From positions 62,001-126,000 of the forward strand of contig NZ_JAUSVR010000008.1 of assembly GCF_030814815.1 (NCBI RefSeq): a DNA stretch of 64,000 nt. The letters are read 5' to 3'. Each line of letters begins with the position of its first letter. The first letter of the stretch is position 1. This document shows positions 1 through 64,000 of this stretch, one piece after another. The notes below the pieces were generated by a model. It did no database searches. It was not told where the DNA came from and saw only the letters and a program-made list of their open reading frames with translations. This DNA comes from Ancylobacter amanitiformis. GTDB taxonomy: Bacteria; Pseudomonadota; Alphaproteobacteria; Rhizobiales; Xanthobacteraceae. The position numbers and the translations under genes are program-made.

Positions 1-523
1 GCGCCTTGCGCACCATCGGCACGATCGCGTCGGTGCGGCCCGGCCATTCGTCGAGGTCGTGGCCGCATTCCCGGCCGACGCGGAACTTGAAGGCGGTGTA
101 GCCGAACTCGCCCTGCAGCCGCTTCAGCCGCTCGGCCTCGGCCTCGGGGGTGATCTCGCCGCGCTTCATGCTGGAGGCATAGACCGGGAAGGCGCGCGGC
201 GTGCCGCCGAGCAGCTCGCACACGCTCTTGCCCGCGACCTTGCCGCGCAGGTCCCACAGCGCCGTGTCGAGCCCGCCGAGCGCGCGGAACAGGTAGGAAC
301 AGGGGAATTTATGCTCGCGCTCGGGGATCCGCTCCACCAGCCCGCGAATGTCGTCGGCCTCCGCGCCCAGCGCGTGGGGGGCGATCTGGCGGTGGAAAAC
401 CTGGGCCGTGATGTCGGCATTGTAGGTCGACATCTGCCCCCAGCCCTGACGGCCGTCCTCGCGCGTCACCCGCACGAAGCCGACGGCGCGATTGGAGAAG
501 GTTTCCAGACGTTTGATCTTCAT
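1..523 (-). CDS. Mandelate racemase/muconate lactonizing enzyme family protein (enolase superfamily), partial
   Basis: The minus strand opens at ATG 523 and stays open to the left edge, giving about 174 residues. They begin [20 protein letters not shown] and contain the N-terminal capping-domain pattern of the family, including an [20 protein letters not shown]-type helix typical of mandelate racemase/muconate lactonizing enzymes and a following FKFRVGRE barrel strand. Family members are Mg-dependent and abstract the alpha proton of a carboxylate; sugar-acid dehydratases are common. The metal ligands and catalytic Lys/His lie beyond the edge, so no substrate can be named. It is divergent from the MocR regulator that starts at 671, and shares a 147-bp promoter region with it, so co-regulation is plausible. 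Confidence 0.85.
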
Positions 524-592
524 GAGGCTGACGCTTTCCCGCGATGGTTCACCTTGGCAAAGCCGAAGGCGTGGGGGATATTCGGCCGGAAA

Positions 593-634
593 TGGTCTGG
601 AGCTAAGGGCCATTCTGAATATTGGGGCAGACCA
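593..634. promoter_or_regulatory. Inverted repeat in the divergent enolase/MocR promoter region
   Basis: TGGTCTG (593-599) and CAGACCA (628-634) are perfect 7-bp inverted arms 28 bp apart between two divergent starts. A site of this kind could be an operator for the adjacent MocR-type regulator. Binding is inference. Confidence 0.35.
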
Positions 635-670
635 CTTGAGCGCGGCGACAGCCGGCGCGGGAGCCGCGTG

Positions 671-2176
671 ATGGTGAAATGGGCTGAGGGCGTGCTGCTG
701 CAGGCGATCCCGATCGACCGCGACAGCGAGCCGCCGCTGACCCTGCAGATCGCTGCCGGCCTGCGCGAGATGATCCTCGGCGGGGCGCTGAAGCCCGGTG
801 AGCGGCTGCCCGCCACGCGCACGCTTGCCGAGGAACTGTGCGTGGCGCGGGCGACCATCGTCGAGAGCTTCGAGCGGCTGGTGGCGGAGGGGCTGCTGGA
901 GACGCGGATCGGCTCGGGCACCTTTGTCAGCCTGGTGGTGGATGCCGAGCGGCCGACCCCGCCGCCGCGCGCGCCACAGGTGCCGATCCAGAGCGCGCGG
1001 CTCGCCCGCTCGATGACGCTGGCCGCCGAGCGCTTCGTCGCCCGGCTGCCGCACGAGCCGCGCCCCTTCACCACGGCGCTGCCGGCCTATGATGCCTTCC
1101 CGATGGGGGAATGGACGCGGCTGGCCGCGCGGCACTGGCGCAATCCGCGCCATCAGGTGCTCGGCTATCCCGACCCCAGCGGCTATCGTCCGCTGCGCGA
1201 GGCGATCGCCGCGCATCTGCGCACCAATCGCGGCATTCACTGCGACTGGAACTGCATCTTCATCGTCGCCGGCGCGCAGCACGCCTTCCAGCTGATCGCC
1301 GGGGCGCTGATCGACCCGGGCGACACGGTGTGGTTCGAGGATCCCGGCGCCATCGGCGCGCGCAACTCGCTGGTCATGCAGGGGGCGGGGCTGGTGCCGG
1401 TGCCGGTGGATGACGCCGGGCTGAACGTGGAACGGGGGCTGGAACTGGCGCCGCATTTCGCGCTGGCCTTCGTCACCCCCTCGCACCAGCAGCCGCTCGG
1501 CGCCAAGCTCAGCCTGGAGCGGCGCTTCGCCCTGCTCAAGGCGGCCGCCGCCTCCAGCGCCTTCGTCATCGAGGATGACTGGGACGGCGAGTTCTGTTTC
1601 GAGGGCCAGCCGCTGCCGACGCTGAAGGGCGTGGATGCCGCCGAGCGGGTGATCTATGTCGGCACCTTCTCGAAATCGCTGTTTCCCGCGCTGCGGCTCG
1701 GCTACCTGCTGGCACCGCCCTCGCTGGTGCCGACCTTCGAATCCAGCCTGGCCGCCACCTCTCCCGGCGTGCCGACCGCGCTGCAGGCGACGGTGGCCGA
1801 TTTCATCGCCGAGGGCCATTTCGCCACCCATGTGCGGCGCATGCGGCGGCTCTATGCCGAGCGCTACCAGACGCTGGTCGAGACGGCGCAGACGCTGCTG
1901 GGCGACTGGCTGGACATCGTGCCGACCACGACCGGCATGCACACGGTCGGCTTCTTCAAGCAGGGGCTCGATGCCGAGCGCGTGTGCGCGGAAGCCGCGC
2001 GGCTGGGGCTGACGGTGGCGCCGATCAGCCGATTCTGCATCGCCCCCTATCCGCGCCAGGGCGTGGTGCTGGGATTCTCCGGCTTCTCGCCGGCGCAGAT
2101 CCGGGCCGGGATGCCGCTGCTGCGGCAGGCGGTGCTGGCCTGTGCCGGTGACGCGGCGCCCGGCGGAATGCGCTGA
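671..2176 (+). CDS. MocR/PdxR-type GntR-family regulator with aminotransferase-like domain
   Basis: 501 residues from ATG 671. A longer in-frame reading to 59 runs antisense through the enolase gene and carries no family sequence, so this start is preferred. Residues about 15-85 form a GntR winged helix-turn-helix ([34 protein letters not shown] in part). From about 120 on is a fold-type I aminotransferase-like domain, with the PLP-binding context [15 protein letters not shown]; the candidate Schiff-base lysine is Lys335. MocR proteins sense PLP or an amino compound bound as an external aldimine and usually control a neighbouring operon or the divergent gene. Here the candidates are the polyamine-type importer directly downstream and the divergent enolase. 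Ligand unknown. Confidence 0.9.
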
Positions 2177-2301
2177 CTGGACTGGACGTTTTTCTCAGAA
2201 TGGACCTGCCGGGCAGGCCAATCAAACCGTAACGTCGCCATGAGACGATCCGCGGCCAGGGGGCCGCCAGAAGATCGATCCAAGAACCTTCGGAGATGAA
2301 C

Positions 2302-3372
2302 ATGCGCGACGTGAAAGGGATTATCGTCGGTCTCCTCGCATCGGTGATGCTGACGGCCGCGGTACCGGCGCGGGCCGAGACGCTCCGCCTGCTGACCTGG
2401 GGCGACTATGCGCCCGAGGCGGTGATCAAGAAGTTCAAGGACGCGACCGGCATCGATGTCGAAGTCACGATTTCGAACAACGAGGACATGATTTCCAAGC
2501 TGCGCGCCACCGGCGGCGCCGGCTTCGATCTCGCCCAGCCCAGCCAGGACCGCATTCTCGGGCCGCAGACCGATTTCGGCATCTACAAGCCGATGGACCT
2601 CTCGAAGATCACGGCCGGGCTGTTCATTCCCGAACTGCTGGACGCCGCGAAGAAGAACACCGCCATCGACGGCAAGGTCTATGGCGTCGCCCATCTGTGG
2701 GGCACGTCCGGGCTGGTGGTCGACCGCAAAAAGGCGCCGGACATCAAGAGCTTCCTCGATCTGTGCAAGAGCGAGTACAAGGGCCGGGTGTCGATGCGCC
2801 TGAAGCGCCCGGCTCTGCTCGGCATGGCCTTCGCGCTGGGCGAGGATCCCTTCGCCGCCTATGGCGACAAGGCGAAGTACCAGGCCATCATCGACAAGGC
2901 CGGCGCGGCGCTCGCCGCCTGCAAGGCCAATGTGAAGGCCTATTGGAGCGGCTCCGACGACCTGCTCAACATGATCCGATCGGGCGAGGTGGTGGCGGCC
3001 GAGGCGTGGGATTCCACCGGCTTCAAGCTGAATGCCGAGAACCCCGACATCAATTTCGTGGCGCCCGCCGCCGGCGCGCTGGGCTGGATCGACACCTTCG
3101 CCCTGCCGGCCAAGGGCAAGAATGACGACGCCGCCTACAAGTGGATCAACTTCGTCATGCAGCCGGAAATCGCGGCGATGATCGTCGATTCCGCCGGCAG
3201 CTTCTCCGCTTCCAAGGGCTCGGACCAGTTCGTCTCGCCCAAGCTGCGCGCTGCCTTCCAGCAGGCCTTCCCGCCGGAAGTCATCGCGCAGATCAAGTGG
3301 TTCCCCGCCGTGCCCGCCGGTCTCGAGGAGATGGAGGGCAAGGTGCTCGACAAGGTCGCCGCCGGCAACTGA
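2302..3372 (+). CDS. Polyamine-type ABC transporter substrate-binding protein (PotD/PotF family)
   Basis: 356 residues when started at ATG 2302. GGAG (2292-2295) lies 6 bp before this ATG but directly abuts the in-frame ATG at 2296, so 2302 is the better start. A hydrophobic signal peptide ends in AVPARA, giving a periplasmic protein. The mature part begins ETLRLLTWGDYAPEAVIKKF, the usual start of spermidine/putrescine-binding proteins (extracellular solute-binding family 1/8). It delivers ligand to the ATPase and two permeases that follow. The actual ligand cannot be read; polyamines, choline-like compounds and opine-like compounds are all seen for this family. The downstream GMC oxidoreductase points to a ligand with an alcohol group. 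Three TGGAC copies (2178, 2183, 2201) lie upstream. Confidence 0.9.
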   Translation: MRDVKGIIVGLLASVMLTAAVPARAETLRLLTWGDYAPEAVIKKFKDATGIDVEVTISNNEDMISKLRATGGAGFDLAQPSQDRILGPQTDFGIYKPMDLSKITAGLFIPELLDAAKKNTAIDGKVYGVAHLWGTSGLVVDRKKAPDIKSFLDLCKSEYKGRVSMRLKRPALLGMAFALGEDPFAAYGDKAKYQAIIDKAGAALAACKANVKAYWSGSDDLLNMIRSGEVVAAEAWDSTGFKLNAENPDINFVAPAAGALGWIDTFALPAKGKNDDAAYKWINFVMQPEIAAMIVDSAGSFSASKGSDQFVSPKLRAAFQQAFPPEVIAQIKWFPAVPAGLEEMEGKVLDKVAAGN

Positions 3373-3377
3373 CGCGG

Positions 3378-3434
3378 CGGTCCGCTGTCCCGGCCGGGCG
3401 CGCCCCGGCCGGGCATCCACGCGAGGGCGGACCG
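3378..3434 (+). other. Intercistronic inverted repeat between binding protein and ATPase
   Basis: CGGTCCGC (3378-3385) pairs with GCGGACCG (3427-3434), with a GC-rich self-complementary interior (CCCGGCCGGG repeats). Stem-loops at this place in importer operons often stabilise the binding-protein mRNA or reduce read-through to the membrane genes. That role is inferred from position only. Confidence 0.4.
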
Positions 3435-3499
3435 ACCGGGTCGGCCGCAAGGTGCCGGGCGCGTTCCGGCCGAAGGGCGAGGTTTTCGGAAAGAAGCGC

Positions 3500-4630
3500 A
3501 TGGCCAATGATCTGGAGTGCCGCGCACTCGTCAAATCCTACGGGGCCTTCACGGCGGTGAGCGGGGTTTCCCTCGCCGTGCCCAAGGGCTCGTTCTTCTC
3601 CATTCTCGGCCCGTCCGGCTGCGGCAAGACCAGCCTGATGCGGATGATCGCCGGCTTCATCGAACCGACCGCCGGCGAGATCCTGATCGGCGGGCGCTCC
3701 ATGCGCGGCGTGCCGCCGAACCGGCGGCCGGCCAACATGGTGTTCCAGCACCTGGCGCTGTTTCCGATGATGAATGTCGCCGACAATATCGGCTACGGCC
3801 TGCGCCGGCGCGGCATGGCCAAGGCCGAGATCGCCCGGCGGGTCGGCGCCGTGCTGGAGCGCATCGATCTCGCCGATTCCGGCCCCAAGCGCATCGATCA
3901 GCTCTCCGGCGGGCAGAAGCAGCGCGTCGCCATCGCCCGCTGCATGGTGCTGGAGCCGACCGTGCTGCTGCTCGACGAACCGCTCGGCGCGCTCGACCTC
4001 AAGCTGCGCGAGCATATGAAGGTCGAGCTGAAGCAGTTGCAGCACCAGTTCGGCACCACCTTCGTCTATATCACCCATGACCAGTCGGAAGCCCTCGTCA
4101 TGTCCGATCAGGTGGCGGTGATGAATGCCGGCCGCTTCGAGCAGGTCGGCACGCCGGAGGATCTCTATTATCGCCCGGCCACGCCCTTCGTCGCCGGCTT
4201 CGTCGGAGACAGCCACCGCTGGGGAGCGCGCATCACCGCGCAGGCGGGCAGCGACCTCCGCGTCGAAACCAGCACCGGGCTGGCGCTGCGGGCGAGCGCC
4301 GTCGTCCCGCTCGCGGAAGGCGCGGCCAGCAGCGTGTTCGTGCGGCCCGAGGCGATCGAGGTGCGGGTGGCCGACGGGCGCCCCGATCCGGCGCCGGCCT
4401 TGGCCGACGTCAACGTGTTCGCCGGCCGGCTCGAAAGCCTTCTGTTCAATGGCGCTAACAGCCGGGCGATGATCCGGCTGGCGCGCGGCGACCTGATCGG
4501 CGCCGTGCTGCCGCAGAACCTGCTCGGCACCCGGCTGGGCGAGGGGGCCGCGGTGGAAATCCGCTTCGCCGCCGCCGCGACGCTGGCCTTTCCCGCCGGC
4601 GGGGACGCGCTCGGTGGGGACGCGCCATGA
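3500..4630 (+). CDS. Polyamine-type ABC transporter ATP-binding protein (PotA family)
   Basis: 376 residues from ATG 3500, which has a GGAAAG ribosome site just upstream; an earlier in-frame ATG at 3452 lacks one. Walker A GPSGCGKTS at residues 37-45, signature LSGGQKQR near 135, Walker B VLLLDEPLGALD near 155 and the switch-like ITHDQSEA make a complete nucleotide-binding domain. The C-terminal third is a TOBE-type regulatory domain, as in PotA. The stop overlaps the next gene's start (ATGA at 4627-4630), so translation is probably coupled. It energises import of the ligand captured by the 2302-3372 protein. Confidence 0.93.
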   Translation: MANDLECRALVKSYGAFTAVSGVSLAVPKGSFFSILGPSGCGKTSLMRMIAGFIEPTAGEILIGGRSMRGVPPNRRPANMVFQHLALFPMMNVADNIGYGLRRRGMAKAEIARRVGAVLERIDLADSGPKRIDQLSGGQKQRVAIARCMVLEPTVLLLDEPLGALDLKLREHMKVELKQLQHQFGTTFVYITHDQSEALVMSDQVAVMNAGRFEQVGTPEDLYYRPATPFVAGFVGDSHRWGARITAQAGSDLRVETSTGLALRASAVVPLAEGAASSVFVRPEAIEVRVADGRPDPAPALADVNVFAGRLESLLFNGANSRAMIRLARGDLIGAVLPQNLLGTRLGEGAAVEIRFAAAATLAFPAGGDALGGDAP

Positions 4631-5544
4631 ATGCGCCCCTGAACCCGGCGGCCTCGGGCGCTTCGGCGCCGCGCGAGGAAGGCGCGGCGGCACGGCGCCT
4701 GTCCTTCATCCTCGTTTTCGCGCCCTTCGCCTTGTGGATCGCGCTGGTGATCCTGGTGCCGCAGCTCAACCTGTTCTTCCTGTCGCTGCGCGAGAAGGTG
4801 GGCCCGCAGGTCTATGTGCTGGGCCCGCGCAACTATACCGAGCTGTTCGGCGAGAGCGTCTATGTGTTGACGCTGGTGCGCACGGTGGTGATGTCGCTGC
4901 TGGCGACCTTTGCCACGCTGATCATCGGTTTCCCCATCGCCTATTACATCGCCAAGATCGCCCGTGGACGGGCGCGCACGCTGCTGTTCATGAGCTGCCT
5001 GCTGCCCTTCTGGGTCAGCGAGCTGGTGCGGGTGTTCGGCTGGATGCTGATCCTGCGCGAGACCGGGCTGCTGTCGCGGCTCCTCCAGGGCCTCGGTCTC
5101 GTCGATGGCCCGGTGGAGCTGCTCTATAACGATGTCGCCGTCATGGTCGGCCTCATCTACACCTCCATGCTGTTCATGGTGGTGCCGCTGGTCTCCACGC
5201 TCGACAGCCTCGACGATGCGTTGGTGGAGGCGGGCTATGACCTCGGCGGCAACGGCCTGGTCGTGCTGTGGGAAATCGTCATCCCGCACGCCAAGCCCGG
5301 CATCGTCGCCGGGGCGATCATCGTTTTCATGCTGAATCTGGGCAACTATCTCACCCCGACCCTGCTGGGCGGCAAGAACAGCCAGTGGTTCACCGCGCAG
5401 ATCTACTCGCAGTTCATCACCCGCTTCAACTGGGAGTCGGGCTCCGCCTTCGGCTTCGTGCTGCTCGTCACATCGAGCCTCATCGTGTGGCTCGCCCTGC
5501 GCGCCAGCGGCCAGACCCTCTCGGGCACGATCGGAAAGGGCTGA
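4627..5544 (+). CDS. Polyamine-type ABC transporter permease (PotB family)
   Basis: 305 residues with about six membrane helices. The cytoplasmic EAA coupling loop is visible as VEAGYDLGGNGLVVLWEIVI, followed by PHAKPGI. The soluble N-terminal 30 residues are rich in Ala and Glu. It starts inside the ATPase stop codon and ends three bases before the second permease, so the four transporter genes are one operon. It forms one half of the membrane channel with the 5548-6414 product. Confidence 0.92.
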   Translation: MNAPLNPAASGASAPREEGAAARRLSFILVFAPFALWIALVILVPQLNLFFLSLREKVGPQVYVLGPRNYTELFGESVYVLTLVRTVVMSLLATFATLIIGFPIAYYIAKIARGRARTLLFMSCLLPFWVSELVRVFGWMLILRETGLLSRLLQGLGLVDGPVELLYNDVAVMVGLIYTSMLFMVVPLVSTLDSLDDALVEAGYDLGGNGLVVLWEIVIPHAKPGIVAGAIIVFMLNLGNYLTPTLLGGKNSQWFTAQIYSQFITRFNWESGSAFGFVLLVTSSLIVWLALRASGQTLSGTIGKG

Positions 5545-5547
5545 GCC

Positions 5548-6414
5548 ATGCTGCCGTCGATTCCCGCGCCCCGCTTCGTGACATTCGCCTATCGGGCCTA
5601 TGTGGCGCTGTTCTTCGTCTATCTCGCCGTGCCGCTCGTCGTGGTCGCGGTGTTCGCGTTCAACGATTCGCTCTATCCCTCGCTGCCATGGAAGGGCTTC
5701 ACGCTGGACTGGTTCTTCGGGGCGAGCGCGCCGAAGATCGGGCTGTTCCACGATCGCGCCATCCTGCGCGGGCTGGTCAACTCGCTGCTGGTGGCCTTTG
5801 CCACCACGGCCGCCTCGGTGCTGGTGGGCACCACCACCGCCTTCCTGTTCGAGCGCTACGATTTCCGCTTCAAGGGCCTCTGCTACATGCTGATGCTGGC
5901 GCCGCTGGTCATTCCCGGCGTCATTCTCGGCATTTCGATCCTGGCCTTCTCGTCGCAGATCGCCAATGCGGCGGATGATGCGTTCGGCATCGAGCTCAAC
6001 GCGCTGCGCCCCGGCCTCCTGCTGGTCGCGCTCGGCCAGTTCTCCTTCATCGCCACCATCGCGACGCTGGTCATCTCGTCCCGGCTGCGCAAGTTCGACC
6101 GCTCGCTGGAGGAGGCCGCGCTCAATCTCGGCGCCAGCCCGTTCATGGCGATCGTCACGGTGACGCTGCCCTATCTCGCGCCGGCGCTGATCGGCTCGGC
6201 GCTGGTGGCCTTCCTGATGTCGTTCGAGAATTTCAACACGACGCTCATGCTGGTCGGCTCCGACGCGCCACTGACCATCACCATGTTCGACCGCATGAAA
6301 CAGGGCTCGACCCCGGTGCTGAACGCCGTCTCGGTGTTTCTCATGCTGGGCTCGGCGCTGCTCGGGCTCGTCTCCGTCATGGCCCAGCGCGGCGGCAGGG
6401 GTGCCGCGGAATGA
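5548..6414 (+). CDS. Polyamine-type ABC transporter permease (PotC family)
   Basis: 288 residues, about six membrane helices, with the EAA loop EEAALNLGASPFMAIVTVTL. It has the PotC-type N-terminus (first helix, then a periplasmic segment and FNDS motif) and partners the PotB-like permease. Its TGA overlaps the ATG of the GMC oxidoreductase at 6411, which ties transport to oxidation of the imported compound. Confidence 0.92.
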   Translation: MLPSIPAPRFVTFAYRAYVALFFVYLAVPLVVVAVFAFNDSLYPSLPWKGFTLDWFFGASAPKIGLFHDRAILRGLVNSLLVAFATTAASVLVGTTTAFLFERYDFRFKGLCYMLMLAPLVIPGVILGISILAFSSQIANAADDAFGIELNALRPGLLLVALGQFSFIATIATLVISSRLRKFDRSLEEAALNLGASPFMAIVTVTLPYLAPALIGSALVAFLMSFENFNTTLMLVGSDAPLTITMFDRMKQGSTPVLNAVSVFLMLGSALLGLVSVMAQRGGRGAAE

Positions 6415-8042
6415 GCGGGACGAACGAGGACGAGGTCGATTACATCGTCGTCGGCTCCGGTTCGGCCGGCTCGGTCGTGGCCGGGCGGCTGGCCATGGAC
6501 GGGCGCTTCCGCGTGCTGCTGCTGGAGGCCGGCCCGCGCGATCGCTCGCCGTGGATCCACCTGCCGATCGGCTACGGCATGTCGTTCTACAATCCGCGCG
6601 TCAACTGGATGTACCGCACCGAGCCGGTTCCCGGGCTCGACGGGCGGGTCATCTACCAGCCGCGCGGCAAGGTGATCGGCGGGTCCAGCTCGATCAACGC
6701 CATGGTCTATTCGCGCGGCCAGCCGAGCGATTTCGAGGCCTGGGCGGCGATGGGCAATCCCGGCTGGGGCTGGGAGGAGGTGCTCGCCGCCTATCGGCGC
6801 ATCGAATCCCACGCGCTGGGGGACAGCCGCTGGCACGGCGGCAGCGGCCCGCTGGCGGTGAAGGAGATTTCGCGCGAGGCCCATCCGCTGGCGCATGTCT
6901 TCATCGCGGCGGGGCAGCAGGCCGGCCATGCCTTCAATCCCGATCTCAATGGCGGCAGCATCGAGGGGATCGGCTATTACCAGATCAACACGAAGGGCGG
7001 CCTGCGCATGTCCGCCGCCCGGGGCTGGCTGTGGCCGGCCATGCGCGCCAGGGCGCTGCGGGTGGAGACGGGCGCGCTGGTCACGCGCATCGATCTGGAC
7101 GGCCGGCGCGCGGTCGGCGTCACCTATGAGCAGGGCGGGGCGACGCATGCGGTGCGGGCGCGGCGCGAGGTGGTGCTGTGCGGGGGCGCCATCAACACGC
7201 CGCAACTGCTCATGCTCTCCGGCATCGGCCCGGGTGAGCCGCTGCGCGCGCTCGGCATCAAGGTCCGGCACGCGCTGCCGGCCGTGGGCGCGCATCTGCA
7301 GGATCACCTCTGCCATGACCATGTCTATCGCTCGCGCCTGCCGAGCCTCAATGACGACCTGCTGCCGCTCGCCGGCAAGATCCGCGTCGGTCTGCGCTAC
7401 CTCATGACGCGGGGCGGCCCGCTGGCGCTGAGCGTCAACCAGGCCGGCGGCTTCGTGCGCTCCGCGCCGGACGCGCCGCAGCCCGACATCCAGCTCTATT
7501 TCTCGCCGCTCTCCTATGAGCGTGCCGTGCCGGGCGTGCGGGCGCTGATGAAGCCGGACGCCTTTTCCGGCTTCTCCATGAGCATTTCCCCCTGCAACCC
7601 GACCAGCCGCGGCGCCATCGTGCTCGCCTCGCCCGATCCGCATGTGGCGCCTGAAGTGCGCGCACGCTATCTCGACACGCCGGAGGACCAGCAAGTCGCT
7701 CTCCTCGGCGTGCATATGCTGCGCCGTCTGGCGGCGACGCCGGCGCTCGCCGCGATCATCGCGCAGGAGATCAAGCCCGGGCCCGAGTGTACCGATGAGG
7801 CGGAGCTGCTCGCCGACATCCGTGCGCGCGGCTATTCGGTGTTCCACCCCTGCGGCTCCTGCCGCATGGGCCCCGATCCCGCCAGCTCGGTGGTCGATGC
7901 GCGGCTGCGCGTGCATGGGCTCGCCGGCCTGCGCATTGTCGACGCCTCGATCTTTCCGCTGGTCACGTCCGGCAACACCAATGCCCCGGCCATGATGGTG
8001 GGTGAGCGCGGCGCGGACTTCCTCCTTGAGGAGGCCCGCTGA
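6411..8042 (+). CDS. GMC-family FAD-dependent alcohol/choline-type dehydrogenase
   Basis: 543 residues. The N-terminal FAD motif is VVGSGSAGSVVAGRL (about residues 14-28), followed by the GMC signature around GKVIGGSSSINAMVY. In the C-terminal domain HPCGSCRMG carries the candidate catalytic His479, and TSGNTNAPAMM carries Asn522. This His/Asn pair is used by choline oxidase/dehydrogenase enzymes to oxidise primary alcohols. No signal peptide, so it is probably cytoplasmic or membrane-associated. It is translationally coupled to the polyamine-type importer, so its substrate is likely the imported ligand. The name choline dehydrogenase would be the usual automatic label, but no betaine aldehyde dehydrogenase is adjacent and the substrate is unproven. 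Confidence 0.9.
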   Translation: MSGTNEDEVDYIVVGSGSAGSVVAGRLAMDGRFRVLLLEAGPRDRSPWIHLPIGYGMSFYNPRVNWMYRTEPVPGLDGRVIYQPRGKVIGGSSSINAMVYSRGQPSDFEAWAAMGNPGWGWEEVLAAYRRIESHALGDSRWHGGSGPLAVKEISREAHPLAHVFIAAGQQAGHAFNPDLNGGSIEGIGYYQINTKGGLRMSAARGWLWPAMRARALRVETGALVTRIDLDGRRAVGVTYEQGGATHAVRARREVVLCGGAINTPQLLMLSGIGPGEPLRALGIKVRHALPAVGAHLQDHLCHDHVYRSRLPSLNDDLLPLAGKIRVGLRYLMTRGGPLALSVNQAGGFVRSAPDAPQPDIQLYFSPLSYERAVPGVRALMKPDAFSGFSMSISPCNPTSRGAIVLASPDPHVAPEVRARYLDTPEDQQVALLGVHMLRRLAATPALAAIIAQEIKPGPECTDEAELLADIRARGYSVFHPCGSCRMGPDPASSVVDARLRVHGLAGLRIVDASIFPLVTSGNTNAPAMMVGERGADFLLEEAR

Positions 8043-8083
8043 CACCTCGTGGCTGCTTGAGGAGGCGTGCTGACGCCTCGTGG
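8025..8083. repeat. 31-bp tandem duplication across the stop of the GMC gene
   Basis: Two near-identical units start at 8025 and 8056 (CTTGAGGAGGC.. to ..CCTCGTGG), 31 bp apart with a few mismatches. The first contains the real TGA stop (8040-8042) and the second carries its TGA at 8071-8073. It looks like a recent slippage duplication. Confidence 0.85.
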
Positions 8084-8105
8084 GGCGAGAGCCGGCGTCG
8101 CGGGG

Positions 8106-9173
8106 TCAGGGCGCCTCGCGCCAGGTGCGGGCCAGCACCCGCAGCCAGTTCTCCCGGCAGATCTTGGCGAGGTCGTCGGCGGTGAAGCCATCGGCGGCGA
8201 GCGCCGTGATGAGTGTCTGCTGGCCGGCCGCGTCGCCGATATCGGCCGGAATGGTCGCCCCGTCATAATCCGAGCCGAGCGCCACGGCGTCGATGCCCAT
8301 GCGCTCGACCATATGGCGGATATGGGCGACCATCCGGGCGATCGGCGTATCGGCATTCTCCTGCCCGTCCGGCCGCAGCATGGTGGTGGCGTAGTTGAGG
8401 CCGACCACGCCCGCGCTTTCGCGCACGGCATCCAACTGGCGGTCGGTCAGGTTGCGCGCCACGGGGGTGAGCGCGTGGGCGTTGGAATGGCTCACCACCA
8501 GCGGCTGGTCGGTGGTCTTCGCCACGTCCCAGAAGCCCTGCTCGGTGATATGGGCGAGGTCGACGACGATGCCGAGCCGGTTGCATTCGCGCACCAGTTC
8601 GAACCCGGCCGCCGTCAGTCCCGGCCCGGTGTCCGGGCTCATGGGATAGGCGAAGGGCACGCCATGGCCGAAGATGTTGTGCCGGCTCCAGACGGGGCCC
8701 AGCGAGCGCAGGCCGGCGGCGTGGAAGCTCTTCAGCACCGACAGGTCGGCACCGATCGGCTCGCAGCCTTCCAGATGCAGCACGGCGGCGAAGGTGCCGG
8801 TGGCCATGGCGCCGCGAATGTCGGCCGTGCTGCGGCAGATCTTCCACAGGCCGGCCTGATCCAGCTGGAAGGCGATCGTGCCGATCTCCAGCGCGATATC
8901 GAGTGCCTTGAGCCGGTCGAGCGGGCCGGGCATGGGAGTGACATAGTGCCCGTTCGCGTCGGGCGTCTTGAGGATCAGCTCGCCCGAGGGAATGAAGATC
9001 GCGCAGAACCCGCCGGCCAGCCCCCCGCGCTGGGCGCGAGGCCGATCGATATGGCCGGCGCTGGTGCCATCGGCGAATTCGCGCAGCGGGTCGATCCCGC
9101 GCGCGGCGTGGCTCCACAGCCGCAGCAGGACATCGTTGTGACCGTCGAAGACCAGTTGTTTCGGAAAGGACAT
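8106..9173 (-). CDS. Membrane-dipeptidase-type (renal dipeptidase, M19) metallohydrolase
   Basis: 355 residues from ATG 9173; a longer reading to 9254 adds only a non-family leader. The start MSFPKQLVFDGHNDVLLRLW contains the HxD zinc-binding motif of M19 dipeptidases, later Glu and His ligands are in the expected contexts (HLEGCEPIG; VVSHSNAHAL), and the ending KICRENWLRVL is characteristic. The family hydrolyses L-X/D-X dipeptides and some lactams. No signal peptide, so it is probably cytosolic. It is convergent to the GMC oxidoreductase and head to head with serA. A role in degrading an imported dipeptide-like compound is possible but not shown. Confidence 0.9.
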   Translation of the reverse strand: MSFPKQLVFDGHNDVLLRLWSHAARGIDPLREFADGTSAGHIDRPRAQRGGLAGGFCAIFIPSGELILKTPDANGHYVTPMPGPLDRLKALDIALEIGTIAFQLDQAGLWKICRSTADIRGAMATGTFAAVLHLEGCEPIGADLSVLKSFHAAGLRSLGPVWSRHNIFGHGVPFAYPMSPDTGPGLTAAGFELVRECNRLGIVVDLAHITEQGFWDVAKTTDQPLVVSHSNAHALTPVARNLTDRQLDAVRESAGVVGLNYATTMLRPDGQENADTPIARMVAHIRHMVERMGIDAVALGSDYDGATIPADIGDAAGQQTLITALAADGFTADDLAKICRENWLRVLARTWREAP

Positions 9174-9495
9174 GCTGAACCCATTGCCGCGAAATGCCCG
9201 ACCGACCTCGGCTCTGATGCCGCCGGCCGCGACTCGTGGGGCGATTTGAGCCACGCCGCTGTGGCTTTTGCCAGGCGTTTTGCGCGAACCCCACCGCCGC
9301 GCTTCAAACCAAGGTCTGGGCGCGTCGACCGATGGTTTCGAGCCGCATGGCTAGACGGCGGGCGCCAAAAGGTTAAGTTCGCGCCGCCCGCGGCCCCCGC
9401 GCTGCCGGGCGGCGGGCCGAGCCGGGCCATGGCGCTTGTCGCGCACCGGACGGGCACCGCCGTGCGCCTATCCGCCGACGAAGGACACCGCGATC

Positions 9496-10764
9496 GTGCT
9501 CGATCTTCTTCCCGCTTTGCCGCAACTCTCGCTCGCCAAGGACAAGATCCGGGTGCTGCTGCTCGAAGGCGTCAATGACAGCGCCGTCGAGACCCTGACG
9601 GCGGCCGGCTATTCCAATGTCACGCGCCTGCCCAAGGCGCTGGACGGCGACGCCCTCAAGGACGCGATGAAGGGCGTGCACCTCATCGGCATCCGCTCGC
9701 GCACCCAGATCACCGCCGACATCCTTGAGGCGGCGGACCGGCTGATCGCCATTGGCTGCTTCAGTGTCGGCACCAACCAGGTGGATCTCGACGCCACGCG
9801 CGCGCAGGGCATCCCGGTGTTCAACGCGCCCTTCTCCAACACGCGCAGCGTCGCGGAACTGGTGATCGGCGAGATCGTCATGCTGCTGCGGCGGATTCCC
9901 GAGCGCTCGCGCGCCGCCCATGAAGGGCTGTGGGACAAGTCGGCCCATGACAGCCATGAAGTGCGCGGCAAGACGCTGGGCATTGTCGGCTACGGCAATA
10001 TCGGCAGCCAGCTGTCCAACCTCGCCGAGGCGATGGGCATGAAGGTGATCTATTTCGATCACATCGCCAAGCTGCGCCACGGCAATACCGAGCCGGTCGG
10101 CAGCCTGCACCAGCTGCTGGCGCAGAGCGATGTCGTCAGCCTGCACGTGCCGGAGACGGCGGCGACGCAGAACATGATCGGCGCGGCGGAATTCGCGGCG
10201 ATGAAGGACGGCGCCTATTTCATCAATAACAGCCGCGGCACGGTGGTCGATCTCGCCGCCCTTGCCGAGGCGCTCAAAGCCGGCCGGCTGCGCGGCGCGG
10301 CGGTGGATGTGTTCCCGGAGGAGCCCGGCTCCAACAAGGAGCGCTTCGTCTCGCCGCTGCAGGGTTTGGACAATGTCATCCTCACCCCGCATATCGGCGG
10401 CTCCACCGAGGAGGCGCAGGAGCGCATCGGCTCCGAGGTGGCGCGCAAGCTGGTGGATTACAGCGACAGCGGCTCCACCATGGGCGCGGTGAATTTCCCC
10501 GAGGTGCAGCTTCCCGGACGCCCGCTCGGCACGCGCTTCATCCAGGTGCAGCGCAACCTGCCGGGCATGCTCGGGCGGCTCAACGAGGTGCTGGCGCGCC
10601 ACCAGGTGAACATCGCCGCTCAGTATTACGAGACCTATGCCGATGTCGGCTATGTCGTGCTCGACGCGGATGCTTCCGCCGCCGACAGCGAGCGCGTGCT
10701 GGCCGACATCCGCAAGCTGGAGGGCACGATCCGCGCCCGGCTGCTCTACGAATACAAGGCGTGA
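9496..10764 (+). CDS. serA: D-3-phosphoglycerate dehydrogenase
   Basis: 422 residues from GTG 9496, which has GAAGGA 10 bp upstream; an in-frame ATG at 9436 would add an unrelated 20-residue leader. It matches the short E. coli-type SerA throughout: LSLAKDKIRVLLLEG start, IGCFSVGTNQVDLDA, Rossmann motif GIVGYGNIGSQ near 160, catalytic LTPHIGGST with His299, and a C-terminal ACT domain ending GTIRARLLYEYKA. It oxidises 3-phosphoglycerate to 3-phosphohydroxypyruvate, the first step of serine synthesis, and the ACT domain normally gives serine feedback inhibition. serB and serC are not adjacent. Confidence 0.95.
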   Translation: MLDLLPALPQLSLAKDKIRVLLLEGVNDSAVETLTAAGYSNVTRLPKALDGDALKDAMKGVHLIGIRSRTQITADILEAADRLIAIGCFSVGTNQVDLDATRAQGIPVFNAPFSNTRSVAELVIGEIVMLLRRIPERSRAAHEGLWDKSAHDSHEVRGKTLGIVGYGNIGSQLSNLAEAMGMKVIYFDHIAKLRHGNTEPVGSLHQLLAQSDVVSLHVPETAATQNMIGAAEFAAMKDGAYFINNSRGTVVDLAALAEALKAGRLRGAAVDVFPEEPGSNKERFVSPLQGLDNVILTPHIGGSTEEAQERIGSEVARKLVDYSDSGSTMGAVNFPEVQLPGRPLGTRFIQVQRNLPGMLGRLNEVLARHQVNIAAQYYETYADVGYVVLDADASAADSERVLADIRKLEGTIRARLLYEYKA

Positions 10765-10776
10765 GCGGGGCGCCCA

Positions 10777-10796
10777 CCGCCCGGCTGGTCGGGCGG
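10777..10796. terminator. Hairpin between convergent serA and DUF1254 gene
   Basis: CCGCCCG (10777-10783) pairs with CGGGCGG (10790-10796) across a 6-nt loop, between two converging genes. There is no clear U tract on either strand, so it is a weak terminator candidate. Confidence 0.35.
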
Positions 10797-10807
10797 CGAG
10801 GGCATGC

Positions 10808-12343
10808 TCAAGGCTGCGGCTCGAAGTCGCCCGGCCGCCAGGTCTGGTCGAACCACGGCTCCAGCGGGCCGTAGAGCCGCAGCAGCACGTTGTAGCCCTT
10901 GCCCGGCACGGTCTGCACCCAGTTGCCTTCATGGCCGGCCGGCGCGGTCGGGCCGAACCAGACGGTGGCGCCGCCGTCGGCGTTCGTCCTGAGGTCGGGT
11001 CGCGTGCTGTCGACGCCGGCCAGCTTCTGGTCGGTGGGCAGCAGCGAACGCGTGTTGTTGTCATAGGCGGTGAAGGCCCAGAAGGCGTTCACCGGCACCG
11101 GGCCGGGCAGCGTCACCGAATAGGTGCGGGCGCCGTCGAGATACTCGCCCTTCGCGTCGCGCAGACCCAGCGCATAGGCCGAGCCGGTGCCTGGCTGGGC
11201 CTGCGTCATCGCCGGGGTTATGCCGGTGGCGTAGTAGAAGAACATGGTGCGGGCGTCGAGCAGGCGCGCGGCGCCGTCGAGGAAGCGGTAGCTGCCGCCG
11301 ATGAAGGCGGTGAGCCATTGCCGGTCGCTGTAGATCTTCGCCGCCGGGTCGCGCGAGGCGAACAGGTCGGCGCGGGCGATGCCGTTCGCCACGGCCACCG
11401 AATCGCTGAGGATCGCCTTCAGCCGCGCGTCCGGCGCGAAGGGCTGGCCCTTCTTGATGCCGATCGCCGCATAGAGGCCGACCTCGTCGGGATCGACCCA
11501 GTTGGCCGGCTCGTTCTGCACCACGCCGTTCAGCTCCTCAAAGAAGCTGAAATCGTTGGCGCTGATCGTGTTGAACCTGCGGCCGGACAGGTTGACGAAC
11601 GTGGTCGCCGGCGGCTTGGCCGCATCGGCGAGCGGAAACACGGCCGCTTCCGCCTTCACCCCGGCCACGGCGGCGGCGACATCGCCCTTCTCGACGAAGG
11701 CGCGATAGAACACGGCCACCCGGTTGGTGCGCGGCCTGGCGATGTGGAAACCCATCCGCGGCAGCGGGCCCGTATAGCCCGGCGGCACGAACAGGTAGTT
11801 GCCACCGCGCCCCTGGTCGGGGCCGGTCAGGCCCACATCGGTCACCCAGCGGAAATCGGCGTCGTCCGCCGGCCCGAGCACGCGCGGGGGCACCCGCACC
11901 ACCATTGGCCCCGCGTTCAGATCGAGGCAGAACAGGGTGTAGACCGTCGTCGTGTTGGCGGTGAGGAAGAGCGAGCGCGCGTCGAGCAGATCCTCAGAAA
12001 TGCCGATGCCCCCGTTGGCCTTCACGCCCGCCTCGTCCAGTCCCCGGCAGGCGGCATAGACCGAGGTGGCAGAAATGCCCCTCAGGAAGGCATCGATGCC
12101 GCGGGTGAAGTCGATCTGGTCACGCAGCAACTGGACCGTCTGCGCGTCGGGGGCGCCATCCTTGAAGCGCAGCGTGCCGATGCGGGTCTCGACCGTGTCG
12201 GGCGTGAGGATCTTCGCGGGCACGTCCGGGGCGTAGCGCGGCGCAGTGCTGGTGGTCGTCGTCTGCGCCTGCGCCAATGCCGGTACGAGGGCGAGCAACG
12301 TGGCGAGAACGCCGGCCGTGAGATGGCGGGAAGGCGCAATCAT
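10808..12343 (-). CDS. Exported DUF1254/DUF1214 domain protein
   Basis: 511 residues from ATG 12343, which has GAGG about 9 bp upstream; an alternative in-frame start at 12367 adds eight residues. A signal peptide (LATLLALVPALAQAQ) indicates export. The body has the DUF1254 half (around GIDAFLRGISATSVYAACRG and PMVVRVPPRVLG) followed by DUF1214 (LPGPVPVNAFWAFTAYDNNT and NWVQTVPGKGYNVLLRLYGP). These paired domains are common in Proteobacteria and their biochemical role is unknown. It is monocistronic, convergent with serA. Confidence 0.88.
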   Translation of the reverse strand: MIAPSRHLTAGVLATLLALVPALAQAQTTTTSTAPRYAPDVPAKILTPDTVETRIGTLRFKDGAPDAQTVQLLRDQIDFTRGIDAFLRGISATSVYAACRGLDEAGVKANGGIGISEDLLDARSLFLTANTTTVYTLFCLDLNAGPMVVRVPPRVLGPADDADFRWVTDVGLTGPDQGRGGNYLFVPPGYTGPLPRMGFHIARPRTNRVAVFYRAFVEKGDVAAAVAGVKAEAAVFPLADAAKPPATTFVNLSGRRFNTISANDFSFFEELNGVVQNEPANWVDPDEVGLYAAIGIKKGQPFAPDARLKAILSDSVAVANGIARADLFASRDPAAKIYSDRQWLTAFIGGSYRFLDGAARLLDARTMFFYYATGITPAMTQAQPGTGSAYALGLRDAKGEYLDGARTYSVTLPGPVPVNAFWAFTAYDNNTRSLLPTDQKLAGVDSTRPDLRTNADGGATVWFGPTAPAGHEGNWVQTVPGKGYNVLLRLYGPLEPWFDQTWRPGDFEPQP

Positions 12344-12570
12344 GCGTGCGGGCCTCACGCGCGCCATCCCACCGGCCGCACCGAGGCCGGCTTTCGCGGC
12401 ACGCCCGGGCGCGGCAGGCGAACCGTCCCTCTTCTACCACAGGGGACGGGCCGTCGGCTTGATATCCCGCAACGCTTTCTTGACAGCTCGGGACACGAAC
12501 TGTCCCGACCCACTCCACAATCCCGACGCAGCAAGGCGTTCGCATGCGCGGATAACGCGGTGCGACCGAT

Positions 12571-14913
12571 CTAGCGCCGCTTGAAGGCGTCGAGCAGCGC
12601 GGCGCCGAGCGCGCCCTGCGTCTCGCGCGGGGCGGGCTTTGCTGCGGCGGGCTTTGGCGCCGCACCGTGTCCGCTCGTACCCTGCGCCTCGCGCGGGCCC
12701 TGCTCGGGCTGGCCCGCCCCGCGGGCTCCGGCGGCGGCGTCCTTGCGCATCGATAGCGAGATGCGCTTGCGCTTGATGTCGATTTCCAGCACCCGCACCT
12801 TCACCACATCGCCCACCTTCACCACCTCGTGCGCGTCCTTGATGAAGCGGTCGGCGAGTTGGGAGACGTGCACCAGCCCGTCCTGGTGCACGCCGATATC
12901 GACGAAGGCACCGAAGGCGGCGACGTTGGTCACGGTGCCTTCCAGCTCCATGCCGGGCGTGAGGTCCTTCATGTCGTCGATGCCATCCGCGAAGGTGGCG
13001 GTCTTGAAGGCCGGGCGCGGGTCGCGGCCGGGCTTGTCCAGTTCGGCGATGATGTCGCGCACGGTGGGCAGGCCGAAGCGCTCGTCGACGAAATCGCGTG
13101 GATTGAGCGAGGACAGGGCGGCGCTGTCGCCCATCAGCGTGCGCAGGTCGCGCCCGCACGCCTTGACGATCTTGCGGGCGACGCCATAGGCCTCCGGATG
13201 CACCGAGGAGGCGTCGAGCGGCTCGGCGCCGTCGCGGATGCGCAGGAAGCCGGCGCATTGCTCGAACGTGCGCGGCCCGAGCCGTGTGACATCCAGCAGC
13301 TGCTTGCGGTTGCCAAACGGGCCGTTGGCATCGCGATGGGCGACGATGGCCTCGGCCAGCGCGGTGCCGAGGCCCGAGACGCGCGCCAGCAGCGAGGCGG
13401 AGGCGGTGTTGAGATCGACGCCGACCGCGTTCACCGCATCTTCCACGACAGCGTCGAGCGCGCGGGCGAGGTGATACTGGTCCACATCATGCTGGTACTG
13501 GCCGACGCCGATCGATTTCGGCTCGATCTTGACGAGTTCGGCCAGCGGATCCTGCAGGCGGCGGGCAATGGAGACCGCGCCGCGCAGCGAGACGTCAAGA
13601 GTGGGGAATTCCATCGCCGCGGCCTCGGAGGCCGAATAGACCGAGGCGCCAGCCTCCGACACCACGACCTTGATCGGCTTGGGCGGCGGCAGATCACCCA
13701 GCATCTCCGCCACCAGCTTCTCGGTCTCGCGGCTGCCGGTGCCATTGCCGATGGCCACCAGCTCCACCTTGTGCAGGCGGATGAGGCGCGCCAGTTCGCC
13801 TTGCGTGCCGCGCACATCGTTCTTCGGCGGGAAGGGATAGACCGTGGTCGTGGCCACCAGCTTGCCAGTGCCGTCGATAATGGCGACCTTGACGCCGGTG
13901 CGGATGCCGGGATCGAGCCCCATGGTGGCGCGCGAGCCGGCCGGTGCCGTGAGCAGCAGGTCCTTGAGATTGCGGGCGAACACATTGATCGCCTCGGTCT
14001 CCGCCCTCATGCGCAGGTCCGTCATCAGGTCGAGCGAGAGGTGCAGCGCGAGCTTCACCCGCCAGGTCCAGCCGGCCACCTCCATCAGCCAGGCATCGCC
14101 GGGCAGGGTGGCGCCGATCGAATAGGCCTCCGCGATCATGCGCACCACGGGCTTGAGCGGGCGCGGATCCTCGGCATCGACCTCGATCTCCAGCGTCAGC
14201 ATGTCCTCGTTGCGGCCGCGCAGCATGGCCAGCGCGCGGTGGCTGGGCACATTGGCCCATTTTTCAACATGGTCGAAATAGTCGGAGAACTTGGCCCCGG
14301 CCTCCGCTTTGCCCTCGACCAGCCGGGCCCGCAGGCTGGCATTCTGCCGCAGATACCCGCGCAGCCGGCCCAGCAGCTCGGCATTCTGCGCGAACTGCTC
14401 GGAGATGATGTCGCGCGCGCCGTCCAGCGCGGCTTTGACGTCGGCCACCCCGTCGGTGAGATAGGCCTGTGCCAGTTCGGCCGGCACATGCGCGCGGTTG
14501 GCGAGAATGGTCTCCGCCAGCGGACCGAGCCCGCGCTCGCGGGCGATCTCCGCCTTGTTGCGGCGCTTGGGCTTGTAGGGGAGATAAATATCTTCCAGCT
14601 CCGCCTTGGTCGCGGCACCGAGGATGGAGGTTTCCAGCTCGGGGGTGAGCTTTTCCAGCTGGCGGATGGCTTGCAGGATGGCGCCGCGCCGGGCTTCCAG
14701 CTCGCGCAGGTAGATCAACCGCTCGCCCAGCTGGCGCAGCTGGGTGTCGTCCAGCCCGTCGGTCGCTTCCTTGCGGTAGCGGGCGATGAAGGGAACGGTC
14801 GCGCCCTCGTCCAAGAGGGCGATGGCGGCCTGCGCCTGCTGCGGGCGCGCGCCGATCTCGCCGGCAATCTGCCGGGCGATGCGGTCGGCGAGGGAAGAGG
14901 TATCGGCGGTCAT
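12571..14913 (-). CDS. tex: RNA-binding transcriptional accessory protein Tex
   Basis: 780 residues from ATG 14913, beginning [20 protein letters not shown]; longer readings upstream have no family similarity. It shows the Tex order: N-terminal helical domain with [20 protein letters not shown], YqgF/RuvC-like domain ([20 protein letters not shown]), helix-hairpin-helix pair ([16 protein letters not shown]) and an S1 RNA-binding domain from about residue 650 ([20 protein letters not shown]). The C-terminal tail is Ala/Pro/Gly rich. Tex contacts RNA polymerase and nucleic acid, and is broadly conserved. Divergent from glsA. Confidence 0.95.
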
Positions 14914-15002
14914 GCGGCTCACGGAATCGCTGGCGGGGCCAGCCAGAATAGTCAGCCGCGCGGGCAAAGGCCACGCCGGTCGGCCGGATCGCCGCATAAG
15001 CG

Positions 15003-15049
15003 ATACCCCGGCACCGTTCGCGGCGCCGCGCTCCGGCGTGCCGGGGTAT
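15003..15049. promoter_or_regulatory. Perfect 11-bp inverted repeat in the tex/glsA intergenic region
   Basis: ATACCCCGGCA (15003-15013) is the exact reverse complement of TGCCGGGGTAT (15039-15049), with 25 bp between. The 316-bp gene-free stretch 14914-15229 otherwise shows nothing recognisable. It lies between divergent promoters, so it may be an operator or an mRNA hairpin in the glsA leader. Confidence 0.5.
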
Positions 15050-15229
15050 TCATGCGGCCGGATGGGCCCAAGGTCCGCCCGCCCGCCGGCGCGAGCGTTC
15101 GCCCGCGAGCATTCGCCAAAGCGTTTGCCGGGCGCCACGGCCCGCCATTTGCACGCTGGCGGGCGGGTCCGGGCTTGCGCTATGGCTCGCATTGTCCACA
15201 GCCGCCAGAAATCGGGGAGGCCGCCCGTC

Positions 15230-16156
15230 GTGCCTGATATCGACCTCATCGTCCGCGAAATCGCCGAGGAAATGCGGGCCCGGCCCGATCGCGGCGATGT
15301 CGCCACCTATATTCCCGAACTGGCCCGCGTCGACCCGGCCGCGTTCGCGCTCGCGGTGGTGGATGTCGATGGCCATGTCGCGGTGGGGGGCGACGCGGAT
15401 GTCGCCTTCTCCATCCAGAGCATATCCAAGGTGTTCACCCTGACGCTGGCCCTGGGCAAGGTGGGCAACCGGCTGTGGGAGCGGGTGGGGCGCGAGCCCT
15501 CGGGCAGCCCGTTCAACTCCATCGTGCAGCTGGAGAACGAGCGCGGCATTCCGCGCAACCCGTTCATCAATGCCGGGGCGATCGCGGTGACCGACGTCAT
15601 CCTGTCCGGCCACCAGCCGAAGGAGGCGCTCGGCGAGATCCTGCGCTTCATGCGCTTTCTCGCCGACGATCCCACCATCTCGATGGACGATGCGGTGGCG
15701 GCGTCCGAGCAGCGCACCGGCTTCCGCAACCGGGCGCTGGCCAATTACATGAAGGCGTTCGGCGTGCTGGAGAACCCGGTGGACTACACGCTGGGCGTCT
15801 ATTTTCACCACTGCGCCATTGCCATGTCCTGCCGGCAGCTGGCGCTGGCGGGGCGTTTCCTCGCCCATGGCGGGCGAAATCCCGCGACGGGGCATTCCGT
15901 GGTCTCGCCCGAGCGCGCCCGGCGCATCAACGCCATCATGATGACGTGCGGCCATTATGACGGGTCGGGCGAGTTCGCCTATCGTGTCGGCCTGCCGGGC
16001 AAGAGCGGGGTGGGGGGCGGCATCCTGGCCATCGCGCCGCGCAAGGCCTCCATCGCGGTGTGGTCGCCGGGGCTGGATGCCAGCGGCAACTCGCATCTGG
16101 GGCGGATCGCGCTCGAACGCCTCGCCCAGCGGCTGGGCTGGTCGGTGTTCGGCTGA
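15230..16156 (+). CDS. glsA: Glutaminase
   Basis: 308 residues from GTG 15230, chosen because GGGGAGG (15214-15220) sits 9 bp upstream and because the length then equals the usual 308 residues. An ATG at 15182 would add 16 residues. The beta-lactamase-like active-site motif SISK gives nucleophile Ser64 and Lys67. [29 protein letters not shown] and [12 protein letters not shown] are family signatures. It hydrolyses glutamine to glutamate and ammonia in the cytoplasm. It lies two genes from glnII, so glutamine synthesis and breakdown are neighbours here. In other bacteria glutaminase also contributes to acid resistance. Confidence 0.95.
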
Positions 16157-16304
16157 TCGGGGCACCGCGGGATGGCGGGCCGCCGCGGGATGGAAGGCGG
16201 AAAGCGGGCCGAGGGGAGGAAGAGGGCCGGGCGTAAAGACGCTGGTCCTCTTCAGTGCTCAAAAACAGGGCGCGTCGCGCATAGAGATGTCATCGGCTGC
16301 GCGG

Positions 16305-16493
16305 TCAGTTCTTCGGGTTGCGCTCTTCCTTCATGGCTTCCTCATGGTACCAGCTGCCGAAGGCCACGCTGGCGAGGTTGGCCGGCATCTCGGCCGTCTG
16401 GCGGGCCACGGCCTGACGCGCGGCAAGGCCGGCGCGGCCACCGGTGGGGAACTGGACGATCTGGGCGCTCTCGCGCTGGGTCGGGCTATTCAT
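16305..16493 (-). CDS. gstI: DUF2735 small protein, probable glutamine synthetase II translational inhibitor (GstI-like)
   Basis: 62 residues from ATG 16493, with AGGAG 7-8 bp upstream in the minus orientation. It begins MNSPTQRESAQIVQFPTGGR and contains VAFGSWYHEEAM, both typical of the Rhizobiales DUF2735 family. In Rhizobium leguminosarum GstI is a protein of about this size encoded next to glnII that represses glnII mRNA translation. Here the gene diverges from glnII across 451 bp, which supports the assignment. The longer in-frame ATG at 16544 lacks a ribosome site. Confidence 0.75.
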   Translation of the reverse strand: MNSPTQRESAQIVQFPTGGRAGLAARQAVARQTAEMPANLASVAFGSWYHEEAMKEERNPKN

Positions 16494-16688
16494 TGTGTTT
16501 CTCCTTATTGGGCTGCGCGTTCCCGCGTCAGCCACCAATGGCAATATAGCATCTTATGCATGGCGTTTGCGCAATATGCATATTTTGAGATCACAAGAAG
16601 ATCAAAATTTGTGCAGTGCCGAACGCATCTGCGATGGGCGCTGGTTCAACGCGGGATGAGCCATGCGGGTTCCTCCGCCCGCTGCGGT

Positions 16689-16707
16689 GCACCCGGCGCG
16701 TGGGTGC
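16689..16707. promoter_or_regulatory. Enhancer-like inverted repeat upstream of glnII
   Basis: GCACCC (16689-16694) and GGGTGC (16702-16707) are inverted arms 7 bp apart, about 125 bp upstream of the -24 element. The half-sites resemble NtrC half-sites (GCACC/GGTGC) but the spacing differs from the classic NtrC box, so NtrC binding is only a suggestion. Confidence 0.4.
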
Positions 16708-16829
16708 GGCCGGGCCGCGCCAAGCCGCGTGAATTCAGGCGAATCGCCATGGCGCGGGACCCCGGCGCGCGCCGCCGCCGGTTGCCGCCCGGGCGAATGC
16801 AAGGCCCGGCGCGACGGGTCGGGGCGAAT

Positions 16830-16845
16830 TGGCACGCGGCATGCT
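16830..16845 (+). promoter_or_regulatory. Sigma-54 (RpoN) promoter of glnII
   Basis: TGGCACG-CGGC-ATGC at 16830-16844 matches the -24/-12 consensus TGGCACG-N4-TTGC at all but one position, with the correct 10-bp GG-to-GC spacing. It lies about 100 bp before the glnII start. glnII genes of rhizobia are known NtrC/RpoN targets. Confidence 0.8.
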
Positions 16846-16944
16846 TGTAGGATCGATAGCCGTTGACGGTCGATCCTTCCTCACGCGGCCGGCAGAGCGA
16901 CGTGGGTTCTTCGGCACCCGGTCACAAGCTATGAGAGACACGCA

Positions 16945-17979
16945 ATGACGAAGTACAAACTCGAGTACATCTGGCTCGACGGTTACAAGCCGACGCCGAA
17001 CCTGCGTGGCAAGACGCAGATCAAGGAATTCGACCACTTCCCCACGCTCGAGGAACTGCCTCTCTGGGGTTTCGACGGTTCGTCCACCATGCAGGCCGAG
17101 GGCCGCAGCTCCGATTGCGTGCTGAAGCCGGTCGCGGTCTATCCCGACCCGGCCCGCAAGAACGGCGCCCTGGTGATGTGCGAAGTCATGATGCCGGACG
17201 GCGTCACCCCGCACGCCACCAATGCCCGGGCCACCATCCTGGACGATGAAGGCGCCTGGTTCGGCTTCGAGCAGGAATATTTCTTCTACAAGGACGGCCG
17301 TCCGCTCGGCTTCCCCGAGCATGGCTATCCCGCTCCGCAGGGTCCCTACTATACCGGCGTCGGCTTCAAGAATGTCGGCGACGTGGCCCGCGAGATCGTC
17401 GAGGAGCACCTTGAGCTCTGCCTGGAAGCTGGCATCAACCACGAAGGCATCAACGCGGAAGTCGCGAAGGGTCAGTGGGAATTCCAGATTTTCGGCAAGG
17501 GCTCCAAGAAGGCCGCCGACGAGGTGTGGATGGCCCGCTACCTCCTGCTGCGCCTGACCGAGCAGTATGGCGTCGACATCGAGTTCCACTGCAAGCCGCT
17601 CGGCGACACCGACTGGAACGGCTCGGGCATGCATGCCAACTTCTCGACCAAGTACCTGCGCGAAGTCGGCGGCAAGGACTATTTCGAGGCGCTGATGGCC
17701 GCCTTCGAGAAGAACCTGGACGACCACATCGCCGTGTACGGCCCGGACAACCACCTGCGCCTGACCGGCAAGCACGAGACGGCGCCGTGGAACAAGTTCA
17801 GCTATGGCGTCGCCGATCGCGGCGCGTCGATCCGCGTGCCCCACTCGTTCATCAAGAACGACTACAAGGGCTACCTTGAGGATCGCCGCCCGAACTCGCA
17901 GGGCGACCCCTATGCGATCGCGTCCCAGATCCTGAAGACGGTTTCGGAAGTCCCGACCAAGGCCGCCGTCGCGGCGTGA
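16945..17979 (+). CDS. glnII: Glutamine synthetase type II (eukaryote-like GSII)
   Basis: 344 residues, the length of bacterial GSII rather than the roughly 470 of GlnA. Beta-grasp domain motifs are LPLWGFDGSSTMQAEGRSSD. The catalytic domain has GFEQEYFFYKDGRPLGFP, GPYYTGVGF, NAEVAKGQWEFQIFG, GMHANFSTKYLRE and the late SFIKNDYKGYLEDRRP. It makes glutamine from glutamate, ammonia and ATP as a cytoplasmic oligomer. GSII is not adenylylated; control in rhizobia is by NtrC-dependent transcription and by GstI, and both elements appear here. A clear terminator follows. Confidence 0.96.
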   Translation: MTKYKLEYIWLDGYKPTPNLRGKTQIKEFDHFPTLEELPLWGFDGSSTMQAEGRSSDCVLKPVAVYPDPARKNGALVMCEVMMPDGVTPHATNARATILDDEGAWFGFEQEYFFYKDGRPLGFPEHGYPAPQGPYYTGVGFKNVGDVAREIVEEHLELCLEAGINHEGINAEVAKGQWEFQIFGKGSKKAADEVWMARYLLLRLTEQYGVDIEFHCKPLGDTDWNGSGMHANFSTKYLREVGGKDYFEALMAAFEKNLDDHIAVYGPDNHLRLTGKHETAPWNKFSYGVADRGASIRVPHSFIKNDYKGYLEDRRPNSQGDPYAIASQILKTVSEVPTKAAVAA

Positions 17980-18055
17980 TCTTCCAGTGGGGTGCCGCGC
18001 TTGCGCGCCGCCTTGCGCTTCTCCCGAACTCCCGGACGGGCTGACCGTCTGCCTC

Positions 18056-18092
18056 AAGCCAGTCCCGGAAACGGGGCTGGCTTTTGTTTGTT
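18056..18092 (+). terminator. Rho-independent terminator of glnII
   Basis: AAGCCAG..CCCG (18056-18067) pairs with CGGG..CTGGCTT (18072-18083) around a GAAA tetraloop, followed by the T-rich tract TTTTGTTTGTT. Confidence 0.9.
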
Positions 18093-18202
18093 CAGGCCGA
18101 TCCTGTTGCCGACCCGGCGCCGGCCCTTTATCCGCATGTCGCGTCAGGGCTGGCTCTATCCGGGATTGCCTCCGGCGCGGGAGCGAGGGGCGCGCGCTCG
18201 CC

Positions 18203-19648
18203 TCACAGATAGGGCGAGGCCAGCCAGATGGCGCGGTTGCGCAGCCGCTTGAGGAAGGGGCGTGCGCGCAGGGTCTGCAGCGTCTCCGGCGTGGCCGAGC
18301 TCATCATGGCGGTGATGCGCGCCTCCACCGCCCCGGCAATGGCGGGATCGTAGAGTTCGAGGTCAAGCTCGAAATTGAGCCGCAGGCTGCGTGGATCGAG
18401 GTTGGAGGAGCCGACATAGGCCCATACCCCGTCCACGGCCATCAGCTTGGAATGGTCGAACATGCCGCCGGCGCGCCACACCCGGCAGTCGCCCTCCAGC
18501 ACCTGGTCGAGCTGGGCGGTCATGGCGTAGTCGACCAGTTTCAGGTTGTTGGCGGAGGGGATGACGATGTCCACATCGACCCCGCGCCGCCCGGCCACGG
18601 ACAGGCTGCCGATCAGCTGCAGGTCGGGCAGGAAATAGGGCGAGCAGAGCCGCACGCGGTTCTGCGCCATGGCCAGCGCGCCCATGATCACGCTGTGCGC
18701 GGAGGCAAGGTTGAGGTCGGGCCCCGAGGGCACCACGCGCACCGCCACGTCGCCGCAGGGCGGCCCCTCGGGCGCTTCCGCCCAGGCCGGGCCTTCGAGA
18801 ATTTCGGCCGTGGTGAAAGTCCAGTCCTCGGCGAACACCGCGAGAAGCTGCTCCACCGCCGGGCCCTCGACGCGGAAATGCGTGTCGCGCGCGGCATCGG
18901 CGCCGCCATGGCGGCTGGTGAACTGGGCACGAATGTTCATGCCGCCGGTAAAGGCCAGCGCGCCGTCGACGATCAGCATCTTGCGGTGGCTGCGCAGATT
19001 GGCATAGGGCAGCCGCAGGCCGATGAGATTGCCCATGAACAGATCGACATTCACCCCGCCATCCTGCAGCCGCCCGACGATCGGGGGACGCGAATAGCGC
19101 GCCCCGATGGCGTCGATCAGCACCCGCACGGCAACGCCGCGCCGGTGCGCCTCAATCAGCGCATCGGCGAACTCGGCGCCGACCGGGTCATTGTCGAAAA
19201 TATAGGAGGAGAGCGCGACATGGCGCCGGGCGCCGCGTATCGCCGCGAGCATTTCCGGGTAGGCCGCGTCGCCGCTGTCCAGCAGCCGCACCGCGTTGCC
19301 GGTGGTCAGCGGAAAGGCGCTCACCCGGTCGCCCAGCCGCTTCATGGCGGAGAGGCCGGGCGACAGGGCGATGGCGATGGGCGGACGCTCATGGTGCCGG
19401 CGCCGGTCCTGGCTGGCGCGGCGGCGCTTGGCCGCGGTGCGGCGAATGCGGTTGATGCCGGCGACGAGGTAAAGGAACGCCCCGATCACCGGCGAGAGCA
19501 GGATGACGCCGACCCAGCCGGTTGCGGCGCGCACATCGTCCTTGGTCATCGCCGCATGGATGGCCGCGACGAGGCCGATGGCCGTGCTGATGACCAGCGC
19601 GATATGCGGCCAGTAGGTCGACAGGAAGCTGTACGTCTGGCTGGTCAA
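18203..19648 (-). CDS. cls: Cardiolipin synthase (phospholipase D family)
   Basis: 481 residues if started at TTG 19648, which has AGGA about 8 bp upstream and gives a normal length; the next upstream start codons only add non-family sequence. Two N-terminal membrane helices (HIALVISTAIGLVAAIHAAM and GVILLSPVIGAFLYLVAGI) come first. Two HKD motifs follow: SHRKMLIVDGALAFTGG and DHSKLMAVDGVWAYVGS, each with HxKx4D. It joins two phosphatidylglycerol molecules, or PG and another donor, into cardiolipin at the inner membrane. It lies downstream of lon on the same strand, separated by a strong hairpin. Confidence 0.9.
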   Translation of the reverse strand: MTSQTYSFLSTYWPHIALVISTAIGLVAAIHAAMTKDDVRAATGWVGVILLSPVIGAFLYLVAGINRIRRTAAKRRRASQDRRRHHERPPIAIALSPGLSAMKRLGDRVSAFPLTTGNAVRLLDSGDAAYPEMLAAIRGARRHVALSSYIFDNDPVGAEFADALIEAHRRGVAVRVLIDAIGARYSRPPIVGRLQDGGVNVDLFMGNLIGLRLPYANLRSHRKMLIVDGALAFTGGMNIRAQFTSRHGGADAARDTHFRVEGPAVEQLLAVFAEDWTFTTAEILEGPAWAEAPEGPPCGDVAVRVVPSGPDLNLASAHSVIMGALAMAQNRVRLCSPYFLPDLQLIGSLSVAGRRGVDVDIVIPSANNLKLVDYAMTAQLDQVLEGDCRVWRAGGMFDHSKLMAVDGVWAYVGSSNLDPRSLRLNFELDLELYDPAIAGAVEARITAMMSSATPETLQTLRARPFLKRLRNRAIWLASPYL

Positions 19649-19756
19649 GACCCGGTCCTGCGACTCCGTGCGGGGCGGCAATGATGCGCGCGGAGTTTGA
19701 ACAATTCGGCAACGGGGCCGCGCCGGCCGGCGGCCGGGCCCGGTCCCGCCGCGAGA

Positions 19757-19784
19757 AGGCCCCGGGGCGCGAATCCCGGGGCCT
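19757..19784 (-). terminator. Strong hairpin at the 3' end of lon
   Basis: AGGCCCCGGG (19757-19766) and CCCGGGGCCT (19775-19784) form a perfect 10-bp stem with an 8-nt loop between lon and cls. The minus-strand tail is only weakly T rich, so termination may be partial. Confidence 0.55.
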
Positions 19785-19817
19785 GTCGATGCAGAGGATG
19801 CCGAGGCTCGCGGGCCT

Positions 19818-22256
<2,439 letters not shown>

Positions 22257-22272
22257 GGTTCTATCCCCGCTC

Positions 22273-22686
22273 TCAAACCTTGCGCAGCACGACGGCGAGG
22301 CAGCCGTTCACGACACGCGGATGGGCGACCTCGTAGCGGCCGGGCGGCAAGGCCAGCTGGCGCTCGAAACGACCCTGCGGCAGTTCCATGCGGTGGATGG
22401 TGGCGCGATGGAGCTCCGGCGGCAGCACGCGCTCTCCGGCAATGGTGAGCACGCCGCCATTGATCGCCACGGTAATGCGATCGGGGTCGACGCCCGGCAG
22501 CGCGGCGAGCACGAGCAGTTCGCGTTCCGTCTCCAGCACATCGACCGGGGGCTCCCAGCGAAGCGCGCCAGGGCGGCGCGCGGGCTCCGGCGCCGGCTGG
22601 AACATCTGCCGGTGCATGCGCTCGGCGCGGTTCAGCATGTCGAGCGCTTCCGACCACATCCAGGCGCGGGGGTCAGTCTTCTTCAT
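22273..22686 (-). CDS. Small heat shock protein, Hsp20/alpha-crystallin family
   Basis: 137 residues. A short N-terminal arm is followed by the alpha-crystallin domain (WEPPVDVLETERELLVLAAL, then ITVAINGGVLTIAGER). It ends in a beta strand VVNGCLAVVLRKV with no long C-terminal IxI tail. The ribosome site is AGGAG before ATG 22686. ATP-independent holdases of this family bind unfolding proteins, and pairing with lon suggests hand-over for degradation. The two genes are probably one heat-induced operon. Confidence 0.88.
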   Translation of the reverse strand: MKKTDPRAWMWSEALDMLNRAERMHRQMFQPAPEPARRPGALRWEPPVDVLETERELLVLAALPGVDPDRITVAINGGVLTIAGERVLPPELHRATIHRMELPQGRFERQLALPPGRYEVAHPRVVNGCLAVVLRKV

Positions 22687-23171
22687 GGGGTTCTCCTGGG
22701 CAGGCCGGGGGACGCCGCCCTCGGCTTGCGAGGCTCATATGGTGACGGTTCGCCGTCGCGCCAGAGAGCCGAACAGCGCCCCGTCCGCCTGTCGGGCGCT
22801 CTCGAAACAGGCATGCGATTTCGCGGGGCGCGCAGCTATCTGCGCTCGGCAGCGAAAAAATGTCGCGGCTTGAAAAGTGTCGCGGCCTGGAGATCCGGGG
22901 CCCGTGAGCGTGCGGCGGCCGTTGCCGGGGCGCGATCCGGCGGCATCGGGCATCCGGCCGGTGCATACCGGCCCGAGAGGCATTGTCGCAGCGGCATTAA
23001 TGAAATATTACCTAAACAAATCTAGGGTCGACGCGTTCAGCGCCGCCAACCGGCCGGAAAAGAGCCGGGATCTTGGGGGACTGTTCGAAGGAATGGACTG
23101 CACGTACAGTTCGGGTCTCGGCCCGGTCTGCCGACGCATCCGTCTGATTCGCCACCTATGTAGAGACGCCT
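22687..23171. promoter_or_regulatory. Divergent hsp20-lon / DUF2778 intergenic region
   Basis: 485 bp without a supportable gene. It holds a short direct repeat (22861-22894), an AT-rich patch at about 22995-23022 (ATTAATGAAATATTACCTAA) that may carry the rightward promoter, and CAGGAGAA before hsp20 in the minus orientation. I do not see a confident RpoH promoter or an RNA thermometer. Confidence 0.45.
22861..22894. repeat. 17-bp-spaced direct repeat upstream of hsp20
   Basis: TGTCGCGGC occurs at 22861-22869 and 22878-22886, exactly 17 bp apart. Read on the minus strand this is GCCGCGACA followed by T-rich 8-mers, about 175-225 bp before the hsp20 start. It may be a tandem activator or repressor site. 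Confidence 0.4.
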
Positions 23172-24233
23172 ATGCGCTTTGTCGGAACCTTCCTCATCGG
23201 CTCAGCGAGTTTCGTCGCGATGGCGGTGGCGGCGGCTTGGGTCTCCAACGCGTTCCTTCCGACCCGCGCCGATGCCGCCCGTGTCGACCCCGAGCTGCAA
23301 TTGCGGCCGGCGGTGCCCGCCGTGACCGCCGAAGTGGTGGACGGGCCGGCGCCCGCCCCGGTTCACACGGTGATGGATGTCCGCAATTTCCGCGCCGCCG
23401 GCGAGATCGGCCAGCCGGATGGCTGGCTGTTCAACCCCGCGCTGACGCCGACCCGCCCGACCGTGATGGCTGCCCTGCCGGCATCGCCGCCCACATCCCC
23501 GCCGACGGTGGAGACGGTGAGCGCGGTGCCGCTGCCCATGGCCAATCCGCTCTATGCCGGCCGCGTGATGCCGGGCGATGAACCCGAGGACACGCTGACC
23601 CTCGCTCCCCTTCCGCCGAAGAAGCCGCTTCTGCCGCTCGCGGACGCGCCGACCGCAGCTTCCGCCTCGGCCTCGGCTTCCGCCGAGCTGGCGATGCTGC
23701 CGCCGACCATGGAGGAGGATATCGCGCCGGAGGAGCCGTCGACGCCTCCCGCCGCCGCGCCGCCGGAAGTCTCCGATGAACTGCGCCTGCCTGCGGCGGG
23801 GGACAAGTTCGCGATCTACGACATCCGCGCCAAGAAGCTGTACATGCCGGGCGGCAAGAAGCTGGAGGCGCATTCGGGCTATGGCGACAAGTTCGACGAT
23901 CCGCGCCATGTCGCGGTGAAGATGCTCGGCCCCACCCCGCCCAACCGTTACAAGCTGACCATGCGCGAGTCGCGTTTCCACGGCGTCGAGGCCGTGCGCA
24001 TGACGCCGATCGGCGACGGCAAGATGTACGGGCGCAACGGCTTCCTGGTGCATCCCTACATGCTGGGGCCGCGTGGCGATTCCAATGGCTGCGTGTCGCT
24101 GGCCGAGTACGAGACCTTCCTCACCGCCTTCAAGCGGGGCCAGGTGAACGAAATCGTCGTGGTCGAATCCATGCCCAAGACGTCCGAGCCGAGCAGCCCG
24201 CTCATTTCCTGGCTCACCGGCAAGCGCGGCTGA
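23172..24233 (+). CDS. DUF2778 (Tlde1-like L,D-transpeptidase fold) envelope protein
   Basis: 353 residues. An N-terminal hydrophobic segment (FLIGSASFVAMAVAAAWVS) acts as signal or anchor, followed by about 180 residues of Pro/Ala-rich linker. The C-terminal domain starts near KFAIYDIRAKKLYMPGGKK and matches DUF2778. Candidate catalytic residues are His294 in LVHPYMLGPRG and Cys307 in SNGCVSL, arranged as in L,D-transpeptidases. DUF2778 proteins include the type VI effector Tlde1, which trims or exchanges D-amino acids on peptidoglycan stems. Here a Sec-type N-terminus and no secretion genes suggest a resident periplasmic enzyme acting on the cell's own peptidoglycan. Monocistronic. Confidence 0.8.
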   Translation: MRFVGTFLIGSASFVAMAVAAAWVSNAFLPTRADAARVDPELQLRPAVPAVTAEVVDGPAPAPVHTVMDVRNFRAAGEIGQPDGWLFNPALTPTRPTVMAALPASPPTSPPTVETVSAVPLPMANPLYAGRVMPGDEPEDTLTLAPLPPKKPLLPLADAPTAASASASASAELAMLPPTMEEDIAPEEPSTPPAAAPPEVSDELRLPAAGDKFAIYDIRAKKLYMPGGKKLEAHSGYGDKFDDPRHVAVKMLGPTPPNRYKLTMRESRFHGVEAVRMTPIGDGKMYGRNGFLVHPYMLGPRGDSNGCVSLAEYETFLTAFKRGQVNEIVVVESMPKTSEPSSPLISWLTGKRG

Positions 24234-24378
24234 ACGATGGCTGCGGCTGCGGCCGCGACGCGGGGCCCGGCCGGCGGCGCCTCTGCGCCTTAAGTCGGGG
24301 GCGCCCGGCGCATCGGGTGACTTGAACCGCCTGCCGCAGGGCTGCGATGCTCGCGTGTCCAGCCATGTGGAGGAACGC

Positions 24379-25320
24379 GTGCCCGATCGGGATTTCAGCC
24401 AAGGTGCGGCCTATGTGAAGGGCCGGTTCGTCCCGCTCATGGACGCCGCGGTGCCGGTGACGGATTGGGGCTTCACCCGCTCCGACGTGGTCTATGACGT
24501 CGTGCACGTCTATCACGGCGGCTTTTTCCGGCTTCCCGACCATCTCGACCGTTTCGAGCGCGCCATGCAGGCCCGCCATCTCGCCCCGCCGGAGACGCGG
24601 GCGCAGATGGACGACATCCTGCACGCCTGCGTCGCGCTTGCCGGGCTCAATGATGCCTATGTCTCGATGATGGCGCTGCGCGGCCGTCCGCGCGTGCGCG
24701 GCTCCCGCCGCCCCGCCGATTGCGACAATCATTTCATGGCCTATGCCGCCCCGTGGATCGACGTCATCCCGCCGGAGGTGCAGGCGCGGGGCGCGCATGT
24801 GCTCATCAGCTCCGTGCCGCGCGTGCCCGATGCCAGCGTCGACCCCACGGTGAAGAACTTCCAGTGGGGCGACCTGACCACCGGCCTGCTGGAGGCGCAT
24901 GGGCAGGGTTTCGACACCGCCGTGCTGTGCGACGCGGAGGGCTTTCTCACCGAGGGGCCCGGCTTCAACCTCTTCGTCGTCAAGGATGGGCGCGTGCTGA
25001 CGCCCGATCGCGGCAGCCTGGAAGGCATCACCCGCCGCTCGGTGCTGGAAATCTGCAGCGATCTCGGCATCGAGGCGACGATCGCGCCCATTCCGCGCGC
25101 GCTGCTGGAGAGTGCCGACGAGGTCTTCGCCACCACGACGGCGGGCGGGGTGATGCCGATCGCCCGGGTGAGCACCGGCCGCACGACGCATATTCTCGGC
25201 AATGACCGGCCGGGCCCGATCTCGGCCGCGCTGCGCGAGGAATACTGGCGTCGCCACGAGGCCGGCTGGCACCTGACGCCGGTGCGCCGCGACCTCGCCG
25301 AGGCGGCGCTCGCCCGCTAG
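24379..25320 (+). CDS. Fold-type IV PLP aminotransferase (D-amino acid/(R)-amine transaminase-like)
   Basis: 313 residues from GTG 24379, which has GGAGGA 5-6 bp upstream. The PLP lysine is Lys159 in DPTVKNFQWGDL; the cofactor phosphate region is FATTTAGGVMP and TEGPGFNLFVVKDGR is the class IV signature. The N-terminal VVYDVVHVYHGGFFRL resembles D-amino acid aminotransferase (YEVVKVYNG) and (R)-amine transaminases rather than branched-chain transaminases, which have an FEGIR-type sequence there. It is therefore expected to act on a D-amino acid or an (R)-amine. It lies 36 bp upstream of an SHMT-like gene that may make or use D-alanine. Automatic pipelines would likely call it branched-chain aminotransferase. 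Confidence 0.82.
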   Translation: MPDRDFSQGAAYVKGRFVPLMDAAVPVTDWGFTRSDVVYDVVHVYHGGFFRLPDHLDRFERAMQARHLAPPETRAQMDDILHACVALAGLNDAYVSMMALRGRPRVRGSRRPADCDNHFMAYAAPWIDVIPPEVQARGAHVLISSVPRVPDASVDPTVKNFQWGDLTTGLLEAHGQGFDTAVLCDAEGFLTEGPGFNLFVVKDGRVLTPDRGSLEGITRRSVLEICSDLGIEATIAPIPRALLESADEVFATTTAGGVMPIARVSTGRTTHILGNDRPGPISAALREEYWRRHEAGWHLTPVRRDLAEAALAR

Positions 25321-25356
25321 GCTGCACCCTCCCGTTTCCCGTTTCCCGCGAGTGCC

Positions 25357-26652
25357 ATGTCCACGCTTCACGCCGGCTATTTCACGCAAGGCCTCGACGC
25401 CGATCCCGAACTGGCCGCCGCCATTCGCGGTGAACAGGCCCGCCAGCAGGACGGCATCGAGCTGATCGCCTCCGAGAACATCGTCTCGCGCCTCGTGCTG
25501 GAGGCGCAGGGCTCGGTGCTGACCAACAAGACTGTCGAGGGCCTGCCCTATGGCCGCTATTATGGCGGGGCGGAATTTGCCGACGCCATCGAGGCGCTGG
25601 CGGTCGAGCGGGCGAAACGGCTGTTCGGCTGCCGCTTCGCCAATGTTCAGCCCCATTCCGGATCGAACGCCAATGCCGGCGTGTTTCTCGGCCTGTTGAA
25701 GCTGGGCGATACCATCCTGTCCATGGACACGGCGGCGGGCGGGCATATCAGCCACGGCCACCCGGCGACGCTGACCGGGCGCGATTACACCATCGTGCGC
25801 TACGGCGTGAGCCGGGAGAGCGAGCGCATCGAGCTGGAGGAACTGCGCGCGCTGGCGCGGACGCATCGGCCCCGGCTCATCGTCGCCGGCGGCTCGGCCT
25901 ATCCGCACGCGCTGGATTTCGCTGGCATGCGAGCCATCGCCGACGAGGTCGGCGCGCTGTTGATGGTCGACATGGCGCATTTTGCCGGGCTGGTGGCCAC
26001 CGGGCTCTATCCGCACCCGTTCCCCCACGCCCATGTCGTGACCTCCACCACCTACAAGTCGCTGCGCGGCGCGCGCGGCGGCATCGTGCTGTGGAATGAC
26101 GAGGACCTGAGCGACCGCATCCATTACGGCATCTTCCCCGGGGTGCAGGGCTCGGTGATGATGCATATCGTCGCCGGCAAGGCGGCTTGTTTCGGCGAGG
26201 CGCTGCGGCCGGAATTCACCGCCTATAACCGCGCCGTGCTGGCGAATGCGCGGGTGCTGGCCGACCGGCTCGCCGGGGCGGGGCTGCGCATCGTCGGCGG
26301 CGGCACCGATTGCGGATTGATGCTGGTGGACCTGTCGGAGACGGGCACCACGGGCGATGTCGCGGCCAAGGCGCTGGAAAAGGCGGGGCTGGCGGTCAAC
26401 AAGAACCTGATCCCGTTCGACCCGCGCCCGCCGGAGGCGCCCTCGGGCCTGCGCCTCTCGTCCAATGCCGGCACGGCGCGCGGCTTCGGCACGGCCGAGT
26501 TCGCCACCCTCGCGGAATGGATCGCCCGGATCCTGCGCGCCCCGGCGGATGCGCAGGTGATCGCCGAGGTCGGCGGGCAGGTGCGCGCGCTGTGCGCCCG
26601 CTTCCCGAATCTATCGCTGAGGCCGGGTCAAGGGGGCCGTGCCAGAGTTTGA
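25357..26652 (+). CDS. Serine hydroxymethyltransferase-like enzyme, possible alpha-methylserine hydroxymethyltransferase
   Basis: 431 residues, fold-type I, with SHMT hallmarks: IELIASENIVSRLVLEAQGS, the GGHISHGHPATLTG loop and PLP Lys234 in STTYKSLRGARGG. Three usual features are altered. The TNKYAEG motif reads TNKTVEG, so the active-site Tyr (Tyr55 of E. coli GlyA) is Thr59; the His before the PLP lysine is Tyr233; and GYPGKRYYGG is GLPYGRYYGG. Tyr-to-Thr at this site is the change reported to broaden SHMT toward D-alanine/alpha-methylserine, so this may be an alpha-methylserine hydroxymethyltransferase rather than housekeeping GlyA. It probably forms an operon with the preceding aminotransferase. 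Confidence 0.85.
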   Translation: MSTLHAGYFTQGLDADPELAAAIRGEQARQQDGIELIASENIVSRLVLEAQGSVLTNKTVEGLPYGRYYGGAEFADAIEALAVERAKRLFGCRFANVQPHSGSNANAGVFLGLLKLGDTILSMDTAAGGHISHGHPATLTGRDYTIVRYGVSRESERIELEELRALARTHRPRLIVAGGSAYPHALDFAGMRAIADEVGALLMVDMAHFAGLVATGLYPHPFPHAHVVTSTTYKSLRGARGGIVLWNDEDLSDRIHYGIFPGVQGSVMMHIVAGKAACFGEALRPEFTAYNRAVLANARVLADRLAGAGLRIVGGGTDCGLMLVDLSETGTTGDVAAKALEKAGLAVNKNLIPFDPRPPEAPSGLRLSSNAGTARGFGTAEFATLAEWIARILRAPADAQVIAEVGGQVRALCARFPNLSLRPGQGGRARV

Positions 26653-26740
26653 CCGTGCGAAGCCGAGGACCGGGCGTTGTGCGCCGGGCACGGGGCGGCT
26701 AGACCACGCGCTCGCCATCCCGCACAGCGCGAGCCGTTCC

Positions 26741-28093
26741 ATGAGTGATGACAGCCGTGATGACAGCCCCGCCGCCCGCCTTGAGCAGCGCCTCGCCGCC
26801 CGCCATGCGCGCATCGGCGTGATCGGGCTCGGCTATGTCGGCCTGCCGCTGGCGCTGGTGGCGGTGGAGGCCGGCTTCCCCGTCACCGGCTTCGACATCA
26901 ATCCGCAGCGCGTCGCCGACATCGCCAGCGGCCGGCAGGTGATCAAGTACATTCCCGCCACGCGGATGGCGGCCGCGCTCGCCACGTCCCGTTTCGCCGT
27001 GACGGAGGATTTCGCGCCGCTCGCGGAATGCGATGCCATCCTGATCTGCGTGCCGACCCCGCTCACCCGTCAGCGCGAGCCGGACCTCTCCTTCGTCGAG
27101 GAGACCGCCCGCGCCATCGCCCGCACGCTGCGGCCGGGCCAGCTGGTGGTGCTGGAATCCACGACCTGGCCGGGCACCACGGCCGAGGTGGTGAAGCCGA
27201 TCCTGGAAGCCGGCGGGCTGGTGTGCGGGCAGGATTTCTTCCTCGCCTTCTCGCCCGAGCGCGAGGATCCCGGCAATGCGCATTATTCCACCGCCACCAT
27301 CCCGAAGGTGGTGGGCGGCGAGGGGGAGGCGGCCGGCCGGCTGGCGAGCGCGCTCTACCGCGATCTCGTCACCCGCGTCGTGCCGGTATCCTCGACCCAG
27401 GTGGCCGAGGCGGCGAAGCTGACGGAGAACATCTTCCGCTCGGTCAACATCGCGCTGGTGAACGAACTCAAGACCGTCTACGCCGCCATGGGCATCGACA
27501 TCTGGGAGGTGCTGGAGGCGGCGGCGACCAAGCCGTTCGGCTTCATGCCGTTCTATCCCGGCCCGGGGCTGGGCGGGCACTGCATCCCGATCGACCCGTT
27601 CTATCTCACCTGGAAGGCGCGCGAGTTCGACATCGAGACGCGGTTCATCGAACTGGCCGGGCAGATCAACACGCGCATGCCCTATCTCGTGGTCGACACG
27701 CTGGCGGAAGCGCTGGACCGGCTGGCCGGGCGGGGGCTTTCGGGCGCGCGCATCCTCGTGCTCGGCGTCGCCTACAAGAAGAACGTGGACGACGTGCGCG
27801 AGAGCCCGGCGCTCAAGCTGATGGAACTGATCGACGAGCGCGGCGGGGAATGCGCGTTCCATGACCCCTTCGTCGCGGCGCTGCCGCCGACCCGCCGCCA
27901 TGGCCGGCTCAGCGGCAAGCGATCGGTGCCGCTGACCGCCGAACTGCTGGACAGCGTCGACGCGGTGCTGGTCGCCACCGACCATGACGAGGTCGATTAC
28001 GCGCTGGTGGCGGCCCACGCGCGCGTGCTGGTCGACACGCGCAACGTGTTCGCGAAGGCGGGGCTTTCCCCCGCCGGCCTCGTCAAGGCGTGA
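26741..28093 (+). CDS. Nucleotide-sugar dehydrogenase (UDP-glucose/UDP-HexNAc 6-dehydrogenase family)
   Basis: 450 residues from ATG 26741; an upstream in-frame start at 26639 overlaps the SHMT-like gene and has no family sequence. Rossmann motif IGVIGLGYVGLPLALVAVEA, the CVPTPL loop, catalytic Cys281 in GGHCIPIDPFYL and the UDP-binding C-terminal domain are all present. It makes two NAD-dependent oxidations of C6 to give a UDP-uronic acid. The GVAYKKNVDDVRESPA motif and the HCIPIDPFYL context fit the WbpA/WbpO/TviB type (UDP-GlcNAc or ManNAc) as well as UDP-glucose. It overlaps the lyase-like gene tail to tail by 11 bp, which hints at shared glycan work. Confidence 0.9.
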   Translation: MSDDSRDDSPAARLEQRLAARHARIGVIGLGYVGLPLALVAVEAGFPVTGFDINPQRVADIASGRQVIKYIPATRMAAALATSRFAVTEDFAPLAECDAILICVPTPLTRQREPDLSFVEETARAIARTLRPGQLVVLESTTWPGTTAEVVKPILEAGGLVCGQDFFLAFSPEREDPGNAHYSTATIPKVVGGEGEAAGRLASALYRDLVTRVVPVSSTQVAEAAKLTENIFRSVNIALVNELKTVYAAMGIDIWEVLEAAATKPFGFMPFYPGPGLGGHCIPIDPFYLTWKAREFDIETRFIELAGQINTRMPYLVVDTLAEALDRLAGRGLSGARILVLGVAYKKNVDDVRESPALKLMELIDERGGECAFHDPFVAALPPTRRHGRLSGKRSVPLTAELLDSVDAVLVATDHDEVDYALVAAHARVLVDTRNVFAKAGLSPAGLVKA

Positions 28094-29126
28094 GGGCGGA
28101 TTTCACCCCCGCCCCCAGCGTCGCGCAGAGTTCGGCACTCGCCACGTCGGTGCAGGCCGGCCCGCGGCGGAAATCGTCGTACCAGATCTTCCAGATGCCG
28201 TCCTGACCGGCCCGGTAGGGGCCGAACTTGAAATACATGTGGTCGCCAAGGCCGTCGCCCTCGTGGCCGATCTTGCCCTCCACCGTGACGATCCATTGGC
28301 CGTTGGCCACGATGTCGATGCGCCCGTCGCCGCCGGGGCCGGGCTTCACCTGGAACACGAAGTCGATCCAGCCCGAATCCAGCGCCGGCAGGGTGCCCCC
28401 GCGCGGGGTGATGACGAGGTCCGGCGAGCAGCCGGGAAAGCCGATCTGCGCCGGCGGTCGCTCGCCCGGCGCCGCGGCGATGAGGGTGCGGAACTGGTTG
28501 AACTCGTCGGGCGTGCCGGCCGGCGCCTCGCCGGGCCGGCACGCGGACGGGCGCTCCGCCGTGCCGACGGGCTGGAACGCGCCGGTGTCGGTGTCGACCG
28601 TGGCGACGAGCCGTCCGTCCACCATGCGCAGCGCCAGAAGCGGCGAGTAGTCGCCATGCGCGCCGGGATCGATCTCGCGCTTCCACTGCGCCATCACGTA
28701 GCGGTGCGGTTCGGTGGGGATCGGCGTCGCCATGCGCATGGACAGCGCGTACCAGACCGGCTTGCCATAGAGCACCAGCACTTCCGGCCTCTCCCACACC
28801 TCGGCGCGCTCGCTGCACAGCCCGTTCTGCTTCTTGCACTGCGAGCGGACGGAGAGTTCGATGGCCTGCTTGCCGTTTCGCACGATCTCGGGCTCAAACG
28901 CGTAGCTGCCGGCCTCCTGCTCGTGGTTGTCCTTGTAGTAGAGCCCGCCGGCTGGCGCGAAATCCGTGCCCTCGAAGCCGTCGGACAGCACGAGGTCGCG
29001 CCCGTCCTGCCCGGCTGAAGCGGGGAGCGCGGATCCGGGCGTCGCGACAAGCAGCGCGAACCCGCAAAGAGCGAGCCGCTTCAACGCACTGCGCCGGCCG
29101 GGGTAGAGCGGAATCGTTGCGATCAT
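28083..29126 (-). CDS. Heparin lyase I-like polysaccharide lyase (PF14099-type), exported
   Basis: 347 residues from ATG 29126, with GAGAAGG upstream. The N-terminus GRRSALKRLALCGFALLVAT is a signal peptide with a twin-arginine-like pair, cleaved near ALPASAG. The body fits the concanavalin-like polysaccharide lyase family: RAEVWERPEVLVLYGKPVWY, RYVMAQWKREIDPG, WIDFVFQVKPGPGGDGRIDI and YFKFGPYR. Related enzymes cleave uronate-containing glycans by beta-elimination; the substrate here is unknown. It faces the UDP-uronate-forming dehydrogenase tail to tail and diverges from the ABC/cyclase run across 104 bp. Confidence 0.8.
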   Translation of the reverse strand: MIATIPLYPGRRSALKRLALCGFALLVATPGSALPASAGQDGRDLVLSDGFEGTDFAPAGGLYYKDNHEQEAGSYAFEPEIVRNGKQAIELSVRSQCKKQNGLCSERAEVWERPEVLVLYGKPVWYALSMRMATPIPTEPHRYVMAQWKREIDPGAHGDYSPLLALRMVDGRLVATVDTDTGAFQPVGTAERPSACRPGEAPAGTPDEFNQFRTLIAAAPGERPPAQIGFPGCSPDLVITPRGGTLPALDSGWIDFVFQVKPGPGGDGRIDIVANGQWIVTVEGKIGHEGDGLGDHMYFKFGPYRAGQDGIWKIWYDDFRRGPACTDVASAELCATLGAGVKSALTP

Positions 29127-29230
29127 GATAGCCTTCTCAGGATTTGGTGATCGTGCATGCGCGTGGGTGGTCGGCTGCCTATTTATGACGATCGGAATTT
29201 TAGGTTCTGCCAGCGAAGGGCGCAAAGGCC

Positions 29231-31966
29231 TTGTCCCTCAATTTCTTCAGTTATGTCTGGCACCACAGCCGGCGGGAGCAGTTGATCGTCCTGATCTTCG
29301 TGGTGGCGTCGCTGCCCTTCTACTGGTGGTCGCTCGACGTGCCCAAGCGCATCGTCAACGAGGCTATCCAGGGCAACGTCTTCAAGCACGGCGAGGCGGG
29401 CGCGCGCCTGTTCGACTATTCGCTCTCGCTGCCCGATTTCCTCGGCGGCGCCACCTGGCAGATCACCGATGGCCTGTTGCTGGCGCAGGTGCCCTACCTG
29501 TTCGCGCTGAGCATGGTCTTCCTCGTGCTCACGCTGATCAACGGCTGGTTCAAATACGTCATCAACATCCGCAAGGGCGTGCTTGGCGAGCGGATGCTGC
29601 GGCGGCTGCGCTTCGAACTTTTCGAGCTGGTCATGCGCTTCCGGCCGGAGGATGTGCGCACCACCAAGTCGGCCGAAGTCACCTCGATGATCAAGGACGA
29701 GGTGGAGCCGATCGGCGGCTTCTTCGGCGAGGCCTTCATCACGCCGGCCTTCCTCGGCACCCAGGCCATCACCGCGATGGCCTTCATCCTGGCGCAGAAC
29801 ATGTGGCTGGGCACGCTGTCGCTCTCGCTCATCCTGGTGCAGGGCGTGGTGATCCCCTATCTGCGCCGCGAGCAGATCCGCCTCGGGCGGATGCGGCAGA
29901 TCGAATCGCGCCGGCTGGCCGGGCGCATCGGCGAGATGATCGATGCGGCGCCGGCGCTGCACGTGTTCGGCGTGGCGCTCTACAGCGCGGCCGAGATCGG
30001 CCAGCGCCTGGGCACGCTGTTCCACATCCGCCTGCAGCTCTACCGCCGCAAGTTCGCGGTGAAGTTCCTCAATAACCTCTTGTCCCAGCTCACCCCCTTC
30101 ATCTTCTACACGCTGGGCGGCTATCTCGCGCTCAAGGGGCGGCTCGACATCGGCCAGCTGGTGGCGGTCATCGCCGCCTATCGCGACCTGCCGGGGCCCA
30201 TCAAGGAACTGATCGACTGGGACCAGCAGCGCGCCGACGTGACGGTGAAATACGAGCAGGTGGTGGGGGCCTTCTACAAGGAGACCCTGCTGCCGCCCGA
30301 TCCGGTGCGTGACCCCGAGCCGATCCCGCGCGACGCGCCGATCACCATCGTCGGGCTGCGCGTGATGAACGGGCGCGGCCTCGTGCAGATCGACCGCATG
30401 TCCGCCGCCATCGGCCGGCCGGGCCGCGTCGCGCTGGTGGGTGCCGCCGGCAGCGGACGCGACATCCTGCCCAAGGTGATGGGGCGCCAGATCACCGATT
30501 ATCAGGGCAGCGTCACCATTGGCGGGCACGAGGTGGGGGCGATGTCGGACCGCGAGGCGAGCGCCGTGATGCTGTATGCCTCCGGCGAACCCTTCATCAT
30601 GTCCGGCTCGATCCGCGACAATCTGTGCCTCGCGCTGCGCCGGGCGCTGCCGGTGCCGGACGAGCCGAAGGATGCCGCCGCCCGCTACTGGCGGGAAGAA
30701 GCGCTCGCCACCAACAACCCGATCGTCTCGCCCGATGCCGACTGGATCGACTATCATGCCAGCGGCCTTTCCGGGCCGGCCGATCTCGATGCCGCCATCA
30801 TCCAGGCGCTGCGCACCGTGCGCGGCTATGACGACATCTTCCGCGTCGGCCTGACCAGCAAGCTGGGCGACGACCTTGGCGAGGATCTGGCCGAGCGCCT
30901 GTTGGGCGCGCGCGGAGCCATTTACGCGCGCTATGAGCAACTGGGCCTCGCCAGCTATGTCGAGACCTTCCAGCCCGAGCGCTTCAACGCCAATGCCACG
31001 ATCGGCGAGAACCTCTTGTTCGGCGTGTCGATCGGCAAGCGGTTCGCGGCGGAGAAACTGGCCCACGATCCGTTCGTGCGCTCGATCATCGCCGCCGAGG
31101 CGCTGGTGGCCCCGCTCACCAATATCGGCCTCAAGATGGTGGAGACGGTGGCGGAGGCCTTCCAGGGCCTCGCCGCGGACAACCCGCTGCGCGAACGCTA
31201 CTCGTTCATCGACGAGGCCGAGCTCAGCGAATTGTGGCCGCAGCTGCAGGGCACGTGGCAGCGCGGCCAGCGCCGCCAGTTCTCGCCGGAACTGCGCGAC
31301 AAGCTGGTCGGCTACGCGCTCATGTATGTGGAGCCGCGCCACCGGCTCAGCCTGATCGACGAGCATCTCGTCGCCCGCGTGCTGCGCGCCCGCGGCAGTT
31401 TCCGCGACTTCCTGCCGGCCAAGGATGCCGGCGAGATCGAGTTCTACGATCCCGAGCGACTGATGCCGGCGGCGACGATCCGCGACAACCTGCTGTTCGG
31501 CCGCATCCGCTACGGCAAGATGCACGCGCGCGACAAGCTGCTGGACGCCGCCCATGCGGTGCTCGACGAACTGGGGCTGGAGAGCTTCGTGGTCTCCAAG
31601 GGCCTTGAGCAGGATGCCGGCCCGGGCGGCCGCCTGCTCTCGGTGCAGCAGCGGGTGACGGTGCATCTGGCCCGCGCTCTGCTGCGCCAGCCCGACATTC
31701 TCATTCTTGACGATGCTCTCTCTAGCTTCGGAGCGAGTGAGGCGCATATGATCATGGAGAATATCTTCGAGGCGATGGCGGGCCGGACCGTCATCGTCGC
31801 GCAGTCGAACGATGATGATCTCGACGCGTTCGATCTGGTGTTGACATTCGAGGGAGCCAAGCTGGCGGGAGCCGAGCGCAAGGGCTCCCCGTCCGGCACG
31901 CAGGCTCAGGAGGGTCGGCCAGTGGCGCCGGTTCGCGAGCAACAGCCGCAGGAGGCTATGAAATGA
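29231..31966 (+). CDS. Degenerate ABC-exporter-like protein with expanded nucleotide-binding region
   Basis: 911 residues from TTG 29231; the first later Met is well inside the protein. Residues 1 to about 340 hold five or six membrane helices like an ABC exporter. The nucleotide-binding part is abnormal. The P-loop reads GAAGSGRD (404-411; Lys replaced by Arg410). About 390 residues, instead of about 100, separate it from the signature position, which reads LSVQQ (about 803). Walker B ends D827-D828 where Asp-Glu is expected, and Gln858 replaces the H-loop His. In the expansion the sequence that follows the Q-loop in exporters occurs three times: SIRDNL (460), TIGENLLFG (590), TIRDNLLFG (749). 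Ordinary ATP hydrolysis is doubtful. The stop overlaps the next gene. Confidence 0.85.
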   Translation: MSLNFFSYVWHHSRREQLIVLIFVVASLPFYWWSLDVPKRIVNEAIQGNVFKHGEAGARLFDYSLSLPDFLGGATWQITDGLLLAQVPYLFALSMVFLVLTLINGWFKYVINIRKGVLGERMLRRLRFELFELVMRFRPEDVRTTKSAEVTSMIKDEVEPIGGFFGEAFITPAFLGTQAITAMAFILAQNMWLGTLSLSLILVQGVVIPYLRREQIRLGRMRQIESRRLAGRIGEMIDAAPALHVFGVALYSAAEIGQRLGTLFHIRLQLYRRKFAVKFLNNLLSQLTPFIFYTLGGYLALKGRLDIGQLVAVIAAYRDLPGPIKELIDWDQQRADVTVKYEQVVGAFYKETLLPPDPVRDPEPIPRDAPITIVGLRVMNGRGLVQIDRMSAAIGRPGRVALVGAAGSGRDILPKVMGRQITDYQGSVTIGGHEVGAMSDREASAVMLYASGEPFIMSGSIRDNLCLALRRALPVPDEPKDAAARYWREEALATNNPIVSPDADWIDYHASGLSGPADLDAAIIQALRTVRGYDDIFRVGLTSKLGDDLGEDLAERLLGARGAIYARYEQLGLASYVETFQPERFNANATIGENLLFGVSIGKRFAAEKLAHDPFVRSIIAAEALVAPLTNIGLKMVETVAEAFQGLAADNPLRERYSFIDEAELSELWPQLQGTWQRGQRRQFSPELRDKLVGYALMYVEPRHRLSLIDEHLVARVLRARGSFRDFLPAKDAGEIEFYDPERLMPAATIRDNLLFGRIRYGKMHARDKLLDAAHAVLDELGLESFVVSKGLEQDAGPGGRLLSVQQRVTVHLARALLRQPDILILDDALSSFGASEAHMIMENIFEAMAGRTVIVAQSNDDDLDAFDLVLTFEGAKLAGAERKGSPSGTQAQEGRPVAPVREQQPQEAMK

Positions 31967-32481
31967 CCATCGAGGACGAAGTCCGGTCGCTTCAGAAGTT
32001 CCGCATGTTCCGCGATGTGGAAGGTGCAAAGCTGAAGCTGCTCGCCATGATCAGCGACCGTGTCGTGTTCCAGCCCGGCGAGGTGATCTACGCGCAGGGC
32101 GATGCGTCCGATGCCGTCTACATCGTGCTGGAAGGCCAGTTCAAGGTGTCGCTCGTCACCGGCCATGGGGTGATCGACTTCGCCGAGCATGTGCGCGGCG
32201 TGCTGCTCGGCGAGGCCGGCGTGCTGTGCGACCAGAACCGCATGGCCACCATCACGGCGGAGACGCCGGTTGTCGCGCTCCGGGTCGATCGCGAGCCGTT
32301 CCTCCAGCTGCTGAAGGAATCGCGCCCGTTCAACCATGCGGTCGTGCGCGAACTGGGCCGCCAGATCATGGAACTCAACAATATCTGTGCCCAGCTGGTG
32401 GAACGTCTTCCCAAGGGGACGCCGGCCGTCGATGCAGGCCACAAGGTCGCTCTCACGGCGACTCATGAACAGGTGCATTGA
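31963..32481 (+). CDS. Stand-alone cyclic-nucleotide-binding (CNB) domain protein
   Basis: 172 residues; AGGAGG (31950-31955) precedes ATG 31963, which overlaps the ABC stop. It is a single Crp/Fnr-type CNB beta-barrel with the phosphate-binding cassette LGEAGVLCDQNRMATI: Gly83, Glu84 and Arg93 are in place to hold the ribose and phosphate. A helical tail follows (VVRELGRQIMELNNICAQLV), then a disordered end. There is no helix-turn-helix, so it is not a transcription factor. It sits between the membrane ABC-like gene and the cyclase-like gene and probably signals by protein contact. Whether it binds cAMP, cGMP or nothing is open. Confidence 0.88.
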   Translation: MTIEDEVRSLQKFRMFRDVEGAKLKLLAMISDRVVFQPGEVIYAQGDASDAVYIVLEGQFKVSLVTGHGVIDFAEHVRGVLLGEAGVLCDQNRMATITAETPVVALRVDREPFLQLLKESRPFNHAVVRELGRQIMELNNICAQLVERLPKGTPAVDAGHKVALTATHEQVH

Positions 32482-32490
32482 CGGTCACCC

Positions 32491-34233
32491 ATGTCGCTGA
32501 GTTCGACGACCAGACCGGCTGAGGATGCCGGGCACAAGCGGACGCACCTGCGCGACGTGCCATGGGCGTGCGGGGCGCGGCAATGGTCCGGCATCATCCT
32601 GTTCGCCTTCGTGCTGACCCACCTCCTCAACCACGCCGTGGGCGTGTTCGGGGTCGAGGCGATGCAGCATGTCCAGCAATGGCGCTGGTTGATCTGGCAG
32701 TCGCTGCCCGGCACGCTGCTGCTCTACGGCGCGGCGCTGGCGCATATGGGCCTCACCGCCTACCGGGTCACGCTGCGGCGCACCTGGCGCATGCCGCGCG
32801 ACGAGGCGTGGCAGATCATGTCCGGCCTCGCCATTCCGCTGCTGGTCGTCAGCCACGTGGTGCAGACGCGCATCGCCCATACCTGGTTCGGCGTCGATAC
32901 CGGTTACCAGGCGGTGCTGTACAAATTGTGGCCCGGCGCGGTGTTCTCGCAGAGCCTGCTGCTGGTGGTGGCGTGGAGCCATGGCGTGATCGGGATGCAT
33001 CACGCCATGCGCTACCAGAACTGGTACACCGCGCGCTGGCGCACTGCCGGGCTGGTGCTGGCCGTGCTCATTCCCTGCCTGGCGCTGATGGGGTTCTTCG
33101 CCGGCGGGCGCGAGGCGGCGCTGGGGGCCGCGCCGGAAGCTCTGACCGCCGCGCAGGCCGGACGCCTCGCCATGGCCGGCGGCACGCTCTACTGGGGCGT
33201 GGCGGGCTTCGTCGCCGCCTTCGCCGGTCTCATCGGCGTGTTCTATATCCGCCGACGGGTGGGGGCGACCGTCACCATCACCTATCGCGGCTTCGGCCGG
33301 GTGGAGGTGCCGCGCGGCACCTCGGTGCTGGAGGCGAGCCGCATCAACCATATTCCGCACCCTTCCTCCTGCCGGGGGCGTGGGCGCTGCGCGACCTGCC
33401 GGGTGCAGGTGCTCTCGGGCAGCGAGCATGTGACCGAGCCGTTCGGCGGCGAGCGCATGGTGCTGGCCAGCCTCGGCGCGCCGGAGAATATCCGTCTCGC
33501 CTGCCAGCTGCGCCCGACGCAGGACCTTGGCGTGCGCATCCTGATGCCGGTGCTCGGCCGGCGCTTCGACGTCGACCAGGATGAGGCGGCGATGGAATGG
33601 GCGCTGGAGCGCGAGGCCACCATCCTCGTACTCGATCTTCGCGCGTTCACCACCTTGACGCACAACCGGCTTCCTTATGAGATCGCGGTGCTGGTGAACC
33701 GCTTCTCCTCGGAGATGAGGCAGGCGGTGGAAAGCCATGGCGGTCGTGTGGATCAGATGTATGGCGACGGGTTGATGGCGGTGTTCGACACGTCGGACAA
33801 GAAATCCACGGGCGCCCGTGCCGCGCTGCGGGCGGCGCGCGACATGTCGCGCGTGCTCGAACTGCTGAATGGCGAGATGCGCGGGGCGTTGCCCATCCCG
33901 ATCCGCGCCGGCATCGGCATTCATACGGGCCGCGTCGTGCTGGCGCGCGTCAGCGACGGGCTCGGCGCCAATGAACTGCACGCCATCGGCGACACGGTGG
34001 CGGTGGCGGCGGCGCTGGAGAGCGCCTCCAAGGAATTCCTGTCCGACTATGTCGTCTCGAAGGAGGCGGCGGAGGCCTCCGGCTTCGATTTCTCCCGGCT
34101 GACCGCGCGCGAGGTGACGATGGACATCAGCGGGGCGAGCATTTCGGTCTATGCGATCGCCGATGCGGCCACGCTGGGCGAGGTCATGGCGGGCAAGGCG
34201 GTGCTCGGCATTCTCAACATGGCGAGGGCCTGA
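32491..34233 (+). CDS. Membrane cytochrome-b-like / [2Fe-2S] / class III cyclase-like protein (CyaC-like)
   Basis: 580 residues. The first 260 or so form a His-rich multi-helix membrane domain (LTHLLNHAVG, LAHMGLTAYR, VSHVVQTRIAH, WSHGVIGMHHAM) resembling diheme-b succinate/fumarate oxidoreductase anchors. A plant-type ferredoxin domain follows, with Cys294-x5-Cys300-x2-Cys303-x34-Cys338. The C-terminus is a class III nucleotide cyclase fold with metal Asp382 (LVLDLRAF) and Asp426 (MYGDGLMAVF). The other catalytic positions are changed: GDTVAVAAALES has Ala for the transition-state Asn and Ala for the Arg, and the adenine-selecting Lys/Asp appear as Gln/His. S. meliloti CyaC, a quinone-responsive adenylate cyclase with a diheme-b anchor, is the closest described protein I know. 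This copy may sense redox state without normal cyclase activity. Confidence 0.87.
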   Translation: MSLSSTTRPAEDAGHKRTHLRDVPWACGARQWSGIILFAFVLTHLLNHAVGVFGVEAMQHVQQWRWLIWQSLPGTLLLYGAALAHMGLTAYRVTLRRTWRMPRDEAWQIMSGLAIPLLVVSHVVQTRIAHTWFGVDTGYQAVLYKLWPGAVFSQSLLLVVAWSHGVIGMHHAMRYQNWYTARWRTAGLVLAVLIPCLALMGFFAGGREAALGAAPEALTAAQAGRLAMAGGTLYWGVAGFVAAFAGLIGVFYIRRRVGATVTITYRGFGRVEVPRGTSVLEASRINHIPHPSSCRGRGRCATCRVQVLSGSEHVTEPFGGERMVLASLGAPENIRLACQLRPTQDLGVRILMPVLGRRFDVDQDEAAMEWALEREATILVLDLRAFTTLTHNRLPYEIAVLVNRFSSEMRQAVESHGGRVDQMYGDGLMAVFDTSDKKSTGARAALRAARDMSRVLELLNGEMRGALPIPIRAGIGIHTGRVVLARVSDGLGANELHAIGDTVAVAAALESASKEFLSDYVVSKEAAEASGFDFSRLTAREVTMDISGASISVYAIADAATLGEVMAGKAVLGILNMARA

Positions 34234-34236
34234 GGC

Positions 34237-36144
<1,908 letters not shown>

Positions 36145-36154
36145 GGAGCCGATG

Positions 36155-38122
36155 ATGCTGAAGCGGGGGCTTCTCCTGATCGCCGGGCTGCTGGCGGCGC
36201 TGGTCCTGTCTCCGGCCCTCGCGCCGGCGGTGAGCGGCGTGGCGCGCGCGGAGGCGATCGACCTCTCGCTCGAGCCGCCGATCTTCGTGCGCGACATATG
36301 GGAGGGCCGCCTGCCCCCGCTGGCCCAGCGGCTGCCGCAGGTGCCGCGGGTGATCGACCTCAAGGCGGCCGGCAATGAACCGGGCCGTTATGGCGGCACG
36401 CTGCGCGCGCTGATGGGCGACCAGCGCGATATCCGCTTCGTCACGCTCTACGGCTATGCGCGCCTCGTCGTGTTCGATCTGGAAGGCCATATCGTCCCGG
36501 ATATCCTGCTGAACGTGGATGTCGAGGAGGGGCGCCGTTTCACCCTGCATCTGCGGCCGGGGCATCGCTGGTCCGACGGGCAACCCTTCACCTCGGAGGA
36601 TTTCCGCTACTGGTGGGAGGATGTCGCCAATGATCCCAAGCTCAATCCCGGCGGGCCGCCGCTGCAGATGCTGGTGGAGGGCGAGCCGGCGACCTTCGAG
36701 GTGATCGACGAGACGACCGTGCGCTACAGCTGGTCGAAGCCCAATCCCGGCTTCCTGCCGGCGCTGGCGGGCGCGCAGCCGCTCGTGATCGTCATGCCCG
36801 CCCATTACATGAAGCAGTTCCACCAGCGCTATGCCGACCCGCTGAAGCTCTCCAGCCTTATCAAGGAAGTGCGGGTGAAGGACTGGACGGCGCTGCACGA
36901 CCGCATGTCGCGCTCCTACCGGCCGGAAAACCCGGACCTGCCGCTGCTCGGCCCATGGATCCCGCGCACCTCGCCGCCGGCCGAGTTCTTCGTGTTCGAG
37001 CGCAACCCGTTCTTTCACCGGGTCGACGAGCGCGGCCGCCAGTTGCCCTATATCGACAAGATAACCATCTCGATCGGTACCGCCTCGCTGATCGCGGCCA
37101 AGGTGGCGGCCGGCGGGGCGGATCTGCAGGCGCGCTATCTCAGCTTCGCCGACTACACCTTCCTCAAGGAGGGGGAGGCGCGCGGCGGCTACAAGGTGCG
37201 CCTGTGGGAGCGCGGCGAAGGCGCCTATGTGGCGCTGTTGCCCAACCTCAATGTCAAGGACCCGGGCTGGCGCACCGTGCTGCGCGACGTGAACGTGCGG
37301 CGCGCGCTCTCCGTCGCCATCAATCGGCGCGACATCAACCAGGTCATCTTCTTCGGGCTCGGCCATGAGGGCGCCAACACGGTGATCCCGGGCAGCCCGC
37401 TCTACGATTCGCGATATGACCGGGCCTGGGCGCAATATGATCCGGCGCTGGCGAACAAATTGCTGGACGCCGCCGGGCTCGACCGGCGCGATGATGACGG
37501 CATCCGCCTGTTGCCCGACGGTCGGCGCGCCGAGATCACCGTCGACACGGCGGGCGACAGTACCGAGCAGACCGACATTCTCGAACTGGTCGGCTATGAC
37601 TGGCAGAAGATAGGTATCAAGCTGTTCGTGCACAGCGCGCAGACCAACCTGCTCCGGCGCAGCGTCATCGCCGGCAACGTGATGATGTCGATCTGGCCCG
37701 GCCTCGACAATGCGGTGCCCGGTCCCGACATGCCGCCCGATGCGCTGGCGCCGACCAATTCCATGCAGTTCCAGTGGCCGCTCTGGGGGCAATATGTGGA
37801 TAGCGGCGGGCGCGAGGGCGAGAAGCCGGATGATGCGGCGGCGGCCGAACTGGCCGATCTCGCCCTGCAATGGCGCCGCTCGGTGAGCACGCAGGAACGG
37901 CGCGCCATCTGGAAGCGCATGCTGGAGATCAATGCCGACCAGGTTTTCACCATCGGCGTGATCAACCGCACCTCGCAGCCGGTGGTGGTGAGCCGCCAGC
38001 TGCGCAACGTGCCGGAAACGGGGATCTACAGTTTCGAGCCCGGCGCCTATTTCGGCATCTACATGCCGGACACGTTCTGGTTCGACGACGGCACCTCCGG
38101 CCTTGAAGTGACGAGGGACTGA
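36155..38122 (+). CDS. Oligopeptide-type ABC transporter substrate-binding protein (SBP_bac_5)
   Basis: 655 residues from ATG 36155; AGGAG lies 6 bp upstream of it and only 3 bp from the adjacent ATG 36152. A signal peptide ends near GVARAEA. The family 5 pattern is clear: GTLRALMGDQRDIRF, FTLHLRPGHRWSDGQPFTSE, then DVNVRRALSVAINRRDINQV and the C-terminal lobe. At about 655 residues it is longer than DppA (about 535) and closer to YejA-size proteins that take large or modified peptides. The periplasmic ligand is unknown; the glycan genes nearby make a glycopeptide or muropeptide conceivable. Confidence 0.92.
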   Translation: MLKRGLLLIAGLLAALVLSPALAPAVSGVARAEAIDLSLEPPIFVRDIWEGRLPPLAQRLPQVPRVIDLKAAGNEPGRYGGTLRALMGDQRDIRFVTLYGYARLVVFDLEGHIVPDILLNVDVEEGRRFTLHLRPGHRWSDGQPFTSEDFRYWWEDVANDPKLNPGGPPLQMLVEGEPATFEVIDETTVRYSWSKPNPGFLPALAGAQPLVIVMPAHYMKQFHQRYADPLKLSSLIKEVRVKDWTALHDRMSRSYRPENPDLPLLGPWIPRTSPPAEFFVFERNPFFHRVDERGRQLPYIDKITISIGTASLIAAKVAAGGADLQARYLSFADYTFLKEGEARGGYKVRLWERGEGAYVALLPNLNVKDPGWRTVLRDVNVRRALSVAINRRDINQVIFFGLGHEGANTVIPGSPLYDSRYDRAWAQYDPALANKLLDAAGLDRRDDDGIRLLPDGRRAEITVDTAGDSTEQTDILELVGYDWQKIGIKLFVHSAQTNLLRRSVIAGNVMMSIWPGLDNAVPGPDMPPDALAPTNSMQFQWPLWGQYVDSGGREGEKPDDAAAAELADLALQWRRSVSTQERRAIWKRMLEINADQVFTIGVINRTSQPVVVSRQLRNVPETGIYSFEPGAYFGIYMPDTFWFDDGTSGLEVTRD

Positions 38123-38124
38123 GG

Positions 38125-39126
38125 ATGCTGCTGCGCTATATTCTCCGCCGTATCCTCATCATGATCCCGACGCTGCTGGTGACCAGCGCGCTGATCTTCA
38201 CGGTGATGGAACTGCCGCCGAGCGATTATTTCGAGACCTATGTGGCGGAAATGGCCGCGCAGGGCGAGAAGGCCGATACCAGCCGCATCGAGTTCCTCAA
38301 GCGGGAATATGGCTTCGACCGGCCGCCGATCGAGCGCTACTTCTACTGGATCGCCAATTTCGTGCAGGGCGATTTCGGCTACTCGTTCGAATACGAGATG
38401 CCGGTGCGGGACGTGGTGGGCGACCGGCTGGCGCTGACCATCCTCGTGTCGTTCTGCACCATATTGATGACCTGGATCGTCGCCTTCCCGATCGGCATCT
38501 ATTCCGCAACCCACCAGTATAGCTGGGCTGATTACGGGCTCACCTTCATCGGCCTGCTGGGCATCGCCGTGCCGCATTTCCTGCTGGCGCTGATCTTCAT
38601 GTATTTCGCCAATGTCTGGTTCGGCCTGTCGATCGGCGGGCTGATGGACCCGGTCTACCTGAACCAGCCGATGAGCTGGGAGAAGGCGCAGTCGATCCTC
38701 GCCCATCTGTGGATCCCGGTCCTCATCATCGGCGCCGGCGGCACCGGCTCCATGGTGCGCGCCATCCGCGCCAACCTGCTGGATGAATTGCAGAAGCAGT
38801 ACTACGTGACCGCCAAGGCGAAGGGCCTGCCGCCCTTCCGGGCGCTGACGAAATACCCGCTGCGCATGTCGCTCAATTTCTTCATCTCGCATATTGGCGA
38901 TGTGTTGCCGGCCATCGTTTCCGGCTCGGAACTGACCGCGGTGGTGCTCTCGCTGCAAACCACGGGGCCGCTGCTGCTGCGCGCGCTGCAGAGCCAGGAC
39001 ATGTATCTGGCCGGCTCGTTTCTCCTGTTCCTGTCCTGCCTCACCGTGGTCGGCGTGCTGATCTCCGACATCGCGCTCGCCTTCCTCGACCCGCGCATCC
39101 GGCTTCAGGGAGGGAGCACCAAGTGA
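38125..39126 (+). CDS. Oligopeptide-type ABC transporter permease (DppB/YejB family)
   Basis: 333 residues, six membrane helices, first helix in the typical MLLRYILRRILIMIPTLLVT start. The EAA-type coupling loop is KQYYVTAKAKGLPPFRALTK. Two bases separate it from the binding-protein stop, and it overlaps the second permease by 4 bp. It forms the channel with the 39123-40334 product. Confidence 0.93.
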   Translation: MLLRYILRRILIMIPTLLVTSALIFTVMELPPSDYFETYVAEMAAQGEKADTSRIEFLKREYGFDRPPIERYFYWIANFVQGDFGYSFEYEMPVRDVVGDRLALTILVSFCTILMTWIVAFPIGIYSATHQYSWADYGLTFIGLLGIAVPHFLLALIFMYFANVWFGLSIGGLMDPVYLNQPMSWEKAQSILAHLWIPVLIIGAGGTGSMVRAIRANLLDELQKQYYVTAKAKGLPPFRALTKYPLRMSLNFFISHIGDVLPAIVSGSELTAVVLSLQTTGPLLLRALQSQDMYLAGSFLLFLSCLTVVGVLISDIALAFLDPRIRLQGGSTK

Positions 39127-40334
39127 ACGCCGACGCCGCCCTGTCCGATGCCGCCCCGTCCACCGTCCGGCTGCCGCCCTCCGGCGCGCCGATGACGCAT
39201 TACGTGGCGACCGGCCCGTTCGATCCGAACGCGACCGAGCCGATGACCAAGGCGCAGGAGCGGGTCTATCTCGCCTCCCAGCTCACGCTGATGTGGTGGA
39301 AGTTCCGCCGCCACCGGCTGGCGCTGATCTCCGGCATCTTCCTCCTCGTGGTCTATTTTTCGATCCTGTTCTGCGAATTCCTCGCGCCCTACGACTACCA
39401 GGCCCGGCATACCGACTTCATCCGCAGCCCTCCGCAGGGCATTCACCTGTTCCACGAGGGCAGCTTCATCGGCCCGTTCACCTACGGGCTCGACTACAAG
39501 CTCGACCTCGAAACGCTGCGGCGCACCTACACGCCGGATGAGAGCCGGATCTACCCGGTGCGCTTCTTCTGCCGCGGCGACAGCTACAGGTTCTGGGGCC
39601 TCATCGAGAGCAACCTGCACCTCATGTGCCCCGGCGAGGGGGGCACGCTGTTCCTGCTGGGCACCGACCGGCTGGGGCGCGACATGCTCTCGCGCATGAT
39701 CTACGGCGCGCGCATCTCGCTCACCATCGGCCTGATCGGCGTGGCGGTCAGCTTCTCGCTCGGCATCGTCATCGGCGGCCTTGCCGGCTATTATGGCGGC
39801 ATCTTCGACCTCTTGACCCAGCGCGCCATCGAGGTGGTGCAGTCGCTGCCGCATATCCCGCTCTGGCTGGCGCTCTCGGCGATCATGCCGCCGGACTGGA
39901 GCCCGATCCTGGTCTATTTCGGCATCACCGTCATTCTCGGCCTGATGGACTGGACCGGGCTCGCGCGCGCCGTGCGCTCCAAGCTGCTGTCGCTGCGCGA
40001 GGACGAATATGTCGTCGCGGCCCAGCTGATGGGCGCGCGCACGCCGCGCATCGTGTTCCGCCATCTGGTGCCGGGCTTCATGAGCCACCTCATCGCCATG
40101 GCCACCATCGCCATTCCCGGCATGATCCTCGGCGAGACCGCGCTGAGCTTCCTCGGCCTCGGCCTGCGCCCGCCCATCACCTCCTGGGGCGTGATGCTGA
40201 ACGAGGCGCAGAACATCAATATCGTGGTTCTCTACCCCTGGCTGATCCTGCCGGTCGTGCCGGTGATCTGCGTCATCCTTGCCTTCAACTTCCTCGGCGA
40301 CGGCCTGCGCGACGCGGCCGATCCCTATCGCTGA
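39123..40334 (+). CDS. Oligopeptide-type ABC transporter permease (DppC/YejE family) with enlarged periplasmic loop
   Basis: 403 residues, about 100 more than DppC. The extra length is an N-terminal cytoplasmic tail of about 65 residues and a long periplasmic segment after the first helix (roughly residues 80-170, containing RFFCRGDSYRFWGL with two or more Cys). The coupling loop is VVAAQLMGARTPRIVFRHLV, and the closing MILGETALSFLGLGLRPP is standard for the family. ATG overlaps the preceding stop. Confidence 0.92.
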   Translation: MNADAALSDAAPSTVRLPPSGAPMTHYVATGPFDPNATEPMTKAQERVYLASQLTLMWWKFRRHRLALISGIFLLVVYFSILFCEFLAPYDYQARHTDFIRSPPQGIHLFHEGSFIGPFTYGLDYKLDLETLRRTYTPDESRIYPVRFFCRGDSYRFWGLIESNLHLMCPGEGGTLFLLGTDRLGRDMLSRMIYGARISLTIGLIGVAVSFSLGIVIGGLAGYYGGIFDLLTQRAIEVVQSLPHIPLWLALSAIMPPDWSPILVYFGITVILGLMDWTGLARAVRSKLLSLREDEYVVAAQLMGARTPRIVFRHLVPGFMSHLIAMATIAIPGMILGETALSFLGLGLRPPITSWGVMLNEAQNINIVVLYPWLILPVVPVICVILAFNFLGDGLRDAADPYR

Positions 40335-40348
40335 CGGAAAGCCAACCG

Positions 40349-40777
40349 ATGTCCACGCTGTCGCGGCTGGAAAAGACACTGTTCCGCCTTCAGGCGCAGC
40401 ATGCCTGCCTTGCCCATGCCTTCGCCGCGATCGCCAGCCGGCCGGGGCCGGTGGTGGAGTTGGGCCTCGGGCTCGGGCGCACCTTCGACCATCTGCGCCG
40501 CCACCTGCCGGAGCGCGAGATCCATGTGTTCGACCGGGTGAACGGGGCCTATGAGGACTGCCAGCCCGATCCCGCCCTTCTGCATCTCGGCGAGATCGAG
40601 GAGACAGTGCCGGCGCTCGCGGGCCGGCTGGCCGGCCGGGTGGTGCTGGCCAATGCGGATCTGGGCTCGCATGACCGCGACTGCAACCGGCAGCTGGCGC
40701 TGGAGGGCTTCGAGGAGCCGCCCCGGCCGGCGGGCCTGCGCGAGGGCTGCTATTATCTCTACCGCCGCCCCGCCTGA
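40349..40777 (+). CDS. Small class I SAM-dependent methyltransferase
   Basis: 142 residues from ATG 40349, 14 bp after the permease. The SAM-binding glycine loop is VVELGLGLGRTFDHLRRHLP (about residues 29-48), followed by the acidic strand end HVFDR. The short length and the ending EGCYYLYRRPA fit a compact one-domain family (Methyltransf_17-type) found in Hyphomicrobiales. The acceptor is unknown. It closes the eight-gene run from 29231 and overlaps the convergent glycosyltransferase-deacetylase gene by 19 bp. Confidence 0.75.
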   Translation: MSTLSRLEKTLFRLQAQHACLAHAFAAIASRPGPVVELGLGLGRTFDHLRRHLPEREIHVFDRVNGAYEDCQPDPALLHLGEIEETVPALAGRLAGRVVLANADLGSHDRDCNRQLALEGFEEPPRPAGLREGCYYLYRRPA

Positions 40778-42711
40778 GCGGCGAGGAGCGCGCGCGGGCT
40801 GGTGAAGCGCACCGTGCCCGATGCCAGCAGCCGGTCCATCACCTCGCCGAGGAAGCGATCAATCCAGCCGTCATGGACGAGATGATGGGTGAGCAGGCCG
40901 ATCGGTTCCAGCACGTCCGGTTGGCTCGCCAGTTCCTCCTCGATCCGCCGCACCAGCCCGTCGAGCAGCCCGGCCTCTTCCGCCAGTCCGCCGCCGGCCC
41001 GCCAGTCGATCGGGTCCCAGTGGGTGTTGAGCCGGAGCGGTGCCGCTGGTCCGTCCGGGGGGCGGCGCTTGTAGGTGGAGAGCGCCGCGATCCCCAGAGC
41101 GGGTAGGCCTTCGGCCAGTTCCGGGGCGATACGGTTCCATGGCGGCACGAAGACCGGCAGCGCCCGCGCGCCGAACAGCGCATCGAGCCGCGCCCGGCCG
41201 GCCGCGATGTCGGCGATCATCGACGCGCGCGGCCGGTGCGCGCCGAATTCGGCCTTCTTCTCGCCCGCCGGCGCGTGGTTCACATGCGCCCAGCCATGCA
41301 CGAGCACGTCCACCTGCGCCTCGCCGGCGAGCCGCTCGGCCAGCGCCGGCGTCGCGCGGGCAGGAATGACGGCGAGCGAAAGCGGCACGGCCCAGCGGGC
41401 GCGCGCCGCCAGCAGCGTGTCGAGCGCCGGCGTCGGGGCGATCGCATCATCGTCGCGCCACCAGAAGGCGAGGGGGCGGCCCGCCTTTCGCGCGCGGGCC
41501 AGCGTGGTCTCCAGCCGGGCCCAGGCGTGGCCGGCGGCGCGTCGGCGGATGATGGCCTCCTCGACCCGTGCGGCGGTGCGCGCGGCGCCGTCGCGGCCGA
41601 TGCCGGACCAGTCCGGGCGGGGCTCGCCAAGCGCCGCACGCACCGTGGCGGCGAGTTCCGCGCCGGTCAGCGTCGCCGCCGCGAGCCTGCGCACGAGGCC
41701 GCGCCGCGCCAGTTCGCCGGCGCGTTGGGTCTGCTCCTGCTCCGCGCCCTCCGCGAAGGGAACGAGGATGGCGCGGGCCCCCGCCGCCGCGAGGTCGAGC
41801 ACGGTATTGTAGCCGGCCTGGCTGATGGAGAGCGCGGCGCGCGCCAGCAGCGCGGGGAAGTCCGGCCGGGCGCGTTCGACCCGCATATTGGCCGGCGCGT
41901 CCGCCACCAGCCCCTCGAACGCCTCGATGGCTACGCCGGACCCCACCAGCAGCCGCCATTGCCGCTCCGGCACGAGACGCGCCGCTGCCAGCGCCTGACG
42001 CGCCAGCGGCAGGCCGGCCGCCGAGCCGCCACCGGAGACGACGATCTCGTCCGTGCCATCGGTGCCGCCATTGCCGGCCGCGCGGGCACCGTCATGCACA
42101 TAGCCGGTCTCAATCAGCCGCCGCTCCAGTGCTGGCGGCACCGGCCAGGAGGCGCTGAGCGGGACCAGTGCGGCCGCGCCGTGGAACAGCACCCCATCAT
42201 AGAAGGCGGCGAGCGTGGTGAGCGCGCCCTCGGCCTTCTCCGGCCTTGAGGGTGGGTTCAGCACGTCGCGGATCGAGGCGAGGATGACCGGGCGCGGCGT
42301 CGCGGCGCGGGCATGCCGCAGCAGCGCGTCGAACTCCGCCGCGAGCGAGCGCCGGCCGAACGGGTAAAGCTCGGTGATGAGCGCGTCGGGCCGGACCGCG
42401 TCGAAGGCCTCGATGAGCGCCGCCCGCCGTGCCGCCAGATACGCGGCATCGGCAATAATGCCGGGTGCCGCGTAGAGCGTGCGGAAATCGGTGCCGACAC
42501 AGTGCACCGGGGGCAGCTGGATCCGGTGGCAGCCGGTGGTGTCGACCGTCGCCGCCGCCCGTCCGCCGGAAGCGAGGGTGACATCGACCCCCGCCGCCGC
42601 CATGGCCCGGCCCACCGCCGCCATGCGGGCGAGGTGGCCGACGCCCAGCAGATGGGTGACGACGATGAGCACGCGCGATGGTGTCCCCGCGGGGGTGTCG
42701 GTCGCGCTCAT
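40759..42711 (-). CDS. Fusion of a GT-B glycosyltransferase (MurG/COG4671-like) and a polysaccharide deacetylase-like domain
   Basis: 650 residues. Residues 1 to about 385 resemble MurG-type GT-B enzymes: LIVVTHLLGVGHLARMAAVG at the start, VVSGGGSAAG, and the donor-site pattern SISQAGYNTVLDLAAAGARA with VPFAEGAEQEQTQRA. Residues about 405-640 resemble a NodB-type deacetylase: WRDDDA carries the acid pair and HGWAHVNH the metal His, with late THHLVH. One polypeptide could thus add a sugar and deacetylate it. The following GT4 gene overlaps its start by 4 bp, so the four glycosyltransferase genes are one operon transcribed leftwards. Substrates unknown. Confidence 0.82.
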   Translation of the reverse strand: MSATDTPAGTPSRVLIVVTHLLGVGHLARMAAVGRAMAAAGVDVTLASGGRAAATVDTTGCHRIQLPPVHCVGTDFRTLYAAPGIIADAAYLAARRAALIEAFDAVRPDALITELYPFGRRSLAAEFDALLRHARAATPRPVILASIRDVLNPPSRPEKAEGALTTLAAFYDGVLFHGAAALVPLSASWPVPPALERRLIETGYVHDGARAAGNGGTDGTDEIVVSGGGSAAGLPLARQALAAARLVPERQWRLLVGSGVAIEAFEGLVADAPANMRVERARPDFPALLARAALSISQAGYNTVLDLAAAGARAILVPFAEGAEQEQTQRAGELARRGLVRRLAAATLTGAELAATVRAALGEPRPDWSGIGRDGAARTAARVEEAIIRRRAAGHAWARLETTLARARKAGRPLAFWWRDDDAIAPTPALDTLLAARARWAVPLSLAVIPARATPALAERLAGEAQVDVLVHGWAHVNHAPAGEKKAEFGAHRPRASMIADIAAGRARLDALFGARALPVFVPPWNRIAPELAEGLPALGIAALSTYKRRPPDGPAAPLRLNTHWDPIDWRAGGGLAEEAGLLDGLVRRIEEELASQPDVLEPIGLLTHHLVHDGWIDRFLGEVMDRLLASGTVRFTSPRALLAAQAGRR

Positions 42712-43832
42712 GCCGCTATCTCCGGCAGAATGATGCCGCTGGCGCGGAAGGCCTGCGCGAGCGTTGTCGCGGCGGCGGCCAGCGTGCGCTCGGCGCCGAT
42801 GAAGCGGGCGGCGGCCTCGCCCATGGCACGACGGCGCTCTCCGTCCACCATCAGTTCCGCGACGGCCGCGCGAAAGGCCGGGATATCGCCGGGCGGGGTG
42901 AGCAGGGCCGTCTCGCCCGCCTTCACCGCGTCGGCAATGCCGCCATGGTTGCCGGCGATGCAGGGCAGGCCATGGGCCTGCGCTTCGAGATAAACGGCGC
43001 CGAATGCCTCGTTCACGCCGGGCCAGACGAACAGGTCGGCGGCGGAGAACACCTCGCCGAGCGCGGCGCGCCCGGCAATGGCGCCGCGAAAGCGCACCCG
43101 CGCGCCGAGCGGGGCAAGGGCGGCTTCCACCTCCGCCCGCGCCGGCCCGTCACCGACCACGTCGAGCGTCCAGTCCTCTCCGTCGAGCCCGGCCAGCGCC
43201 GCGCCGAGCTGGCGATAGGAGGCGAGCTTGTCGCCGGGGCGCATCATGGCGACGGTGAGCAGCCGCGCCGGCCGATCTTTCGAAATGGCACGGAGCAGCC
43301 CCCGATTTGGCCATTCCGTAGGGTCAATGAAGGGTTTGAGGTCGAAAATGCGCTGGTGTGGCGATTTCAGGCGGTCGAGCATGTCGCGATCGGCGGCGGT
43401 GGGGGTGAGCAGCAGGTCGGCTGCCGCGATGGCGGCTTCCGCCCGCGCGTGGCCTTCCGCGAAGGGGCCGTTGGCCCGCTTGGGCGCCCGCGACGGTTCG
43501 GCGATCACATAGGGCACGCCGAGCGCGGCGGCGAGCCGGGGGCCGATCAGGTCCGGCGCCTTGTAATAGACGTGGTAGGTGAAGACGCAGGCGATCCCGT
43601 CCTCGCCGTGCCGCGCCGCCAGAAGCCGCCGGATCTCCTCGCGCGCCCGTTCATCCAGCGCCGGCCAGCGCGCGGGATCGGGATCGGGCGCGAAACTGGT
43701 GAGGTGGGAAGCAAGTTCGACGGTGTAGCCGAGGCGCTCCAGCAGCCGCACGAACAGCCGTGCCATGGTGCGTTCGCCCGAGGGTACCGGATGGTCGGGC
43801 GCCTTGAGCGGCGCGAGAAACAGGCAGCGCAT
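42708..43832 (-). CDS. Glycosyltransferase, GT4 family
   Basis: 374 residues from ATG 43832, beginning MRCLFLAPLKAPDHPVPSGE. A longer reading (to 44018) crosses the upstream gene's minisatellite and is not real. It has the acceptor-side start with SGERTMARLFVRLLERLGY and the donor-binding region FVWPGVNEAFGAVYLEAQAH, the E-x7-E type motif of GT4 retaining enzymes. It starts 4 bp after the stop of the next glycosyltransferase and is coupled to the fusion gene. Confidence 0.85.
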   Translation of the reverse strand: MRCLFLAPLKAPDHPVPSGERTMARLFVRLLERLGYTVELASHLTSFAPDPDPARWPALDERAREEIRRLLAARHGEDGIACVFTYHVYYKAPDLIGPRLAAALGVPYVIAEPSRAPKRANGPFAEGHARAEAAIAAADLLLTPTAADRDMLDRLKSPHQRIFDLKPFIDPTEWPNRGLLRAISKDRPARLLTVAMMRPGDKLASYRQLGAALAGLDGEDWTLDVVGDGPARAEVEAALAPLGARVRFRGAIAGRAALGEVFSAADLFVWPGVNEAFGAVYLEAQAHGLPCIAGNHGGIADAVKAGETALLTPPGDIPAFRAAVAELMVDGERRRAMGEAAARFIGAERTLAAAATTLAQAFRASGIILPEIAA

Positions 43833-43836
43833 GCAA

Positions 43837-45252
43837 TCAGCGCCCGGATGCCAGAGTCTCGGCCGGCGTGTTTTCGGCCGGCGTGTTTTCGGCCGGCGTG
43901 TTTTCGGCCGAGGTGTTCTCGACCGGCGTGTTCTCGACCGGCGACGCGGCCGCGGGCCGGCCGCCGGTGCCGCCCGAGGAGGCCTGAAGCCGGGTCTGGA
44001 GCCGGTCGATGCCCGCATCGAAGGTGAAATCGGCGGTCAGCCGCGCCAGCGCGGCGGCACCCAGCCGCAGGCGCCGCGGGGCATCGCCGATCAGCGCCGC
44101 GAGCGCCCCGGCGAGCGCTTCGGCGTCGCCCGGGGGGACGAGGAGGCCGTTCACGTCATCGTCGATGAATTCGGGCACGCCGGCGAAACGGGTGGAGATG
44201 GCGGGCAGGGCCTGCGTCGCCGCCTCCATCAGCACGTTGGGCAGGCCGTCGCGGTCGCCATCCTCGCCCGGCTGGCTCGGCAGCACGAACAGGTCCGCCT
44301 CGCGCAGCGCGGCGACCACGGCGGTCTGGGCCTGACTGCCGCGCCAGTCGATGCGGGTGGACAGGCCGAGCCGTTCCGCCTGTTGCTTGAGCCCCGCGAG
44401 CAACTCGCCCGTGCCGATATGGACGAGGCGCCAGTGCCGATCGGCCGGCAGCTGAGCGAGTGCGTCGAGCAGCTTGTCGAAGCCCTTCTTGGTGACGGCC
44501 CGCCCGACCGCGACCAGACGCACCGGGTCGGCGGGGTCGCGCCCGTCGGCCTGGCGGGTGCGCGGCGGCGGCGCGGGGAAGCGGGCGAGGTCGAGCCCGT
44601 GATAGACCAGCTCCACGCGCCCGGCCGCCGGCCCGGCGACGCGGCGCAGTTCGTTGCAGCCATCCTTCGTGCAGGCGACACCCCAGCTGGCATCCGCGAT
44701 CTTCTCGGCCCGCTCCCATTCCGGGGTGGTCCAGATGTCCTTGGCATGGGCGGAAAAGGAGTAGCTGCGGCCGGTGAGCCGCGCGGCATAGCGCGTCACC
44801 GAGCCGGGCGTGTGCAGGAAATGCACGTGCAGATGGCGGATCCGCGGATCGATCTCACGCGCCAGCACCAGCGCCTGGCCGAGCCGGCGCAGGCGCCCCG
44901 CGCTCGGATCGCGCCGCAGGTCGCGCAGGAACAGGGCAAGCGTCGGGCGCCACGCGAGATGGCGCAGCGCGTGGACGAGGCCCTTCCAGACGCGGCGCGG
45001 ATCATCCTTGAGATATTCCGGCAGGTAGAGGAGACGGGCCGCGATCTCCTCATGCATCGGGTGACGGTAGCGATCGGTGGGACGGCGCAGCGACCAGATG
45101 TCGAAAGCGAAGCCGCGCCGCTCCAGCTCCAGGATCTCCTGGGCGATGAAGGTCTCGGACAGGCGCGGATAGCCCTTGAGCACGATGGCGAGGCGTGCGG
45201 GCGCCTCACCGGCGGGAACCGGAGAGGTGGCCGCGCAGACGGGTGTCGTCAC
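43837..45252 (-). CDS. Glycosyltransferase, GT4 family, with ENT-repeat tail
   Basis: 471 residues from GTG 45252, one base after the TGA of the gene upstream; another GTG at 45282 would overlap that gene by 29 bp and add ten residues. Family start is LAIVLKGYPRLSETFIAQEI, seen in exopolysaccharide GT4 enzymes. FVLPSQPGEDGDRDGLPNVLMEA is the donor-site loop with the two Glu, shown here split by a DGDRDG insert. The last 40 residues are a Pro-Ala-Glu-Asn-Thr repeat made by a 15-bp minisatellite. Confidence 0.86.
   Translation of the reverse strand: MTTPVCAATSPVPAGEAPARLAIVLKGYPRLSETFIAQEILELERRGFAFDIWSLRRPTDRYRHPMHEEIAARLLYLPEYLKDDPRRVWKGLVHALRHLAWRPTLALFLRDLRRDPSAGRLRRLGQALVLAREIDPRIRHLHVHFLHTPGSVTRYAARLTGRSYSFSAHAKDIWTTPEWERAEKIADASWGVACTKDGCNELRRVAGPAAGRVELVYHGLDLARFPAPPPRTRQADGRDPADPVRLVAVGRAVTKKGFDKLLDALAQLPADRHWRLVHIGTGELLAGLKQQAERLGLSTRIDWRGSQAQTAVVAALREADLFVLPSQPGEDGDRDGLPNVLMEAATQALPAISTRFAGVPEFIDDDVNGLLVPPGDAEALAGALAALIGDAPRRLRLGAAALARLTADFTFDAGIDRLQTRLQASSGGTGGRPAAASPVENTPVENTSAENTPAENTPAENTPAETLASGR
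43861..43935. repeat. 15-bp coding minisatellite at the 3' end of a glycosyltransferase gene
   Basis: Five tandem 15-bp units: three identical (GGCCGGCGTGTTTTC at 43861, 43876, 43891) and two variants (43906, 43921). On the coding strand they encode five-residue repeats xxENT (ENTPA, ENTSA, ENTPV). Unit length keeps frame. Confidence 0.95.
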
Positions 45253-45253
45253 C

Positions 45254-46531
45254 TCAGCCCCCGAGGCCGATGGACGCGCCACAGGCGTCCGCCGGTTCCT
45301 CGATATAGGGCGCCAGATGGTTGGAGATGCTGGCGAGCCCGTCCAGCATGCCGGGCGTGGCGGCCTGCGAGGGCGGCTTCTGGTGGGCGAGCGCCTCCAG
45401 GGCGCGGGCCATCACCTGCGGATCGCGCGTCGCCGCGCCTTCCTCCACCGGATCGACCAGCATGCGCATGAGGCCGAGCTGCTCCGCCCGCGTGGCGCGG
45501 ATCAGCTGCTCCTGGCGCGGGCGCGAGCGCGGCACCAGCAGGGCCGGCTTGTCGAAGGAGAGGATCTCGCAGAAGGTGTTGTAGCCGCCCATGGCGACCA
45601 CGGCGGTGGCCCGGCTCATCAGCTGTTCGATCTTGGGATCGAACACGATCGCGTCCACCTTGGCGAGCCGGTCGATGCGCTCCTGGAAGTGGCTGCGCTG
45701 GGTGTTGGACAGGAAGGGCCCGAACGCGATCACCGCCGGCAAGGGAATGTCGGGATTGGCCTCATAGGCCGAAATGACCCAGTCGATCAGCCCTGCGCCG
45801 TCCGCACCGCCGCCGGTGGTGACGAGGATGAAGGGCCCCTTGGTGCTGCGCGGATAGCGCACGCCGGAATTGCCGACCGGCACCGAGCGGCGCAGATAGC
45901 CGGTATAGACGATGCGGGCATGCAGGTCCGCCGGCATCGGCATGGCGTCGAGCGGGCGGTAGAACGCTTCCGAGCCATAGACCAGCACGTCGTCGTAATA
46001 ATCGGTCATGGCGCGGACCGCGCCCTTGTCGTGCCATTCGGCGCGGATGATCTCGGGGCTGTCGAGCACGTCGCGCACGCCGATGATGCGGCGCGTGCCC
46101 ATGGCGCCCATCAATTTGAGGCTCGGCACCAATTCGCCGCGGAAGCCGGCCGGCTCCTTGTCGGCGATGAAGATGTCGGGGCGGAACGATTCGGCGGTCT
46201 GGCGGATCAGCGATTCGCGGATGGCCGTGACCTCGGCGAGGTCGAGGCGCAGATTGGCGCTGCCATAGCTGCCATTCTCGCTCTTGGCGATGCCGGGCAC
46301 ATGCACGAAGTCGATGCCGGGCGCGAAATTGAAGCTGCCCGCGAGCGCCGAGCCCGAAATGATGAGGACCGACACGTTGCCATGGGCGCCCACCAGCGCG
46401 TTGGCGATGGCGCGCGAGCGACGGATATGTCCCAGCCCGTAGGTGTCGTGGCTGTACATGAGGATGCGCGGCGTCTTCTTGCCCGCCCGAATGGCTTCCG
46501 GCGGCGACGCTGGGCTGGGAACACGTTCCAT
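45254..46531 (-). CDS. MurG-like glycosyltransferase (COG4671 type)
   Basis: 425 residues from ATG 46531; a GTG at 46558 would add nine. The start RILMYSHDTYGLGHIRRSRA and the C-terminal donor site AVVAMGGYNTFCEILSFDKP with VPRSRPRQEQLIRATRA are typical of the predicted glycosyltransferases of COG4671, common in Hyphomicrobiales. It is related to the first half of the fusion at 40759. Probably the first gene of the four-gene leftward operon. The acceptor may be a lipid- or cell-wall-linked glycan; this is inference from the MurG fold. Confidence 0.85.
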   Translation of the reverse strand: MERVPSPASPPEAIRAGKKTPRILMYSHDTYGLGHIRRSRAIANALVGAHGNVSVLIISGSALAGSFNFAPGIDFVHVPGIAKSENGSYGSANLRLDLAEVTAIRESLIRQTAESFRPDIFIADKEPAGFRGELVPSLKLMGAMGTRRIIGVRDVLDSPEIIRAEWHDKGAVRAMTDYYDDVLVYGSEAFYRPLDAMPMPADLHARIVYTGYLRRSVPVGNSGVRYPRSTKGPFILVTTGGGADGAGLIDWVISAYEANPDIPLPAVIAFGPFLSNTQRSHFQERIDRLAKVDAIVFDPKIEQLMSRATAVVAMGGYNTFCEILSFDKPALLVPRSRPRQEQLIRATRAEQLGLMRMLVDPVEEGAATRDPQVMARALEALAHQKPPSQAATPGMLDGLASISNHLAPYIEEPADACGASIGLGG

Positions 46532-46766
46532 CAATATACCCGATAGGGGGGAGGCCACCGTGAAGCGGCAACCGGTCCGATGATACTGCCAGTTCTACAT
46601 GGCCTGTCGCAGGATCGTAAGATAGGCCGGCTGCCTATGTCGAGACGGTGAGGAAAATCCCCCATGACCTTTGCGGCATCTCGCCCGCCGGGGGGACGGG
46701 CCCGCCAGCCCCCGAGATGCCGGCGCTCCGGTGCCGGGGCTACAGCGCCGGGGCCCGGGTGCCGGC

Positions 46767-47822
46767 TCACTCCGCAGGCTGGCGGGCGCTGCCGGTGCTG
46801 TGATCCTCGCCGCCATAGCCATGATGCACCCGCGCCTTGCCGCGGAACACCCAGTAGGCATGCGCCTGATAGGCGAGGACGATGGGCAGGATGACGGCGA
46901 CGCCCACCCCCACGAACAGAAGGGCCTGCGGATCGGCAATGCCGTCCCACACCGTGACGTGGCGCGGCACGACATAGGGAAACAGGCTGATCACGAGGCC
47001 GAGGAAGCCGAGCAGGAAAACCGCGATGGCCCCGAGGAAGGTGCGGGTCTCCCCCCCGGTCCAGATGCCGCGCCAGATCATCGTCAGCACGCCGATGGTG
47101 ACGAGCGGCACCGGGGCGAGGAAGGCGATGTTGGGCCAGGCGAACCAGCGCGCCGCCACTTCCGGCACGCTCCAGGCGCTCCACGCGCTGACCAGCGCCA
47201 TCATGGCGGCGGTGAGGATCAGTGCGGCATGCGCCACTTCCCGCGCGAAGACCTGGGTCGCCCCGTCGGTCTTCCAGATCAGCCAGCCGGCACCGAGCAG
47301 GGCATAGCCGCCGAGCAGCCCCGCGCCGCAGGCAAGACCCAGCAGGGTGACGAAATCGAAGGTGCCGCCGGCGAACATGCCGTCCTGCACGTTCACGCCG
47401 CCGATCAGCCCGCCGAGGACGAAGCCCTGGCACAGCGTCGCCACGATCGAGCCGGCGGAGAAGGCGATGTCCCATACCCAGCGGAACTCGATCGTCTGCA
47501 GGCGGAATTCGAAGGCGATGCCGCGGAAGATGAGGGCGAACAGCATGAAGATGATCGGCAGGTAGAAGGCCGGCAGCAGCACATAATAGCCCGCCGGGAA
47601 GGTGGCGAGCAGCAGCGTGCCGCCCATCACCAGCCAGGTTTCGTTGCCGTCCCACACCGGTTCGACCGTGGCCATCATCAGGTCGCGGTCGGCCTCGCGC
47701 GGGGCGATCAGGAACAGGATGCCCACGCCGAGGTCGAAACCGTCGGCCAGCACGTAGACCGTCACGCAGAACGCCACCGCCGCGGCGAACAGCACATGGA
47801 TCTCGTTGAGATGCGCCAGCAT
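46767..47822 (-). CDS. cioB: Cytochrome bd-type quinol oxidase subunit II (CioB type)
   Basis: 351 residues, about eight membrane helices. MLAHLNEIHVLFAAAVAFCV start, then YVLADGFDLGVGILF, PVWDGNETWLVMGGTLLLAT and FALIFRGIAFEFR, all subunit II signatures. With CioA it oxidises quinol and reduces oxygen to water without pumping protons. It begins 3 bp after cioA. No CydX-like small gene is seen after it. Confidence 0.94.
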   Translation of the reverse strand: MLAHLNEIHVLFAAAVAFCVTVYVLADGFDLGVGILFLIAPREADRDLMMATVEPVWDGNETWLVMGGTLLLATFPAGYYVLLPAFYLPIIFMLFALIFRGIAFEFRLQTIEFRWVWDIAFSAGSIVATLCQGFVLGGLIGGVNVQDGMFAGGTFDFVTLLGLACGAGLLGGYALLGAGWLIWKTDGATQVFAREVAHAALILTAAMMALVSAWSAWSVPEVAARWFAWPNIAFLAPVPLVTIGVLTMIWRGIWTGGETRTFLGAIAVFLLGFLGLVISLFPYVVPRHVTVWDGIADPQALLFVGVGVAVILPIVLAYQAHAYWVFRGKARVHHGYGGEDHSTGSARQPAE

Positions 47823-47825
47823 GGG

Positions 47826-49289
47826 TCAGGCTCCGTGCGGGTTGTCGAGGGAGAGGGCGGGGGACAGCGGCGCGCCGACGGTGGGCTGGACGAGCGGGCC
47901 GCCCACCAGTGTCGCGCTCGCGCGGTCCATGCCGGGGTGCAGGCGCTCGATCTCGCGATCGCCGGTGCCGGATGCCGGGCCACTGGGGCGGGGCCCACGG
48001 ATCGCCACCCGTCCGGCGAACCACAGGAAGCTCAGCAGCAGAAGATGATAGATGACGATGAAGCCGACGAGGCTGAGCGTCACGGCATTTGCGGTGACGG
48101 GCGAGACCGCATCGGCCGTGCGCAATTGGCCATAGACGACCCAGGGCTGGCGCCCGGCCTCGGTGGTGGTCCAGCCGGCCAGCACGGCGAGGAAGCCGAG
48201 CGGGGTGGTGGCCATGGTGAGGAACTGGAACCAGCGTGTCTGGTAGAGCCGGCCGCGCCAGCGCAGCACGGCGCCGGTGATCGCGGTGGCGAGCAGGATG
48301 AGGCCGATGCCGACCATGATGCGGAAGGCAAAGAACACGATCGGCACGTTGGGCCGCTCCGATGCCGGAACCGCCTTCAGGCCCTGGACCTCGCCATCCC
48401 AGGAATGGGTGAGGTAGAGGCTCGCCAGATGCGGAATCTCGATGGCATAGAGGTTTTTCGCCGCCTGCATGTCCGGCCAGGCGATCACCGTCATGGCCGG
48501 GCCGCGCGTGGTGTCCCACAGCCCTTCCATCGCCGCCAGCTTGGTGGGCTGGTATTCGAGCGTGTTGCGCCCGTGCAGGTCGCCGATGAAGATCTGCAGC
48601 GGCACCAGGATGAGAGCCAGCCACATCGCCATGGAGAAGGCGAGCCGGTTGGCCTCGACATAGTGGCGGCGCCACATATGGAAGGCCGAGACGCCCGCCA
48701 CCACGAAGGCGCCGGTGATGAGGCTCGCGCACACCATGTGGGCCAGCCGGTAGGGGAAGGACGGCGAGAAGATCACGTTCCACCAGCTCACCGTGTGAAA
48801 AATGCCCTGGGCGTCCGCCACCGCGCCGGACGGTGTCTGCATGAAGCTGTTGGAGGCGATGATCCAGGTCGCGGAGAGCAGCGTGCCACCCGAAACCATG
48901 CAGCACGCGAAGAAATGCGCCCCCCGGCTCACCCGGCCCTGGCCGAACAGCACGATGCCGATGAAGCCGGCCTCAAGGAAGAAGGCGGTGAGCGTCTCAT
49001 ACATGAAGAGCGGGCCGATCACATTCGACACGGACCGCGAGAAGCCGGCCCAGTTGGTGCCGACCTCGTAGCTGATGACCACGCCGGTGATGACGCCCAT
49101 GCCGAAGGCGAGGGCGAAGATCTTGAGCCAGAACTGCATCAGATCGCGGTAGAGCACCCGACCGGTGCGCCACCACAGGCCGCTGAGCAGCGTGATGAAG
49201 CAGGCGAGGCCGATGGTGAGGGTCGGCCACAGGATGTGATAGCCGATGGTGAAGGCGAACTGCGCGCGGGCGAGGGCGACGGGATCCAT
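47826..49289 (-). CDS. cioA: Cytochrome bd-type quinol oxidase subunit I, short-Q-loop (cyanide-insensitive) form
   Basis: 487 residues, shorter than E. coli CydA (522) because the Q loop lacks the C-terminal insertion, the mark of CioA-type enzymes. Heme ligand contexts are visible: FTIGYHILWPTLTIG, RLAHMVCASL and the quinol-site region GDLHGRNTLEYQPTKLAAME; GWTTTEAGRQPWVVYGQLRT is diagnostic. It contains three hemes and gives high-affinity, cyanide- and NO-tolerant respiration. It lies 2 bp downstream of a YdeP-type molybdoenzyme gene, so the three genes form one operon. Confidence 0.95.
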   Translation of the reverse strand: MDPVALARAQFAFTIGYHILWPTLTIGLACFITLLSGLWWRTGRVLYRDLMQFWLKIFALAFGMGVITGVVISYEVGTNWAGFSRSVSNVIGPLFMYETLTAFFLEAGFIGIVLFGQGRVSRGAHFFACCMVSGGTLLSATWIIASNSFMQTPSGAVADAQGIFHTVSWWNVIFSPSFPYRLAHMVCASLITGAFVVAGVSAFHMWRRHYVEANRLAFSMAMWLALILVPLQIFIGDLHGRNTLEYQPTKLAAMEGLWDTTRGPAMTVIAWPDMQAAKNLYAIEIPHLASLYLTHSWDGEVQGLKAVPASERPNVPIVFFAFRIMVGIGLILLATAITGAVLRWRGRLYQTRWFQFLTMATTPLGFLAVLAGWTTTEAGRQPWVVYGQLRTADAVSPVTANAVTLSLVGFIVIYHLLLLSFLWFAGRVAIRGPRPSGPASGTGDREIERLHPGMDRASATLVGGPLVQPTVGAPLSPALSLDNPHGA

Positions 49290-49291
49290 GG

Positions 49292-51592
49292 TCAGGCGGC
49301 CTCCGTCCGGGCTTGCGAGCGGATGATGCGGATGGGGATGCCCTTGTAGGAGGGCGTGAAGCTCTGCGGATCGTGCGCGCCGAGCGGCACCAGCGGGTTG
49401 GTCTCGGGGTAGTAGGCCGCGCAGCTGCCGCTCGGGAAGGCGTGGGGCACCACCTTGAAGCCGCGCACGACGCGCTCGATTCCGTCGGCCCAGACGGTGA
49501 CGAGGTCGACCCGCTCATCCGCCTTCAGGCCGCGCTTCTCCATTTCCTCAGGGCCGAGAAACAGCACGTCGCGCTGGCCGAACACACCGCGATAGCGGTC
49601 GGAGAGCGAATAGATCGTGGTGTTGTACTGGTCGTGGCTGCGCACGCTGGTGAGCCACAGCACATCGGGATCGTGCTGGGCGGGGTCCTCGCCGAGGCCG
49701 GCATAGAGGAGGAAATTGGCCTTGCCCGAGGCGGTCGCCCAGATGCGTTCGCGCGCGGAGGAGACGAGGTGGAAGCCGCCCGGCACGCGGATGCGGGCAT
49801 TGTAGCCCTCGAAGATGGGGATGACCGCCTCGATGGCGTCGCGGATCGTGTCGTAGTCGGCGATGAAGCCCTCCCAGTCCACCACCGAGCGCCGGCCCAG
49901 CGTGGCCCGCGCCATGCCGGCGATGATGGCCGGCTCGCTCTTGAGCTGGTCCGAGGCCGGCTGGTTCATGCCGGTGGAGGCGTGCACCATCGACATGGAA
50001 TCCTCCACGGTGATGGATTGCGGGCCGGTCGCCTGCACGTCGATCTCGGTGCGGCCGAGGCATGGCAGGATCAGCGCCTCGCGGCCGTGAATGAGGTGGC
50101 TGCGGTTGAGCTTGGTGGCGATGTGGACGCTGAGGTCCAGCTGGCGAAAGGCCTGGTGCGTCTGCTCCCAGTCGGGAATGGCGGCGACGATGTTGCCGCC
50201 GAGGCTGACGAAGACCCGTACCTCGCCCTTCACCATCGCTTCCAGCGCGGTGACGACATTATGCCCGTGCTTGGCCGGCGGGGTGAAGCCGAAGCGCTTT
50301 TCCAGCTGGCCGAGGAACTCGGGCGTGGGGATCTCGGTGATGCCCACCGTGCGGTCGCCCTGCACGTTGGAATGGCCGCGCACCGGGCACAGCCCGGCGC
50401 CGTCCTTGCCCATGTTGCCCTTGAGCAGGCAGAGATTGGCGAGTTGCTGGACGTTGCCCGCGCCGTGCCGGTGCTGGGTGATGCCCATGCCGAACACCAC
50501 GATGGCGCGCTCGGCCTTCATGTAGATCTGCGCGGCTTCCTCGATCACCGCGCGTGTCAGGCCGGAATGGCGCTCGATGTCGTCCCAGCGCGTGGCCTTC
50601 ACATCCGCCATCAGCGCGTCGATGCCGGCGGTGTGGCCGCGGATGAAGTCCCAGTCGAGCACCTCGATGCCGCGGCTGGCGCGGGCTTCCTCGTCGGCCT
50701 CGACCATGACCTTCATCAGGCCCTTGATGACGGCGATGTCGCCGCCGACCCGCACCTGGTGCAGCCGGCCGCTGATCGGCGTCGAGGTCAGGGTGGCCAT
50801 TTCCACCGGGTTCTGCGGCGACTGGAAGCGCTCCAGCGCCCGCTCGCGGAACGGGTTGAAGGAGATGATGGAGGCCCCGCGCCGCGCCGCGTCGCGCAGG
50901 CTCGTCATCATGCGGGGGCTGTTGGTGCCGGGGTTCTGGCCGAAGATGAAGATGCAGTCGGTCTTGTCGAAATCGTCCAGCAGCACCGTGCCCTTGCCGA
51001 CGCCAAGCGATTGCGGCAGCCCGACGCTGGTCGCCTCGTGGCACATGTTCGAGCAATCGGGGAAGTTGTTGGTGCCGAACTCGCGCACGAACAGCTGGTA
51101 GAGAAAGGCCGCCTCGTTGGAGGCGCGGCCGGACGTGTAGAACTCGGCCATGTCGGGGTTCGGCAGGGCGGCGAGGTGCCGGCCCACCGTGGCGAAGGCC
51201 TCCGCCCAGCTCACCGGCAGGTAGCAGTCGCTCGCCTCGTCATAGGCCATGGGATGAGTGAGCCGCCCCACCATTTCCAGCTCGTAGTCGCTCCAGGTGG
51301 ACAGCTCGGCGACGGTGTGCGCGGCGAAGAATTCCGGCGTGCAGCGCTTGGCGGTGGCTTCCCAGGCCACGGCCTTGCCGCCGTTCTCGCAGAATTCGAA
51401 GGAGGAGGTGTGCTTGGGGTCCGGCCAGGCGCAGCCGGGGCAGTCGAAGCCCTCGGGCTGGTTCATGCGCAGCAGCGTGGTCGCGCCCTTGACCGGAATC
51501 TCCTGCTCGACGAGGTGCTCGGTCAGCGCCTTGAGCGCTCCCCAGCCGCCCGCCGGTTCGTCATACCGTCGGATGCTCTTTTTCCCGGACAT
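49292..51592 (-). CDS. FdhF/YdeP-family molybdopterin oxidoreductase
   Basis: 766 residues from ATG 51592 (CGGAGA upstream). N-terminal cysteines C51, C54 (FDCPGC) and C68 may bind an Fe-S cluster, but the spacing is not the formate dehydrogenase one. The molybdopterin domain has FYTSGRASNEAAFLYQLFVR and SNMCHEATSVGLPQSLG, where Cys takes the place of the Se-Cys/Cys ligand to Mo. IFIFGQNPGTNSPRMMTSLR and HVHATG-type later motifs complete the family. YdeP-type enzymes are linked to acid resistance in E. coli, and their substrate is unclear. Co-transcription with cioAB suggests it feeds or protects the bd-oxidase branch. An isolated formate dehydrogenase is possible but no Fe-S subunit is nearby. 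Confidence 0.88.
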   Translation of the reverse strand: MSGKKSIRRYDEPAGGWGALKALTEHLVEQEIPVKGATTLLRMNQPEGFDCPGCAWPDPKHTSSFEFCENGGKAVAWEATAKRCTPEFFAAHTVAELSTWSDYELEMVGRLTHPMAYDEASDCYLPVSWAEAFATVGRHLAALPNPDMAEFYTSGRASNEAAFLYQLFVREFGTNNFPDCSNMCHEATSVGLPQSLGVGKGTVLLDDFDKTDCIFIFGQNPGTNSPRMMTSLRDAARRGASIISFNPFRERALERFQSPQNPVEMATLTSTPISGRLHQVRVGGDIAVIKGLMKVMVEADEEARASRGIEVLDWDFIRGHTAGIDALMADVKATRWDDIERHSGLTRAVIEEAAQIYMKAERAIVVFGMGITQHRHGAGNVQQLANLCLLKGNMGKDGAGLCPVRGHSNVQGDRTVGITEIPTPEFLGQLEKRFGFTPPAKHGHNVVTALEAMVKGEVRVFVSLGGNIVAAIPDWEQTHQAFRQLDLSVHIATKLNRSHLIHGREALILPCLGRTEIDVQATGPQSITVEDSMSMVHASTGMNQPASDQLKSEPAIIAGMARATLGRRSVVDWEGFIADYDTIRDAIEAVIPIFEGYNARIRVPGGFHLVSSARERIWATASGKANFLLYAGLGEDPAQHDPDVLWLTSVRSHDQYNTTIYSLSDRYRGVFGQRDVLFLGPEEMEKRGLKADERVDLVTVWADGIERVVRGFKVVPHAFPSGSCAAYYPETNPLVPLGAHDPQSFTPSYKGIPIRIIRSQARTEAA

Positions 51593-51658
51593 GGATCGAT
51601 CTCCGCTCATAACCCCATTGCAGGCGATGATGCGGGGAGCGGGGTCCGGGTTCTTTCG

Positions 51659-51673
51659 CAATGGCCCCCATTG
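51659..51673. promoter_or_regulatory. Palindrome in the ydeP-cioAB promoter region
   Basis: CAATGG-CCC-CCATTG (51659-51673) is a perfect 6-bp palindrome about 70 bp upstream of the ydeP-like start. It could be an operator for the operon; the regulator is unknown. Confidence 0.4.
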
Positions 51674-51763
51674 TTGCGGGATGACACACCGCCCGTGTGG
51701 CGCTTCGCAAAACCGAAGGACCCGAGCGGCATCCGCCCCGGCACGCAGCGCGACGGGTGCGGG

Positions 51764-51805
51764 ACGATGTGTGCAAGACGATGTGTGCAAGACGATGCGT
51801 GCAAG
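51764..51805. repeat. Three tandem 14-bp repeats upstream of the ydeP-like gene
   Basis: ACGATGTGTGCAAG occurs at 51764-51777 and 51778-51791, then once more with one mismatch (ACGATGCGTGCAAG, 51792-51805). The array lies between the ydeP promoter region and the terminator of the next operon. Confidence 0.9.
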
Positions 51806-51815
51806 ACGCGAAAAA

Positions 51816-51842
51816 CCCCGCTCCGTTCTGCAACGGGCGGGG
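51816..51842 (-). terminator. Rho-independent terminator of the catalase/cytochrome b561 operon
   Basis: On the minus strand CCCCGC/CCGTT arms (51816-51826 and 51832-51842) form a stem with a CTGC-type loop followed by TTTTT (51811-51815 as AAAAA). It lies about 40 bp past the cytochrome b561 stop. Confidence 0.85.
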
Positions 51843-51883
51843 CTTTGCCAGGGGCCGGCCGGGAAAACAGGGAGCGCCGGCCG

Positions 51884-52492
51884 CTATTTCCTCGGCCGCG
51901 TCGCCTCCCGCGGGGCGGAAACCGATGCCATGCTCTCAAGCACGCCGTCGCGGCGGATGAAGCCGTGGAACAGAGCGGCGCCGACATGCAGGGCGATCAG
52001 CCCGAAAAAGGCGAAGGCGAGATAGAAATGCGCATTCCACAGCACGGTGTGCAGGGCGTCGCTGGGTGCCAGGATGGCCGGCAGCTGGATATGGCCAAGC
52101 AGCACCACGGGATAGCCGCCGGCCGACAGCATGCCCCAGCCCAGCAGCGGCATGCCGATCATCAGCGCATAGAGCCCGTAATGCGAGAGATGCGCGCCGA
52201 GCTTGATCAGCGGCGGCAGGTCGGCCGGCAGTGGCGGGGTACCGACGACGAGGCGCACGGCGAGCCGGATCAGCGCGAGCAGCAGGATGACGAAGCCGAG
52301 CGTCTTGTGGGTCTCGACCAGCGGCAGGTATTTCGGCGTGACGGTGGAGTTCATGCCGACGCCGATGAACAGCATCGCCAGGATGCAGACCGCCATCAGC
52401 CAGTGCAGCAGGCGCTGGAGGGCGGAGAAGCGCGGGGTGGCGGAGGTGGATCTTCCCGTCACGGTGTTCCGGGTCATGGCGCTGGCTGTCAT
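51884..52492 (-). CDS. Cytochrome b561 family protein
   Basis: 202 residues, four membrane helices. Heme-binding His contexts are RLLHWLMAVCILAM, VETHKTLGFVILLL, LSHYGLYALMIGMPLLGW and NAHFYLAFAFFGLIALHVGA, the standard four-His diheme arrangement. It transfers electrons across or within the inner membrane. It overlaps the catalase-peroxidase stop by 4 bp, so the heme membrane protein likely passes electrons to that exported enzyme. Confidence 0.9.
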   Translation of the reverse strand: MTASAMTRNTVTGRSTSATPRFSALQRLLHWLMAVCILAMLFIGVGMNSTVTPKYLPLVETHKTLGFVILLLALIRLAVRLVVGTPPLPADLPPLIKLGAHLSHYGLYALMIGMPLLGWGMLSAGGYPVVLLGHIQLPAILAPSDALHTVLWNAHFYLAFAFFGLIALHVGAALFHGFIRRDGVLESMASVSAPREATRPRK

Positions 52493-53550
52493 GGCGTGGC
52501 TCCCGTCGTGGCGGTCGCGTTATAGGGATAGTCCTTCACTTCCGATGTGCGCAGGTTGAACGAGCGCGCATAGGCGGCCGAGCGTGCCGCCGGGAACGGG
52601 TCATCGGAGACGGCAATGCCGTCCGGCAGGATGGTGGGGTCGAAATTGATGTCGCGGCACGGCCCGTCGCGCTCTTCCTCGATCTTCTGCACGACCAGCG
52701 TGCCGGCATCGATGGTGCGCCGGTCCGCCGGCCAGACCTTCGAGGGATCGTTGGTCGGGTCGCCGGCATCGGCAATGGTGATGACCAGATTCCAGCGCTG
52801 CGGGCCGGCCGCCACGCGCTGGGCGATCTCCTGCTCCAGGTGATCGGGGCCGAGCGCGGTCAGTTCCGCGTCGGTGATCGGCGTCACCGGCGCCTGCGGC
52901 ACAAAGGACCAGCGCACGGCATGACGGGCGCCCGCCGCGTCGATGAAGATGAAGGCGTTGAGGCTGTTGAACGCGTCCTCGGCATAGCTCGCCGTCCACG
53001 GCGCGCCCTTCGCCCAGCCGGCGAAGGTGCCGAATTCCGGGTTGGCCGCGATGAAGCCCTTCATCGCCCCCGGATCCTTGCTGTGCGAGGCGGTCAGCAG
53101 GTCGTAGAAGGCCTGCGGCGTCGACACTGGGAAGAAGGGCGGGTCGATCATCGCGGCGCGCCAGAGCGTGCCGTCCGATGCCGTCAGCTGAAGACCCATG
53201 CCGCGCACCCGCACCGTGGCGTCCGGCGCGTTGGGATCGGCGGTGCCGAGATTGAAACGGCCGAGCGCGGGATAGGTGCCGGCGGCAAGAATGCCGGCGC
53301 GCGAGAGTTCGGCCCCCTTGCCGTTCGATTCGAACACGCCGGTGAAGCAGATGCCCTTGGCGTGGTTGCGCCGGTGGCCGAGCGCGGGCCCGCCAGGCGG
53401 GGCGAGCGCGGCAACGAGCCTGGTGGGCGTGAGGCGGCCGGGCGACAGCCAGCCCGCCGTATAGGCGAAGGCGCCGGTAGCCGCGGCGATGATGGCGGCG
53501 CCGATGGCGAATTTTGCCACATCGCCTCGTCGGATAGGTGTTCCCGGCAT
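52489..53550 (-). CDS. Catalase-related peroxidase (SrpA-type), membrane-anchored or periplasmic
   Basis: 353 residues. A hydrophobic N-terminal segment (FAIGAAIIAAATGAFAYTA) directs it to the periplasm. The catalase core is minimal: RRNHAKGICFTGVFESNGKG with the distal His, GLQLTASDGTLWRAAMI, DDPFPAARSAAYARSF with the probable heme Tyr. These small catalase-like proteins are peroxidases rather than true catalases. The pairing with cytochrome b561 is common and suggests membrane-fed peroxide removal. Confidence 0.88.
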   Translation of the reverse strand: MPGTPIRRGDVAKFAIGAAIIAAATGAFAYTAGWLSPGRLTPTRLVAALAPPGGPALGHRRNHAKGICFTGVFESNGKGAELSRAGILAAGTYPALGRFNLGTADPNAPDATVRVRGMGLQLTASDGTLWRAAMIDPPFFPVSTPQAFYDLLTASHSKDPGAMKGFIAANPEFGTFAGWAKGAPWTASYAEDAFNSLNAFIFIDAAGARHAVRWSFVPQAPVTPITDAELTALGPDHLEQEIAQRVAAGPQRWNLVITIADAGDPTNDPSKVWPADRRTIDAGTLVVQKIEEERDGPCRDINFDPTILPDGIAVSDDPFPAARSAAYARSFNLRTSEVKDYPYNATATTGATP

Positions 53551-53717
53551 GATCCACTCCGCCCCTGATTGTCTTGAGACTGACCGGCCGGGCAGATCCC
53601 CGGCATCGGACCCTATCCATTACTCGGATCGCACGCCGGATATTCCCCGTTTGTGATAACGATTCCAAAAAAGCATGGCGTTTGCCCGCGGGTCCATCAC
53701 GCCTGAGAGCCTTTTCC

Positions 53718-53820
53718 GATCAGATGGAACCATCTGATCGACAAGAAAATGCTCTAGATTCAATGGGCTGGAGCATGTTCTGATCGCAAGAGTCATTCAA
53801 CTTTTGCGGAACATGCTCTA
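53718..53820. repeat. RIME-like mosaic palindromic element
   Basis: Two inverted repeats side by side: GATCAGATGG-AA-CCATCTGATC (53718-53739), and GAGCATGTTC (53771-53780) with GAACATGCTC (53809-53818) plus inner CGCAA/TTGCG arms. ATGCTCTAG occurs twice (53749 and 53812 regions). This pattern resembles the intergenic palindromic elements (RIME and relatives) scattered in Rhizobiales genomes. The right arm supplies the TAG stop of the antiporter gene. Confidence 0.75.
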
Positions 53821-55473
53821 GCCATCGGCGGCGGTCTGGAAGGCTTCCTCGGCGAGGTCGATCTCGCGCAGCAGCTTGTGGGCGAGGTCGGCGGTGATGC
53901 GGTGGCCGCGCGCCAGGTTGACGATGGCGGTGCGCTCGGCCGTGAGCCCGACGACATGCAGGCGCTCCTCCTCATGCAGCGTGTTGGCGGCGGGAAGGGT
54001 TTGCGCCTCCGGCTGCAATTGCGAGAGGCGATGCTGATAATAATCGGCGACCTGCGCCACGGCCGCGAGGTGGTCGCCCTTCGTGCCGCGATCCACGGCA
54101 CCGGCACCGGCACCGGCACCGGCACGGGCGAGAGCGGCGATGGCGGCGTTGGCCGCCTCGATGCGCGCGTCCCGCTCCTGCTGGTCGGGGTGCCGCTCGG
54201 GCGGCATCGAGACGCCGCGCAGCAGGCTGGGCAGGCTGGCATTGGCGAGCAGCAGCGAGACCAGGATCACGCCCGCGGCGATGAGGATGGCGAGATCGCG
54301 CGAGGGAAACGGCGCCCCGTCCGGCAGCGCCAGCGGCAGGCTCAGCGCGCCGGCCAGCGTGACCGCGCCGCGTACCCCGGCGGTGGACATGGCGAGAGTG
54401 AGCCGCCAGTCGGGCTTGCGCCGGCCGCCGGCCTGCTCGGCATGGCGACGCAGCCAGATGGTGATCGACACCCACACCCAGCCGAAGCGCAGCACGGCGA
54501 GCGCCACCGATACCGCCAGCACATACATTGCCAGCCAGCCGAGCCCGGCATGGCCGCTCTCCACCGAGCTGGCGTGCAGCCGCGCGACGATGCCCGGCAA
54601 CTGCTCGCCCAGCAGCAGGAAGATGGAGCCGTTGAGGGCGAATTGCAGCGTCTCCCACACCGCGTTGCGGCGGATGCGGGTGACGGCGAGCGTCTGCGCG
54701 CTGAGTTCGATCCGGCTCATCATGATGCCGGCTGCCACCGCCGCGAGCACCGGCGAGCAATGGATCGCGTCGGCGAGAAGATAGGCGCCGTAGGGAGTGA
54801 GAAGGCTGATGAGGATCTGCGAGGAGGAATCCTCGCCGATCCGCCGGGCGATCCACATCTTGGCGATGGCGATCGCCCGGCTGAACGCCAGCCCGATGGC
54901 GATCCCGCCCGCCGCCGCCCAGACAAGGTCCGCGATGGAGGACCAGATCGGGAAAGTTCCGGTCATCGTCACCATGACGGCGAGGCGCAGGCAGACGAGG
55001 CCGGACGCGTCATTGAACAGCGCCTCGCCTTCGAGAATGCGCAGCACCCGGCGGGGAATGGGCACATTCGTCACCATGGCGGTGGCGGCGACGACATCGG
55101 TCGGCGAGAGCACCGCCGCCAGCGCGAAACACACCGCCAGCGGCATGGCCGGGATCATGAGGTTGAGCAGCAGGCCCACGCCGAGCACGGTGAGAAACAC
55201 CAGCCCGAAGGCCAGCGACAGGATGGTGGCGGCATTGTCCTGCAGGTCCTGCTTGGGCACGCGCCAGCCGTCGAGGAACAGCAGCGGCGGCAGGAACAGC
55301 ACGAAGAACATCTCCGGCTCCAGCTTCACGCCGAACGAGGTGGTGAGGCCGATGGCGGCGCCGGCGGCGATCTGCACCAGCGGCAGCGCGATGCGCCCGC
55401 CCAGCGCGCGGGAGAACCAGTGCGTGACGACGACGCCGACGATGAGGACGAGGATGATCGCGATGGCGTTCAT
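53818..55473 (-). CDS. Na+/H+ antiporter, CPA1 family
   Basis: 551 residues from ATG 55473; the longer reading upstream is non-family. About 12 membrane helices precede a cytoplasmic tail of about 150 residues. Diagnostic ion-site sequences are VLSPTDVVAATAMV and EGEALFNDASGLVCLRLAV, where Asn-Asp is the electroneutral CPA1 signature; STAGVRGAVTLAGALSLPLA is also conserved. It exchanges Na+ (or K+) for H+. The tail carries an Ala-Gly run made by a hexanucleotide repeat and ends in a Leu-rich helical region. Its stop lies in the palindromic element. Confidence 0.9.
   Translation of the reverse strand: MNAIAIILVLIVGVVVTHWFSRALGGRIALPLVQIAAGAAIGLTTSFGVKLEPEMFFVLFLPPLLFLDGWRVPKQDLQDNAATILSLAFGLVFLTVLGVGLLLNLMIPAMPLAVCFALAAVLSPTDVVAATAMVTNVPIPRRVLRILEGEALFNDASGLVCLRLAVMVTMTGTFPIWSSIADLVWAAAGGIAIGLAFSRAIAIAKMWIARRIGEDSSSQILISLLTPYGAYLLADAIHCSPVLAAVAAGIMMSRIELSAQTLAVTRIRRNAVWETLQFALNGSIFLLLGEQLPGIVARLHASSVESGHAGLGWLAMYVLAVSVALAVLRFGWVWVSITIWLRRHAEQAGGRRKPDWRLTLAMSTAGVRGAVTLAGALSLPLALPDGAPFPSRDLAILIAAGVILVSLLLANASLPSLLRGVSMPPERHPDQQERDARIEAANAAIAALARAGAGAGAGAVDRGTKGDHLAAVAQVADYYQHRLSQLQPEAQTLPAANTLHEEERLHVVGLTAERTAIVNLARGHRITADLAHKLLREIDLAEEAFQTAADG
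54097..54126. repeat. Hexanucleotide microsatellite inside the antiporter gene
   Basis: GGCACC is repeated four times perfectly (54097-54120), with a fifth imperfect copy (GGCACG). It encodes an Ala-Gly run in the cytoplasmic tail; unit changes keep frame. Confidence 0.9.
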
Positions 55474-55705
55474 GGCGGCGCGGCGTGCTCGGCGGGGCTT
55501 GGAAGGGAATGCGCGGGGGCCATTGCAGCGTTCGCGCCTGTGCCGGGGCGTGCGCCATGCGCTCGTTCCGCCGGCCTGAAAGAAAAGAGGCGGCGTCGGA
55601 GGTGGATCCGGCGCCGCCGCGAAAGGGAGAGGGGAGGGACGACAGCGTGGCTGTCGGAAGCCACTATCGCGCAGCGGGCCGGCGGGTTCTTTCCATTCGG
55701 CATCG

Positions 55706-56314
55706 TCAATGCGGAATCGACCGCCGTGCCCGAGCTTCAGCCTGCCCGCGTCGCACCAGCGCGAAGGCGATGAAACCGGCCCCGCGCACCGCCAGATCCG
55801 CGCCGATGATGGCGCCCAGCAGCCCGAGCGGTGCCGCCGGCCACAGGGCCAGCATGAGGATGCCGGCATCCATGCTGGCGAGCGCGCTGACCACCAGCCA
55901 GCTCTCGCCCGGCCGGTGGCGCAGGGGCCAGGCGGCGGCCAGCCGGCATCCGCCCGCGAGAGTCGCCAGCACGCCCAGAGCCAGCGTGTGCTGGAGCGAG
56001 GCGAGGGACGGGTCGGTGAGCATCAGCACGCCGGCGAGCGCGAGGGCCAGCCCCCCGGCAAGCCGGGCCGGCCATTGCGCCCGGTCTGCGCTGGCCAGCG
56101 CGTGTACCGCCTCGGCCGCGCCGGCCACCGTCATCATGGCGGCGACGGCGGGCAGGGCGGCGGTCGCGTCGGTGAGGTCGCCGGCGGCGATGCCGGCCGC
56201 CATCAGCTGGATGGAGCCGAGAGCCAGATAGCCGCCCCACCGGCGCGACGGCGTCCTGGGGGCGGCCGAGGCGGTGTCACGGGCGAAATGGCCGGTGGCC
56301 AGCACGTTCGCCAT
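55706..56314 (-). CDS. HdeD-like/DUF308 membrane protein
   Basis: 202 residues from ATG 56314 with AGGAG 6 bp upstream; a longer reading is non-family. Six short hydrophobic helices in three pairs (for example YLALGSIQLMAAGIAAGDLT, LAGGLALALAGVLMLTDPSL, DAGILMLALWPAAPLGLLGA) match the HdeD family, whose E. coli member contributes to acid resistance. The molecular role is unknown. Single gene; 55474-55705 upstream of the antiporter holds nothing recognised. Confidence 0.75.
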   Translation of the reverse strand: MANVLATGHFARDTASAAPRTPSRRWGGYLALGSIQLMAAGIAAGDLTDATAALPAVAAMMTVAGAAEAVHALASADRAQWPARLAGGLALALAGVLMLTDPSLASLQHTLALGVLATLAGGCRLAAAWPLRHRPGESWLVVSALASMDAGILMLALWPAAPLGLLGAIIGADLAVRGAGFIAFALVRRGQAEARARRSIPH

Positions 56315-56471
56315 GGGGATCTCCTGTCGCGAAAGGGTGCCGCAGGGTCGGCCCGGACGGGCCCGGCTTCTTTCCCGATCGCGGGCGTCCTTGCCGGATG
56401 ACATGACGCCGTGCGGTGGCGCCGTGCGATGGCGCCCGGACAAGGCTGTCCGGGCAGCACGGTTCACCCGT

Positions 56472-57596
56472 TCAGCCGATCTCCAGCGAGCGGCCGAGAC
56501 GCTGGCCATAGGCGACGATGGCGCGTCCCGCCGGGCCCCGCGCGGCCTCATAGGCCGCGAGCGCGGCGGCGAGGTCGTCATGCCCGCTCAGCGCGTCGCG
56601 CAGCGCGAAGGCGTCCCCGGCCGCCTTGGCGACGCCCATCGCGGTGTGCGGGCGGGCGACGAAGGCGGCATCGCCCATCAGCGCGATGCGGGGCGAGGTC
56701 ATGTGCGGGGTGGCATAGTCGAAGATGGCGTGGAGAAAGGGTGCGCGCTCCGCCAGCACCGCCGCGTGGAAGGCGGGCGGCAGTGCGCGCCCGGCATCGG
56801 CGCGCAGCGCCTCCACGGCCTCGGGCCGCACCCGGCCCGGCGCCAGCGAATAGGGCCGGCGCACGCCGTCCCGGTCGGTCAGGGCTTCGTCCAGGGCATC
56901 GGCCGCCACGCCGCGATACCACACCCAGTTGTAGCGGCGCTGGCCTTGCGTCGTGGAGCCATCCGCGCCGGGCACGAGATAGCCCAGCATGTGCGCGCCC
57001 GGCGCGTCGAAGAAGGCGAAGCGCCCGAACAGCTGGCGAGCGGCTTCCTCCGGCATGTCGCGCTCGGGTACCAGCCCGCGCCACGTGACATAACCGACAT
57101 AGGCGGGCTGCGAGCCCGGCCCGGCGACCGCGCCGCGCAGCCGCGAGCCGATGCCATCGGCGGCGATCAGCAGGTCGCCCCGCTCGATGCCGCCATCGGC
57201 GAAGCGCACCCAGGCCTCGTGCGCCTCCTCGCCGACCTCCACCACCTGCCGGCCGCCGACATAGCGCGCCGCCGGCAGCAGGTCACGGAAGGTGCGGAAC
57301 AGCACGTCCCAGGAGAGCTGGGTCTGCGGGGCATGCTGGCGCTGGAGGACGGCGCCGGCGCGGTCGAGATGGATCCGCTCCTGCGCCACCACGCCGAAAT
57401 GGGCGAGGCGCTCGACACCGACCTCGCGCAGGATGTCGAACACCTCGCGCTGGGCGACGAGGCCGGCGCCCCGCCCCTCCAGCCCGTGTACCGAGCGTTC
57501 GAACACCGTGACGTCGAAGCCGGCGCGGTGGAGCAGGTTGGCGGCGAACAGGCCGCCGATCGAACCGCCGACGATGAGGATGCGGGTGGGCTTCAT
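56472..57596 (-). CDS. FAD-dependent aromatic-type monooxygenase
   Basis: 374 residues of the para-hydroxybenzoate-hydroxylase fold. FAD motifs are RILIVGGSIGGLFAANLLHR, then VFERS, LLIAADGIGSRLR and ALMGDAAFVARPHTAMGVAKA. GGLGS-type C-terminal helix completes it. Such proteins usually hydroxylate an aromatic ring using NAD(P)H and oxygen, and the sequence order resembles 2,6-dihydroxypyridine 3-monooxygenase-type enzymes. It lies 20 bp downstream of an MFS exporter, and a LysR regulator is divergent, so the three may handle one aromatic compound. Substrate unknown. Confidence 0.85.
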   Translation of the reverse strand: MKPTRILIVGGSIGGLFAANLLHRAGFDVTVFERSVHGLEGRGAGLVAQREVFDILREVGVERLAHFGVVAQERIHLDRAGAVLQRQHAPQTQLSWDVLFRTFRDLLPAARYVGGRQVVEVGEEAHEAWVRFADGGIERGDLLIAADGIGSRLRGAVAGPGSQPAYVGYVTWRGLVPERDMPEEAARQLFGRFAFFDAPGAHMLGYLVPGADGSTTQGQRRYNWVWYRGVAADALDEALTDRDGVRRPYSLAPGRVRPEAVEALRADAGRALPPAFHAAVLAERAPFLHAIFDYATPHMTSPRIALMGDAAFVARPHTAMGVAKAAGDAFALRDALSGHDDLAAALAAYEAARGPAGRAIVAYGQRLGRSLEIG

Positions 57597-57616
57597 GGTG
57601 GTGTCCTTCCCTTAGG

Positions 57617-58912
57617 TCAGGCCCGGCGACGGAGCGCTTCGCGCAGCTGCACCCCGGCGGCCAGCGCCGCGAAGCCGGTTCCGAGCAGGCTCACCGCGGT
57701 CCAGCCCCCGGTGCTCCAGGCGAGAGTGGAGGCCGCCGAGCCTGCCGCGCCGCCGAGGAACATCGCTCCCATCAGCACGGTATTGAGCCGGGCCCGCGCC
57801 GCGGGGCGCAGGGCGAAGACGATGTGCTGGTTCGAGACGAGGGCGCTCTGCATGCCGAAATCCAGCAGCACGACGCCGACGACCAGGCCGATCAGCGAGC
57901 CCCACAGGCCGAACACCGCCCAGGAGGCCAGCGTGACCAGCGCGCCGACCAGCACCGTGCCCGCCGCGCCATGTTTGTCGGCAAAGCGCCCGGCGAGCGG
58001 GGCGGCGAGGATGCCGACCGCGCCGACCAGGCCGAACAGGCCGGCAATATCGGCGCCGAAGCCGAATTGAGGCTGCTCCAGCTGGAAGGCGAGGATGGTC
58101 CAGAAGGTGGTGAAGGCCGCGAACAGCGCCGCCTGCGTCACCGCCGCCCGCCGCAGCGCGGCGAATTCGGTCCACAGATGGCCGATCGAGCGCAGCGCCT
58201 TTGCGTAGCTCATGGTCGAATCCGGCGGGCTGTGCGGCAGGATGGCGGCCATCAGCGCGGCGGCGGCGAGCGCCATCGGCACCGCCAGCCAGAACATTTC
58301 CCGCCAGCCGCCATGGGTGGCGACGAAGCCGGCCAGCGTGCGGCTGAGCAGAATGCCGGTGAGAATGCCGGCCAGCACGGTGCCGACCGTGGCGCCGCGC
58401 TTTTCCGGCGCCGCCAGATGCGCCGCCAGCGGCACGATCTGCTGGGCGACGGTGGAGGTGAGCCCGATCATCAGCGACGCCGCCACCATGGCGAGCGAGG
58501 CCGGGGCGAGCGCGGCGAAGGCGAGGGCAACGGCCAGCAGCGCGAACTGGATGACGATCAGCCGGCGGCGCTCCACCAGATCGCCCAGCGGCACCAGCAG
58601 GAACAGACCGGCAGCATAGCCGAGCTGCGTCGCCGTGGGGATGGCGCCGGACAGCCGGCCGGGCAGGTCCTGCTCGATCACCGCCAGCATGGGCTGGTTG
58701 TAATAGATGTTGGCGACGGCCACGCCGGCGGCGGCGGCCATGGCGAACGTGGCGCCGAAGCCGAGCACCGCGCCCGCGGCGGATGTCGCGGGTGCCTTGG
58801 TCTCGTCTGCCTTGGCCCCGCCCGCCTTGGAGTTCGTGGCTTGGGCCGATGTGAGCTTGGATGGGGCGGCGTGGGGCAACCGCTCGCCGCCGAGCGTATT
58901 CTGCATGGACAT
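57617..58912 (-). CDS. MFS transporter (drug/aromatic efflux type)
   Basis: 431 residues from ATG 58912, with GGGAG upstream; an ATG at 58906 is also possible. A hydrophilic 45-residue N-terminal tail precedes 12 membrane helices. [18 protein letters not shown] and the motif [14 protein letters not shown] (MFS motif A variant) place it among YNQPML-type exporters. It is in one operon with the FAD monooxygenase and divergent from the LysR gene. Confidence 0.87.
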
Positions 58913-59039
58913 GGGAGGTCTCCCGGCCCCTGCCAAAACGTGGCGGGGGAATGTGGGTTGGGTTGAGTTACAGATAGACCGGCGGCGTTTTTGTTATAGT
59001 GATATTATCTGAGCTTCAGTCGTATCGGATTTCGTTAGA

Positions 59040-59936
59040 ATGGATTTCGCGGCTCTGGCCCTGCTGATCGAGACCGTCACCGCCGGCAGCCTGGCGGAGG
59101 CGGCGCGGCGGCTGCGCCTGTCGCCGATGAAGGCGACGCGGCTGATTTCCGCGCTGGAGGACGAACTCGGCGTGCGGCTGCTTCACCGCACCACGCGGGC
59201 GCTCTCGCTGACCGACGAGGGGCTCGTCTTCCTGCCGCATGCCCGCGCGCTGGTGGAGGAACAGGCTGCCGCGCTCGCGAGCGTGCGCGGCTCGACCGCC
59301 GGCGCGAGCGGACTTCTGCGGGTGAACGCCTCGCTTTCCTTCGGCCGGCAGGTGCTCGCCCCGCTGGTGGCACAGTTCATGGAGGCGCATCCCGAGGTGC
59401 AGGTGGAACTCCGGCTGACCGACGCGCTGGTCGACATCGTCGCCGAGGGCATCGACCTTGCCATCCGCATCGCCGAACTCGGCGACAGCACGCTCATTGC
59501 GCGGCGCCTCGCCGACAATCCGCGCCGGCTGGTGGCGTCGCCCGTTTATGTCGCGCGGTTCGGCATGCCCGCCACGCTGGCGGACCTGTCGCGCCACGCC
59601 TGCCTGACCAGCATCGCCCAGCCGCAATGGAGCTTCGACACCGCGACGGGCAATCATGTCGTCCGGCTCGCCGGCCGTTTCACCACCAATTCGATCGATG
59701 CCATCCACGAAGCCTGCGTGGGCGGGCTCGGCATCGCCAATCTCTCGGAATGGAATGTGCGGGACGACCTCGCGCGGGAGCGGCTGCGCGCGATCACGCT
59801 CGACGATGCCACCCCCGAACCGCTCGCTCTCTGGGCGGTCTATCCCAGCCGCCGGCTGGTGCCCGCCAAGGTCCGGCTGTTCATCGAGGCGCTGGCGGTG
59901 CGGCTGAGGCCGGCCGGCGAAGGCGTTCAGGCATAG
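59040..59936 (+). CDS. LysR-family transcriptional regulator
   Basis: 298 residues. The N-terminal winged helix-turn-helix starts MDFAALALLIETVTAGSLAE, followed by a periplasmic-binding-like effector domain (RVNASLSFGRQVLAPLVAQF, then LAIRIAELGDSTLIARRLAD). It diverges from the MFS-monooxygenase operon over a 127-bp AT-rich gap that includes ATAGTGATATTAT (58996-59008), a plausible LysR T-N11-A-type site. It probably regulates that operon. The last 10 bp overlap the convergent DsbA-like gene. Confidence 0.92.
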   Translation: MDFAALALLIETVTAGSLAEAARRLRLSPMKATRLISALEDELGVRLLHRTTRALSLTDEGLVFLPHARALVEEQAAALASVRGSTAGASGLLRVNASLSFGRQVLAPLVAQFMEAHPEVQVELRLTDALVDIVAEGIDLAIRIAELGDSTLIARRLADNPRRLVASPVYVARFGMPATLADLSRHACLTSIAQPQWSFDTATGNHVVRLAGRFTTNSIDAIHEACVGGLGIANLSEWNVRDDLARERLRAITLDDATPEPLALWAVYPSRRLVPAKVRLFIEALAVRLRPAGEGVQA

Positions 59937-60457
59937 CTGTCGCCCAGCCGCTGGATGCTATCGACCAGCGTGTCGAGGTCGACCGGGCCGTCATAGCGCC
60001 GGCCGTTGATGAACAGGCAGGGCGTGCCGTTCACGCCGCTGCGCAGCCCCCCGCGAAAGTCGCGGCGGATCTTCTCGTCATACGCCCCCTCGAAGGCGGC
60101 GAGCACGGCGGCGCGATCCAGCCCGAGCGCGTGGCCATAGGCGAGCAGGCTGCGGTCATCGAGCGCGTCCTGATGCTCGTAAAGCATGTCGTGAGCCTCC
60201 CAGAACCTGCCGATCGTCGCCGCGGCCTCGGCGAAGGCGGCCGCGCGGGAGGCGTGCGGGTGGGCTTCGGTCAGCGGGAAATTGCGGAAGACGAAACGAA
60301 GCCGGCTGCCAAGAGCCTCCTGCAATGCCTTCAGCACCGGGTAGGCCATGCCGCAATAGGGGCATTCGTAATCGCCATATTCGACCAGCGTGACAGGCGC
60401 ATCCTCAGGCCCGGCGGCATGGTCGTCGGCGCTTACCGGCGGATTGAGCTGGCTCAT
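59927..60457 (-). CDS. DsbA-like thioredoxin-fold protein without signal peptide
   Basis: 176 residues. Active site is CPYC in YGDYECPYCGMAYP, followed by FRNFPLTEAHPHASRAA and the cis-Pro loop VNGTPCLFINGRRYDG. No signal sequence, so it is cytoplasmic, unlike classic DsbA. It is coupled to the peroxiredoxin gene (4-bp overlap), suggesting it reduces that peroxiredoxin or shares an oxidative-stress role. Confidence 0.88.
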   Translation of the reverse strand: MSQLNPPVSADDHAAGPEDAPVTLVEYGDYECPYCGMAYPVLKALQEALGSRLRFVFRNFPLTEAHPHASRAAAFAEAAATIGRFWEAHDMLYEHQDALDDRSLLAYGHALGLDRAAVLAAFEGAYDEKIRRDFRGGLRSGVNGTPCLFINGRRYDGPVDLDTLVDSIQRLGDSYA

Positions 60458-60963
60458 GATGCGACTCCCGTCGGCTGCGGAGGCGTCGCCAGCTGGTCGA
60501 GCGCGCCGAGTATGCCGTCGGCACCGGGATTGATGCCCACCGGCGAGACATGGCTCCAGGCGATCCGGCCCGCGGAATCGATGACGAAGAGCGCGCGTTC
60601 CGACGTGCCCTCATGGGCGCGGTAGACGCCATAGGCGCGTGCGACCTCGCCCTTCGGCTCGAAATCGGCCAGGAGCGGGAAATGCAGCTTGCGCTCGGCG
60701 GCGAAGGCGCTGTGGCACCAAACGCCGTCAGTGGAGATGCCCACCAGCTGCGCCCCGTAATGGCGGAACTCCGGCAGCACCTCGTTGTACAGCGCCATCT
60801 GGTCGCCGCAGACCGGGCTCCAGTCGGCGGGGTAGAAGGCGAGGATGACCGGCGCCCCCTTGAGGTCCGAGAGCGAGAGGTTCTGGTCGGGCGTGGCGGG
60901 CAGGGTGAAGTCCGGCGCCGTTTGGCCGGGCGCGAGCGCGGTGCCGGAATGCTGCTGGTCCAT
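60454..60963 (-). CDS. Peroxiredoxin (AhpC/TSA family)
   Basis: 169 residues from ATG 60963 (AAGGAG upstream); longer readings are non-family. Peroxidatic Cys in YPADWSPVCGDQMALYNE, where Cys replaces the usual TPVC by SPVC, and a second Cys in DGVWCHSAF that could resolve it. Reduces peroxides using a thiol donor, probably the DsbA-like protein encoded immediately downstream. The 231 bp upstream (60964-61194) hold nothing recognised beyond GC-rich sequence. Confidence 0.9.
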   Translation of the reverse strand: MDQQHSGTALAPGQTAPDFTLPATPDQNLSLSDLKGAPVILAFYPADWSPVCGDQMALYNEVLPEFRHYGAQLVGISTDGVWCHSAFAAERKLHFPLLADFEPKGEVARAYGVYRAHEGTSERALFVIDSAGRIAWSHVSPVGINPGADGILGALDQLATPPQPTGVAS

Positions 60964-61194
60964 GGTCGGGCTCCTTGGGCGATGCCGGGCCGTGCGCCGC
61001 CAGCCTCCCCGCCGCCGGGCGTCGAGCCGGCGGCGGAGGCGGTGCCGCGGCACGCCGCACCCGTTCGATACGACCAAGGCTAGGGGCTGGCCTGCCGCTC
61101 CGGAATCGCCCGTTCGGTTGCCGGACCCATACGTTGGGGTGCCCCGTTCCGCGCGATTGCCGCAGAGCGCCACCAACCGCCCGCGCCGGGAGGG

Positions 61195-61971
61195 TCAGAC
61201 GATGAACTCGACCACCCCGCCATCGACCCTCAGCGCGGCGCCCGTCGTGGCGGAGGCAAGCGGCGAGGCGATGTAGACCGCCATGCTGGCCACCTCCTCC
61301 ACCGTGGCGGGCCGGCCGATGATGGAGGAGGGCCGGTGCGCCTTGACGAAGTCGATGCCGGCCTGTTCGAGCGTCTTGCCCTTGGCGACCTCGTCCTTGA
61401 GCATTTCCGCCACGCCCTCGGACAGGGTGGGGCCCGGGAGGATCGAATTGACCGTCACCCCCGTGCCGGCCATGCGCTTGGCAAGGCCGCGGGCGAGCGA
61501 GACGTCGGCGGTCTTGCTGACCCCGTAATGGATCATCTCGACGGGGATGTTGTAGCCGGATTCCGAGCCGAGGAAGAGCATGCGGCCCCACCCTTTCGCG
61601 GCCATGCCGGGCAGATAGGCGCGGGCGATGCGCACGCCGCTCATCACATTCACCTGCCAGTGCCGGTCCCACACCGCATCGTCCGCCGCGAAGAAATCCA
61701 CCGGCTGGAAGATGCCGAGATTGTTGACCACGATGTCGAAGGCCGGCTCGGCGGCGACCAGCGCGGCCAGACCCTCGGGCGTGGCGAGATCGATGGCGCG
61801 CCCGCGCGCGTTCGGCCCCAGCTTCGCCAGGGCGGCCGCCACCTTCGGCTCGGTGCGCCCGTTGATCACCACGCTCGCGCCGGCTTCATCGAGCCCCTTG
61901 GCGATGGCGAAGCCGATGCCCTCGGTGGAGCCGGTGACGAGGGCGGTCTTGCCCGAGAGATCGATCTTCAT
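61195..61971 (-). CDS. Short-chain dehydrogenase/reductase
   Basis: 258 residues. NAD(P) motif TGSTEGIGFAIAKGL, the VNNLGIF loop, catalytic Ser in FLGSESGYNIP and Tyr-x3-Lys in YGVSK. The C-terminal SPLASATTGAALRVDGGVVE is typical. NADPH preference cannot be set without more. Single gene; substrate unknown. Confidence 0.9.
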   Translation of the reverse strand: MKIDLSGKTALVTGSTEGIGFAIAKGLDEAGASVVINGRTEPKVAAALAKLGPNARGRAIDLATPEGLAALVAAEPAFDIVVNNLGIFQPVDFFAADDAVWDRHWQVNVMSGVRIARAYLPGMAAKGWGRMLFLGSESGYNIPVEMIHYGVSKTADVSLARGLAKRMAGTGVTVNSILPGPTLSEGVAEMLKDEVAKGKTLEQAGIDFVKAHRPSSIIGRPATVEEVASMAVYIASPLASATTGAALRVDGGVVEFIV

Positions 61972-62045
61972 GGGTTGTCCTTTGCGCGCCTGATTGCGGC
62001 TGGCGCCTCATCTGGGGAGCTACCCCCGCACCAGCACAGGGCCCA

Positions 62046-62696
62046 TCACAGGGAAATGACCACCTGCACTCCGGCGGCGTGAAAATCGCGCTCGGCGGCG
62101 TCCTCGGTGGTGCCTCCCTCGGCAAGCGGCAGCGCGATGGCGCGCGACAGCGGCTTGATGATGACCGCGTCGAAACCGAGCGTCGCCGCATCCAGCGCCG
62201 ACCAGGCGGCGCAGAAATCATAGGCGAGGCCGACAAACACGCAGCGCCGAACGCCCTTGTCGCGGAGATAGCCGGCGAGGCCCGTCGCGGTGCGGTGATC
62301 GTTCTCGAAGAAGGCGGAATAGGAATCCACGCTGCGGTGCCAGCCCTTGCGCAGGACGAGATGGGCGCGGCGCAGCGCGCCATCGTGGATGGCGGGATGA
62401 AAGTCGGCGCCGGCCGTGCCCTGCACGCAATGGTCCGGCCACAGGATCTGCGGGCCATACGGCATCGCGATGGTGCTGAACGGCGCCGCTCCCGCATGGT
62501 TGCTGGCGAAGGACGTGTGATCGGCGGGATGCCAGTCCTGCGTCACCACCACCAGCGGGAATTGCCCGCTCAGCCTGTTGATGCCCGGCAGGATCTCGTC
62601 GCCGCCGGTCACTGCCAGCGCGCCGCCGGGACAGAAATCGTTCTGCGGATCGACCACCACGAGGGCGTCGGCGGGACGGGGTTGGAAAGCCGCCAT
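62046..62696 (-). CDS. pncA: Nicotinamidase/pyrazinamidase
   Basis: 216 residues of the cysteine-hydrolase family. The catalytic triad contexts are DPQNDFCPGGALAV (Asp), VLRKGWHRSVDSYSAFF (Lys) and GLAYDFCAAWSALD (Cys). Metal-site residues in TQDWHPADHTSFASNH are the DxHxxxH of PncA. It hydrolyses nicotinamide to nicotinic acid for NAD salvage and also activates pyrazinamide. Divergent from the partial aminotransferase. Confidence 0.93.
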   Translation of the reverse strand: MAAFQPRPADALVVVDPQNDFCPGGALAVTGGDEILPGINRLSGQFPLVVVTQDWHPADHTSFASNHAGAAPFSTIAMPYGPQILWPDHCVQGTAGADFHPAIHDGALRRAHLVLRKGWHRSVDSYSAFFENDHRTATGLAGYLRDKGVRRCVFVGLAYDFCAAWSALDAATLGFDAVIIKPLSRAIALPLAEGGTTEDAAERDFHAAGVQVVISL

Positions 62697-62715
62697 CGGA
62701 TCATCTGCTCCTGCA

Positions 62716-62750
62716 TTGATCGCATCAACATACTGAATTGTTGCGACAAT
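62716..62750. promoter_or_regulatory. Two adjacent inverted repeats in the pncA/aminotransferase intergenic region
   Basis: TTGAT-CGC-ATCAA (62716-62728) and ATTGT-TGCG-ACAAT (62737-62750), the latter flanked by CTGA/TCAG, lie 8 bp apart in the 181-bp divergent region just upstream of pncA. They look like tandem operators; the regulator is not in the window. Confidence 0.45.
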
Positions 62751-62877
62751 CTCTCAGGCCATTCTGACACGCCCGCCCGGTTTCGGCGGCGGGTCTTACT
62801 TTCGGTAGATTGACGCACCGTCCTCGCCTGCGCACCCTTGCGGCTGAATTCTAGGCATGCACAGGCAAGAGGCGAAA

Positions 62878-64000
62878 ATGACCAACTCGCTGGATCGCAC
62901 ATTGCGGGAGCGGGCGCTGCGCGTGGTTCCCGGCGGCATGTGGGGGCACATGCACGCCAAGGATCTGCCCGAGGGCTACCCCCAGTTCTTCGCCCGTGCC
63001 GAGGGCACAAGGCTGTGGGACGTCGACGGCAACGAATATCTCGACTTCATGTGCAGCTGGGGCCCGATCATCCTCGGCCACCACCACCGGGAAGTCGACG
63101 CCGCCGCGCTCGCCCAGCTGCAGAAGGGCGACGCCATGAACGGCCCGGCGCAGGCCATGGTGGAACTCGCCGAGCTCATGGTGGAGCTTATCCCGCATGC
63201 CGACTGGGCGCAGTTCGAGAAGAACGGCACGGACGCGACCACCACCGCCGTCACCATCGCCCGGGCCGGCACCGGCAAGCGCAAGATCCTGGTCGCGCAG
63301 GGGGCCTATCACGGCGCGGTGCCGTGGTGTTCGCCCTCGCTGGTCGGCGTCACCTCGGAGGATCGCGCGCATATCCTCACCTACACCTATAACGACGTCG
63401 ACAGCCTGAACGCGGCGGTGGACGCGGCCGGCGGCGACCTGGCGGGCATCATCGTCAGCGCCTTCCGGCATGATTACGGCAAGGACCAGGAACTGCCGAC
63501 GGTCGCCTTCGCGCAGGCCGCGCGTGCGGCGGCGGATGCGGCCGACGCGGCGCTGATCGTCGACGACGTGCGCGCCGGCTTCCGGCTCGACCTCGGCGGC
63601 AGCTGGGAGCGGGTCGGCGTGCGCCCGGACCTTTCCGCCTGGTCGAAATCCATCGCCAACGGCTACGCGCTTTCCGCCGTGACCGGCAATGACCGGTTCC
63701 GCGCGGCGACGCAGTCGATCTTCACCACCGGCTCCTTCTGGTGCGGGGCGGTCTCGATGGCGGCGGCGGTGGCGACGCTCACCATCCTGCGCCGCGACAA
63801 CGCGCTCGCCCACATGGAGGCGATGGGCACCGCGCTGCGCGAGGGGCTTGCCAGGCTGAGCGAAAGCCACGCCATCCCGCTCCGCCAGACCGGCCCGGTG
63901 CAGATGCCCATGGTGCTGTTCGAGGACGACGCGGATCTGCGCAAGGGCTTCGCCTTCTGCACGGCGGCGCTCAAGGCCGGCGTCTATTTCCACCCCCAGC
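62878..64000 (+). CDS. Class III PLP aminotransferase (glutamate-1-semialdehyde aminomutase-like), partial
   Basis: 374 codons from ATG 62878, open at the right edge, so the C-terminus is missing. It begins MTNSLDRTLRERALRVVPGG. The PLP lysine lies in SAWSKSIANGYALSAVTG, preceded by the cofactor aspartate in ALIVDDVRAGFR. FEKNGTDATTTAVTIARAGT is the GSA-aminomutase/aminotransferase signature, and the GHHHREVDAAALAQLQKG segment is normal for the family. Acting enzymes include true HemL and many amine or amino-acid transaminases; DDVRAGFR rather than DEV(M)TGFR and the position next to pncA argue against housekeeping HemL. Confidence 0.88.
   Translation, partial: MTNSLDRTLRERALRVVPGGMWGHMHAKDLPEGYPQFFARAEGTRLWDVDGNEYLDFMCSWGPIILGHHHREVDAAALAQLQKGDAMNGPAQAMVELAELMVELIPHADWAQFEKNGTDATTTAVTIARAGTGKRKILVAQGAYHGAVPWCSPSLVGVTSEDRAHILTYTYNDVDSLNAAVDAAGGDLAGIIVSAFRHDYGKDQELPTVAFAQAARAAADAADAALIVDDVRAGFRLDLGGSWERVGVRPDLSAWSKSIANGYALSAVTGNDRFRAATQSIFTTGSFWCGAVSMAAAVATLTILRRDNALAHMEAMGTALREGLARLSESHAIPLRQTGPVQMPMVLFEDDADLRKGFAFCTAALKAGVYFHPQ

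Follow-up and report, generated by a model that had tools for sequence, protein, structure and literature searches.

CyaC of S. meliloti (SMc01818) is a redox-regulated, diheme-b class III adenylate cyclase that makes cAMP, and paired replacements among its residues K410, T484, N491 and R495 silence it (PMC10463352). CyaC binds CycR without nucleotide, and a K410A/T484A mutant of CyaC no longer co-sedimented the regulator Clr, which contains a cyclic nucleotide-binding (CNB) domain, in vitro (PMC10463352). The window analysed here, a stretch of 64,000 nucleotides from Ancylobacter amanitiformis (contig NZ_JAUSVR010000008.1), encodes a protein built in the same order as CyaC, with a putative diheme-b anchor of six helices, a [2Fe-2S] domain and a class III cyclase domain, but the catalytic K, T, N and R are all replaced. 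The neighbouring genes differ as well: S. meliloti cyaC adjoins TetR and LysR regulator genes, whereas the window gene follows a pair of genes for an ABC-exporter-like membrane protein and a stand-alone CNB protein.

The members of this pair can also be compared with described systems. By profile and structure comparison, the ABC-like protein shares its transmembrane fold and NBD arrangement with ABCB-type exporters (P-glycoprotein, TmrAB, MsbA) and with SUR-type ABC regulators, but unlike the exporters it has a degenerate Walker A, H-loop and signature, an insertion of about 270 residues in the NBD region and a CNB partner that is paired or fused with it. The parallel with SUR, in which the ABC fold is used as a regulator, is functional only. 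The CNB protein resembles the CNBs of NCBIfam family TIGR03896, which are tied to bacteriocin-type ABC exporters, in being encoded with an ABC-exporter-like protein; however, it scores 34.4 bits against a curated cut-off of 161, and no microcin genes were seen. To our knowledge, the TIGR03896 family has no CyaC partner. As in the Pycsar anti-phage system (PycC with a CNB-type effector), cyclase-family and CNB proteins are encoded together, but the window cyclase is predicted to be dead, its CNB protein is without a TIR or TM effector, and the chromosomal importer/glycan context is conserved across families. Pycsar was rejected as an assignment, the similarity to PADLOC PycC/TIR being weak and at the family level, with catalytic residues missing.

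The initial annotation did not recognise the module as described. This no longer applies to the cyclase architecture, which is that of the published S. meliloti CyaC (PMC10463352), or to the trio as an exclusive unit, given that the ABC-CNB pair is widespread without CyaC and sometimes stands beside intact cyclases. It does apply to the ABC-CNB family: the literature searched, outside which most subscription papers lie, held nothing relevant on such a pair, on a pseudo-cyclase of this kind or from studies of Ancylobacter or Bosea, and an ABC-fold family that is predicted to be ATPase-dead and is paired with CNB proteins in many Alphaproteobacteria is apparently undescribed. What is new here is a CyaC-type redox cyclase that has turned into a predicted pseudo-enzyme and is coupled to this broad family, with a nucleotide-free mode of action as a plausible reading.

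The trio and its gene run

The three genes lie on the plus strand and encode the ABC-exporter-like membrane protein of 911 residues (29231-31966, TTG start; ORF list, Pfam, motif alignment and AlphaFold2), the CNB protein of 172 residues without a DNA-binding domain (31963-32481; Pfam and motif alignment) and the CyaC-type redox sensor of 580 residues with a catalytically degenerate class III cyclase domain, hereafter pseudo-CyaC (32491-34233). The ABC and CNB genes share an ATGA overlap at 31963, and a 9-bp gap separates the CNB gene from that of pseudo-CyaC; the three reading frames and both junctions thus lie where the initial annotation had placed them, and its reading of the domains and of lost key residues in both enzyme-like proteins agrees with the Pfam matches, the CyaC-type His set and the motif alignments described below. 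Its view of the module as self-contained has to be given up. The trio heads a seven-gene same-strand run (29231-40334) with no gap larger than 9 bp, which continues with the genes of a peptide-type ABC importer at gaps of at most 7 bp: a double-NBD OppDF-like importer ATPase (34237-36144; profile matches), an SBP_bac_5 periplasmic binding protein (36152-38122; Pfam), an OppB-like permease (38125-39126) and an OppC-like permease (39123-40334), all on the plus strand. This spacing suggests that the seven genes are co-transcribed. Four glycosyltransferase genes on the minus strand (40759-46558) lie outside the run, and many other families have homologues of these genes beside ABC-CNB, so that the module is embedded with an importer and often with glycosyltransferases.

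Upstream of the unit (25357-29225) are SHMT-like, UDP-sugar dehydrogenase and polysaccharide-lyase-family genes, the latter two of which also accompany it in other lineages. Further downstream, the minus strand at 46767-51790 carries the genes of a cytochrome bd oxidase (subunits II and I, 46767-49289) and then an 832-residue ORF that is possibly CydDC-like; in the other genomes no cytochrome bd genes were seen adjoining the module.

In the ABC-like protein, Pfam finds ABC_membrane and a weak ABC_tran match. Its Walker A reads GAAGSGRD and its Walker B-like motif ILILDDALS, the signature is degenerate and there is no H-loop His. These losses are family-wide: a canonical Walker A (GxxGxGK[ST]) is absent from all 56 aligned ABC members (37-78% identical to the window protein), none of them has a His at the aligned H-loop position, and in the eight that keep the Walker A Lys alone the next residue is Asp or Glu. 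The motifs suggest that the protein is ATPase-incompetent. Most of the invariant columns of the alignment fall in the transmembrane part. A confident AlphaFold2 model (pLDDT 87, pTM 0.80) has ABCB-type structural matches, and its secondary structure places the extra, mostly helical insertion at residues ~470-740. The named exporter families CydD, MsbA and NHLM were rejected for this protein, all scoring far below their curated cut-offs.

The CNB protein matches PF00027 (cNMP_binding) above the cut-off (E=2.9e-19), and by Pfam its 172 residues contain no HTH, including the C-terminal HTH of the CRP/FNR type. In its pocket, GE...RMAT, the GE...R is present and the S/T-A that usually follows the Arg reads M-A. 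The solved CNB structure 5d1i was set aside as a separate protein of modest similarity.

In pseudo-CyaC, Pfam recognises Fer2 (E=9e-12) and Guanylate_cyc. His44, 48, 85, 122 and 164 in the six-helix membrane anchor (32560-33260, plus strand) and Cys294, 300, 303 and 338 in the [2Fe-2S] domain (33295-33540, plus strand; Pfam and homologue alignment) are invariant in 25/25 pseudo-CyaCs and 14/14 intact homologues (39/39), and by this conserved CyaC His set the N-terminus is a putative diheme-b-type anchor. In the cyclase domain (33599-34170, plus strand), motif alignment, with CyaC numbering assigned through motif spacing, places Q422, H497, A504 and A508 at the positions of CyaC K410, T484, N491 and R495, and the metal-binding Asp382 and Asp426 are kept. 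The predicted model retains the cyclase fold (Z 24.7 over 186 residues against 1wc1), and the VIA-align structural matches cover the cyclase domain only. The domain has lost the substrate and transition-state residues and is predicted to be catalytically dead. The metal Asp residues are kept in most pseudo-CyaCs, the second one being lost in three sequences; the mildest case (L132) has K->M and N->S and keeps T and R.

Conservation and descent

Fourteen of 30 genomes of the genus Ancylobacter carry the cyclase gene, exactly the same 14 carry the ABC gene and a high-identity SBP gene, and at the thresholds used none of these three genes was detected in the other 16. The order ABC-CNB-cyclase-OppDF-SBP is identical in all 14, and the ABC-CNB and CNB-cyclase spacing is near-constant when gene starts are extrapolated from alignments. 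The nearest named relatives holding the unit are Ancylobacter species, and Bosea, Rhizobiaceae bacterium CPCC 101076 and the MAGs L112 and L113 share the ABC-CNB-cyclase order and its spacing. The proposal of one conserved three-gene module is borne out by this distribution, the genes not being separated at random in relatives.

The 25 pseudo-CyaCs (from Ancylobacter, Bosea and others) form one clade, with support of 100/100 for the full protein and 100/99 for the sensor part alone. Each of their genes lies directly behind an ABC-CNB pair or, in one case, behind an ABC gene alone, and the ABC proteins linked to them likewise form one clade (SH-aLRT 99); therefore, the genes were probably co-inherited.

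The CNB pocket differs according to the company of the protein. Of the 61 CNBs without a pseudo-CyaC, 60 carry an intact R[ST]A[TS] motif, against none of the 16 CNBs beside one. Because the pseudo-CyaC clade arose once, this correlation counts at the level of the lineage only: it is one lineage event with later divergence and not 16 independent events. The Ancylobacter CNBs retain the pocket Glu and Arg and have changed the residues that follow, and the Arg is lost in all seven Bosea-type loci and in L112.

Pairwise dN/dS is well below 1 for every gene examined. For the pseudo-cyclase domain it is 0.025-0.27, in most pairs lower than for the sensor part of pseudo-CyaC, and the domain is under purifying selection.

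The ABC-CNB family and its neighbours

A profile scan of genome contigs with the family alignment yielded at least 358 confirmed ABC relatives. The best 80 come from Ancylobacter, Bosea, Chelatococcus, Microvirga, Methylobacterium, Rhizobium, Mesorhizobium, Kiloniella and some MAGs labelled Betaproteobacteria, and 73 of them have a CNB protein encoded directly 3' of the ABC gene or fused to the ABC protein. The others among the best 80 are L132 and six Methylobacterium/Phreatobacter loci (L163, L165, L167, L171, L175, L179), for which no CNB was detectable in the available flanks. The A. amanitiformis genome has a paralogous second locus (L062:12166-15306) in which ABC and CNB are a single protein of 1046 residues; about 5 kb upstream of this fusion, an ORF of 1096 residues encodes an N-terminal cyclase domain that is degenerate and has lost K and N.

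Among the same best 80 of at least 358 relatives, homologues of the window's importer genes lie near ABC-CNB in at least 35-37 loci and those of its four glycosyltransferases in at least 32-50, depending on the gene; no locus includes more than 8 kb of flanking sequence, which makes these counts lower bounds. The order in Rhizobium is SBP-OppB-OppC-three glycosyltransferases-ABC-CNB, and in Bosea the importer is divergent. Loci L101-L180 contain a large cluster, conserved in Alphaproteobacteria, that combines ABC-CNB with an SBP5 importer and four glycosyltransferases in orientations that vary.

In several families without a pseudo-CyaC (loci Chelatococcus L117/L120, L162/L166, L180, L155, L079, L085 and L087), a class III cyclase with K, T/D and N kept (R sometimes being K) is encoded near ABC-CNB. 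An intact cyclase beside ABC-CNB is plausibly the older arrangement.

A proposed relay by contact and competing readings

We suggest, with a probability of roughly one half, that the trio is a membrane module for redox sensing in which contact between proteins has taken over, entirely or for the most part, from cyclic-nucleotide chemistry; on the sequences at hand, we infer that a conformational rather than a chemical relay is the best-supported reading. In this model, as in CyaC, the diheme-b anchor would sense the redox state of the quinone pool, the sensed state would change the pseudo-cyclase dimer, and the dimer would act by contact on the CNB protein, which in turn would serve the ABC-fold membrane protein, predicted to be ATPase-dead, as a regulatory subunit, a role suggested by the natural ABC-CNB fusions. 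Speculatively, the relay would control the activity of the peptide-type importer encoded with it and/or the export or synthesis of the glycan of the neighbouring glycosyltransferases; gene context makes a tie to uptake or surface glycan likely, even if it is also something of a guess. The nucleotide-independent binding of CycR by CyaC is a precedent for such a relay, and the changed CNB pockets together with the genomes that have no other class III cyclase strengthen it. Against it stands the loss of Clr co-sedimentation by K410A/T484A CyaC. Moreover, the metal Asp kept in most pseudo-CyaCs means that nucleotide may still be bound, and the pocket Glu and Arg in Ancylobacter make cNMP binding possible there, both of which count against a relay free of nucleotide. 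We put only tentatively, and at clearly less than even odds, the strictest version, a nucleotide pathway minus its nucleotide: sensor, synthase, receptor and effector would all have been kept and inherited together, as enzymes that are dead or pockets that are altered, and conformational contact alone would carry the signal from the quinone pool to a membrane regulator shaped like a pump.

The main rival, which we consider unlikely though by some way the strongest competitor, is that the CNB protein still senses a cyclic nucleotide from another source (or a different nucleotide, for example c-di-GMP), the pseudo-cyclase being a nucleotide-binding sensor or scaffold, so that the ABC protein would receive both inputs, redox and nucleotide. 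The retained GE...R and metal Asp just discussed fit this reading, as do the other class III cyclases in some unit genomes, including Bosea sp. LC85, and a CYTH-family protein in A. amanitiformis. However, the one other class III cyclase-like protein of A. amanitiformis is also without K and N, and the pocket Arg is lost in Bosea and L112. In addition, the pseudo-CyaC is the sole PF00211 match in seven of the 14 unit-bearing Ancylobacter genomes (G008, G012, G014, G015, G018, G025, G029), and three Bosea-type genomes (G063, G066, G067) have a single class III cyclase match, at the pseudo-CyaC coordinates; ten unit-bearing genomes are thus without another recognisable class III cyclase, recognisable meaning by a profile search that a very divergent cyclase could escape. 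No class I cyclase was found in the 30 genomes of the genus sample, and CYTH proteins are present in 16 of them, with no CYTH match in five of the seven single-match Ancylobacter genomes (G012, G014, G015, G025, G029).

Alternatively, the ABC protein may still export or flip the neighbouring glycan, slowly or without ATP hydrolysis at the degenerate site, with the CNB protein and the CyaC-like protein gating a regulated glycan exporter. The frequent glycosyltransferase neighbours and the transmembrane part as the most conserved part of the protein would agree with this, but the 56 ABC members without a canonical Walker A or aligned H-loop His, and the position of the Ancylobacter glycosyltransferases outside the gene run, make it improbable.

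In mammalian adenylyl cyclases the C1 half holds the metal Asp and the partner half supplies K, T/D, N and R. The pseudo-cyclase, having kept both Asp and lost K, T, N and R, has the pattern of a C1 half and could in principle be completed by a second cyclase. We regard this as very unlikely, because no second class III cyclase was recognised in ten unit genomes, the only other one in A. amanitiformis is without K and N, and three sequences have lost even the second Asp; a C1/C2-type heterodimer was rejected wherever the genome has no partner cyclase. Local decay toward pseudogenes, to which the simultaneous loss of several catalytic residues might point, is refuted by the frames intact in 14 genomes, the low dN/dS of every gene and of the dead domain, and losses that are common to the whole clade for the cyclase and to the whole family for the ABC protein, in agreement with the initial annotation.

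The analysis exposes a broad family of ABC-fold proteins, predicted to be ATPase-dead, that have CNB partners across many Alphaproteobacteria (and MAGs labelled Betaproteobacteria) and are accompanied by an oligopeptide-type importer and glycosyltransferases. If the contact relay is true, the pseudo-CyaC module would offer a natural example, open to experimental test, of a second-messenger pathway turned into direct signalling between proteins, and the intact sister modules of a Microvirga MAG (L125) and Chelatococcus (L117/L120) are available for side-by-side comparison.
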